Assembly: GCA_016165875.1 (NCBI GenBank)
Contig: JABBOT010000004.1
Coordinates: 11,764,765-11,828,764 of the forward strand
Length of the DNA: 64,000 bases
Direction: 5' to 3'
Source: Acanthopleura granulata
Lineage: Eukaryota > Mollusca > Polyplacophora > Chitonida > Chitonidae
In this document: positions 1 to 64,000 of the stretch, piece by piece
How positions within the stretch are numbered: the stretch's first letter is position 1
How the letters are laid out: every line of letters starts with the position of its first letter
Notes under the pieces: model-generated
Database searches by the model: none
The model's input: only the letters and a program-made list of their open reading frames with translations
Told to the model about the DNA's origin: nothing
Program-made: the position numbers and the translations under genes

Positions 1-2285
1 TAATCTCTCTCTCTATACATATATATATTCCTCTTTCGGTGTCATCCTCATCCTACATTATATTATGGACTTCCAGTGTTTTGTATAACGTCAGTTTATT
101 GTTGTCCATGGGAGTTCTCCATGGCTGGAGTTTTGTCGCACGATTCCAAACCTATGGTGTTGGGCTATATTGTTAATAAATGTACTGAAGACCACACAGA
201 TACAAATTCGCTTACTGAATGTCAGAAGAATCCTCTTGTTACAAGTTGATCAGTTGAATTACACATTTAGATTATTAACAGATGAACGTTTTGTGTACTC
301 ACATGTCTAGGAGAAAAAGTGCTCATAAAATGTTGTAATTGGACTTCCACAAGAAAAAACGAAGTATTAACATAACACGTTACAACACGGGTGACACAAA
401 AGGGCTGTGTTCGCCAGTTTGGACCTGACTTAACTGTGTAGAAATTGGTTATCTATAAACAACCACTCAAGGTCCATGAATTGCAGGGGTTTTCCCAGTT
501 TCTGGAGCCAGCTCATTTTGTTCACTGGTTACCAGTTTCGACAATCTGAAAGGACCCTCTTATACACCGGTCATTTCCGACCATCTTTTTATACATTCCA
601 TTCTAAAGAGTCTCCCAGCGATGATTCAACACTCATGAATTCTACACTTTTTGCCGATTATCCGATCTGTCGGACATGTTATTTATCCCACGCATGATAT
701 TTTCGAAAGCTAACCATTAATTCATTTTATATCTGATATGCTCAAGCCATTCGTAACATGTCTATTTTGTAACGTATTATTTTAATATAATCTGTCATTG
801 GTCTTCTTCAAAAAGTTGTCTTTTATTCTATATTTTTAGTACATATGTTGAGATTTTCTCGAGGAAATCAGGCTTTTGGAAATTTTACTTCTATTTGCCT
901 CATTCAGATTATTGTAAGTGATTGTGCAGGGTGGAAGTCATATTCCATCACTCAAAATGCGAATATCTGTGCGGAATCTTCAAGAGTGAGTAATATACTC
1001 TGTGCTAAAGCTCTTCCCTTTTTTATGGCAGTTTTTCTCAGTGTTTGGTCTGTATATGTCATTTGATATCATATCTGTAAGAAATGCAGCTTGTAACGTA
1101 TGCGGGTATATATAGTTAAAGTTGGTGATGTCATTTCAATGTCCAGTATTATACATAGTGAGTGTGAGATAAAGATAGAGGAAGTAGATCTGACCATTGT
1201 AGTGTTATTTGTTTTGGTTTTTTTTAGAAGTAGTTTTGATCCGTGTCTTATCTTTGATGTTACATATGTTACATTGAGATTTTACTCTCAAAACTGCCAA
1301 CAGTATACATATACAGTAATTATATACCTAGGTTTTTTCGTGAAGAGTCAGGCAAGTGAAATACCAGTAATCATAACGGACTTCTGTAATGGGATGTTCT
1401 GTGAATCAGCAACTTCCGTACAGGCCTTTTTTTATCAACCAGCGAAAATATTACAAGTACGACGTTAGATTTTGTGTTTTTGTGTTTAAATTGCAGGAAA
1501 ATAAAACTTTTGTTCAATAAAAATTCTTTGTATATATTTATCTTTGTGAACTTTGTGAAAAGACAACCAAAAATATAACCAAAGTTATTTCAGAAAAGAG
1601 GTCTATACAGACCTAAACGGGCATAGGGTTTTTTATGACGTTTAGAACATAAATCATCTTTTAATCTGGAATTCTTAGGAGGAAATAGGATCCGCCATTT
1701 AAGAGAAACCAGAAACACGATTTCGCGTCATCCGTACCCTACGCTCTTCAGTATTAAGGTCGAGGCACCCCTTTATGTGATAAGTATGGTCACCTTTATT
1801 ATTGCAATCAAAGGCCACGCACCGTGTTCTCCTGGCTGATACATTGGGGTATAACCCCAGACGTATTCTACTGCCACTTCCTCGATGGAAATGGCTTTGA
1901 AGTATTATCAGAATTGTCTCGTAATCACAACAAAAACAGCTGATTTAACACTTCTTCTATATGGCAAAGTGGTGAACGGGTGACGTCACAGTGGAAGTAG
2001 ATATCTTTTCGGATGGTAGAAATACCACTTTCTTGGTTAAAATTGAGAGGAAGGCGGCCTATTCTCCACCTGGGCGTTTTCTTTACTTTGAACTGGGATA
2101 TCTCCGTTACCGTACATCACAAAAATAAAAAATGACGTTTTCTTAATTATGAATAGGATTCTTCATCGATATATATACCTCTGGTCTCTTGTTGTCTTCG
2201 CTTTTAAATTCAAATCGATGATGAAATAGGAGCTGACTGAAAATATTTTGCTGCAATACCTTATTCAACAACAAACAAAAAAGCG
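1..2285. other. Intergenic, no gene recognised
   Basis: This is AT-rich sequence with a (CT)n/(TA)n microsatellite at the extreme left edge. Short open frames at 476-697, 845-1066 and 1100-1468 have no signal peptide, no family resemblance and no convincing splice sites, and I read them as chance. The part nearest 2285 would be downstream of the minus-strand gene that ends at 2377. Confidence 0.5.
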
Positions 2286-2291
2286 TTTAAT
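2286..2291 (-). terminator. Candidate poly(A) signal ATTAAA
   Basis: Read on the minus strand this is ATTAAA, about 86 nt beyond the TAG stop of the colipase-fold gene. A canonical AATAAA lies much further on, at 1795-1800, and could be an alternative site. Confidence 0.35.
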
Positions 2292-2376
2292 TTCAGATTG
2301 GTTGTTTGCTTCCTATGCAATCAACAGTTGGCAAAGAAAAAATGATAACCTGCATTCTCTTATATGATAAAGCTGC

Positions 2377-4391
2377 CTATGTTGCTGGAGTGGTTTTGCC
2401 AGCCGGCAACTGGCACTTTGGATTGTGGTGGATAACTGTTCCGCCACTCTCCTCTATGGTCTCCCCTCGACACTCCAGACCGGCTTGGCATGGACAACTG
2501 AACTCATACATGTCTTTGTTGAAGACATCGTGGAGATCGGAAATGTGGCAGGACTGGCCCATTGTCCTCATGAGCTGGCACTCCCCTTTGTGACCGCCGA
2601 AGAGATCGTTAAAGATGAACCGCTTCCCGATGAAGTCCGAATGGACGCAGCATTGTGCTTCCCCGCAATCCGATGGACCGGTGCAATTTGGCTGCTCAGT
2701 GGTGGTCTGGGCCTAAGGAAAAAGACACAACAAAGGTTGTATATATTTTAAGATGTATATTGCAAAACAACTATGAAATGTCCTTCGATGTTGGTCACAT
2801 TCGAATACGACATCGATCCCAAGGAAGATTTTTAGTCTTCTTGTTCTTTTTCTTGCAGTCTTGGTGTTGAGAAGATTGATACAATCTTTTGATGTGTGGC
2901 CAATGTATGCTTTGTAATTCCAACTCAGATGTTAAGGTCTTTTATGAATAATTATTTGGTTCGGTTGATCGCTGATTTATCATGACATATTCCTTTCCAT
3001 TAGCAGCCTGTCAAATTGAGCATACTTTCCCAACATGAAATGACTACCACTTAACATACATTGATGACAAGAAACCAAATCACTGACGTGCTTTTGCAAT
3101 ACTTAATTATGGAGAAAAACATTACTTTAAAACGTCAAATCAACATATTTGCACATACAAATGTAGATTTATATCCAGATCTTCATATGTTCTGAACAAT
3201 AAATTAGGCATTAGGCATGAACTTGGCTTCTTTCGCTATCAGTTTCCCCCCTGTCCGCCATCGTATAAGTGAAATATTCTTGAGTACGGAGTAAATAAAT
3301 AAATAAATAAATCTTTCGCATTCATACCACCCTGTATGATGTCTGGATTAACACCATGTGACCATATCTCAGAAATAATTTCAAGATAACTGTTTGCCCT
3401 GAATTCATGACAATATAATAGGGGTCCGTCATGCAAATCTGTCGGGTGGCCAACTGGTTAAAAGTGGTTGACGTTCAATCACAAGTAAACAAGAGATATG
3501 GACTCAATCCCGGCCTCGGATAGGGAATTTTTCCCGCTTCACCTGTTCGCGAGGCCTTGTCGACGATATGACAGCTCGGGCAGTCTAACGTTCGTTGAAG
3601 ACTGCTTGTCTTCCACAAATATGTTGTGCATACATGTTTCTGTACATCACATGTTCGAAAGTTTGTCAATACCTGGCCAAAGGTCGGTGGTTGCATCGGG
3701 CTGTGCTGTTTTCTCCATTCATAATAATCTAATTGAAAAATTCTTGAGAATCGCAATGAACAACAATTTGGAACTGTTGGAATGGCTAGAGTTGTCTCCC
3801 TCCATGGTTATACGTAAGCTGTTACTGTATGTGTATTATAATCAAATTGGTATGAAAAAGAAAGTACCAATTAGCACCACGTTTTGCTCCGTACTTTCCA
3901 CTTTTTTAAGACACGGTAAGGCACTTAAAACTTGTCCAGTATTAAAATTTAAGTATTTTCCCTAAGAGATGAATGTAAACGCACTCTAGCGCCATGGGAT
4001 ACAAATGACCTTGCTTTGTTACATACTCAGAGTTAGAGTAAGGCCTTTATTAATATAAAATCAGACCGTTTACTCACTCGTAGTATTGTTGTCATCCATA
4101 GACTAAACGTTATTTTGTGTTTCATTTGGTTTTGCGGATGTTTATAGTTTTCTACAATCAATTCATTATGCTCCCCCACAAAGTAGCTTATTTTAATACG
4201 ATGTGCTAAATTCATATATACACAACTATATTTTATTCTTAACTCTTGTCCTCTAACGATTAAATGATTTGCCTGACTACTTCACACCACTTAAACCACA
4301 CCCTTGAAACCATGTAATAAAGTGTAAGAATTGCACTGGGACTTACCTTGGCAAATGCCAGCACAGCGAACAAAAACAGTAAGAATCTCAT
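2377..4391 (-). CDS. Secreted 10-cysteine colipase-fold protein (prokineticin/astakine-like)
   Basis: There are two exons: 4391-4347 (15 codons) and 2712-2377 (111 codons plus TAG), giving 126 aa. Exon 1 encodes the signal peptide MRFLLFLFAVLAFAK and ends at a consensus GTAAGT. Exon 2 follows a pyrimidine-rich tract ending in TTAG. Both ends are phase 0, so the mature chain probably starts at QTTTEQPNC. Cysteines are at 25, 31, 36, 37, 60, 70, 88, 90, 96 and 115, i.e. C-x5-C-x4-CC-x22-C-x9-C-x17-C-x-C-x5-C-x18-C. As I recall it, this is the spacing of prokineticins except for longer loops between Cys4-Cys5 and Cys9-Cys10. Related folds are astakine, the dickkopf C-terminal domain and colipase. 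The N-terminal AVIT motif of vertebrate prokineticins is absent, as in invertebrate astakines. The inferred role is an extracellular signal or immune cytokine; receptor unknown. I chose ATG 4391 because the in-frame upstream ATG (4505) would bury the signal peptide. Confidence 0.85.
3236..3315 (+). mobile_element. SINE 3' tail fragment
   Basis: This contains the tail motif GTATAAGTGAAATATTCTTG followed by AGTACGG and an (AAAT)n run. The same tail recurs in degenerate form near 3730, 22340, 42840 and 43870, so this is a 5'-truncated copy of one SINE family. It lies in the intron of the colipase-fold gene. Confidence 0.65.
3440..3765 (+). mobile_element. tRNA-derived SINE, diverged full-length copy
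   Basis: The head shows a box A-like TGGCCAACTGGTTAA (from 3448) and a box B-like GGACTCAATCCC (from 3499), i.e. an internal RNA polymerase III promoter of tRNA type. The 3' end around 3730-3750 carries a degenerate version of the AAATTCTTGAGTACGG tail. It lies in the intron of the colipase-fold gene. Open frames across it are chance. Confidence 0.5.
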
Positions 4392-4462
4392 TCTGCGTTG
4401 TCTGGTCAGGAAGTGGCAAGCAAATAGCTCTACTGGGATAAATGTTCGAGGCCTGTGTCCTT

Positions 4463-4470
4463 CTTTTAAG
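4463..4470 (-). promoter_or_regulatory. Possible TATA-like element
   Basis: CTTAAAAG on the minus strand lies about 72 nt upstream of ATG 4391. That would place transcription start near 4436 and give a ~45 nt leader. This is a weak match, supported only by position. Confidence 0.25.
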
Positions 4471-4499
4471 CAGTTCGCGGAAGGCGAGAACGGCACACC

Positions 4500-7260
4500 T
4501 GGCAATGCTTATCACGCTGGTGATTGCGTGAGCTGGTAAATATGGGTAGGAGGGAAAGCCTGCAATGTTGATATTTCCCACTGATATGAACAAGCAGGCA
4601 TCTGACCAAGCAAGGTTGTTTCATCTAATTGAAACACCCACATTTGGGGCTAGATGCCAATATGTGAAATGTTTAGACATAAAGCAAACGCAATGGGAAA
4701 CTGTAATGAACATAAGTAAATAGCCTACACTATATGTAACATTGAAGATTCTCCCTCGTTTCTTCTAGGGTTTATTCTATATAAGCGAAGTTGCTTCATG
4801 TATGCGCTGGTGGTAGGCCTACATGGGATAAATAGTTTCCGGATAACTTCAGTCTTGTTCTCCATTTCTCAATTTCTTCATTCTCCTATCAGCCCAACAT
4901 GTTTGCCTATCTTATGTTTCTGTCCAGATTATATTCAAGAACAGAAATTATACCAAAGAATAATCCCTGTCGAGACCAATGACAATATTTGACCATCGGT
5001 AAGCTTGCTAGATCAATTTAATAATATGTGATACTAGCCTACCTGTCTAGATACTGGATATATATCCATTTCTTTTTACATTTACCGAAGTCATAATTTC
5101 AAACCGTTTTCAAAACTTATAGGCATAATTTTTTACATATACCGTATATTCTTTTCAACATACCGATTTCATAGTTTTTAAGACGTTTTCAACCATGTGC
5201 TTTAAACATGTATATCCAAAGAAATCCATGTGATAAATAATACGTATTTGACAATAGATGGTCATAGGCTTGCGTCGTTCACAACTAACCAGGTCCGGGT
5301 CAGACATACATACATCACATGACCATGTCACGATGATCTGATAATGATATCAGTTGTTGACAATGTACATTAGAGCCACTTTATATGTACGGAACCCCAT
5401 CTGCAGCAGTCCTGAGGGTGGCGTGAGTTGCTGTAATCAATCTACTGATCTACATGTTTTTAGATCAAAATATATTAATTACACAGCGGACAATACAGGC
5501 AGTCATTCCACTCTGTTCACAGTGCGTTTTATTTCAGCAACACATATGAGATCCGTTCCCATTACTGCTTTTCTCTTAATCCCATTTGAAACAGTAAACC
5601 AGTATAGCTGATTTATTCAACTGACGACAATTTTGTACTGTTTAGAGGAAAACCTTGTAAGTATTGAGATTCCCTTTGTGTTTATGTGTATTTTAATCAA
5701 GAGTATGCTTGTGTTAACAGGCGTGGCAGTGGTTTCTCTAACTGACAACAAGCATGGCTGTCCAAGTGTTATCAGCAATGATCATTATTGGTGTTACAAA
5801 GCAGGGTACTGTGGTAACTCAAACAAATGATGCAATGAAGGCGAAACATGATTCAGTATTGTGGTTTTCCCTTGCCTCCTTTGTCGGAATTTCCACCGTA
5901 ATCTTGTCTTATTATGTTGGACTTTTGTACAGAGGATATAATGAATTGCCATTATGAATGGCTTAACATACACGATCCACGTAAATTTGCCGGCTCATTA
6001 TGAATGCTGCTGCACATGATGGTTCCTGATGGAATTTCCTTGTCACCTCTGTACATAACGCAACTCTTTTCAGCCGGAACGGCTTATAAATATCTTTTTC
6101 AGCTAATCACTCAATAAAACCCATTGTCCTCTTACAACACATACTGAAAGCCCACAAATGCCATAACTAGTATAGATTACTTTGTCATCCAAAGAACCAA
6201 TCGGTTTACTATGATATCTTTCTTTATATGTTGTGCAGACCAGCTGGCATGGCTCAAATGCATGATTCACTATGTATATACTCTGCACATATGTACGTCA
6301 TCTAATGTCAATGCTAAGCTCCCAAGTTGGTTATAACTACTATGGTATCGTATGTATTTAATCATGATGATTATGGCAGATATAGATTCACTCGAATCGC
6401 TGAGAGGGTGGAGATATGATGCAGTGGCTGTCATGCACGCCAGTGTTTCACTTGAATGGTCAGTGATAATGAGTCAACGATTATAATGGGTAAATTTCCG
6501 ATACGTCAACGTACATATAGTGTTCAGATGATGACAAAGGCATTTTATATGGTCATTTTGTATACTACTTGTCTCTACGTTACCCTACAGTTAAACTCAA
6601 TGACTGATATTGTTTGCTATAAAATGTTTTATTGTGCGATTCTTTCCTATGTACAGAAGTTACGACAGATGTTGAATATAACTGACTGTACAGTGTATAG
6701 CTTTTGAGTAGCAACATGAGACATCTGTATAGGTCTTCCAAATACAGCTTGGAGCTACGACGGTAACATTTAACACACAGCGTACAGATATCAGCAGATC
6801 AATTATTCTGTTTCCGGTGTGCCAGTGTCTTTGTACATGTGACTTACACCCAGCTGTTATAGACGGCACAATTTAGCCGAAGACAAGATATAAGTAAACG
6901 ACATATTCATATATAACATATATGTTATAAAATTAACAAACTATAATAGGGAATATAAAAGTACACGAACAGTTAATAGAGTACATAACTGGCGGCGATG
7001 GTACAAATCTGTGAGGTGTTCTACTCTTGTTTGGAATTCCAGTCGGTACATGTTACAAGGCTATATGAATCCTGCAGATATTGGCACTGGAGTAGCGATA
7101 TGACATATAATGTAACATTTTGGTACTTACGACCCTACAAATATATCACTTGTATGTTAGGGGATATACAAATGACCGCCATAGTATGGTACTAGATTCT
7201 GGATCTGATAAATACTGGAAACATGGTGTCCATATCAATCCAATTAAGTCCTGTTTGAAA
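4500..7260. other. Intergenic, nothing firm
   Basis: This lies between the 5' end of the colipase-fold gene and the 3' end of the basic-precursor gene. Apart from the weak small ORF at 5754-5957, I see no coding signal. A short palindrome (ATAACATATATGTTAT) lies near 6915. Confidence 0.4.
5754..5957 (+). CDS. Possible small membrane protein, weak call
   Basis: A 67-codon frame starts at ATG 5754, 34 nt downstream of a plausible splice acceptor (TTAACAG ending at 5720). It would encode a short N-terminal hydrophobic stretch (VLSAMIIIG), a polar loop, and a strong ~22-residue membrane segment around WFSLASFVGISTVILSYYVG, ending in YNELPL. I recognise no family. It could be a single-pass small integral membrane protein or a chance frame. 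No partner exon or poly(A) signal is convincing. Confidence 0.2.
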   Translation: MAVQVLSAMIIIGVTKQGTVVTQTNDAMKAKHDSVLWFSLASFVGISTVILSYYVGLLYRGYNELPL

Positions 7261-7262
7261 CC

Positions 7263-7268
7263 TTTATT
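7263..7268 (-). terminator. Candidate poly(A) signal AATAAA
   Basis: Read on the minus strand this is AATAAA, about 240 nt beyond the stop of the basic-precursor gene. It is the nearest canonical signal in the right orientation. Confidence 0.4.
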
Positions 7269-7504
7269 ACTGTACAGATAGACGAGGAAACACATTGTTC
7301 CAAAACTCAGTATAGCCTTGTAACAGACTGACTTCTCTGCATGGTAAACACCTATCCAGCTAAATCGCACATGAGTTATATACAGTCACTAAAAGCAGAC
7401 TTTATGTACAAGCTGATATTGGGATTACAGCTTCACAACGATTTGGGCTACGCGACTACAAGCCCGGTATCGTATCAATCGGTCTAAGAACATATCACAT
7501 TGTG

Positions 7505-10287
7505 TCACTTGCGTTTTACACGACTCAGATCGTGTTCTTTCTTGTTCGATTTAACGTGCTTCTTTGACTTTTTATCCGAGGGCTGTGCCCCTTTCTTGTG
7601 AGCTTTGGAATCGCTCGTGCCGTTCTCAGATTTCTTATGTCGTCTAACGTGGTGCTTCTTTTCTGACTGGTGTCCGTGTTTTCCGTCCCGCTTCATGGTC
7701 CTGACTTTGTCGTCAGCCGCATTCAAATTTCTGACGTGTTCCGTCCTCTTCTTCCTCAACAGAGCTCGTGCCAGCTGGATATCTCTCTTAGTAATCGTTC
7801 CTCGCTTCATGCTCTTTTTGGCTCTCTTGTGCACCTTGTTACTCTTGCTATTCCCGCGTTTCATTCGGCTTAAGGCACGGCCAGAATCGGAGTTCCTTTT
7901 GGTTCGTTTGACCCTCAGAAGCTCCTTCAGTTCTGCTGCTGAAACGCTTCGCTTCTTTACATGCTCCAGTGCCTTTTTGATCAATACAATATGGCGCTTC
8001 TGCCGCTTGTACCTCTTCAGCTCTCGGTCATCTTCTAACCGCTTTACTCGTGAGAGAGTTTTCTCATGACTGGCTCCAGTCAACTACAAGGAAACAAAGC
8101 AAAGCATTATGTGAATCTGATAGGTTCTCTGGTGAAATATTCGACATATTATATTATGCTTGAAACCATCAGTCCCTATCAACCTGCTATTTAATTAATT
8201 AGCTGAAAGGGCTTGCAGAACCTAGAGGAAAAGGTCACAAGTTCCCATGTACCTCAAAGCTCTTGACACTGAATCTCTTGTAAACAGCAATAGTTGGGTT
8301 CTAACTACCACAATATTCATCTAATACAGACAGGATTCGAACTCTCCACTTCACTGCCACTCTGAGGTGTGACTGTCTTTATAGATTTATAGTTCAGTTC
8401 TTTCTTGTTAGATTTCAGTATCTTGATACTATACCTTCCCATCTATATTTGATAAATTCCGATACTTCTTTTGTACATAAAACATAATAGGTTTATGAAA
8501 GATTCCAGAAATGTATAGTTGTCAAAAGGTATAACTCATAGCTGTAGTCCAAGAATACTGTGCCTAAAAAATTAAAAGTATATATAACATTTTGTTTTTT
8601 ATCTTCCGTTGTATGCTTACATCCAATCTCTTCGTTCGGTGAAGTTCTCGATCAATAGGAACATTCTCAGCAACTTCTGCTTCCCTTTTAAGACGATGTT
8701 TCTGAGGACAGACAGAATTGAAACAAGGTTAAGGCTGTCGTGTCATTCAACCGAATGCATGCCTTGTATAATCTTACGTAGTTTACTTAACGTTTTGAAT
8801 AAAACCCATATTCATTAATTTAGAAAAGACATTTACATTCAACAACATGACATGCATACCTATTCAAGCTTTGTTTCACATATAATCTCACGTAATTAAC
8901 CGAAAACTATTAAATAAACATTTCAATACAAAGATCTTTGGTTCAAACTTTTTATATAACATCTTCTGCCAAAGTGTAGACATTATCCTTCAACATACAC
9001 CATTCGGAATTATGGGACTGTCGCAGTTTTGCTACACATTTTAAAGTAGTCTCAACTTTCCGACAATTTTGGTACAAAAGTACCAAACCCGAACAAAGAC
9101 ACACAAATCTTGAATGTTTAAATTGCTGCTGACATTAATCATCTACCAAGACGACATTTCCTCCGATATCTAAGATTTACTGCCAGCTTTAAGTGGCTTC
9201 TCCGGAACATCTGTCCTTCGCTATTTCAGCCAGGATTCAGTGGGGTCGTCAAATTATGATCATGCATTCACTCAAGGATACAGTGTAAACTGATATCGAC
9301 CAAAATATGTATTTTATAGTGCGGGTGTATTAACTACTTAAACCATTATTTTAATGTGTATGCATCACAGATATACCTGCATTACTGTTGTATCCATATC
9401 ACCACTTATCGATAGATGCAGAACAACAAGATTATGCTCAAAGCATACATAGAGCTTGCTAATTGACCAGCGAATGCGAAATGTTTTCCTTGCTTTGCCA
9501 ATGCTTTGAAAAACAGAAAATTAGTGAGACAAATTTTATATGCGAAACACTCGCTGTTCATTCCTTCTGTGTTAATACAAAGAGCACACGTTATCGATGT
9601 GAAATGTCGATATTCTGTTCTCACCTTTTTTTCTATTTGCAGTTTTCAAAGATCTCTGGATGTGGTTATATGAATTTGGGTTTTATGGCAGACTGCATTC
9701 ATTTATCAAGGTTCTGATGTAGCTAGGCCAGAGGGACTGTGTATATCGAGTGAATACCTGTTGACTGCATGAGTTTTGGGAGATGGATGGATTCCTTTCC
9801 CCAGACACGGTATATTGTTGCAGCTGGGTGTCTATGGAAACAGCCGCCTGGGCCTGCCGTCGCCACAGTTCTGGACCGAAGTTTTAGCTATGCCCAGAAC
9901 CACATAGGATAGCCTATCTGGTAGAACCTAATATACCGATATCACAACTGCTCTACGAGGCTTTCCTTCCTATTACGCCCTCATCGATTTCCGTGGCACG
10001 GCTAAAGCTCGACAAGGATTGTGTCCGTTGAACTGAGCGTAAACAGACCAGTGAATAACGGCGTGCATCTGCATACATATATGATATATTCGGCATGCAT
10101 TTGTATTCCTGGACCATATTGGCTCGTATTATCAATGGGGATATTATATATTGGGCAGAATTCCCATGTGATCTGCAGTGAAGCGCTATATCGCACAATA
10201 GAATACATCATATAGCACCGATATAGTATATAAGTAAGTTAATAATTCTGCCCTAGGGAAGATCTAATCATATCGCTTAACTGCGCA

Positions 10288-10322
<35 letters not shown>

Positions 10323-13300
10323 GAAGGTCAGAATGACGTTACGTAAAACATCTCCCATAATCTTGCTTACAAATACGTCAACCAATATTCTCCAAGTGGA
10401 GTGAAATTTTACGTATTGTAGAATAATGGTCCAGCTACCACCGAATGCTGGTCACCGCAAGACTATACGCTGTGCGAATTGCGGTCTGCCCGCACATCTA
10501 GAGGATGAGTAAGGAAGCAGCTGTCAACCATTTCAAAAATGGTGCATCACTCACATCCGATATTATCAGCCTGAATTGGGAAACTGGCGGCTCTATCAAC
10601 ACAGACTGACAAATACGTGTCATGAAAATTGACATATCAGAATATTTCATCTGTTCCCCTAATGTTCATATATGCAAGCCAGACAAATCATCATCCGACA
10701 AAACGTATGGGGTGAAACTTCGGTATATAGTATTGTAAATATGTTTTGACTTAAAACGGAGGTGCTTTAAACATCTGCAGTTCTTGGAATCTTGAAAACA
10801 ACCGGCCTGTAACGTGCTATTGTTCACTACAGCTAGCCTCTCATATAACAACTGGGGAAGTATTCAGTGCAGAAACTTCAATCTGATCACATTTCAATAC
10901 TCAGTATATATAGTTAGATGTACAATATAGCTCATGACGTCAGCATCGTTAATTCTGTACTGAAGAAACAGCATGCAACACTTCAACAATTTGTAGAAAA
11001 TTAATTATTTTGTTCATGCATTCATTTTGTGACGATACACATTTGGGTATGTGCCTGATCATTTCATTAAATATACATATGCTTGAAAGACACGTACAAA
11101 ATCCATTTCTTGTTCAGAAAAGAACTTTAAGCTATACCTTTAACAATAGCCATACCTTTAAATTAAATAATGTTATACGACTCAGACCAGTCATGCTGAA
11201 AGAAAATATGTCTGCACTGAACTGAAAATACATGTTTTCAGATTTCACAAGAGCACTTTTCTCAGGTCATACCATGATAAAGAATACAATGCGACTTTAC
11301 ATGAAGTTCAGATCAAATCAACAGTAAAATTATTCATGGGCTGTGACAAAGCTACATTCAAACAAATATGATTTAATCAACTACTTGGGATGCTGCATAG
11401 GGATTGAATTGGAGACACATCCTAACTTCGCGATGCATGTCTTTATTTCTAACACCTTCATAGCACTGGTTTTAAGAATGATATACTATAACGACACCCT
11501 TATAATGATATGACATGTACACGCCATAGTGTGCTGTTTCGGTTATTGTGATCCATGGATAGATCCCGGTTTTGTGTCCCTTAAAGAGTTCAAATACACG
11601 GGCGACCAAAACAAATCAAATTATTAGCACATGTACAATATAAGTACTTAATTCATTTCAGGCATTGACAAGGATGCGGTAAGATCATTTGGTTATAATA
11701 TCAGAAGTCATGGTTTACTGCAAGAGAGGGTATGAATCAACGGTTTTCGGTGTCATAAACTCCTAGAGGATTACTTTGTTTCCATAAATCCATAAGCTCA
11801 GTTTTCAAGATCGTGACTGATTTCCTTGTCCATCGCACAGATTTGAAGCTCTATTGAGTCCGTATTTCAGTGAGGGAGAAGTTACAATGACACCGGGGAA
11901 CACGCAAATGACTTGGGCTTGGCGTAAACCCAATACTAAAGATACCATCGCTGGCTTAAATAATTCAAAATCTCCGTTTAAATAACACTAAATTTAGTAA
12001 GATAAAATATATCCTCGTTCCTTGGATTGTTCGAGTGCCATTGCATGTTTGACAACGCCTTTAGCTTTATAGGCTGTGAGACAAATGTATACGCGGTATT
12101 GTTCGGGAAATAGTTCTCATAACACCACAGAATGCTAAGGCTCACTCATGATATATATGTATGGCCACGAAAAAGCACAAATGACGATGCTTTGTGAAAT
12201 TTGCACCTGTCGGAACACAAACAAGCAGTTCAGTCCCATCACTTCATAGTCGGTTATCACATGCGGATTGGTCTCTTTTTTTTCTTTCTTTCTTCTTGAA
12301 CTGCCATGCAGGTCGATCAAACTACGTTTGGCTTCCTAGACAGCTTTGTACGGCATCGTGGGATTAATTATTGATGACTGCTTTGAACCATATGGGGTGT
12401 CTTCCGGAAAAGGCTCCTGGTACAGAGGTTCAGTGGGCTGTTGTTCAGTAGCGTGAGAAGGCCAGCGGGCTTTGCCATGGGGGAATAAATCAATGCGTCG
12501 TCAACAAGTTTCGTAATGTAGCACAGGGCAACATAACACTCTGGTCGCGTGCATCTGCGTTCCCCTTATAACGTTAGGGCTGCTGCATACACGACGGAAC
12601 ATAGGACTGGATAGGCAACAAACAATTATTAAAAAATTAACACTTCGCTAGACCAAACGTATAAGGTGGTTATCACCATGTGTATACAAGGACATGAACT
12701 GTTGCATGATCGTAAGGCTAATTCAGACAAAATGGCGTTATATACTACCGGGGAGCAGGCGTGGCTGACATATTTAAAAGGACAATACCATCATAGCATG
12801 TAGTAAATAATGGAAAATATGCTTGTTGTCGCATGTAGATTTCACAGCGACATAACTATGATGCCAAGTTAAAGATTAATTATAGCTGTAAAAATTAGCA
12901 GAATAATAAGGAAAATTAACCATATACATGTATATGTATAACAAATTAACTATGTTTTCTGTGCATTTGAGGAAATATGCTGCTGTTCTTTGTAACTCTA
13001 CACACATTTAGTAATCGAAAATATATGATTTGTTGCTGTTTGACATCATCATATCATCCCTATTAGACAAAAAACGAGCCCCCAGGCATGTAACATTGCT
13101 AACATAAGACTAAGATATAACATCAGCTAAGATATCGTCGAAAATGCCCCAGACAAATGTAAATTTAAGAGTAGTATGCAGATAGGCCTATGGTAACCAA
13201 ATGCTATCAAAATAGTCTGAAACAAATATCTTTCCGGTACACTGAAAAAAAAACATGAACTGGCCCTTATACTAGATCTTTTATAAATAAATCACACCTA

Positions 13301-14510
13301 ATTCCAAAAAGCTCATAACTTTCCTTTTTATATTCACGTGATCGATATTACTGTCATTGATATTTCCTTCAAAATTTTATCTTGGACAACAGGACGATGT
13401 GTATTATAATTATGTTCATCACAACTAAATTTGAGAAATATTATCATATGCACGAACAAAAACGAACGCTGATCCAAACTGTGTATTGACGTTATATTTA
13501 GTATAATAAATGAGCAGGTTATTACGAACAACATACTTCTTGTATCATGGTTTCGGCAATGCTTATCAATTAAGTATAAACATTCAAGTCAGTTATTTCA
13601 TATTGGCATAACTGAAATCGATCAGAAATCATTCGTCTTGGTCTTCCAGAAACTTCCATACCAGAACATTTCACATGGTGTTATGTCACAGCTCTTTAAC
13701 GTTAGATAAGAAAAAGTCCTTTCTCGGGTATATTATTACACATTCACACGGAAAATGAGAATAACGGACACCTAAATACCTAGACAGATGTTTCATATAC
13801 CATGTTCGTAAGATAAGACGCTACATCGTTATTTATTTTCAAGGACATACTTTATACAGACTGAATTCTAGTGTCACTGTTTGTATGCCATAATTACGGA
13901 AATCCACGTATAAAATGGAGCGTTTTATAGGAATATCCATCAGTAAGCTTCTCATATGATGTTACAAGCAGCCGAGGTGAACAAATATATACACGTAGTG
14001 AAGCAAATATGCCAATCCCAGATTACACTGTAAAAATGGACTATAAACTACATCGATTATACAGGGTTTACTGAGTTACCACACCATCAGCGTAACCACA
14101 CAACCACCTATCCTGTTTAAAAAGCAAATACCAAAGAACCACCTTCTGACATGGGACAATACATAGGCAACATACCAGCAGTAGTTATGCTCTCTAGACT
14201 TCACCAAAATGCTACAGTGCAGATAATTGAATGTAATTTCAATGCCGTTGGTTAAGGATGTGGCAAAAGGTCGACTGTGTGAATGTACATGGTCCTACTC
14301 TAAGTCAGGTTATATACACAGCGGCCTATAAACATGCGTTCCACCCTTCAGATAGGATATACCCATTTTTCATTGACAGAAGAGTGCCTTTAGTATGTTT
14401 GCTGGTGTTCCTCTTACAGACTTTAGTCTCACCTTGGTCAAAGCGGCATCGGCCAGTATGGCCACCAGAACCAGTCCACAGAAAAGCTCTATCAAGCCGA
14501 ACCTCTTCAT
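7505..14510 (-). CDS. Secreted, very basic precursor with repeated R-x-K-R processing sites
   Basis: There are three exons: 14510-14433 (26 codons), 8701-8621 (27) and 8083-7505 (192 plus stop), giving 245 aa. All junctions are phase 0, with donors GTGAGA and GTAAGC and acceptors CTGTCCTCAG and TTTCCTTGTAG. Exon 1 encodes a signal peptide (hydrophobic core LFCGLVLVAILADAA). The rest is dominated by Lys and Arg and punctuated by furin-type sites: RLKR and RTKR in exon 2; RVKR (twice before the C-terminus), RYKR, RMKR and RKKR in exon 3; and a final RVKRK. Short recurring elements such as LSRVKR, LLRVKR and LSRMKR suggest decayed internal repetition. The C-terminal third is a His/Lys/Ser-rich tail with one N-G-T glycosylation sequon. 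It is best read as a multi-peptide prohormone or antimicrobial-peptide precursor. A polycationic matrix protein is the alternative. I do not recognise the family. The distant exon 1 is joined by phase and signal peptide only, and further small exons may be missed. Confidence 0.7.
8702..14432 (-). other. Long intron 1 of the basic-precursor gene
   Basis: These 5.7 kb separate the signal-peptide exon from the first processing-site exon. I searched for further phase-0 exons and found none. The intron includes the (TA)n run at 10289-10319 but no recognisable mobile-element coding sequence. Confidence 0.5.
10289..10319. repeat. (TA)n microsatellite
   Basis: An uninterrupted run of about 15 TA units. 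Confidence 0.95.
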
Positions 14511-14596
14511 GGTGTCTGTGTGATTTCGCTGTGAAAGCTAGCGGAGTTGTAACAGCACTGCTGCTTCAACAACATAGCCAACAATCCACCCAAGCC

Positions 14597-14602
14597 CTTA
14601 TA
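14597..14602 (-). promoter_or_regulatory. TATA box of the basic-precursor gene
   Basis: TATAAG (context CCTATAAGGGC on the minus strand) lies about 87 nt upstream of ATG 14510. It predicts a start near 14570 and a short leader of about 60 nt. Confidence 0.5.
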
Positions 14603-16709
14603 GGGCATAAATTATCCACCTCTCAAGCAGCCCCGGGCAGTTGCTAGGCGACAAGACAATTACCCCTTGCCAACATGCCGTGGCATATATTGGGATGGCG
14701 ACAACGATAATGTGTGCATGGTTCCTGCAGTAACGCCACATCAGGACAAGATAATGCCGCGCTAAGGGATGGTCTATCTCTCAAATAATACCCAATGTGG
14801 CGACAATTCCCTAAAATGAATCATCACAAATTGCTCCTGTTGTTAACATGCGTTTCACATGTGCGTGCTAAGCACTGTATAGACATTATATAAGGAAATA
14901 AATAACTAAAGCATGTGTAATAATATACCAAGCAGCCTCTGTGCTTATGGCTGTAATAAATTAAATCAGGCGCAGATTTGAATAGGACAGTCCTGGTAAA
15001 TGCATGTAATTCTAGCCGCTATCACTAATTTAATGGCTCTAAATCTCGAATATCCGCCAAACATCATTTATGGGCAATTTTCTTAAAAGTATGGTATTTC
15101 AGATGTTCATTTTTCTTATTGTAGCTTTTGATTCACGGTTGCCTCAGAGACTTCAAAACAAAAACTCATCACGTTTCATGGCTTTGCGTGACAATAGTTC
15201 AGGATCTCTAAGAAGGAATCTGTTAGCCTGTAGAGCACTAGTAGACTATGAATATGGCATAATACTAAGATATTAGCATGTTCAGGGAACAGACTTTTCG
15301 GGACTTGCTCCAAAATTCTCAAAATCCTCATTTTTTATGACAAGTCACGACTGCTACATTCATCAGAACTAATTAGGCTTTTTCGTGACCTTGTCAGCCT
15401 TGTGTATGCAAATAACGTTTCGATGTATTTGTATTCATGTATATGTACTACAAAAATGACTCTTGAAAACTGCTAAACATATAGTAAAAATTTAAGTTAT
15501 AAGAAAGCCATATGTAATGATCTGGTAAGGAAATCGCATTCCACATATATACTTGTCTTTTAGGAATCTTTTGGGAATGTTGACACTACTATAACACTCA
15601 TTTCCTTTCATTCGGCATATCAACCTGGATTTCATTTTTGGAAAAAACCTCATGAGGTTGCTAAAAATTTCTTCATTACAATCGCATGGCTGTCGTAATG
15701 CATATATAAAGAAACGTGAGTAAAATTCAGAAATGCTGCACGATACACAGGGTACTGGTAATTAGGTCTGCTATAATTTTCATTATCAGAAGTCACGGCG
15801 GTCTCCGGAAAACGCGATGATACACGAGAATACGGAACAGGTGTTTTGTTGCAAATACAACACCTGCCCTTTGCCATCGTATATGTAGACATGGTATAGA
15901 TCTATAGCTCTATAACGTATTGAATGATTACTGTTGATCTGGAAAGCTCCATCTGCCAGGCATGCTAATTATTTGTCTGTTGTACAACGGTGCCGAGAAG
16001 TACAAGCAGGCATAAGGCCTTGGCCGCACCCAGGGTTTAAATTATATACATGCTGATCCGAAATGGAATGGAATTCAAACTCAAAAGCTCTCTGTTCTAA
16101 CGCAAAAGCAAATTTCTTCTAGAAATCTTAGCAATTTTATTATCATATTACACAATGCCTTTAAATATACTGGACTCCAGTTTTAACAATTATCTACTGA
16201 GGAAAACGTGATAATGCGAGTCATTTTGGTTCTGTGAAAATTGCATGTACATCCCACTTAAATACACAAATTTGCGTGATATTCCCTCTGGTTACTAAGG
16301 CTATGTAGAAAACACGTGCGATTGCCCTACACTATGCTGATGTTGCCGTTTCAGCGAAATAAGTTTAGAGTCGAATCTGTTTTACGATGGGGTAAATTAA
16401 CGTTCCTTTGAGGATAAATGGCGTATGAATTGATCAGTAAAGAGCTTAAAACTGAAAAGCGTGTTCCAACTCGAGAACATTTTCTAGTTGTACGATCGCA
16501 GCTTACATATGCATATCTGTCTGAGAATCGGCGTAGGCCTGCAGTCAATATCTCGCGTATACAGCATACATACACTTGTGTGACCAAACTTTCACAGAGA
16601 AGTTGCTATATATCACGGCTTCTTTTAGTTGTTCACGTGTTTTTTTTTTTTCATGTTTAACTCATACTCAACAATACTACACTGATACTGTCGACCTTTT
16701 GGTAAGCTT

Positions 16710-16926
16710 CAGGGGCTCCACAAAGCCATTTTTGACATAAGTCAAAATTTCAAATCGATTTTAGAGCTTCTTTTGGGGCTCCGGAAATTATTTGACTTTG
16801 ACCATATCATCAACATTATCATCAGACAAATGTGTCAAAATTTCAGCTTCCAATGAAAAAACTAAGCACTGTGACGATGTTTATATTTTGACTTAAATCA
16901 GAAATGGCTTTGTGAAATTTACCCCT
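16710..16926. mobile_element. MITE-like element with terminal inverted repeats
   Basis: The left end begins CAGGGGCTCCACAAAGCC and continues to GTCAAAAT. The right end, read in reverse complement, begins CAGGGGTAAATTTCACAAAG and continues to GTCAAAAT. These are imperfect inverted repeats of about 40 bp around ~135 bp of non-coding sequence. The CAGGG terminus recalls hAT-type ends, but no matching 8-bp target duplication is visible. Confidence 0.6.
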
Positions 16927-18297
16927 GACGAAGTGTCTCAAGTGTCCATGGCGTGCAAATATGCACACAATATTATGCAAAACAGAAAATAGTCATCAGA
17001 CATTTGACGGTACACCAGCCATACGAGTGTGCATCGTCGGCCACTTCTTGTGATCAGGCCCCACGTATAATGAGAGCGGTCAGGTTCATCCACTAAATAA
17101 GACTGTCCATGAACGGAATGGAACTCGTACCTAGTTTGTCCTAGCGATTGCAAAAAACAAAAGTTTTAATCTATCAGCCACGAACCCATTTCCAGGTTTT
17201 CAAGACGTGTTTCAGCATGCTGATATAGGCCTATACTGGCCTCGTTCGCTATATACGACAGTCTATTGTCGCTATACAATAGTGCATTGCGAGATCGGAG
17301 CACCGACAGAAACGTATCGAAAATTTACCACCTGAAAACTAAATCAAAATGTTATCAACAAGTTCACAAACTATTCCAACTTGCCGAAGTAACAGTTCCA
17401 ACCGTCACTATGCTTTGGGGTTTGACCACGTATGACATGAAGAGTTTTATTCCATGACATACATTGTTATCTAGCAGAACTATTCTATCATAAGCCCAGA
17501 TGTACATTTTTTTTCATCAGGAATTCAAATTTAGACAAAAAATAAATCATAAATGGACTATGGTTTTTCATTCCATTAAACAGTTGTTTTCATAACGGTT
17601 GTTCAGGCCATGCCATTTCAGTGGATACCCACTTTTGTGACCGTTTACATACAGTTAGGCCTACATGTGTATAAAAAATTCACCGGACAGTCAGCATCGA
17701 GCACTACAACTCTTCACACCTGTGTAACATTGACAGGTTTCCTGTACGTTGTACAACCAACATCAGCATACTGGCAAAATATCTGTCATCTACGTTGTTG
17801 GCAGTTATAATATCTATGTTCCAGATGCATAGCGATAAAAATGCCAGTAAATAAAATATCCGGCAAAGTAAACAACAATTATTGCCATAAAAACTGATTT
17901 ACTTCATAAACGTCTTCCTAGCAAAATAGGTGAACAGAAAAAAATATCCGCAGACAGCAAAGTGTGACATTTGAGCTAAGAAACACAGCAATAAAGTTCC
18001 TGGTGAATGTTGTAATGTGATATTATTCCTTCTCTTGCCAGAAAATTCTTGTGAATACTGGCGGTAGGTGCGGCATAATGCTGACAAGTGGAGGAATCTA
18101 GATAAGTCTGAAATAGCAGGTGTTTTTTCCTCATCAATGAGAATTACTTGGAACCCATGTGTTTGCGTGGCAGTAAACTGCTTACGGCGATAACAGAGGT
18201 CACGGACCTATAAGTTGAAAGGCTAACACTCCTAACTTCCAGTCTAGACAACCGGACAATATCGGTAAGTGACATTTTCTTTACTGGGTAATTAGCT

Positions 18298-18324
18298 TCT
18301 CTCTCTCTCTATATATATATATAT
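18298..18324. repeat. (CT)n(TA)n compound microsatellite
   Basis: CT units pass directly into TA units. The first bases of the window carry the same kind of compound run. Confidence 0.9.
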
Positions 18325-18864
18325 CAAGCAACTTGAATATAAACACTTTAATTATTTGAATACACAAAACAGCTGAAAGTGAGTAAACGGCGAAAGATGG
18401 CCAAGATACATAGTCTAATATCAGAAAAACGATGACTAAAGTGTCCATTAAATGCATATTTTAACATTAACATGCATATTTTGAAACTCACCACAATAAC
18501 ACCCGAAGGGTTTGAGTTCAAATGTCGTTAATTTCTTGTTTAACGCCATTACCCCATAGCATTACGCTGTTGAAAGTTAAGATTCTTATAAGATGTCGCA
18601 AACGTCTGTCTCATTATGTACATTACAAAGCAACAAAGAGTAAGAAAACTTCTGTGTGGCTAAAATTGCAGAACAATCGCTATCGTGTAGCATCGCGCAC
18701 GCCTATATGTCGCTAAGGCCATTTCTAGACTAATCACATGAAGGAATAATGAAGACATCACACAGCGCAGGAAAGAACCATCTTAAAGATTCTTTCCATA
18801 TTATTCACTCCATGTAATTTATTTCACACCCAGTCAAAATGCACGATTGATAAGTGACAGGTAA

Positions 18865-18872
18865 TATAAATA
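18865..18872 (+). promoter_or_regulatory. TATA box of the repeat-protein gene
   Basis: TATAAATA lies 122-129 nt upstream of ATG 18994. Transcription would start near 18896, leaving a leader of about 100 nt. Confidence 0.55.
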
Positions 18873-18993
18873 CCCAAAGCAAACCTTGAAATTTGGAAAC
18901 TCGAAAATTTTACTTATGAACAAATAAATAATAACACCATGAGAATCAATATTCACTATCTGTACATTCCTCACCTTCGCTCAGGTAACTGCA

Positions 18994-21900
18994 ATGAGGT
19001 TCGCCGTATTGACCTTTCTAAGCCTGGCCTGTGCGGCTCAAGCTAATGTCTTGTCCGACATCTGGCATACCATCGAGAAGCCCTTAAAGAGCGTTGGAGA
19101 GGAGACCTTGGGATCCGCCTTGAAAAACAGGCTCTCCTCTGTTCTCGGACTATTTGGGAAGAAGGATCTGCCTCATTTGTAAGCTACCATGCCAGGTGGT
19201 TTGGGCGTTAGACGCCGGTAAATTCTCTACATTTACTATGCAGTATGTAACATCACAGTACTTTGACGCATCCACAAGAAAGACAGATCTTGATACACTT
19301 TTTCTTAGCTCAAATCGCTTTTATTTAGGCGAAGATATCATTTAAGTTGAAATTAACTGCGTAAAATGTACAACAAAAAGTGAAAAATTTCTTTTGGAGT
19401 GGACTAAACAAGGATTTACGTAACGAAAACATCAACGCTGTCTTCTTTTAAAACCCATTTCCCTCTGGCCTGGTTGAAGGCTGATATTATACATTATAAG
19501 CTCTGCCCTTCTTGCACTCTTCTTGCAACTAGAAAATCTGAAAGATTTACAAATACTTCTTACGCGATGGGACGTTGATGAAGCTCAGAATCACCGTTCA
19601 AACTGTTTTATAATGAAATTGTCTAAGTGAAATGGTTCCTATTGCAATATATTGCATGTGGCTAAACGATATTCTAAACTGTCGAAAAAACTGGTAATAT
19701 TTCTGTACTTCTGTGAATAAACAAATGTATGAGTAAAATAATTCACGAGAACATATAATGGTCATAACCACTCGGGCCCGAAGTACATGCATGGGCAAAA
19801 GGTACACCAGATTTCCAGCTTATGCATGTTCCAGGGCCATCAACCTTCACGATGAGGTACTTCGATGGATACAGGAAGCCCGGGAACTGGTGGAACACGA
19901 GATCACGGAGATGGAAGAGATGGGAAAGAACCCGGATGGGGAGTTTTCCGACCGGATCAACGAGCTTCTCAAGGCCTTTCAGCAAGCAACGAAGTACGGC
20001 AACATCCAGAAGTTCATTGACGACTACAGCCAGGACATTATCAAGCAATTTGCTGCCAGTGGGTCTAGAATATTATCGATGAATCAGTGAACCCAGCAAG
20101 TTTTGAGTATTTCAACATATAAACTTTGATGTTTTCATTATTTTAACACATATCCCGAACTCATTTAAATGCATTATTTTATATTCCCATTTGACTAGTT
20201 TTTATACCGAATATTTTATGTCCTCGACGGATTTTATATGTTTAAAAAAGTGATACAAAACCCAGAATAAAAACGAAACTCGCTAGGTCTCTATATTGCA
20301 CAAACCTTCTGACGGAAAGCTTTAACCGAAACGCCAAACTCCATGCTGAATCAGCCATACCGATGAATGCCTACTGGTCCATGCAAGTCATTCAGATTTG
20401 ATTAATGTGGATATTACTTATGAGCCAGTAGCGTCATACATTTTCACATGAGTCACCGCAAAATATAACTGAGCTTTATGGACCATTTTTTGGATCCTGA
20501 TTTTCGAATCGTGGACTAAATGAGCGTTTTGACCACGTTATACACTTATGCCTGAACCATATAAATCTCCATAATTATCTATATAGCGTTTCAGCGGCAT
20601 TTGAGATAAGCCATTCATCCCCGGGTCGCTTTCTAATAGACTTACGGGATTCTCCTGAAGCGATTTCTTAAATCGGCATAAAACTTACGTTTGAGCAAGC
20701 CAGTCGATTTCTTTTTATAATTTTTTACGCATTGTTGAAGGGATTCATCGAATACCTGCCCCCTTACTACAAAACTATAATAACTATACCCACTCAACTT
20801 CAACTTCATAAGTCTGCTTTGCTCATTCGCCTTCGAGAAATCACATGTGTTTGGGTTTTTACGTTTAGAATTTCCTTTTCTTCTGGAAATAAAGGAACCG
20901 TGTTCAACTTACCGCTTTATCGTTTCAGCCCTACAAAGAAGACTGGAGAGCAGGCTCTGGATTCAAACCCACAAAGTAAGCCATCGATGACACATATTAG
21001 TGCCTCCATTTTGTTAAACAACAATCCACAACATCTCAATACATATAAACATCTAAGAATAAAAAGAAACATCCAGATGGGTTTTTGGGTTGACGGATTG
21101 TATGCGAATGTCGGTTTCGACGCCTAGGTTTAAATAGTTTAGTTCCTGCTTCTTGCTAACCAAAATGTCGTTTAAATAAGTACCACAAATTCCTTAATTT
21201 CTGCGGAAATTGCATGTTTTTGAAACAGGTATCGCGTAAGACTAGGGGTAATGATATCCTCGTCCAAATGCTGAAAAACATCACCGTGGCTCACTGGTTT
21301 TTCTCGATGCCTGAAATGGAAAGGCAATTCCTGGTGGCCATGCTGGACGCCACGGAACACGGTCATCTTCACGACTTCGTCAAACATCACTCCTTTGATC
21401 GTGTCCTCGTCTTCATTGATCGTAAGGAATATGAATTAAAGTCACGCCACATCCTAAAATCTAGTCGATCCCCATAGCACTTGATAATAGGGATCAACTT
21501 TCGATATTCGATACTTTATAAGCTCCGTCATAGTGTCATCCTCTGTTCTTTTATGTTAAAGACTTTGGGACTGAGTATAAAGAAATCTTTTACTTTGCTA
21601 TATTTCTCTTTCGCAGAATCAAAGTACAGATAATATAACATAAATGTAGGCTAGAAAGTTCAGATTTGTGGAGCGGGAGGGGGTGGGTGTTAGGAGTCGG
21701 TTTGGACAACATCTGAAACCACAGGTAGTGATTTGAGAGACTTTCGTAACTTGGTTGATTTGGTCATATCCTAACAGCCTTGTTATCATTCACAAAATTC
21801 GTACTTTTTCACAAACTTTGTTCTTTTGTCTTAGCTTGAAATATTAAGACTCGCTGTGTCAGATGGGAATGAAGCAAAAGCCTCCAGGTCTTAGAGGACA

Positions 21901-24900
21901 ATTCCAAAGGAATGTATAATTTAACATTAATATATCATCATGACATTTCACCTTTGACGATAAAGACGATTGGAATGTAATTCAACTGACCTTTGCAGAT
22001 TTACCCGCTGCGGAAGGACATAAACTCAACCATTACTTGGTGCAGGTAAGCTTAACTCCGATTTAGTACTCCAGCTTCTCCATAAGAGTTCTATACATAT
22101 ACACGTACGTGTACATATTGCAGCTTGTTTTACAAATGCACATGGCATAAGGTGTATCTCTTCGAGAACCAGTTCTATCATGAATAATTTTGGCCGAAGG
22201 GGTTAGCGCACCGTAGCGGTCTAATTACCCAGGTGCCTCTCATCAATCCCGCCTCTGTGGGTTCAAGTCCATCTCATGCTGGCTTCCTCTACAGAGGTAC
22301 CTGGAAAGGTCCGCTGGCAATTCTTGAGTTCGACGTAAGGCCATAATCAAATAAATAAATAAATCATAAATAATTTTCCGCACTCATCAAGGGAGATAAT
22401 TCTAAATGTAAATTTGAGTCCGTCATTCTGGAGCTCCTTTTTTGTGACTTGTTTCAAAAAGCATCTGAACTTGGAGAACAAGGGCAAGAACACGACCGAA
22501 CCTCACCCAGCATCAAAAAGAGGCGTGGAGGAGTTTTTGCGCATGTTGAATGAGATCTACTCTGAGCATATTTACAGTCTCCTGGACAAGGAAGACCGAT
22601 TGTTCTTCCTGGAGTTGATGGACGCCGCGGAACACAACACTCTCACCTCCTTCATTGCAGACCACTCGATGGAGAGGGTCGAGAAACTAACTGAAGGTAA
22701 GCAATCTCTCCGATAATTGACAATGCGTGGCAGTCACTCTGAAATCACCGTGAAATTGGACTTTTAGGAACATACAATTGCATTTTTCATCATAGGTCGA
22801 GTTAGATAGCATTTCATTCTTCATTATTTCATATTCACCAATCGTATATGCGTAAGTGTCAGATCTGAGACTGTTTGCTGCCACAAAGACTAGGATTAGA
22901 TGTGTTGTGAATGAAATAATATGAACCGTGACTGAGGTGCTCGTTTTTTTAAAACCATAGTATTATAAGATTCCTATTGGTGCTACTCCAAGATGCAAGT
23001 ATTCAAACCAAATGTTTTCAGAATATATTACCTTGAACTTCGATGAAAAGCATTTTATTGTTAATTTGGAACAGGTGTTCCAAAGGAAGCTGGTGATAGG
23101 CTTATAAACTTTGTGACTGAGGTAAGTTCTTAAAGAGGTAACTGAGCGTTTGTAGATATTGTGAAAAGGGTGGTCCATACAATTCGTTACACTTGGACCT
23201 GTTAACCAGCACACATGAAATGTACACATCCGTTTAGTTCTTACGGAGAGAATCTTTCATCTTTGTAAAGGAAGGTTCATTTGATTTCCATACATTAAAA
23301 TGAAGTATCCAATGACATGGGAGCTCCATTGCGTTCCCACTGTTTGCTATTTTGTAGCGTCTGAAGAGTGAGACAAAATTGAATCACCACCATCATCCAC
23401 ATCAGAGAAGTCCTGACATTCTCCTCGCTATTCTAAAAGATATCCACAGAGCAGATGTTTTCTTCCATTTACCTGAATCCGAACGAAAGTTTCTCTTGAA
23501 TCTAATGGACGCGGCAGAGAATGATCATTTGGATGCCTTTGTCGGGAAAGTTGGGATCCAGCGAGTCAGAAATTTTGTCACACGTGAGTGCATAGTACTG
23601 TAATTTTTTATTCGTTTCTGATCATTTTGATTTAATCAAAGCAATGTTGTGCTGTTCATTTACACAACCATAAATACAATAACGACAATCTTTTTTAAAT
23701 CCATTTTTATTACAACTATAGTGTGTAGTGTCAAGTGGCTTTTGATGAAATCATGAGGAAACAGGTACAGATTACGTCATCCAGCACATACGTACATCAT
23801 TAATGTTGAGCCCAATATAACATGCAGCAATGCCAAACTCATCCAAACCTTTGGTGTCCATTTTCAGATCTACCAGAAGAATACCAGAAGACGATGACGC
23901 ATTATATTGAAAACGTATGAATATACGTATACGTGCTAATAAGATAGTTTTTGTTATTGACAGACTATCCCATGTTTGTAAAAAGAACTTTTTGTACCTG
24001 CCTTACCTAGGCATTTATGGCTAGCCAAGTTAAGGTATGGTGCAGTATTATAACCGAAGTGTGATGCCTAAGTTGTTACCTTGTAAGCCCAATACATGGG
24101 TTCAAACACTGCCTGCCTTTAGTTATTCCTCGTTCTACGTACAGAATGCGGGGTCAAGTATTGTTGGATCTATAGTACAGTCACTACGTTGGCGTCATGT
24201 CAGGTGTCATCGCCATGGCATTCTAATGCACCGTTATAAATACATAAGCATGTATGTATATATGGTGTTTAGTGAGATTATCCAAATTCAAAAAATTCAG
24301 CGCGTGGTTCTGTTCTTCCCTCAGCATCTGCATCACCACATGACGACCACTACTACTCCCACGCATCACACTGCTGTAATGCTCACCATACTGAAGGATA
24401 TCCACACCGCCGCGATTTTCATGAACCTGCCAGCATCGGAGCAGAGTCTCGTTCTTCAGCTGTTGGACGCTGGTGAGAACGGACACATCACCACAGAAGT
24501 ATCGAAGATCGGCGCCCACAGGCTGAAAACTCTTGCCAGTCGTAAGATATTGATATTACATCTAAAAGTGTGATATGAATGAACGTAGACAAACTCACCT
24601 GCATGGCTATATTTCAATATCCTGCTGAGTTTACACAGAGTGGCATAAATGAGCTTGAAATATTTTATGTATTTTGAGAAACAGCAAAAATAAAGCATAA
24701 ACATACGGAAGTAATTGAAAAGTCTCGTGACCTTTCGTCCCGTTTGTATGCTAATTAGTGTAGTTTACCCCAATTTTATGTAAACGATAAATGCAACAAG
24801 CTTTCTTATTCGCTTGCGTAGAAAGGTGTTTATCGATCAAAGTTCTAAACGCCCGTGTGTCTTGAAAAATGAGATCAAGCACAAAAGTAACGAATTTGTT

Positions 24901-27432
24901 TTGGAAACATGAATTAACATACATGTATATAGATTTTCTGCAGTATGGTTTTTTGTGGGTAAATGGTATCACGACTCATGAATTATGTAGTTCTAAGGAA
25001 GCATGTTGCACTAAATATTATTGATTTCTTTTAGTAGATGGATTATTGATAAATTATTGGCATCAGACTTGCAGATATTCTTTCAGATATTTCGTGACGT
25101 TTCTGCATTTCATTTTCAGATTTACCTTCACCGTTCAAGGAGCAGCTTACAACATATGTTGTACAAGTGGGTAGAATATACATTTGCCCTGGCCAATTGT
25201 CTGTTTGGGTGGAAAATAATAATAATGAATATATAATCAGCATGTGGGTCTCTTAAATTATAACAGACTGAAAACTTAGTCTGCCGACGTGTAAATTATT
25301 TTGCACAATAGCAAAATGCTATGTTACCTAGACGCCATTTCATCTACATCATATACGTTGAATTTTACGTGGTTTAATATCTTCTTAAGTGATGCCGCAG
25401 TTCTGACCTCTGGTGGACATTTTAGCATCTGAATACAGAGAAGACAACTACGGCACCACTGGTGGCAGACCGGGAAATCGCAGATTTCGATGACGCTGAG
25501 TATGGTATGACAGAAGAACAAAGGCGCTTTTACTACCAACTCAAACATGCTGCCGAGAACAAAGAACTGAAAGCCTTCATTACGAAAGTGGGTGTGGCTA
25601 GAGTCATGAAATTTCTAGAAGGTACACCACAGTTTATTCATTTCCCACGCAAACTGGTATATCATAGCTTGTCCCACAATCCGTCAGTTTGGAAAAGAAC
25701 TCCGAAAAAGGTTACATCCAATTCTGCATCATTTGGTAAATGAATCTTTGTCTTCATGATTTTCAGTTTAAGTCATTTTTATGGAAGTTGAGTCTCAGTC
25801 GCGGTCAGTATTCATAAAATCATATCAGGTGGCGTCATTTACGGAAAATATATTGTTGTGAAACCTTCCGCTGAGCTTTGAATATATATACCGATATATA
25901 TCTGCTTATTGAATAATAACCATATATACATATAAATCTCTACAAATTACATTGGGCAGGTTTGACGGACTCCTTTTCTCAGCGTCTACAACAACTGATC
26001 ACAAGAGTACGTACACTAAATGTATACCACAAAAGGTTTTGGGAAATTTAATTTGAACACATGCAAATAATATGTACCATTTAGTATATATAACGATCAG
26101 TGACAAATATTATGGCAGAATATCTAGTGTAGGCCTCCTGTTCTTTTCCCTCACTCAAATACTACTTAAATTTCAACAGATTGCAAACATTGTGAAATTC
26201 GTCTGTTATGCACGTCTTTTTTATCTTTTCAATGACGTTCCTCTTCAGGAGATGGCAGAAGAGGACAAAGTGGTGAGTCGACGAACTTGTACTGTTTCAA
26301 TCTATTTGTTAACACCTTCTCTTCAGTTCATTTTGCCGGATGAACTACGCTATACCTGTACTTTGCTATTTAAGCCATAGCGACAACTATCACATGGAAG
26401 TTTAATATTCTTAACCATCAGACCATTCACATTGTACACTAAAAGCATAACAACACCCTTTGTTCCAAACACAAATTTCTGCATGATATGACCATTTCAT
26501 TACGATGGTAGAAGCGTGAACTTTATTCCAAACTATATGTATCAGTTTTTAATGCAGTACACGAGTCCGTTTTACTGAGGCCGAGACCATTTTAAATGTA
26601 ATTCCACGTAAATAGATGTTAACCCTTGATCTCCAGATTAAGCCACTCACACCTACTTTGAAGAGACGGGATCACGGGCACGGCCACGAGACTATCCACC
26701 AGTCTGTCCACCACATAGGTCAGCACCTCACAGAGCACCACGGCCACTACGACCAAGAACACCACAAGTTCTACGAGGATCTGAAACACGCCGTAGAGCA
26801 CCATCAGCTGAGGACATTCCTGGAGCACGTTGGCACGGACAAGTTGTACGAGTTCCTAAATGGTAAGACATTGCACGCGTTTCGACAATATACAGGCCTC
26901 TATACCGCTGTGCTTGGAACCCAACACTCACCTTCATCACAAATCCACCACTGCACTGCATGGTGTTACATGTAAAGCATGTAAAAACACCTGAGCTCTA
27001 TACACACATCTTAGTTCACCTACTTTTGGTGTGCAGGGAGCAAAACTAGTTTAGCATTACGGTACTTGATGCTTTACAGCTGTCACCACGCGTTCTATTT
27101 CGTCTTTTTCAGCTATACCGCAAAGCTATGCCGAAAGCTTCGAGTCTCATATTCTTGTGGTGAGTTAATATTTTATTATTTATCTTTAAATTAAATTATT
27201 TATTTTATTTAATAAATTCAATCATTTATTTCAGGTCATATGCTGTTTGATATGTTAGTGTATCCATATTATGTATATCAATGCAAATATGTCAAGATAT
27301 GGATTTATCAATAATGATCAAGTTGTCCTGTTACAATTCCAATACATTGCGCAGGCATGGATATCTTGCATCTGAAATTTTCTAAATTTTCGGTTGTAGG
27401 AACTCGAAAAAGAGGACCACGTACATACATAA
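18994..27432 (+). CDS. Secreted seven-unit helical repeat protein, uncharacterised
   Basis: There are 17 exons: 18994-19178, 19835-20058, 20929-20975, 21229-21421, 21999-22045, 22462-22696, 23075-23121, 23358-23583, 23868-23914, 24325-24541, 25120-25166, 25426-25621, 25960-26006, 26249-26272, 26637-26862, 27113-27159 and 27400-27432. The frame closes exactly (2088 nt, 695 aa). Residues 1-17 are a signal peptide (MRFAVLTFLSLACAAQA). Residues 18-61 form a basic amphipathic segment. Residues 62-685 hold seven diverged units of 80-99 aa, then a 10-residue tail. Each unit is a long exon (phase 0 in, 1 out) plus a 47-nt exon (phase 1 in, 0 out). The core resembles FLLNLMDAAENDHLDAFVGK, then V-G-x-x-R-V-x-x-F and L-P-x6-L-x2-Y. 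The mature protein has no cysteine. Units 4, 5 and 7 have His-rich linkers. Exon 2 is assigned a GTGGGT donor from phase and repeat alignment. I recognise no family. The look is of an extracellular or shell/mucus-type structural or metal-binding protein, which is inference only. Confidence 0.85.
22191..22368 (+). mobile_element. tRNA-derived SINE, internally deleted
   Basis: The head has a box A-like TAGCGCACCGTAGCGG and a box B GTTCAAGTCC (from 22261), followed by the family body (CTCATGCTGGCTTCCTCT), a short tail and an (AAAT)n run. It sits in the intron between exons 5 and 6 of the repeat-protein gene, in the same orientation. Confidence 0.7.
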
Positions 27433-27438
27433 AGGATG

Positions 27439-27444
27439 AATAAA
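27439..27444 (+). terminator. Poly(A) signals of the repeat-protein gene
   Basis: AATAAA occurs 7 nt after the stop at 27432 and again at 27534-27539. The second is the more plausible functional signal given normal 3' UTR length. Confidence 0.5.
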
Positions 27445-27965
27445 GATTTCTTCATCGCGGTAGTATTCTGTATAATTTATCTACTGATCAAATGCTTATT
27501 ATTATATGTCCAGGGAACTGTTACAGTACCATGAATAAAGAAGTAATGTTAAAAACTTGAATTGTCGCTTATTATAGATCAAGCAGAACAGTTTTGGTTT
27601 TGTTATAAATCTGATTCACTGAAAGCTGATAAAAGTCCGATAATAGGTTAGAAATTTGTTGATTAAAATATTTAACTAGGAAAGGTCAGCGTTTACCAGT
27701 ACAACAAGGAAATATTCTGGAGTTATTGCTTTCCGATGTCTGATACCGGTTTAAGCTGTCTAAATCCTACATCAACATAACAATGTACTTATTTCTTACT
27801 TGTGCAGATGTTTCAAAAGAAGAATTTCTCCTTTTTCCTCAACAGATATGTTTACAGTTTGTAATTCTCTTGTTCCAGGTCGACGTTCCGCAGCCAATTG
27901 AGCCTTCATCAGTTTGAAGACTGCTGTGAGCACGGAGAAGAAATAAAGCTGCGGCATAAATACTT

Positions 27966-28052
27966 TCCGAAAATCACCTGTGTTTTCAAAATCTGTTTTA
28001 CTCACGCAGTCCGAAAATCACCTGTTTTCAAAATCCGTATTTACTCATGCAG
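27966..28052. repeat. Two-copy tandem duplication, ~44 bp
   Basis: Copies 27966-28009 and 28010-28052 both begin TCCGAAAATCACCTG and end in a CACGCAG or CATGCAG variant. They differ by a few substitutions and indels. Confidence 0.85.
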
Positions 28053-28439
28053 GTAGTTGATTGGTACATGTAACTCTAAAGTCAGCTAACCGTGCATGCC
28101 GTCTGATTTTACTTTCTTACACTGTTCTTTCAGACAGGATATTACGTTTCAACATCGTTTCGACCGATTTTTACATCCTTATCTAAACTTTAGTTTCCAA
28201 GTTTTTGAAAAGAAACGATCGGTTATATTTATTTCAGTTTCAACTCCAGTGAACTATAAACAAAGAAATCGTTATCTAATGTACGTACTTTGATTTTTCT
28301 CCACAATCGTTTATTCGATCGACGTTATAATCTGGCAAATTGGTAAGAACCACGGCAGTGTAATGTCCACTACACCAAAAATTTGTTTGTCAAGTTGGCA
28401 ATGATGTCAAATATCTTTTCAACAGTCATATTCATCTTC

Positions 28440-28764
28440 CAAATACTGGGTTTGTCACAAACCACGTGGTGTTTTTTGGGGTAGAGAAACTTGGAGTGTC
28501 CGGGGTAAAATCATCGACCCTTCGCAAGTTTCCACACCATATTGGTCAACGACTTCCCAAACAGCCTCATGAGCGCCATCGACACTGAGATTGGTCGAAT
28601 GTATAGATTCCCCAAAGGTGGAGGTTGCACATTGTAGGATTCAAAAATCTGGCTCTGCATTCACCAATCTTATCACTCTGAATCCCCTGAGGTCTAACCC
28701 CTACACAAACTCGTTGGCCTATATGCAACACTGTTGGACTAATAGAACAATACATAAACAACAC
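28440..28764 (-). pseudogene. Possible decayed coding remnant
   Basis: On the minus strand an open stretch rich in Cys, Trp and charged residues (for example NPTMCNLHLWGIYTFDQSQ) runs to a TGA at 28567. It then stays nearly open in the same frame, with one more stop, to about 28440. This is a common appearance for a decayed mobile-element or gene fragment, but I cannot name the family, and it may be part of the PRPF18 3' UTR region by chance. Confidence 0.2.
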
Positions 28765-29997
28765 TGTGTTCTGATGACATTTATTATTTACATATTTACA
28801 ACATAGGCTGACTTCGTGGTATAATTTTTATACCCCTGAAAGACTTTTTCTGTTGAAGAGATGCATGTAGTATCTACAAAGAGCAACACATGTTTGAGGG
28901 TAATTTTCAAGATGGACCTCTGAATCACATCCTTCTCATCAAGTGTATCCCGCGACACAGCAAGTTCTTACGCCTATTATAACATTACAGCATTGTCGAC
29001 ACATATAAAATGCTGATTAAGAGTCTGTAAGTAACAAACGTAAGTGATACACTAACATATGGAAAAACAGACATCATCACTACAAAATTCATTCATACAT
29101 ATACAGACAAAGCAACATGACACCATATTTCTGCAACAGAATCTGCAGCCGTGAATGTTGCTCCTAACAGTGGTCGTATTAATACATCTGAGGGTGCTCC
29201 AGGCATATGGTGTATCCACTGACAATGAGCTATCGAAATTCAGGGCTATGCCTACCTTGAGAAGAAATATAGAGTTTCCTTTACCACACATTCCTCGGAG
29301 ATAGATGTCAAACAAAAGCATTACAATAATGGAATGGTGACTTTTCTGATGCTACCTTGATAATTTACAGGAATGGGTGGTATGATATATGTTTATGGCA
29401 TAGTTTGCACTGATGTATGTGCTTCAACAAGGACAAATGCTGTCACCAGAATCACAAAGCGGAAAAGATATTTATTTTTGCACTTTACAAAACCTGAAGT
29501 GAGTCAAAAAATAAAAAAAAGGATTCCTGCAAGCTTTTTTTAGTGTATTATAGGGCTATCCATTTATTTACATACCACGTTGTGCTAACACATGATGTAA
29601 GATTTTTTTCATCGAAGCGAAGAATGAATGAAGGAATGATTAGGGCTTAATGCTATTTCAGCAGTATTACAAGTGAAGATATCCGTCACAAGTGACATCG
29701 CTTAATTAGTTATAAGAAGTACATGGAACACGTAGTGACACATTCATTGCCACTGTCTTTTAGAACCCAATTCTCACATGTGATGCTCAGTGGCTAGTAG
29801 TACATGTACACGTCTTTGGTCCAACAGAGGCTAAACATCTTAAATGTCATGAAGTCAACAAACTATACATAAAATTGCTTTTACGTGCAGGAATAATTCT
29901 GACATTGTCCTGATATTAACATTACACACCTAGCTTCATCACATGCCACAGTCACTCTCTTCCATACGCCATTCACATCCAGCTGAATGAGACCAGC

Positions 29998-32900
29998 TCA
30001 GTCTTTCTCATAGTTGACACTGTGGGATGGATCTGTCGGGAACATTTTCTGACACTGGGTCATCAGCCTCTTCAAACCCTGCAAGCAAATAACATCAGCA
30101 TAACTGCTGTAAGATTCATTTCTACAATAATTATATGCATAAATTTTCCCCTAAAATGCTTTAGGGGTTGAAAAGGTTGATGCTTCACAGTATAAGGATT
30201 TTTATCACCAAGTGAGTTCAATCTTATTTCTCCATATAAACAGTAATAACTCAATGTTCGGTTGCAATGCACTATTTCCTAGTACAACAGGATTCCATAA
30301 GTGAACATATTTATTTACAACCTTAAAAAACAAACTTCAAGCATAAAATTTCTGGAAGATGCTCTGAAATAAACTACTGTGCTTGTCTTCATTTATCTTA
30401 ATAGGTTAATGACAAAATGAAACTAAAAGACGTACTACATACAAGTCATCTCCAAACTCGTCACAAAATTATGTACCTGTATATATTTTCGCTGAGTTTC
30501 ATCATTCAAGACATGGGCCACATATCTGGAGGAAATCTTTTCTCTCCCTGTTCGAGCGTGAATCCCAACCATGGTAACACCAATAGGCCAAGGAGCATTA
30601 CCTATAGCCATTTCTAAGTAAACATCATTTGCCTGCAAAATTCAAAATACTGGGATGAGTACATATGCATATAAAGAACATTATAGATTCATTTTACAGG
30701 CATATTTTTTTTTTTGGCACGAATACTAATGGACTTTCAGATGGCACAGTAAAACTCTTCAAATGTAAATGTGCACAGATTACAACTGTAGTGTGTAATG
30801 GTCATTCCACTAAACATGCAAAGTTTAGAGGTAAAGATACATGGCAGACCACAAACCTTGAGGTAATTTCTGTCCATCATGTAACGAGTGATCTCAACCA
30901 TGCTTTCCAGAATGTCGACCTCTACCTTCTGCAACACAGCATACTTTTCCAATTGTACTGAACAACAATCATGTCCAAAAAACTCATATTCATGTATACC
31001 GTGTAATTTTTTTAAATTTCCATTTCACCTGCATTTGAAATTCCATACTGAGAATTAGGGTAATGAACCTGCTATCCTACACACAGATAATTATAACTTG
31101 TAAGAACTCTTCTGTAAGCAAACATGTACGTGATCAAAAGAAATTTTGAAGGAGATCGGGGCAGGGTGGGATTAATACAGAACAGATGAAAATCTGCCAA
31201 CAAGTGGTATTACCCTGAGCACACATCTGTTTACCTTTTGCTTGAGGTGCCTGAAGAGAGGCTTCATGTATGCCACAGTTTGAGTGTGAGTGGCACTGGC
31301 CATCTTTCCTTTGATGCTCCGCTTGTATTCTTCATTCCTTGCATTTAGGCTTTCTCCCCAGCGTTTCAATAAAAACTGGAGCATACAAGATTTAGTCTAA
31401 ATTATATGAATGAATGATTCAGATTCAACGACCAAAGAACAGGTTACAGAGTATTTGGAAATACATAAGAAATCTATATTAAAAATGAGGCTAAAACTAC
31501 AAACGCTTCATCCTGTAACACGCCTTTACCATCAAAAGGCAATTAATGTCATAATTAATGTCATTGTCCTATACTTGTGTACTCTAACAGTTAAAACAGC
31601 GAAAGAGATCTAACCTTTAAGTATCTCAATATGGTCTCCTGGTCTTTGTCTGTGTCCCCTTGCCCAAGTTCCTCTCTCATTTTCTGAAAAAATCAAATGA
31701 AGTTTAAGTTTTTTTCTTTTCCAGACTGAGCAACAGCTTATAGTGGCAAGGGTCAAACTTTAAAATCAATCAACTCTGAAGTTAACGTTTTTGCTAAATT
31801 GAACATATGCATGCATATAATTTATAGTATATAAATATGCAATTTAATTGGAATAAAATGTTTTGACAGAACTAACTGAGAAAACAATGTTCTTCAGTAG
31901 TAAATGATCAATAAAGATGAAGGCCATACAACAAACAAGAAAAATATAGCTGTTATGGAGAAAAATTCCAGGGATTGTGCACTTGTGCATACGTACTGCA
32001 TGCACAAATAATAACACTAACTGCATAAGGATAAAAATGGAGAAAAAACATGACAAAAATGAAAACGAATTAACGTGAATTGATCCTGGACTGTCAGAAA
32101 TCATACACGATAGGTCTACTTCTAGAGACCAGCATAGAGAAAAACAGACAAAGAGAGAGAAAGCATGACAAAAAAAGGAAAGGAATCAACTGGATCTAAA
32201 CCTTAGACAACCAGGATTCATATACGACAGATCTAGTAATAGAGACCTGCATAGAAAAAATTCCCCTTTGATATGCAGATAACAGCAGATAACAAAACAC
32301 AAGATTCACTGTCGACAGGCCGCTTTCGCAATGTACCGTTGACGACCCACGACAGGATTTCATGTTGTCTTACACGAAGCTTCCACTTCAAGTAAACGGG
32401 TGATGTTTCTGCAGTTTTTTTTTTGGCAGGAAGTTGAAAAATACTTCTCATAGACAAAATTTATACACATTTTTGTACTCCTTATTGTTAACTCACTTCA
32501 TACAGTCGTGTGTGTCTGTTAATAGTGGTAGGACTTCTGTGCCTCCAGGGAAGGGAGAGGGACTTCCGGTGAAAAGGGCGCGAAAACAAAGGTGTAATGC
32601 AAGAGCGCAATGAAGATTGTTGGAGTGTCAACTGAGAGTGTCGGTCATCTATGTGATAGTTTAACATTGGTAGCAGAGCGTGCAACGGCAGAATGGCGGG
32701 TAGCTACAAGAATCCTCCGACATTTGATGACCAAAAGATGTCTTTTGATACATGGAAGAACGAACTTGAAATATGGCGGCGAGTCACCGATCTCCCGGCA
32801 AAAAAAAAGGCCCTTGCTGTGTCTTTATCGTTAACGGGTAAAGATGGAGACATTGCCATGGAAATCCCAGCATCCCACATGAACGAAGATGATGGCATGG

Positions 32901-35900
32901 AGGTTCTTATGCGAAAACTCGACGGAACTTTCATGAAAGAACAGAAAGACTGTGCTTACGAAGCTTACCGTAACTTCGATGGATTTCGCAAATCGGAACA
33001 GATGAGTATGGTTGAGTACATCATTGAATTTGAACAGTTCTACCATAAATGCATCCATAAATGCAAGTATGACATGTCCCTGCCTGACGCTGTACTGGCG
33101 TTTAAATTACTGGACAATTCTGGCCTGGATTTGCGAGATCGCCAACTCGCTCTAACAGCGTGTACTGAATGGACATATGGGGCCATGAAATCGGCATTAA
33201 AAGGAATATTGGGAGACCAACAGCCAACAGATAGTGGTATCAAACTTACTTGTGAAACTGTATTTGTGTCTCAGCAAAACAGACGCCCAAATTTTACTCG
33301 TCCCCTGAAGGGCACTAATAAACTAAATCGCTTTGGCAAAAGAAGTAAATGTGCTATTTGCCAAAGTGTATTTCATTGGGCAAAGATTGCCCAGAAAAAC
33401 AATCAGCTCAAGCACATGTCACTTCACAACCCACAGATAGCAGTGATGCTGCAACAGAGAGTTGTAATATGACTTTATTCACAAAAACATAGGCTACTGC
33501 AAATGAAGTTCTTGTCACAGAATCATTAGGGTCTGCTGTCATTGATACAGCCTGTACCCGTACAGTTTGTGGTGAGCAGTGGTTTACTCATTACCTAGAG
33601 GCTCTACGTATGGACCAAGAACAGATCTCAACTTTTCCCAGCCATAAAGCTTTCAAATTTGATGATGGAAAGATTGTACATTCCTTTCTGAGAGCTATCC
33701 TGCCAGCTAAAATTGGCTCGACTAACTGCAATATCGACACAGAAATTGTCAAAAGTGACATTCCATTATTACTCAGTAAATCATCTCTGCAGAAAGCAGG
33801 TACCATGCTAGACTTGCAACAGGACAGAATAACAATGTTTGGTGAAACCCTTGACCTTGAGCACACTTCAAGTGGACATTACTGTCTTAATTTACTACCC
33901 AGCAATGTGAAGGATACCTTGAGGGAAAACTGTTTGCTGTCAGTTACTGATAATTTGACATCAACACAAAAACAACAGGCTGCCTTAAAGCTACATAAAC
34001 AGTTTGCCCATGCATCAGCAGATTGTCTCACCAAGCTGTTAAAGAATGCTGGTAGTAAAGAGAGTGAACTCTTCGACATAATCAAAACAACAGTGGACAA
34101 TTGTGACATTTGTGCTAAACTCAGAAAGTCTAGTCCAAGGCCAGCAGTTGGTCTTCCTCTAGCTATGGACTATAATGAGACAGTTGCCGTTGACTTACAA
34201 CGAACTTGCACATGGTATTTGGTATTTGCACATGATGGACGAGTCTACCAGATTTAGTGCAGGTTGCTTTATGCGCAGTAAACGTCCTTCTGACTTTGCT
34301 CAGAAATTTCTGAAGTACTGGATATGCGTTCATGGAGCACCTAAATACCTGTACAGTGACAACGGTGGAGAATTTAACAATGAGGAAGTTCGTGACCAAG
34401 CTGAAAATTTTAACATTGAAGTGAAAACAACAGCTGCATACAGTCCTTGGAGTAATGGATGTTTAGAACGGCATAATCAAACCTTGACTAACATGTTACT
34501 GAAGGTCAAGACAGAAAAAAACTGTGATTGGGAAACTGCCCTGAACTGGGCATTAGCAGCCCAAAGTGCTCTTCATAATGTCTCTGGTTTCAGTCCATAT
34601 CAGCTCGTATTTGGACACAACCCCAATGTACCCAGTGTGTTAATTGATGAACCACCTTCATTGGAAGGTACCACTATGAGCTCTGTGGTGGCGAATCACA
34701 TATCTGCATTACATTCGGCGAGAACAGCTTTCACTGAAGCAGAATGCTCAGAACGTAGTCGAAGAGCACTGCGAAAACAGATTCGACCACACAACGTGCA
34801 CTATGACCCTGGTGACAGAGTGTACTATAAACGACCAGACAGCCATGAATGGAAGGGACCGGGAACTGTTACTGGAAATGATGGAGCTGTGGTGTTTGTT
34901 AGGCATGGTGGTTCCTGTGTACGAGTCCATACCTGTCGGTTATCCAAATATCGAGTGCTTGACAATGCTTCCACTGTAAAATGTACATGTACCTGCCAGC
35001 TTGTCCAACGACACCAGCAGTGTTGATATACCGGCCACTAATCTCTCTGATCACAACTCAGACCAGTGTCACAGTGAGAGTGAACCAGCTCACAATGAAC
35101 CAGACAGAGATGTAACTGCACAACAACCAGTGACATTGAAAGTTACACCTGGCCAGACTGTGAGATATAAACATGCGCAGAATGGAGACACTTGTGTGGC
35201 AAAGGTCCTCAACCGGGGAGGCAAGGCCACTGGTAAATACAAGAACTGGTTCAACCTTCAGTTTTCTGCCCCTTCATGTATGAATGGTGAAAAAGCATCT
35301 GTAGACCTAAGTCAGGTACAAGAGCTAGAAACAGTAGACATTGACTCTGATATAAACAGCAACAATGTCGAAGAAAATGTGTTCAGTTTGAAAGACATAT
35401 CTTTTGCCGATGCAAAGGCAGCGGAATTAGAAAGTTGGAAAAATAATGGGGTGTATGTGGAAACATTAGATACTGGACAAAAGTGTATCACCACAAGGTG
35501 GATATGTACTGTTAAGGAGGCTTCAAATGGATGTGTTCCGAAAGCTTGCTTAGTGGTCCGAGGTTTTGAAGAACTCGAAGCGCAACACTTACCAAAAGAT
35601 TCGCCGACTTGCGCTGCCAAATCTCTCCGAATGATGTTGGCTGTGTTTGCCTTGAAGCGGTGGGAACCCCACTCAATGGACATAAAGACAGCTTTCCTGC
35701 AAGGTTCTGGAATGTCTCGTGATGTTTTCATAAAGCCACCTGTAGAAGCTAAGGCTAATGGCAAAATTTGGAAGTTGCGTAAATGTGTATATGGACTAGC
35801 TGACGCTTCCCTGCACTGGTACCAACGAGTGTGTGAAGTCATGTTAAAGTGTGGCGGTGTAAAATCACAGGTTTTATTTGGACTGATAGTGCAACAGACT

Positions 35901-38900
35901 GTGTGTGGCATACTTGGCTGTCACGTTGATGACTTTATATGGGGAGGCGCCTGTGACTTTGAGCACAGCACAGTCCCCATTATTAAATCTTGTTTCAGTG
36001 TCGGCCGTGAAGAAGAAAAGGACTTCTCACATGTAGGCATAGAAATATCTTCCTCAGAGTCATGTATAAAGTTGGAGCAAAAGGACTACCTGAAGAATTT
36101 ATAGCCCGTTCCTATTACCAGGTCGAGGATGCTGGAGCCTCAGTCACCACTGATTAAAACAGAAATGGATGCCTACAGATCTAAAGTGGGACAGATACTT
36201 TGGATCGCACAACAAACTCGACCAGATGTCTTGTTTGATGCCTCTGATTTGGCGGCCTCGCAAAAGAATGCAACTCTCCAAAACTTGGCCAATCTGAATA
36301 AGGTTATACGAAAACTTAAATCTTAAGATGTGACATTGAAATTCCAGGGCCTAGATGATCAACAACCCCTAGAGTTGGTTGTATTAAGTGATGCATCCTT
36401 GGCAAACTTACCAGACGGTGGAACGCAGGGGGGACACATCATTCTCCTGAGAGATGGAACCGGCCATATTTCGACCTTATCCGGGCAATCTAAAAAGATT
36501 TGCCGTATCATGGAAAGCACGCTTGCTGGTGAAACTCTGGCGTTAGCTGAAGGTGTGGATAATGCTATTTATTTGGCTACATTATACTCGGAACTAACTA
36601 CTGGACAGCCTCACCAAAGTGGGCTACCCGTCTTGTGCCTCACAGACAATAAATCCCTCCATGATGCAGTATACTCAAGGAAGTTTGTGGCCAACAAAAG
36701 ACTGCGACTGGAGATTAGTGGTCTTAAAGAAATGATTGAGCGAAATCTAATAAAAGAAGTGAGATGGATCCCGACTAAAACACAGCTGGCTGATTGCCTC
36801 ACCAAAAAAGGTGCCTCGTGATTGAGCTTACTTAAGGCCTTAAATGACGGAATGTGGTGTATGTAATTCACATCTACAGGACAGGAGTGATGGGATTTGT
36901 GGACTGAGAACAGGCTTGTTGAGATTCATGGATTGGGAATTGTAGTGCTATGATTCTGGAGGACACCTGGCGATGTTACTTTATACAAATTGTCAAGATC
37001 TCTAAAATTTTGACCACATTTAATTTATTTTTATAAAGGCTAATTTCTGTGTAATTTGGTTTGGTGATTATTGTTGGTTTTCATATGTCAAGCATTGGTG
37101 TATTACTTGACCTAGGACTCTAATGATAAACTGACTGAACCTACGATGGAAATAATTGCATGAACATTCCGCGGCTTTCTTTCTTTCCCCTATCGTTAAA
37201 CAGTGGAAGACAGTGTTTAATCTTTTAAACAGTGGGGAAGTTGTTAACTCACTTTATACAGTCGTGTGTGTCTGTTAATAGTGGTATTACTTCTGTGCCT
37301 CCAGGGAAGGGAGAGGGACTTCCGGGGAAAAGGGCGGGAAAACAAAGGTGTAATGCGAGAGCGCAATAAAGATTGTTGGAGTGTCAACTGAGAGTGTCGG
37401 TCATCTATGTGATAGTTAATTTACATTTAAAATGACACCCTTTTAAACAAAACTGGGCATATTACAGAAAACCATGTCGTGACATATTCAACCAATAATC
37501 TTATTCTACAAAATTCATCCAATCAAATTGCATGCACAAACTGTAATAAAAGTAACCAACAGAAAAAAGCATAAAAATGAAAAGAAATCATTTGGAACTG
37601 AACCACAGACTGCCTGGAATCATATACAATAGGTCTAGTACTAGAGATCAACATAGAGAAAACTGTCCGATTTTCAGCTCATAGCTGATAAGGAAAGACA
37701 GAAGAACAGAAGAATGAATGGGCTGCCAGGAACCATGTACAATAGGTCTAGTACTACAGACCAACATAGCGAAAATTCACCTTTAATCTACAGCTCACAG
37801 CCAATAACAAAACACAGAAAGTAAACAATGCTGAAAAGTTTGGCCTGACATCCGCTAAAGTGGACGAGCTTCGAAGGCTTTCCACAAACTGCTCACTGCA
37901 GAGGATATCCTGACACAGTTTCCCGGTGTACAAATGACGACCCAGGACAGGACTTCATGTTATCTTGCACAAACCACCCATGTTAAGTAAATGGCAAATT
38001 TTTGTACAGTTTTCTGGCAACAACTTGAAAACTACTTCAGGTAGACAAAATCTGGGCACATTTTTTGACTGCTCACGTTAACTTACATGTAAACTGTCAC
38101 CTTTTTTCTCACAAAAATTGGGTAAATTGGTAAAAACAAAGTCATATGCATATATATCAAAAAACAAAGCAACACATGTTTTTGAACTGGTGTCAAAGAT
38201 TATACATGCACATTTCGAGGATATTCCATTTAGCCGTTTTTGAGTTTAAAACAGATTTGCAACTCATTCCTAGAGGGCCACCAAACCATGTGATCTGTTA
38301 TACCAGATTTTTAACCTGCATCAGTTCACACCTGATCACATTTTATTGCGAATTTTCACTCTTTTCCATTGAGCCATTTACCTGGAAGTGTATCAGGAAG
38401 TCTTGAAGAAAAATAAAAAGAAGAAGAAGAATCAATACAGATGTCAGGGACAGTGATGCCTTGCTTCAAACCAGTAGGGCCTGTATCTGCATATCAAACT
38501 ATGTCGGGTAGCATGTTCAGAAGACTCAAATTCAAAATCATTGCTTTCACATGACATCGCTTTTGGTTCCGGTTATTTGCCCACACACTGTATTCTTTTT
38601 CTGACCAAATAAAACAAAGGCAACAGTTGTTACGCAAACTTTCAGGTCTACAGGACTGAGGGTTCTGAAGAAAATGCCTCTCAAAAGTTTTCCGATCAAC
38701 CCAATGTGGTAGCTAGATCACTAGACCTAGGACACCCAAACTTTTACTCAAGAAAGACAGTCCTCAGGCCTACAACCTACCTAAATATCACGCATTTCTG
38801 ATTTTGTATTTTAGCTGCAATTTGGCAATGCACTACTTCCACTTTACTGATATCATCTGCTTATGTAAAATTTGTCTCTATGCCTTGGGATGATGTTGGG

Positions 38901-41900
38901 CCTTAAGATTGCATCTCTAGCTTCACTGGTTACAGAGATATACCCACTTTCGTTTTGATTTTCCAAAATTTGGACACCTGGAATCAGCATCTAATACTGC
39001 ATCAGGTAGGAATGTCTGTGGGACATCAACTGTACAAGTGTAGAAATTACGAACAGAAAACAAGTGTTTTGGTCACATGACAAATTCACCCAATAGTGAG
39101 CATGTACAATTTTCAAGGCAGAAAGTTCTCTCTATGACCCTGAACATATCCAGGCTTTGTGCAACTGCATTTTAAATTTCATTGCAATTGCATTAGTCAT
39201 TCTGGAGAAGAGGTGTTTTAAAGCTTTTCACCAAGTCATGAGATCCAAAGTTTCCAGAAGCTTAGGTGCAAAACTTCAGGTCTGTTACTAAAACATGCTA
39301 TAGTTTCAAAACCGTGCAAATTGCCGTTTTCTCTAGAAACGCTGGTCAAAATTGTGCAGAATAATAATAAAAATAATAACGAACGAAAATAATTTCGTTT
39401 CGAATTTCAGGCCTGAAAGGCTTGAACCCCTAATACAAATCCTGAAAATTTCAACAGTGTATCGCCCTGACAGGTCGATCCCCTAACAAGCCACCAGACA
39501 TCATTCGATGATGGATGAATGATATCAAATATGTAACGCTAGAGCAATAATCAAGGCATGTGCTATTCAGATTTTTCCATGAGGCATCTAACATGCCAAC
39601 AGTGGAAAGTCAAGGTTTTACCTTCATATCTTCCTCTGTAGTGCCATCATCTTTAACCGAGACATCATTAGAATTCCCATCACTTTCACCTCCAGAGTTC
39701 AAAAGGTCATTCAAATATTCCTTGTCAACTTTCTCCATTGCAGCTTGAAAATCATTCTCAAAACCCTGAAGAAAGGCAATAAACATAAACTGAATGAATA
39801 TAAATAAATTTCAGAGCAAAGGTTTGGACACACTGCAAAGAATTACTCAACTGCAACATCATATTTACGAGCTAAGGTATTAATATATTATGCACTTAAT
39901 TCATGTAGTTACTGTAGGTCAGAGAATATTTAAAAAGTAACCAAGTTATGTTCTGACACAAAAAGTATGCACATTGGTAATCAATCACTCTCACTGCATG
40001 ATGGGTAGTTTTCCCCAGAGTATCCAGCTTCACTAAGAACTAAAACTTTCAAAACAATGGGTATGCTCAGTTCAATATAACCATACCTTATTAACTTCAG
40101 GTTCAAAAGCCTCCAGTTTCTTTAACCGCATGTAGGCTTCAAAGTCTGATTCCGCAAACAACCGAATTGGTTCATTCCTCTCTCTCAACCGTCTGATAAC
40201 CTATGAAACCCAAATACAAGTAGACAAATTTGGATCAAAACAGACAACAGGACATAGAGTCAAGTCTTTATCACCTGAAATAACTTCACAATTTTAGTTA
40301 CTGGTACACACATACCACAGTGAAAAACATATAAATGTAATTTAAAAAATTGCCCACCTCTTTTCTTGGAAGTTGAGCAAATTTCTCCTCTTCCTCTTTC
40401 TTCATATTCTCTGCTGTTTTTTCAGTGGTTTCCTCTTCTTTACTGCTCTGATAATGTCAAGAAATTTGAAAAAAAAGAAAGTGCTTGGATTTCAAGTTAA
40501 TGTTAAAGATGTAATAATGACTAAAAACAAGTTGTTTACAATGTGAAACAACTATGCTGTATTTGCAACAGAAATGAACTTGTGAAGAACTGATATGCAT
40601 GTGCTCAAGTATAATCACATCACAGAAATATAGCTGTCATGCACAGTAATTACGAGGACAGGCCTCATACGTACTGCACAATAACATTTAATTGCATAAG
40701 GATAAAGAAATGAAAAATAAACAGGACAAATCTGAAAAGGAATTGACGTGATTTGATAGCTGGACAGTCAGAAGTCATACACAGCAGGTCTAGTTCTACA
40801 GACAAGCACAGTGAAAAACAGAAAAAAGAGAGAAAATTCATGACAAAAATGCAAAGGAATCAACTGGATTTGAACCCTAGACATATACATTTTGATTTGA
40901 TAGCTGGACAGTCAGAAGTCATACACAGCAGGTCTAGTTCTACAGACAAGCACAGTGAAAAACAGAAAAAAGAGAGAAAATTCATGACAAAAATGCAAAG
41001 GAATCAACTGGATTTGAACCCTAGACATATACATTTGGTATAGTATTAGAGACCAACATATACAAAATTCCCCTTTGATCTTCAGATCATAGCCCACAGC
41101 AAAACACAGGGAGGTTTACTGTCGACATGGTGCTATCTCAATCTACCATTGACTTAACCCATGATAGGATTTCGTGTTGTCTTACACCAAGCTTCCATTT
41201 CAAGTAAATAGGAGATGATAGTGCAGTTTTTTGGACAATAAGTTGAAGATACTTCTAACAGACAAAATCTATGCATATTTTCGCACTCCTTATGTTAATT
41301 TACATTTCAAATGACACCTTGTTGAACAAATTTCGGCATATTAGAGAAAACCATGTAACAAGACATATTTAACCAATAATCTTGAGCTACAAAAACTCAT
41401 CCAATCAAATGGAATGCACAAACTGTAATAAAAAAAAAACAAACACAGAAAAAAAGGAGAAAATAGCATAAAAAGATTCAATGGAATCAATTGGTTTTGA
41501 ACCTTAGACTGCCCAGACTCTTATACAATAAGTCTAGTACTGGAGACCATCATCGAAAAAATTCTCCTTTGATTTTCAGCTCACAGTCAATAAGGAAAGA
41601 TAGAAAAACAGAAGAACGAATGGGCTGCCAGAAACCATATACAACAGGTCTAGTACAAGAGACCAGCAGAGCGAAAATTCACCTTAAATCTTTAGCACAC
41701 AGCCGATAACAAAACACAGAAAGTAAACAATGTTGGAAAGTTTGCCCTAACGGCCACTCAAGTGGACAAGCTTCAAAACCCTTCAACAGACTGCTCCATA
41801 TGCCGAAGATATCGAGATGACGCTTTCTCCAGTGCCCAACTGACTTGACCCAGAACAGGATATCATGTCATCTTCCACAAACCTCCCATGTTATGTAAAT

Positions 41901-44900
41901 GGCACATTTTTGTACAATGTGAGTTATCTAGCAATAACCTGAAAACTACTTCTGGTAGACAAAATCTAAGCACATTTTTACACTGCTCATGTTAACTTAC
42001 ATGTGAATCGACACCTTTTTTTAACCATAATTGAGCAAATTGAAGCAAACTGGTGAATACAACATCACCTGACATCCAGGGCTTATTTGCATAAATATCA
42101 AAAAGCAAAGCAACATATGTTTTTTATGTATGCAAATTTCGAGGATATTTTATTCAGCCGTTTTTGAGAAGAAGCTTAAAATAGGTTTTGCACTTATTCC
42201 AATATGGCCGTCAACGCACACGGTCTGTTATACCAGGTATTTAACATGCATTAGTTCACACCTGATCACATACTATCACCAAGTTTCACTTTTATTCACT
42301 GAGCCGTTTTGCCCACAAGTGCACAAGAAAGGGAGAAGAAAAATGAAAACAAAAAGAAGAATAATAATAAAAATCTGGTGATCTGGAAAAAAAATTCAAA
42401 AGGGTATTGCCCTGAAAGGCCAATCCCCTAAATATGCATTTTACTGTCTTAAAGTGTAACACTAAAATTACTTACTGTACTTGGTGATGCCGGGTCGTAG
42501 ATGAATCTTTGTTGCTTTTTCCAATATTCTTCTTCCTGCTTCTTAGCTAGATCCCCTCGTTTAAAAAACTTTTTATCAGGAGCCTGTAGAAATAAAATCA
42601 CAGTGAATCATAAATAATTTAACAGAAATCTCAAAATCAAATCTCAACATTCAAATACTTCTATTAGTTTTTCTTACATCATAAATATAAAACATTACAT
42701 ATATATTTATGAAATACATAAAACATGTATCAGCAGAATTCCTATCACAGTGCACATCTCAAGCATGATACGTTATCAAGTTATTTCATTATTTATATTT
42801 ATTAAATTGGTGTTTTCACGCAGTGCTCAAGAACCTTAAACTTATACAATGGCGACCAGAGCCCAGCTTATCTCTCCAAACCCATGTTCTCCTTTAAACT
42901 TGGAAGATTACGGCTTTACTCAACAGCAAGAGCATCAAAATTCTGGCAAATTTGTACTCTGACATCTGCATTCACATCTTTTATTGTACTATACTGATAT
43001 TTATGGAACACAAACTTCGCATGGACATGTCCAACAGAAGTGTAGTATTTAAGATGACTAGCAGGAAGTCTGATGGGTGTGTCTTGATTTATTTCTTTGA
43101 TGTTCCAAACAAGAGCTCATATTTATTATAAGCATGAGTTGGTTCATCAATGATTTGTTTTCACAAAGCTACTACATGTGTGTCTTCACAATAGTGTTCA
43201 GTGTGGATGACACGGTGTTGATACCTTAAAACGTCTATTAATGCTCATTACCACTCCAGCTATCTAGGCCACAACCCTCTTTACATAGCATGGATGCCTT
43301 CAAATAAGGCATCATGTCAGGCAAATGTTCACTCGCAACACCATGTTAGCTGAAAGCTAGCAGACCTATTCTTAGCTCCAATTCTATCTCCACAATTCCA
43401 CTGACCATTAGAAAATAACCCAAATATTTGGTATGGACCAAAAGGCTTGCTCTGAATTACCTCTCTATTAACTCAACCTCAGCTATGTATGACATAATGT
43501 GATATTACTTTTTGAGGTGTGAAACTAGGAGAAATGGGACCTGCCAAAGTAGGCAAATGTGGTATGTAGGCTACCTCACGGTAGTGGCACCTGCTTTCTA
43601 AGCAACAGAATAGAGATAAAACATGACATCAGTCACTGAGAGTCGCAGAAATCCCCAAAGATCTAAAATTAAGTTGAGGACGAAGTTTTCACATATATCT
43701 CCTTACTCCTAAGTAGGTGCCATTTAAATGGGCGAGTTATGAAAAGGAAGGTAATTTAGTCCAGCCCTATTCCTTAAGTCATCTAAAGTGTAGAAATGCC
43801 AAATCCCGCAATGTTAAACCATCCTTAAACAGTATTTTATTTATTTATTTAATTGAATGGTGTTTTACACCGTACTCAAGAATATTGCACTTATATGACA
43901 GTGGCCAGCATTATGGTGGGAGGAAACCGGACCTTTCCACGTACAGCTGGAAAGGAAGCCAGCGGAACATGGACGAACTCCCAACTACCACACTGGGGTC
44001 GTCACGCGGCAGTGGCATGCTGACCTCTTAAATAGTAAGCCAACCCTTTAAACATAGGAGTTTATATTTTGAATTCAAACTTTTCACAAGTTCTGGCAAA
44101 GTATGAGCTGGCTGTTTGAAAGACAGACCACTCACCATGAAATCTAGTGGCCAGAATAACCCCCCCTTATATGTGAAGGCCAAAAACAAATAAAAAATTG
44201 AACTTCTCATCATACAGTCCTGTGATCTGAAATTCAATTTTGTCTTGAATTCTGTCTTGCAAATCAGAGTGACTATTATCCCATAATGCACCTCGCTTAA
44301 GTGTTGTATACAAGACCTCACTTCAACACATTGCACATGTAGGTTTTGGCCTATTTACCCTGAGGTTACCTCACTTCAACACATTGCATATGTAGGTTTT
44401 GGCCTATTTATCCAGAGGTTACCATCTCCAAATACGGCATGCTGTTGTTGTGTATTGGAATATTAGTCGCTGTAATGTGCAAGACTAGTTGTCTAGCCGA
44501 ATTGTGTCTATTATGGGAAAAAATAAAGGTGGACTGGGTATATCTTGTTTTGGACGAGATAGCGTGGGGGCTCCCACACCCAACAACAGCAACAGCATTG
44601 TTAACCTGTGTAAAAGTCACGGTGATTCGCGCGAACCCGCACCTTATCTCGTCCAAAACCAGCAAGATCTCTAGAGACTTCTGCAATGCCGATTCAGCTT
44701 ATTGCTAAAGATGTACTAAAGTTCTATTTGATTTCAGAAAAACTGTCTTAAGCCAGGTAAATCTAACATTGGAAAGCTTACTTCCATCATGCTCTTTCCT
44801 TTGAATACCAGTGTAATGTGGAACTTTTTAAACGTGAATAAAATTAAGATATTTATCACTACGGACCTCCATGCAAACACGCTTAAGGCAATACGAGTTA

Positions 44901-45066
44901 TACAGACGCCAATTTTCGATACACGGACCTGCCGTATTTGACAAGTTTCTTCGACACAGTCAAACATACAACACATAACATACGCAGAATTCTAAATACT
45001 TACCACCACTTCACACTGCTCCATCTGTTTTCTTTTTCTCGCTATTTCTGCTTTCAAAATGTCCAT
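29998..45066 (-). CDS. PRPF18: Pre-mRNA-splicing factor 18
   Basis: There are ten exons, all phase 0: 45066-45004, 42583-42476, 40447-40358, 40200-40087, 39765-39622, 31683-31615, 31375-31235, 30928-30857, 30632-30477 and 30078-29998. They give 345 aa, close to the ~342 aa of the vertebrate protein. The start [14 protein letters not shown] is the family N-terminus. Residues 88-113 ([15 protein letters not shown]) form the PRP4-like splicing-factor motif. Residues 197-345 form the conserved Prp18 helical domain, with the invariant loop [16 protein letters not shown] in exon 9. The protein acts in the second catalytic step of splicing within the spliceosome, with Slu7 in yeast. Residues 126-173 are an acidic linker, which is the variable part of the family. 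Intron 5 carries a Ty1/copia insertion in antisense orientation. Donors of exons 5, 6 and 8 (GTAAAA, GTTAGA, GTTTGT) are weak but are fixed by homology. Confidence 0.97.
31950..32485. repeat. Interspersed repeat copy A, left part
   Basis: This is about 60-75% similar by eye to 40620-41305: the same succession of motifs (GTCTAG..AGAGACC, AAAACACA, GTCGACA, TTGTCTTACAC, CTTCCA) in the same order. It is interrupted at 32486 by the copia element and resumes at 37418. Confidence 0.7.
32486..32666 (+). repeat. 5' LTR of the copia element
   Basis: It begins TGTTAACTCACTTCATACAG and ends GTGATAGTTTAACA, matching 37242-37417 with about seven substitutions. Its copy of the downstream AATAAA has decayed to AATGAA. 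Confidence 0.85.
32668..32678 (+). other. Primer-binding site, tRNA-iMet
   Basis: TGGTAGCAGAG, directly after the 5' LTR, is complementary to the 3' end of animal initiator-Met tRNA (…CUCUGCUACCA). This is the usual primer for copia elements. Confidence 0.8.
32693..33472 (+). pseudogene. copia gag
   Basis: A 259-codon frame begins at ATG 32693 just inside the element. Residues 1-~170 have the copia gag layout: an early F-x-x-W-K segment, then a long helical region with WRRV and TWKNELE-type motifs. A nucleocapsid zinc knuckle follows, but it reads C-x2-C-x4-H-x4-A. The last cysteine is lost, so nucleic-acid binding would be impaired. The frame ends at TGA 33470-33472 and coding resumes in another frame at about 33493. 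Confidence 0.8.
33493..34257 (+). pseudogene. copia protease and integrase N-terminus
   Basis: The frame is open from 33493 to the stop at 34257. It carries the aspartic protease active site ([13 protein letters not shown]) near the start. The integrase zinc-binding region follows (LHKQFAHAS … [12 protein letters not shown] pattern). The first catalytic Asp of integrase is in TVAVDLQ near 34185. A frameshift near 34198 moves the rest of integrase to the next frame. Confidence 0.85.
34175..35026 (+). pseudogene. copia integrase core
   Basis: The frame continues the integrase catalytic core, with the second Asp in [12 protein letters not shown] and the Glu in [11 protein letters not shown]. 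This completes the D,D-35-E triad started in the previous frame. [16 protein letters not shown] C-terminal region ([11 protein letters not shown]) follows. The frame ends at 35026 and RT continues in the third frame. Confidence 0.85.
35001..36104 (+). pseudogene. copia reverse transcriptase
   Basis: The 367-codon frame starts with a Ser/Asp-rich linker, then RT from about residue 140: [20 protein letters not shown], the first catalytic Asp in [27 protein letters not shown], and the catalytic box [11 protein letters not shown] (a variant of YVDD). It ends at a TAG (36102-36104), and the same frame continues after it. Confidence 0.9.
36129..36821 (+). pseudogene. copia RT end and RNase H
   Basis: This is in the same frame as RT but broken by TAG at 36104 and TAA at 36324-36326. 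RNase H begins at about 36370 with LSDAS, followed by [11 protein letters not shown], the [10 protein letters not shown] motif and the terminal [11 protein letters not shown]. All four acidic positions of copia RNase H are visible. Confidence 0.88.
37231..37241 (+). other. Polypurine tract
   Basis: AGTGGGGAAG, immediately before the 3' LTR, is the expected primer for plus-strand synthesis. Confidence 0.65.
37242..37417 (+). repeat. 3' LTR of the copia element
   Basis: It begins TGTTAACTCACTTTATACAG and ends at GTGATAGTT. It includes AATAAA (in GCGCAATAAAGATTG), the likely element poly(A) signal. After it the older repeat resumes with AATTTACATTT. Confidence 0.85.
37418..39490. repeat. Interspersed repeat copy A, right part
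   Basis: The first ~1 kb (to 38435) follows copy B (41306-42375) motif for motif. The last ~90 bp (ATCGCCCTGACAGGTCGATCCCCTAA) matches the end of copy B at ~42405-42432. The ~950 bp between (38440-39400) are absent from copy B. No coding capacity is seen. Confidence 0.65.
40620..42432. repeat. Interspersed repeat copy B, lacking the copia insertion
   Basis: This is the homologue of copy A in PRPF18 intron 2. Around 41290-41330 it reads CTCCTTATGTTAATTTACAT, the uninterrupted target into which the copia element inserted in copy A. It contains the 144-bp tandem duplication. Confidence 0.7.
40751..41038. repeat. 144-bp tandem duplication, two nearly identical copies
   Basis: Copies 40751-40894 and 40895-41038 are identical except near the very end. 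It creates a spurious 96-codon repetitive frame. Confidence 0.95.
42786..42880 (-). mobile_element. SINE tail fragment, diverged
   Basis: This is a reverse-orientation copy of the same tail: an (ATTT)n run, then TTGGTGTTTTCACGCAGTGC, CAAGAACCTTAAACTTATAC and GGCGACCAGAG. It lies in PRPF18 intron 1. Confidence 0.5.
43838..44035 (-). mobile_element. SINE copy, 3' half
   Basis: In reverse orientation it shows TTTATTTATTTAATTGAATG, then GTGTTTTACACCGTACTCAAG, CCAGCATTATGGTGGGAGG and GGAAGCCAGC. These are the tail and body of the same SINE family as at 3236 and 22191. It lies in PRPF18 intron 1. Confidence 0.7.
44315..44420. repeat. 53-bp tandem duplication
   Basis: Copies 44315-44367 and 44368-44420 both begin ACCTCACTTCAACACATTGC and contain TGTAGGTTTTGGCCTATTTA, with three or four differences. 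Confidence 0.92.
44541..44669. mobile_element. Short inverted-repeat element (MITE-like)
   Basis: The left arm TATCTTGTTTTGGACGAGAT and the right arm (reverse complement ATCTTGCTGGTTTTGGACGAGATA) are the same sequence with a 4-nt gap, around ~85 bp of unrelated sequence. Confidence 0.5.
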
Positions 45067-45069
45067 GTT

Positions 45070-45750
45070 TTTGTGAATCCACAGAACCATACACAACAAC
45101 ACACCTGCTTTAATCCGACCTTGACCTCTGTTTTCTAGACATGACCTCGCCGGCTGGTGTGAAGATTGATTGATTTATTTAAGCAAAATAATGCTAAAAA
45201 GACGTGATTTCGGGTAGTTGCAGTATAAGGTATATCGACTACCGGAAATCGAGTCTTTTTAGCTTTATATTGTGTTAGCTTGCGAGAGCACCTATACATG
45301 TATCTCGCGAGATGGCTCCAATGCCTATTCGGCTTGTACGGAGGCGGATGAAGATCATACAGAAGGCCAAAAGAATACATAGAAAATAAAAATAATGTAA
45401 AATAAACAAATACAGAGCCAAGAAAAGAAAAATAGACTTAAAAAATAACAGTAATTAAGAAAAGATTTTAAAAATACATGAATAAGGGTTTACCAATATT
45501 TGTTTCATATTCCAATTTTAATAGTGGCTAAAACATGAACGTTAAATATTCTTGTATACGGCGTAATATTCCAAATAAATAAGGAAATATATTACGTTGA
45601 TGGTCCCTTGTTAAAATTTAGCCTTGGATTTGCATATGCGTGGGTACTGAATTACGCCAGTGAATGCCATGCCAAAAAAAAAAAAATTTTATATAGGTAA
45701 AATACTTATATAGGTTATTCTTGTAATTTACATTGCCTAACTGGCTGCAT
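45070..45750. other. PRPF18 5' flank
   Basis: This is upstream of the PRPF18 start codon. I see no TATA box, as expected for a housekeeping gene, and no coding sequence. Confidence 0.35.
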
Positions 45751-45751
45751 T

Positions 45752-46045
45752 TTGTATCATGCAGACATGGACAAGCATACTTTAATTCACTTTTACTTTA
45801 ATCTGGGGTTAAGTTATTCTCATATCCTCTGCTCTCTAGCTCATAAACACAGAATTGTTATATCTACGAGAACACTTAAGAGAATTTTGTCCTCACAAGG
45901 ATTATTCAGGAGGAAGTTTCATCCTACTGTTATTGGAGTTGCCCAGCTTATTGAGAGAAAAAAACACCAAGTGCCAGGCATCACAATGAGAAACTATGCC
46001 GCAAATACGAGGAAACTATCTCGTAATTGTAAGATCTATTTTTAA
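45752..46045 (+). pseudogene. Truncated transposon integrase-like N-terminal domain
   Basis: The 97-codon frame includes LIHFYFNLGLSYSHILCSLA, then HKHRIVISTRTLKRILSSQG and LFRRKF. I recognise this as the N-terminal helix-turn-helix region of a family of integrase-core (DDE) transposon proteins common in fish and marine invertebrates. There the next part is a Y/R-rich segment followed by the rve catalytic core. Here the similarity fades after IERKKHQVPG, the frame ends within ~25 residues, and no catalytic core follows. It is a 5' fragment, not a working gene. The family name is from memory of the motif and should be treated as likely rather than certain. Confidence 0.6.
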
Positions 46046-48150
46046 AAAAACATTTCTTTGCGCGGCGCTACTGGCTTCCGTACTCAAGCGACAATAATAC
46101 GCCTTGTTAGGTTAATTTTTATGTCTACATATTAACCACAAAAATGTCTCCACGCCCTACTAGACCACCTTACAGAAGTATTGTACTGATACAAACTTTG
46201 TACACTTACAGTTAATGTGGAACTTTTTCTGAATACCAATATCTTTATTTAGGTTTTAGTAACCAACACAGACACAGCTTATGTGGCTTGTTTGTCACAC
46301 GTGCACTGTAGAGGCTAGTCAGGAAGAGGTCATTTGTTGTCTTCGTGTAGACCTATACATATATCTACGTGTTAGCGGGCTCTGCGTCTGTGAGTGTACA
46401 ATAAATAGGTGTTTACAGGTATATATGTGTAGTGACCAATGGATACAGGATATCAAAAGTGCTTAGCACCGGTAACACATCACAATGCTCCTGATGCATT
46501 ACAAAATCCATACACAGTACAGCCATATTCCACGCAGTGTTGTGCTGTAACAACCAAATATAGAGCATAGCATGGCTGTATTTAGAATAATAACGACACT
46601 ACACAAATGTCCAATACGATCAAGATGGAGAACACAGATTTATTATGATTTGCAATTTATATCCATGTTAATACGAAAAATACATACATCAGTGTTTATA
46701 TCCGCATGCCATATCCACATGCCAACTATAATTGTTGGGTTAAATTTGTGTCTTAACAATCGCGGTCAGAGGTTTATACTGAATATAGCTTGTGGAAATA
46801 ATTATAACTGACAGAATTCTAATAGAGAACTGCTTAGAGGTATTCTAGTATGCTGTTGAAGACATTTACAAGGAGGCCTGGCAGTCATAATATGTCAATT
46901 TGAAAATTTACTGTTCTTCTAGAAGTATACGCATGATCTGCCGTAATTCACCGTTACCAGCATTCAACCAGTAGAAAACATTATTCCTTTTTTCTAAATT
47001 TTCTTGCTTTACCTCAGTGTGTTTGAATCTAGTTTCAGAGTGGGCGTCCATGGAACATTTATTTCATTTATATAGTAGTACTGCTATTTTCAACCCTAGG
47101 ACAACAGTATAGCCATGTCGCTGGAGAGCACATCAGTCATCTTAAACCGCTGTTTAAAACGTAGGCTATGGTATAACAACGGGAATGATTTTTCAGCTAT
47201 ATAGTAGTGTTAACTGGGAATGTTGACAACCAAATGGCAAATCCCAAATGAAATACCCAGTGCCTTTTGACATACATGGACATGGAGAAAAATCCAGAGT
47301 GCCGCATGAAAATTGAGCTCATGAAAGTACCGTATAACTGTTTGCCCAATATTTGCTGTGCAATTAAGTACTTGTTTGAATGGAAATAAAATGTAGTCAC
47401 TACGTTTTAAATTTTCCATAGATACAGATAGCAGAAAAGTCATAGTTTATTGAGTATTTAATTTACGTTTTACTACACGAATATATATATATCTTGAGGT
47501 AAAAATTTCAGTGAAACAGTTTATTAAACTGAGATTTTTCATTCTCAGGCAGGATGTTCATAACATAAACTGTAGCTAACCAGGATAGGGAACAATGTGA
47601 CGGTGACAAGAATTACTTAGTATCCGGATAGAACAACAATTCCGAGAATTAATTGGAAAAAAAAGAAAGTAATCAGAAGTAAAAAAAAAAACAGTCATCT
47701 GGCATCTGCGCAGAAGTTGTGTGTGCGCGTGTGTGTATACGCGTGTGGGTGTGGTTGGGGGGTTGGCTGATGTTTGCATCGATACTGACTACCAGTTTAG
47801 AAATGATGTTTGAATTGACTTTAACGTATGCATGAAAATGGACCCACGGCGATCAGTGGTAGATAATTAAGGTAGTCATACATGGTTGTATATATAGAAA
47901 AATATTTTGTTGAGCTATAAGAACAAAGTTTTAAACTTTAAACACGGCCTCAATCGAGTTATTGCACTCCGACAAAGTACAAATGCCCATTTCTTATCGA
48001 GGCGGGAACAATCATGATCACTCACACAACCATGCCTAAGTACATGACTCTGTAAATTTTGAGACATTGTAAAATTTTCTCCGATATACAGAGAAAAGAA
48101 AACTATGTCTTTGACAGTGCGGCGACAGGCTGTTCTGGAGCAACTGGCAG
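46046..48150. other. Intergenic, no gene recognised
   Basis: AT-rich sequence with a GT-rich tract at 47716-47757. Short frames here (46281-46466, 46572-46811, 47197-47443) show no coding character. Confidence 0.4.
47716..47757. repeat. Alternating purine-pyrimidine GT/GC tract
   Basis: GTGTGTGCGCGTGTGTGTAT followed by ACGCGTGTGGGTGTGG. Long alternating GT/GC stretches can adopt Z-DNA; this is a statement of sequence type only. Confidence 0.8.
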
Positions 48151-48459
48151 TTATGATGTCCATTCATAATTTGACCTCTTGTACCAGAAGACAGAATGTT
48201 TATAAGCAAATATATACGTGTACATAAAGCAAAAAGCAGCTATCGATTTCGTAACACTTATATTTTGATAGTTGTTTTCTTTAGAATCGAGCATTTGCCC
48301 AGCATTAACAGTTTCAGAAACCTGCACTTCATTAAACTTTAGAAATCGGCAGATTCGGCATTTCGCCCAATTAGCCCAATGTTGTTTATCACCTCCGCTC
48401 CTGGCGAAGTACCCGTATGCTCTAAAATACGAATTAAATGGTTTACTTCGCTTTGGCAT
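48151..48459 (-). CDS. Candidate first exon of a divergent gene, uncertain
   Basis: A 102-codon minus-strand frame starts at ATG 48459 in good context (CAACATG). Its first ~55 residues look protein-like: MPKRSKPFNSYFRAYGYFAR, then a W/C-rich stretch (HWANWAKCRICRFLKF). If real, coding probably leaves this frame at a GT around 48313 (GTGCAG|GTTTCT), since the downstream residues look random. The start is only 173 bp from the HDHD5 start on the other strand, which would make a bidirectional promoter. I know no family with this sequence and found no clear second exon. Confidence 0.35.
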   Translation of the reverse strand: MPKRSKPFNSYFRAYGYFARSGGDKQHWANWAKCRICRFLKFNEVQVSETVNAGQMLDSKENNYQNISVTKSIAAFCFMYTYIFAYKHSVFWYKRSNYEWTS

Positions 48460-48632
48460 GTTGATTTCCTAAGTACACTATCAGTTCACAGCTGTCAGTT
48501 TACAACACGTGGGTCGATGAGAACCTTGACCTTGGATACTCTGACGTCATATGATGTCAGCGAACGTCTCCGTGTACTCGTTCATTTGATTGGCTTAAAG
48601 TCACCACACCTCCAGCTCGAGCAGACGGAACA

Positions 48633-51600
48633 ATGGCGGCAAGAGGCCGTTTGCTGTGTAGATCGGCTGGAATATGTGAACGATACATGAGAGGCCCTTT
48701 AATATGCCGATTCGCCGAGAGACAGAGCTTGGAGACGAAACTACACACAAGTGTATGTATGCATTTCGTTATTATTCCCTGATATCGATGTTTGAGAAAA
48801 CGGTCGAAGTTGATTTCGAAAGTTGGTGTGTTGTAGTGCCAATCCATGATTTACTGGAATCAGCTGTTTGATACCCTCATGTCACTCTGTCCTTTTGGTT
48901 TTATATTACCTTTGTATCCATAATCTGGGTTTTTACATTATAATTATCTGGAACTGAACACATAGAGCGAAAACCAGGTATACAAAGGTGAAATTGTAAA
49001 TGCAACACTAGGCCTGCCTACCTACACCAGACAAATTAATAGTATTGGGTGAAACTTTGAGTTTGTGTAACATTCTTACTGAACTGGTGCATGTAGCTAA
49101 TATAACCAACACCAGTTCACTTGGTATCCTGTTGACAACTGGTAATGTGGAAGCATTGAAAGTGTCATTGTATATAATATCTTATTGTATATGTTTTGCA
49201 TGAGTCAATCATATGATATGGACATATAAATGTAGCCCGACTCTGGAAATAAATAGCTCTTACACATGTTAACATAAACATCTTCCAGGACTTAGCAAAT
49301 ATGTTATATTTCTAAAACTATTATCTAGTCCATGGGTAAAAAGCAGGAAAGAACGTTATAACTTGCACAGTGTATGGAAATAAGATTGTCATGCTTGCAC
49401 AGTTTGTTTTCTTTAGCAGCAGTCACTTTGGTTTATAAATCAACATGACCCAGCTTATTACACTACATATCTGGCATCAAGTAATCATTGTGCTTTCTGA
49501 GTTTGTTTTTTTTTTTTTTTTTTTTGCAGAACAGTAATCTGAAAACAAACAAATAAATGAAATCAGGTAGAATCTTCCATGTATATGGTATGGATTACCA
49601 ACATTCTTATACATGTTATATAGAGAACAGTTTCCTGCAAAACATGAAGAAAGTGGTACATGTATAATTTGATAGTCTGAAGGCTAGTTGACAATAGGAA
49701 TTTAAATTTTTTTAAATAAAAAGTGCCCAGCCCCTCAGAGCTGTAATGAATCGTGAATATTGGTGATTATCTCCAACCTTGTTTTAACCCTTGTAGGTTT
49801 TCCATAAATCGGTTATATGTAGTTAGATTATCTTTGACAATATTTCAGATTTAATCAATTTTTATTTATTTGTTTATTTGTTGTTTTTTTTTTTTTTTTT
49901 TTTGATTTTTGTTTTGAATTAATCAAATCCGTATCTAAAGATGTGAAATCTGTACCACACACAGTACATCATTGCATTGCACAGTAAATTTATTATAAAA
50001 TGGTATCTATAGTGATTTGTCTAAATCATCTTCTTGTACTGAATACTTGTACTATACTGGTAATGTATATACCATAGCTCATGATATGCTGTGTGAAAAC
50101 GCAAAAGTCTAAATTTGTGTTTTTATTGAGGTCCATGTGATGAGATAAGGCATATCATTTTTGGTAACAAATACTGGGCTAACACTGATGACATGATCAT
50201 TATTATCTGGATGAGGAATGTAATATCTTTAAAGGTGAAATGTGAATGGGCTTTGGAGTTCTCATCTATACCATTTCATCCATTGACTTGTACATGCTCA
50301 GATTAGAGTTTTACTCAGCATGGTTTAAGGATCAAAGTACATGTATGCCGTCCTCAGTGTCTCAGTAGCTGTTGTGGCTTACAGATGCTGTGACAGTAAG
50401 AAACAGTACTTACTGAACATTTACCAGATCACATGATTTCTGACCACCTGACAACTGACTTCTGACACAGGGCAGAGAAAGTATGTCAAAAAGAATGTCA
50501 CTCAAGTGCTTTCTTGTGGTCATGGTAGAAGCAGGATACTATTTAAGGAAGGGACCATGTGAATGGGCCAACAGGTCTATTCACACACTCTCACAACATA
50601 TGATGTATTATACCTTTATAATTACATTTTCGTGTAGGTACGTACAAGGACATAACGGTTATGAAAGCAGACTTCATGGGGGGAGGAGGTCATTAGCGAA
50701 ATACCAAAGAGCACTAATGCCACAAACTAAACCCTATGTATATCATTTGGAAAAATGAAATTGTTTCTTCGTTGATACCAGCTTATGTTATGCATAGTGT
50801 GCGTGTGTTTTTCTTGAAAATCGCAAACAGTATTTAGGAACTTGAATCACATGTGGGCTATCAAAGAGAATCTGGTTACAAGAAAACCTGCCTGTTGGTT
50901 TCTTAAGAACATTAACCATGTGTTCACCGAGCAATTATTCATTAGCCCATCATTCAAAGTATGTTTGTTGCAGGTAACCTGACCAACCCTCCAAAAAGGT
51001 CCTAAAAGTCTAATCCAAAGTTTTTATTGGGCTTATTGGGTATTTTATTGGGGTTTTTTTTGTGTTTTCTTTGTTCTTGCCATTTCTTTAAAATCCTTAT
51101 CATCTTCATTAGCCAGAATATAAGATAAAAATTTCCTTCTGACCAATCCTATTTTTTGTAATAGGATGTTGTCTCGCACCAGTATTGTGATAAGCCATTA
51201 ACTTATATTCATATACATGATGTACATTTAGAGACCATGCTTGTATCATGATGACGGAAAATCAGACTGAAATGTGCTAGGTGTACAGACAAGCTAAAAC
51301 TAATATAGCCAATAGCATTTCAGACATGGTCAGTTAATGTGATATAGGCATTCACACATGGTCAGTTAAAGCAATAGAGAGGTTCATATGTGGTCAGTTA
51401 ATGAGGTATAGGAGTTCACACATGATCAGTTGTTGTGATATAAATCTTCACACATGGTCAGCTATTGTGATATAGGGGTTCACACGTGGTCAGTTAAAAT
51501 GATTAGTTTATGTGATGTCTAGGCGAGTGGTTCATACAGTCAGTTAATGGTATATCCATAGGTTCACAGAGTGTCGGTTAATGTGATATAGAGGTTCGCA

Positions 51601-54600
51601 ATTGTCAGTTAATGTTATGTAGAGGTTCATTCATGGTCATCAGTTATTGTGATATATGGTCTAACATAAGGTCAGATAATGAGATATAGAGGTTAATACA
51701 TGGTAAGTTAATGCAGTAAATTCACACATGGTCAGTTAATGTTATATTATGTTCTCACATGGTCAGTTAATGTTATATTATGTTCTCACATGGTCAGTTA
51801 ATGTGACATATGGTAAGTTGATGTGATGTAGAAATTCTCATATGGTTAGTTGATATTATATAGAGGCTCACATGGCTAAGCTGAAATTATACTGAAGTTG
51901 GGCATTTAATGATATAGATCGACACATGGTTGGTTGATATGGTACAAACAAATCCCAGGTGATGAATTACCAGATTGGAGAAGAACAAAATTGAAATTTT
52001 TCGTGATGAGGTGATACATTGAATATATCAGTTAATTTAATGAGACATGTAGGGTTACATGTATGTGTGATATGGAAATGGATACATAGCCTGGTGATGT
52101 AATATACAGGTTTACATATGGTCAGTTAAGTTCATGTTATATGGAATGACACACATTGTGTGGTTATTTAATATGTAAATGGTCACTTAATGTGATATAG
52201 AAAGCCATACAAGCCCAGGTGGTGTGTATTAAGTTACATATGGTCATTTAAAGCTATGGAAAAGGTTTGGAAAGCCACACATAGCCAGTGATGGTTCATT
52301 TTTGCTGTGTTGTATGTTGCAGTTCATGGTCTCAGTCTTCCTCATGGACTGTTCATTGATCAGCATGTGATGCTGGATAGACTGATCCTGATCGAAAGGC
52401 TCAGTGTAGGTGTTTATGGAGAGAGGTATTTTTTTGTTGTGTGTGATTTGCCTTGGCCTTTTTGCACTGGAGATCTGCCTCTCTGGATAAGCCCAATGAG
52501 CCTGCAGTGCTCCAAAGGCTATTCTGTAGTGTGACCTGCTTCGTAGCCCAGTACAAGAGCACCCAGGGCGTCAGGAGTGCAAGATTCATTCCTAACCAGT
52601 GTGGACAGGCCTTTGTTAATGTATTGGTAATGGATGGATGAGTTGTAATCGTCTGAATACGTGATCCGTGTTTAAAGGCTTCTCTTCCCTACGTATAGCT
52701 GTCTTATAGAAAAAGCAACAACAACTATTCACATTTCCTTAAGACCCCTCGTTGTGAGATGATATGTCGACCTGAGATGACACTGTGTACTAAAAGCTTT
52801 AAAATAGTGGCCAGAAATTTCTTACATGATAGAAGGTAGAACATGAACAGTTTTAAGTTTTTCCAGAATCATGATATATATCAGCAGATTTGTAGATTAT
52901 CAGGTTAGCTGTCATAAGCAAAAAGATTGAGGTACAGTAACAGCAAGGTTATGTGAAGTGAAAGATATATAACAGAAAATTTCATGAAAAAGCAATGTAA
53001 AGTAATTCAGAGACATGATCATATACATACCTGATTGGGTGCAAATTAAAAGGTGCTGAGCTTATAATACCTTTTAATACATTTACATGTAGGCTTACTG
53101 TTGTTTTATGGTGAGCTACTATAAATCATAATGGAAATGTGCGTTGTGACAGAGATAACAGAACAGGATGTCAAGATCATATTATGCTGAACACCTGTAT
53201 TAACACAGGTAAGCATATACCTCCATGTACCCGTACATCTTTCTTCACATTCTACAGGTCAGTTCAACCTGCATCAGAGTGCTGAAAGTAAATATACTTT
53301 GGTACTGTTACTGATGTAGTCCTTAGGCCCGAGGCTAACCCAATTATACTTTGTTACCTTACAACAACTCCATATATATATACATGTTTAAGCTGAAGGA
53401 TTTATTGGTTATCTCAGGTGATCTTGCTAATCTGAGGTTACATCCTGGCTACCGATCAACGTGAGTTCACCGCACTGCAAGCCTGTTGGCTGAGATCAGG
53501 GGTGTGTTTGGAAATCTGCCGGAGCTCCTCTGATAAAAATAACCAGCCACTTGGATAAGAATGTTCTAAGCTTTCCAGTGGCAGGCTTTTATTTACCATG
53601 GAGATCTGTTTTCAGTCTCAATTCCACAGAAATGCAAAGGGTGTCGCTTTTAGCACTCCCAAAATTTCAGGTTTATATTCAGTATTGGGTGATAATGATA
53701 GCATGAGTTGGGCCATGAAGACTTTTGTCATATAACAATGCAGTTTTTGTTCAGCAGCTTTGTAGCTCTATTAGCCAATGAAATTAATGTAGGGTAGATG
53801 TTGTTCCACTGGTGTAGTGTGTATGGAATAGTTGTAAACATACATTTAGGTGTGAGGTAATAAATAGAGGCATGAGTGATTACCTCATTGAATAGTGTTG
53901 TTGATGAAGTGTTACATCTATGAGATCTTGATGGTTTAGATCACACCCATATGTAACTAGCCAAATACAGATCTTCTTGGCTTATGCCAGATGCACTAAA
54001 TACTCTGTAGGGGAAGTACTTGAGTTACTTGCCCTCATGGTCTGTATGCGTCCTCATTCATAAAGTTTGATTTGGCTGCACATTTTGGTTGGCCTAAACA
54101 ACTATTGACATTCTATTTATAATATGGCCAAGGAGCATTTGATGAAATATCAGTATGTCTGACAGCTCTAATTTTATGTTTGGTCACTCACTCTGGGTTT
54201 GGGATTGTCTCACTACTCATAAAGGCCATGTGTGTTATGAATAGTGAACAGTATTTTACACAACTTACAGAAGGTTATGACATCAGCTTGTTATATGCCT
54301 ACAACACGTATAATATGAAAGTGTCACCCAGCAGTGTTCGTGCTTTCAGATCAGGAGGTTTGTTTTATACCACCATGTGATTGTTTATATAATCTCAAAT
54401 TTACAAACATGCATTGTATGAATGTATATATACAAGTAGAGGGAGAAAAAATAATATGGCAACAACAAACTCCAGACAGTGACATATTTTGCTAACTACT
54501 TCTGCCTCTCTTTTTTCAAATCTTTTGCATATATTATATTTCCATTGGACATGTTTTTGATGTAATCAACTGCTATATTAAAATAGATTGTTGAAGTCTT

Positions 54601-57600
54601 TTTTCCCCAAGACCTTGGCAGATTATATGCTCTATGTGAAGTGAGCTAGGAAATGTTTGTAAAGGTCATCTCCTGATGTAGAGCCACTGTCAATGTGAGC
54701 AGGTTGTAGTTGTATTTTGATTGTACCATTGTCATTTGCCAGCTGTCAGGGCGATATCTATGTCATTTCACTAGAAGCTTTTCTGATTTGTACTTGCATG
54801 TCACAATGTTGGTTTTTCATTATTTTTGGTAGTTTTGAAGTCAAGTATTTTGGGATGTTAATTGCACACATTAAAAACGTTTAAGGATAATAGTATGCCA
54901 TACATATTAATCAGATATAAACATGAATGGTACAGTTGTACTGTTTGTTTTATGTCACCAGAAACTGTAGCCCTTAGAAAATGCATTGTTGGATTTGTAG
55001 ATGGACCACTATGACCATACCATATAAATTTCCGCAAAACTGTGGTGTACCTTGGTAACTTAATACTCTACAGCTTGTGTTTGGAGATGGTTGATGACCT
55101 GCATCACCTGAAGAGAAGTAGTCAACCCCAGGGTAAAAAATAAACACATTAGTATACATATAGGTCGTTGTGCCTTTTATGTGTCAACCTCTGTGTTTGA
55201 AGGGCAGTTTAGAGGACATATGGGTAGTGATACGTAAAAGTACATATATGCACATGTTCTTGTACAATAACAAATGTTTTATTTCTTAGAAGAGAATTCA
55301 GAATTTTTACATCTGCATTTGTAGGGTTAGGCTTGTACAGTGACATCTGATTCTGTGAGTTTGGTTAGCTTTTACCTCTTAAACTTGTCTCCATACTGAG
55401 TTAAATCTACATCTATAGTGTTTACTTTAAACTGCATACATGTATAAATATGTGTATGTATGTAGAATCGTGCCAGTTTGCTTACTTTAAACATGCATGT
55501 GCATTGTCGTACATGTATATGCACTATTTATTTGTTTTGGTTGTGCATAGACTCATGTAGATGGTTTTAACTTTCAGAGTACCGATAAGTAACTTTTTTT
55601 ATTGACAAACAGGAGATGTGATATACATTTAATATGCTGGTCATTTTAATCCAACCAAACCTATATGAATATGTGGTTGCATGTATTTACCATGTTGTGG
55701 TCTTATTTTCTGTTCAGAAATTGTTGCCCAGCAATTGAAAAGCTGTGTTCAGTCTTTATTGTTTAGCCATACAGAGTGATACAAACACTGGCTAGCCAGA
55801 ATCCCATTGTGGATATCAGGTATATTTTGACCTGGCTTTGTCACCTTACTTTTACAGGGAAGTTTGGCTTGATTGGATACTTTGCATACTTTAAATACTG
55901 TAACACACAGCTGTAGAAGTTATTCAGCTGACAGAACCTCCAAGTTGTTGTTTTTCGACATACAGAAAACATGTACAAAAGAAACAAGATCATATTGTTG
56001 TAATATTTATATGTTGAAAGTTTCTACAAAACTTTGATTCATTTTAACATTTGATGAGGAGTGAAGAATGTTTCAAAGGGAGATAAAGTACATCACATTA
56101 AACTCACATTTATACTCATAACTCATGGCTTGTTTTGACCAGTTTAGACGAATGGTTATGTTGTATATGTGCACCTGACAATTTATTGTCCATTACATCT
56201 CCAGTTTGAGATTCACACGTATCTCAGTACATGTGTTCCCTCAGTACAGGGAAAATATATGCATAATATTTTAAGGTTTGCTCAATAAATAAACATAAAA
56301 ACACATTTTGAGTGGATAACAGGTAGTTATTGGCAAGACAGTGGAATTTTTACTAGTGAATTTGATCAGATTTCCATGGTAACCAAGAAAAAGATGGGTG
56401 GATTTGTGGGCATAGGGCTACCTTGAGCGAAACTGGTTATATGTATAGTGTAGTCTGGTAGTAGAAGCCTTTGTTGCCAAGGAGACAGTAATGCTCTGAT
56501 CATTTAAACTTTGTAACTAAGCTATGTGATGTGGTCTGTGTAAAGATTATGAAAGAGATGAAAATTTTACTTGCTTTGCCCACTGGTGGAAATGCTTTAT
56601 TTTATCCAAATGTGGTACTTGATTAAAGATTTCAGGGAAGATGCTGGTGGTTACATTGATTAGATATTAGCAGAATAACTTAACATAGCTTTTTGTGCTC
56701 AGTGTGAAAATCCGATAATAGACGTATATAGCCAGGTAGGAGGCTGAGGTTTACTGTGTGTGAGGCTGAGCACAGCACATTATGTCATTTGCTTTGTGAA
56801 GTTCTGTCAGGTTGTGGTGAAAAAGTCCCTTGCCTAGAGCTGCCAAGGGGCTGTCATTATCATATCCCTTTTATCATATCCAGCCATATTGTGGATCAGA
56901 AAAAAAAATGTGAACTGCAGGTATAGGCAAACATTATATACTTCCAAGAAACGGTTGCAGTTTTTCTTTCATTGTCTTGCCGTATAATGATTGTAGGTAA
57001 AATGGTACAACAGTTGATAGAAACAGCTGTGCATATTACTCTTGTAGAAAGCTTACAAACAAATACCTTTCATATCAACCTTAATAAAGATGCCCATCTG
57101 TCTAAATTATTTATTTATAAATGATTTATGGTAAGATGCCATGCAATTCTAAACCTTCTGTCCCGTAGACACTAATAAAGAAAGCCTTAATCACATAATT
57201 TACAGGGTTGTGAACGAGTGGCAAGCTGCCTGAAATTATCATCAATAAAATGCTTAATCATGCTTGTTGTGACAACCACTGTTTACCATTATACAGGTTT
57301 AGTTCTCTTCTGTCTCCACTCCTATGAACTGCGGTCAAGCAAACTTGTGAAGATTGTTTGTTTATTCTAAGCAGTCTGAGGCCACTTGCACGATACTTCT
57401 TAAGTCACCATACCCATACCTTTTCATGTTTATGTCGTCTTGGTTGTAGGGCCATAACCATAACGTGGCATGATTTACAAGAAAAGGTATGAGTAACTGA
57501 TTTACAAAGTTTTGTGAAAGTGGCAACTGGCTTCTAACAACCTTAAAAGAAAAGACAACACTATACCAAATGTATATATGTTTACATGTACTGTTTACAT

Positions 57601-60600
57601 GATGACGAGACAGTTCTGATATACTTTCAATGTGAAAGTGGTAGTGGAATATGTTTGGGGTTATTCCTAAAGGTCTTAACCAGGAGGCCACAGTTCGTTG
57701 CCTTCAGTTGTGATAATAAAGTAGACTGTACTTCTCACACACAGGAATGCCTCATCCCTAATACTTTAGATATTAGGGTACGGATGATGCAAAATCATGT
57801 TTCCAGTTTCTCTAAAATAGTGTATCCTATGGCCTTGTAAGAATTTCAGGTTAAAAGACTATTTATAGAGTCACCAAGCAGGTAATGAAAAAAAAGGCTG
57901 TTAGGTCTGTATGAACCCCACTTCTGAAATAACTTTGGTTGTATTTTTTGTTGCTTTATCTTTTAAACCTGACTGTTGTCATATAAATTCTTAACTGAGT
58001 AAGGCGATATGTACCAATCAGTGATTGAATCAGTCAAGTTAACGCCGTTTGACTTTAAACAGATCACAGGCAGGGCTTGTAGTATGCAGATAATACTCGC
58101 TGCAATTGCAGCCACATAGAATTGGGGGTTCTTATTAACAGTAATATTTCAGTGTTAAAGACTATGCAAACACTTTCTGATATAATTGAACTAGAATGAA
58201 GTTTTATATCGGATATTATCAACCAGTTGCATGGGCTTATTGACAAGTGAACAGTATTGTTTGGATTGCTACTATCTTGCTGGTTATGGAGCTGAGCAGA
58301 TTTTTTATAGGATATATATTTATTACATTGGGATTTTGGATGGAATTTGTTTTATTTTGTACATAACCTCTTTAATATTAGGTCTGAGATGCATTTTTCC
58401 TGAAGTTGTAGGAAGTAGTACAGTGTGTTCTATTATATACATAAATCACATTCTACATTTTCTGTATATATATATACATACATACTTGAACAACTGTTCT
58501 GTTTCACTTTGCTTTATTACATGTCAAACCCAAACTACATTTTAGAACCTCTGGATTGTTAGTAAACAAGAACCAAAGTATATTTATTCTGTTGTCCAAA
58601 AAGATGATGCAACTGCACAGCCAGGGTGGAGAACAACATGCCTCACTGTTTTGGCAGGAGACTGTGACCTATATATAAGTGTGTGTGACCTAGTTTTGTT
58701 GGTTATGCACATAACTTAAGCATCCTAAAACCACAACAACAGACGATATGATCTCATATCCTTTCACCTATATTACAGAGGCCTTTTGTACACATGTACA
58801 GTATATTACTATGTACATATCATGTATCATGTTTCATTACAGAATTAAATTTGGATCTTAAAGCTCCTTTTGCCTGGCTTTTATCTAGATAATCACATGG
58901 GAGCATTTTGTTTAACATGGTGTAAAGTCAGCTATACTGTCTGATTCTTATGGTTAAAACCATTTTTACACCCTCAGAAAGACAAGACTGAGAAAGATGT
59001 TCAGTACATGTTAGGACATAAATCACAAAGTTCTACCTAATTTAAAATTATGTTTCATTGTTTCTTAAATCCTTATTTTAAGCTGGTGCACAGGAATGCT
59101 ACATTATCAGAAATATTGTGTTTTGATTAAGTTAGGGATAAATATTTAATACCGATGTGTAGCAATCTTTAAGGCCGTTGTTTTAAAATACACAGCTTGA
59201 AACCCTCCTGCCCAGAAATGAATGAAAACATACACATACCTTGCCCTTTATTTTAATTTTAATGATAATGTCATCTTTGTATATTTTTACTTTGTCATAC
59301 ATGCCTTTCTTCAAGGCACCTGCTGGGAGGAAACATGCTCTGATCATGTCTCTGCCATGCTGCTGTGAGATGATGAAACCTCTTTTCTGCAGTGTTTACA
59401 GCAGGAAAGAGTGTGACCTGTGCTCTGGTTTGTGGTTTGTCTACTGAATATTGAAAACTGCTGACTGGCTGAGGCCTATCAGTAAAGTAAGGGTGGTCAG
59501 ACAGTGTGTCAGCAGCTCCACATGATGACCATGTCTGGTGCATGTGCCCTTTAGCTGACCTCCTTTTGACAGTGTGGCCTCAGACAGCAGTGTTAAGCTG
59601 TCCAAGTTGGCACCCCCCTCCTAGGATGATGCAATGTTAGAACTGCATGGTTAAGGCCAAGCAGACCAGTAGAAACAGTTGAACTTCCTTGGCCTGGTGA
59701 GGTCAACCTTTTATTATGGCATTTATAATCAGGTACTCCTTATGCCAACTAGCCAGGGATTAACTGTAAGCTGGCTTTATACTTGGCTTACCTGGCTAAA
59801 GCACCTTATGGCAAGGTGTTAATTCATGTAGGTGTAACACAGCGCAACAGAGCTTGAAGCTGGCAGATGTACCTGTATGCTGGCAGTAGTAATCTTCATG
59901 CACCTGCTCAGGTATATGAGCACTGTGTATCAGTAGTTACCCTGTGCTATGATTGCAGTGAAAACAGTGTGGACTGTGGAAGGCTGTTTGCTTAGATAAA
60001 ATGAAACTGTTAAGTAACCTGTGCAGAAAACTCAACCCAAAGGTGCCAAGGGTTGTATTCAGCAGACATTTGGTAAGGAAATATATTCAGTTTCTATGTC
60101 TGCATCTGTGCAAATTCATGTACACGGCATGCATTATAAGTGTAATGATTGTTTAGCTAAGGATAGACATGTAGAAAAACTTTTAATATATCTAGCATGA
60201 ATCATACCCTGCAGAAATGCACATGTGTCTTTATTGTGTCCAGACCTTGCCATATTGCAGAGTGAAGAAATATGCACTTGTTTATTATGAATTATCTGTA
60301 CATGTTACATGTTGATGACATTTCTTTTGTTTCAGGCATGCCATCATGGTAACAGTTATGGGTTTCTTTTTGACATCGATGGAGTCATTGTGCGGGGCAA
60401 AAAATTGCTTCCATCAGCCAAAGAGGCCTTTGCACTTCTCACTGATTCGCAAGGGAATTTCAAAGTTCCTTCTTTGTTTGTGACAAATGCTGGAAATACA
60501 CTTCGACAAAACAAGGCGAAACAGCTTAGTGAATGGCTGGGCATAAAGGTGGGTGTGTCGCTATTTCTGTACAGGTTCCTATTTATTTAATCTTTAGTTT

Positions 60601-63378
60601 AGCCAGAAATACTAGGTGTGTTAGCAAGAGATGGCCCTTCGTAGACATGGAAGGAAGAGTGGCATTGATACTGTTGGACATTTATTTAATATTGGGAAAA
60701 TCTTAGATTTAGTGTCTTCTCATTTATGGGAATCTGTTAAGCCTAAGATGTACGCCTGTAATGTATTCCACCATCGGCTTGAATAGTGAATTCTTACTTG
60801 TACCAAGAACATGTATTTGTACAAACATACACCTTCTGGTGAAGTAAATTAAATGAAATGAAAAAGAAAATGTGAATGTTTGGATAGGAATGGAGCATTA
60901 CACCTAGGGATGTAAAACTGGAATACATAGTTTTAAGAGGGTACTGGGGAAATCGGGTGTTCTAATACAGATGTAATTTATTGTGAATAACATTTAAGGC
61001 AGTATATAATAACCACTTGTCTGACATTAGCAACAATTACTGTATAATTGATTAGTTTCAACATTTAAAATGTAGCGTTAGGAATATAATTGGCACTGGT
61101 TACAGAATGCAGGTATAATATTAATGGCCATACCAACCAGTGCTGAAGACACAATAGCACATGTGATACATACTGCTTACTGGCACATGAAGTATTAGTG
61201 CTCCTGAGAAATGGTCTCGGAAAACTTGTATTGAGATGACCTAACTGGTTGTACTTTTTCACAAGTGTATTTGTGAAATCCAGATTCCACCAGTGTGAGT
61301 AATAATTAACACACATGAATTTGCTGGCATAACCTGTGATATCATGGTTTTGCAGTCACTGTGGAAGTGCTTTTACTGGCTCGGATGATTCTCAGGATTT
61401 ACTGTTTACCTGGTTTTGTTAGCTGTGACAGGTGTTCGGCACCAAAAAACTAGATGACAAAGTAAATGGCTGAAATTAGGAAAATGGATGAGATGTTAGA
61501 GATTCTGCTCATCTACTAAAGCTCTTTTCTGTTGGTGGAACTCATAATGTAGTATAAATCATGATGGCTAATTTATAAGTTGTAGACATTGTACTGAAAT
61601 TTAATGTTAAAGGTGAACTGTCCAGGTTGATTAACTTTTCGCAAAATTGGCACAGAATATACTAGAGGTATTTGAAACATGGTGCCGAAGGCATTTAGCG
61701 AATAAGAATCACAAGATGTGTTAAATGAATAATATTTTTTCAAGAAAAACAAGCTGTTTCGTGAAGCTTGGTATTCTCTACATGGTTATCTGCCCTTGAT
61801 GTCCAAGTAGTGTTTGACGTCACATAAGCTGTTTTGTGCAGCAGTCCACTGTGCCAATCACTTACCTGTTTACGATGGGATTACCTTTCATGCCTTCCCA
61901 GCTACCCCTCCGTGCAATGAAAATGGATAATAGTTTTGTGACGCGACCATTTCAACCGAATAAGCATTCTAAATTATGCATTAGCCAGTTTGAGGAAGCA
62001 TGTTTTGATCAGACTTAAACTAGTGTTTGAAAACAGAAAATGCTACAGTTATATCACGTGTAGTTGACACACTACCCCCATTCAAGGGCAGACAAATGAT
62101 GTGTAATATATATCTCGGAATATTTGGAGTGATATATATTTCTATTTTCAACAAGTAAAAGTATTCAGCAGAGGCATTTTTTGTGTCCATCAGTTTCAGT
62201 ATATCACAGATATATTACTCACTTAAGTGAAAGTGAAAAATAGAACCTGAACTGTTCACCTTTAAGTAGTTTAAGGCTGTAATGGAGAGACAAAAGGTAA
62301 AGGGAGATAACTCATTCCTAGCTGAAAATAAATGTTTCCTGTGGTATACTTTTTTTTTTGTTGTATTTATCACTTTTTTTAGCAAAGTGTATTTAGATAA
62401 CTTAGATGTATGCTTTCAACAGTGTTATACATGCACAGAACTGTTAAAGAGCAAACAAAAAAGAATAAATCCATCACAAATCCAAAGTTCCTCTTTTACC
62501 ATCCATATAAATGTATATGCATCTGAAACACAATAGTGATTACATCTGAAAGTTGTGGTTGCATCCTTAATGAATTAAGTTGATTTGGCACCTTTTCTGT
62601 ACTGGGTCTGACAGGTAACAGAAGAACAGGTGGTTATGTCCCACAGTCCCCTGAAGATGTTCACTCAATTTCATGACAAACACTGCCTAATATCCGGCCA
62701 GGGGCCCCTTTTGGAGATCGCCCGTAACCTCGGCTTTACGAGGGTCACCACAGTGGAGACCCTCAGAGACTGTTACCCTCACCTGGACATGGTGGACCAC
62801 TCCAAACGGAGGGGCGCTGTAAGTACATGACATTACAGGACCATCGAGTTTCATTCCAGGAGAAATTCCCTGCTTGACATTACATCTTGTTGATCCACCA
62901 ACTAGCTTAGTAAAGTGCAAAAGCATAGAAACTCCGAAAAAAGAAATGTAACGCATGGTTGTCATCCTTCTCCGTCAACCATGCGTTACATTTCTTTTTT
63001 CGCAGTTTCTATGCTTTTGCACTTGACATTACATGTACAGGTAATTTTTTAGCATCACCACGACAAAGGGGAATTAATGGACTAAATTAGCAGATTAGAC
63101 TGTTTGACACTAATTTACAATATTTAATCGTGATCATCTTAAAATTACTGTTTTAATTTTGAATACAACGTACCCTGCCATCCTCATCTGTGCAATATAT
63201 AGTAGTCTATGGTTACAGCCAGTTTTCATATTACTGTAATGTGATAGCAGGGAATGTATTAACAAGAATATTTTCATAATGTTAAAAATCAATGTCATCT
63301 GGTCATCAGAGTGATGGAGTGTTCTCCTTTCTACCTTTCAGCCATGTGCTTTTAGAAATTACTCACCCAAGATTGAAG
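48633..63378 (+). CDS. HDHD5: Haloacid dehalogenase-like hydrolase domain-containing 5 (CECR5), 5' part
   Basis: Four exons are visible: 48633-48752 (40 codons), 60336-60548 (71), 62615-62818 (68) and 63342-63378 (12 codons plus 1 nt, phase 1). The gene continues past the right edge. Exon 1 encodes a basic, hydroxyl-bearing leader (MAARGRLLCRSAGICERYMR) of mitochondrial-targeting type, expected for this protein. Exon 2 carries HAD motif I, DIDGVIVRG (nucleophile Asp53, acid/base Asp55), and motif II, FVTNAGN (Thr90). Exon 3 has the conserved VVMSHSPLKMF and SGQGPLLEIARNLGF segments, and exon 4 the NYSPKIEG joint. About 190 of roughly 420 residues are present; motifs III and IV must lie downstream. 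HAD enzymes of this CUT-family type are phosphatases, but the substrate of HDHD5 is not established. Exon 1 is assigned from phase, leader type and position, and is less certain than exons 2-4. Confidence 0.92.
49505..49525. repeat. Poly-T tract
   Basis: An uninterrupted T run within HDHD5 intron 1. A second, ~20-nt T run is at 49884-49903. Confidence 0.9.
51322..52270. repeat. Degenerate minisatellite, ~33-bp unit
   Basis: About 25 diverged units of the form TTCACACATGGTCAGTTAAT followed by GTGATATAGAGG. Unit length varies by several bases, and identity is highest around 51720-51800, where TCACATGGTCAGTTAATG recurs every 36-37 bp. It lies in HDHD5 intron 1. Confidence 0.9.
62913..63024. repeat. 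Near-perfect 49-bp inverted repeat (hairpin)
   Basis: The left arm 62913-62961 starts AAGTGCAAAAGCATAGAAAC. The right arm 62976-63024 is its reverse complement with one mismatch. The spacer is 14 nt. It lies in HDHD5 intron 3, flanked on both sides by copies of CTTGACATTACA (about 62874 and 63022). Confidence 0.95.
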
Positions 63379-64000
63379 GTAAGTTGAACATGAAGAACAT
63401 CAGAGAAGTAATGGATTATCACTCAGTTCAGTGGTAAGGTCAATATTAACACTAAACTTAATTACGATCTTGATCGTGGTTTGACCTTTTAAAATACACA
63501 CTTGTGACATTTTTTTTTAGTGAAACTTGACTAGAAGACAACTAGAACCGATAGGCACTGAAATGTATTCTACGATGGATACTCAGGTTTCATCCATGTA
63601 CATAATTCTGTTGCCTGGCCTTTGTTTATGATGCAGACACTAAAGTAAATCTATCATGATTTCACACTTTTATCCATCAACAGTTTGTTGTGCAAGCTAG
63701 GAGGTTTGAGAATCGCTTTTTGAGGAAGGCAAATACTAATTAGCGATAAACATTCAAATTGTTGCATGCAGGCTGGGGATCTCACTCGTACTGTCCTGGG
63801 CGACAACAGCTCTTTGGTTCTGTGTTTCACGTTCATGGGAACCAACATGACTAACAAGAAACACAAAATCGGTTCCATATGAAAGAGAGTTATGAAAAAC
63901 CTTTTTTTTCTTTCGAGAAAGATATGGTCTGCATATAATTACCTGATATACCAAAATTTACATAGCCTAAATCTTTAACATTTTAAGCAGCGTACATATA
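63379..64000 (+). other. HDHD5 intron 4, start
   Basis: No fifth exon is recognisable before the window ends; the expected continuation of the hydrolase is missing here. Confidence 0.5.

Follow-up and report, generated by a model that had tools for sequence, protein, structure and literature searches.

The window analysed here, a stretch of DNA of 64,000 nucleotides, contains a 17-exon gene on its forward strand whose 695-residue product is predicted to be secreted and to be built from seven diverged units, each a predicted four-helix bundle. The units would follow one another as a string of beads and the histidines of the chain would bind metal ions; taken as a whole, we consider this reading a serious possibility that falls somewhat short of an even chance. 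The protein is of an ordinary kind, with tandem repeats, predicted secretion and a narrow known distribution, but it has a clean exon-to-helix layout: in the structural model the borders of exons and of structure coincide, with the long exon of a unit corresponding to helices 1-3 and an exon of 47 nt to helix 4. It provides a clean example of a predicted secreted protein that probably grew as a symmetric exon pair was duplicated, and an undescribed domain family that is open to expression and testing one unit at a time.

Rebuilt from the window sequence, the 17 exons join across 16 introns, all with GT-AG borders and between 236 and 870 nt in length, into a coding sequence of 2088 nt that specifies 695 amino acids and a stop. 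It extends on the forward strand from the ATG at position 18994 to the last base of the stop codon at 27432. Read in its two remaining frames, the spliced coding sequence holds 37 and 27 stops, and none of 20,000 shuffles of it left the frame open. On the same strand, a TATA-box-like sequence (TATAAATA, 18865-18872) starts 129 nt upstream of the ATG, and AATAAA polyadenylation-like signals lie at 27439-27444, starting 7 nt past the last stop-codon base, and at 27534-27539; all three are pattern matches with putative roles. In the protein collection one protein matched at E<=1, the uncharacterised LOC135471559 (P0001) of Liolophura sinensis (Polyplacophora, Chitonidae), which is also 695 amino acids long and aligns with the window protein end to end without a gap at 81% identity. 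This match makes it very likely that the window stems from another chiton. We give next to no credence to a pseudogene or a chance run of splice-like sites, against which stand the gap-free alignment with the ortholog over 695 residues, the open frame and a third-position G+C of 0.575 versus 0.361 in the introns. The gene is real, judging by the ortholog and the open frame, in agreement with the initial annotation, which had relied on a frame closed over 17 exons.

Exon 1 (18994-19178, phase 0 to 2) carries the predicted signal peptide and an N-terminal segment. The units are then each encoded by a long exon and an exon of exactly 47 nt, all on the forward strand: exons 2 and 3 for unit 1 (19835-20058, 224 nt, and 20929-20975), exons 4 and 5 for unit 2 (21229-21421, 193 nt, and 21999-22045), exons 6 and 7 for unit 3 (22462-22696, 235 nt, and 23075-23121), exons 8 and 9 for unit 4 (23358-23583, 226 nt, and 23868-23914), exons 10 and 11 for unit 5 (24325-24541, 217 nt, including a His/Thr-rich linker, and 25120-25166), exons 12 and 13 for unit 6 (25426-25621, 196 nt, and 25960-26006) and exons 15 and 16 for unit 7 (26637-26862, 226 nt, including the histidine-rich stretch HGHGHETIHQSVHHIGQH, and 27113-27159). 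The long exons had been described as running from phase 0 to phase 1, which holds in six of the seven units, exon 4 among them; that of unit 1 comes after an exon 1 that ends in phase 2 and so runs from phase 2 to phase 1. The description of plain two-exon units likewise needs amendment, since a small exon follows each of units 6 and 7 and the sequence of the first helix is missing from unit 6. The small exons are exon 14 (26249-26272, forward strand, 24 nt, phase 0 to 0), which encodes EMAEEDKV, and the final exon 17 (27400-27432, forward strand), which encodes ELEKEDHVHT and the stop; the two look alike by eye.

Within the protein the units are only 8-41% identical to one another, and the claim that all seven short exons measure 47 nt in spite of strong sequence divergence was borne out. 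The length constraint proposed with it is likewise supported, by the gap-free ortholog and by the retention of 47 nt in seven of seven short exons. Leave-one-out profiles, from which the tested unit was omitted although the underlying unit alignment had been made with all units, find units 2-7 in both species with E-values from 7e-10 to 1e-24; the window units score 35.8 to 81.6 bits, compared with at most 17.1 bits for shuffled sequences (2000 per window unit). Unit 1 is marginal: its leave-one-out profile gives 21.9 bits in L. sinensis and 9.2 bits in the window, the latter below the best shuffle of 12.7 bits. Given these scores, its assignment depends on the 47-nt exon and on position as much as on sequence, and of the seven diverged units first proposed it is units 2-7 that are recovered by profile. 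Units 2-5 of both species (eight rows) align over 76 columns without any gap, and the length differences of their long exons therefore fall in the linkers; units 1, 6 and 7 align with the others only by means of gaps. No further unit was found anywhere in the 64 kb window.

The L. sinensis protein has the same units and the same layout as the window protein. On sequence evidence it is the ortholog, and it is the only full-length match in the searches made; its function is not described, and a literature search for the locus name found no paper. A second, shorter relative, P0002 (source label lgn; 97 amino acids), matches the exon 6 part of both proteins with its residues 1-78, at 87% identity to the L. 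sinensis protein and 78% to the window protein. The similarity ends within two codons of the predicted exon 6 donor, and P0002 would fit unspliced DNA from a further related animal. NCBIfam, PDB sequences, viral contigs and prokaryotic genomes yielded no clear relative. The protein searches require shared five-residue words and bound the length, and distant relatives in other molluscs could therefore be missed. The domain family is so far seen in these three sequences and appears, from the literature search for the locus name, to be undescribed.

The gene probably grew through repeated duplication of an exon pair that begins and ends in phase 0, and these events would precede the split of the two chitons because a given long exon shares 74-94% identity with its counterpart in the other species, far above the identities among units. 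In a tree of the units, for which the program warns of long branches, units 1, 3 and 5 each group with their counterpart in the other species under strong support, as does unit 2 at 89/93; units 4, 6 and 7 do not resolve into such pairs, and unit 1, whose branch is very long, nests within unit 7. Tandem duplication of a symmetric exon pair had been suggested at the outset, and the phases agree with it for units 2-7 (0 to 0); the long exon of unit 1, entering in phase 2, departs from it.

Structure prediction had been proposed for one unit and for the whole array, and both a unit and the full-length protein were modelled. The model of L. sinensis unit 4, computed from an input of eight rows of which seven are units of one protein and none comes from the window, has a pLDDT of 92.3 and a pTM of 0.81, with helices at residues 4-16, 19-22, 25-39, 43-50, 52-59 and 64-77. 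In this prediction a unit spans about 76 residues and folds into a closed four-helix bundle, which may be a common arrangement. By exon limits the 47-nt exon corresponds to residues 61-76 of the model; helices 1-3 are accordingly predicted from the long exon (exon 8 in the window counterpart) and the loop with helix 4 from the short one (exon 9). The inner intron of each unit would fall within the loop between helices 3 and 4, as modelled for this one unit. For the full-length protein the model is poor (mean pLDDT 57.9, pTM 0.23), and the packing of the beads therefore cannot be read from it. The six linkers between units measure 7-41 residues each by the domain limits set in the analysis, and since the unit is predicted to be a closed bundle, joined to the next by such a linker, the protein looks like a string of beads. 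The initial annotation had suggested a new repeat fold, a description that does not hold as worded: the model instead predicts closed four-helix bundles, perhaps of a common kind, carried as beads on linkers.

The same annotation had recognised no known family, and a profile search of Pfam indeed gave no strong match to the unit. The nearest candidate by score is MgtE_N (PF03448), with which the whole window protein reaches 28.8 bits in two stretches against a cut-off of 25.9. The ortholog stays under the cut-off at 24.6 bits, one of the seven single units matches (E 0.037) while the other six give nothing at E<=5, and the best stretch spans 36 of 102 model positions. Pfam moreover describes this domain as intracellular, whereas the window protein is predicted to be secreted. 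We think it very unlikely that the unit belongs, as a distant relative, to a helical domain already described, and the MgtE_N score is best read as the sum of weak helical matches over the repeats. DUF5691 matches both proteins below its cut-off of 27 bits (window E 0.0016, 18.5 bits; ortholog E 0.0013, 18.8 bits), which we treat as probable chance.

The prediction of secretion follows from a hydrophobic N-terminus, whose top 19-residue mean hydropathy of 1.65 exceeds the maximum of 1.35 in the mature chain. The sequence after it reads AQA/N in the window protein and AHA/D in L. sinensis, which points to signal peptide cleavage after residue 17 and agrees with the signal peptide noted initially. 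Histidine accounts for 60 of the 678 mature residues (8.8%), some of the linkers between units are rich in histidine and threonine, cysteine is absent from the mature chain of both species, and glycine and serine make up 4.0% and 4.4% of the mature chain.

In the function we propose, the exported chain of bundles would stay outside the cell as a string of beads and its histidines would bind divalent metal, making the product a putative soluble extracellular carrier or buffer of such metal. This last step is the one of which we are least sure, and we put it forward as a doubtful though possible assignment. Between the two species, linker histidines are kept in 24 of 32 cases versus 128 of 176 for other linker residues (Fisher p 1.0), and unit histidines in 30 of 35 versus 371 of 435 for other unit residues; histidine conservation appears no better than that of other residues in linkers and units alike, which counts against the metal step. 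The family searches found no match to a metal-binding family. An Rfam scan of the window gave no match at gathering score, and scanning 18700-28200 at E<=10 gave two chance-level matches, neither of them an iron-responsive element. The most specific version of the proposal, in which a cysteine-free four-helix bundle of 76 residues, interrupted by an intron between its helices 3 and 4 in the loop, was invented in chitons, multiplied sevenfold by exon-pair duplication and became, in a histidine-rich chain, an extracellular carrier of metal for the magnetite teeth, we consider distinctly improbable. Should metal binding or expression in the radula be demonstrated, the protein would bear on the transport of metal to these teeth.

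A chain of predicted bundles with low-complexity linkers would also suit a structural matrix protein, a flexible chain cross-linked through its His/Thr-rich linkers in cuticle, girdle, radula or egg coat, which we hold to be unlikely. A precedent exists in the radular teeth matrix protein RTMP1 from the mineralised cusp of chiton teeth, which has 539 amino acids, a Gly/Ser-rich repetitive region, a W/F-rich region and predicted disorder and strands (PMC6351634). It resembles the window protein in being a chiton protein with a signal sequence, a histidine-rich part and no relatives known at the time (PMC6351634). The low glycine and serine content of the window protein is unlike that of RTMP1, and the disorder and strands predicted there differ from the helical bundles predicted here; the two are set apart by this description rather than by alignment.

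The best rival to an intact extracellular metal binder is a partly processed polyprotein, cut at basic linker sites into pieces of one or several bundles that would transport small hydrophobic ligands as nematode polyprotein allergens do, and to this we accord a minor share of probability. Basic pairs common to both species occur at 4 of 200 linker positions versus 1 of 463 unit positions (Fisher p 0.03, with 14 border positions left out), although two of the four shared linker positions, 603 and 604, constitute one overlapping site. The shared pairs lie before unit 1 (GKKD/GRRD), before unit 2 (RKTRG, an R-x-x-R site) and before unit 7 (LKRRD/LKKRA), and one more, KRG/KRD at 251, falls on the border preceding unit 3. 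No basic pair common to both species is present in the linkers that precede units 4, 5 and 6; L. sinensis alone has pairs at 326 and 521. Searches of PDB sequences with phmmer and profiles, whose sensitivity is limited, detected no homology to polyprotein allergens, and a bundle of 76 residues would leave little room for a cavity.

In kind, nematode polyprotein allergens nonetheless appear to be the closest system by analogy. ABA-1 and its kin are exported lipid carriers made of tandem helical units that are likewise four-helical bundles, some with histidine-rich extensions (PMC3079579). A tryptophan and a pair of cysteines are absolutely conserved among their units, which are separated by cuts at basic motifs of regular spacing; polyproteins of this tandem-repeat sort have few or very small introns (PMC3079579). 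The mature window protein lacks cysteine, and with it the allergen cysteine pair, its basic pairs are irregular and precede units 1, 2, 3 and 7 only, and its gene is interrupted by 16 introns of 236-870 nt that lie both inside and between the units.

The main gene, whose product is predicted to be secreted and contains seven diverged units each encoded by a long exon and a 47-nt exon, includes two further small exons on the forward strand: exon 14 (26249-26272), which follows unit 6 and encodes the peptide EMAEEDKV, and exon 17 (27400-27432), which follows unit 7 and encodes ELEKEDHVHT. The two short peptides are alike by eye, and this likeness suggests that a third exon was carried along in one duplication.

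One domain search of open reading frames in the window took in 9 of the 26 that are at least 110 aa long. Downstream of the main gene lies a retroelement spread over several frames (32660-36821, forward strand), with matches to an integrase core (rve, E 1.9e-9; frame 34163-35026, forward) and to the reverse transcriptase RVT_2 (E 8.9e-28; frame 34980-36104, forward), the latter of which points to the Ty1/copia type; in this search the frames flanking these two were without a match over any cut-off. Elsewhere in the window, a 144-nt unit, whose length is a multiple of three, occurs as two identical head-to-tail copies (40749-41036, forward), and there are diverged minisatellites with units of about 31-32 nt (51312-51810).

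On the reverse strand, a 192-residue frame (7505-8083) is dense in Lys/Arg pairs (RVKR, KKR, MKR), and its sole match is ProSAAS (E 0.14, below the cut-off). A cysteine-rich frame on the same strand (2377-2712) weakly matches Colipase_C (E 0.015) and Prokineticin (E 0.17), both below the cut-off, and is perhaps an exon of a prokineticin-like secreted protein.
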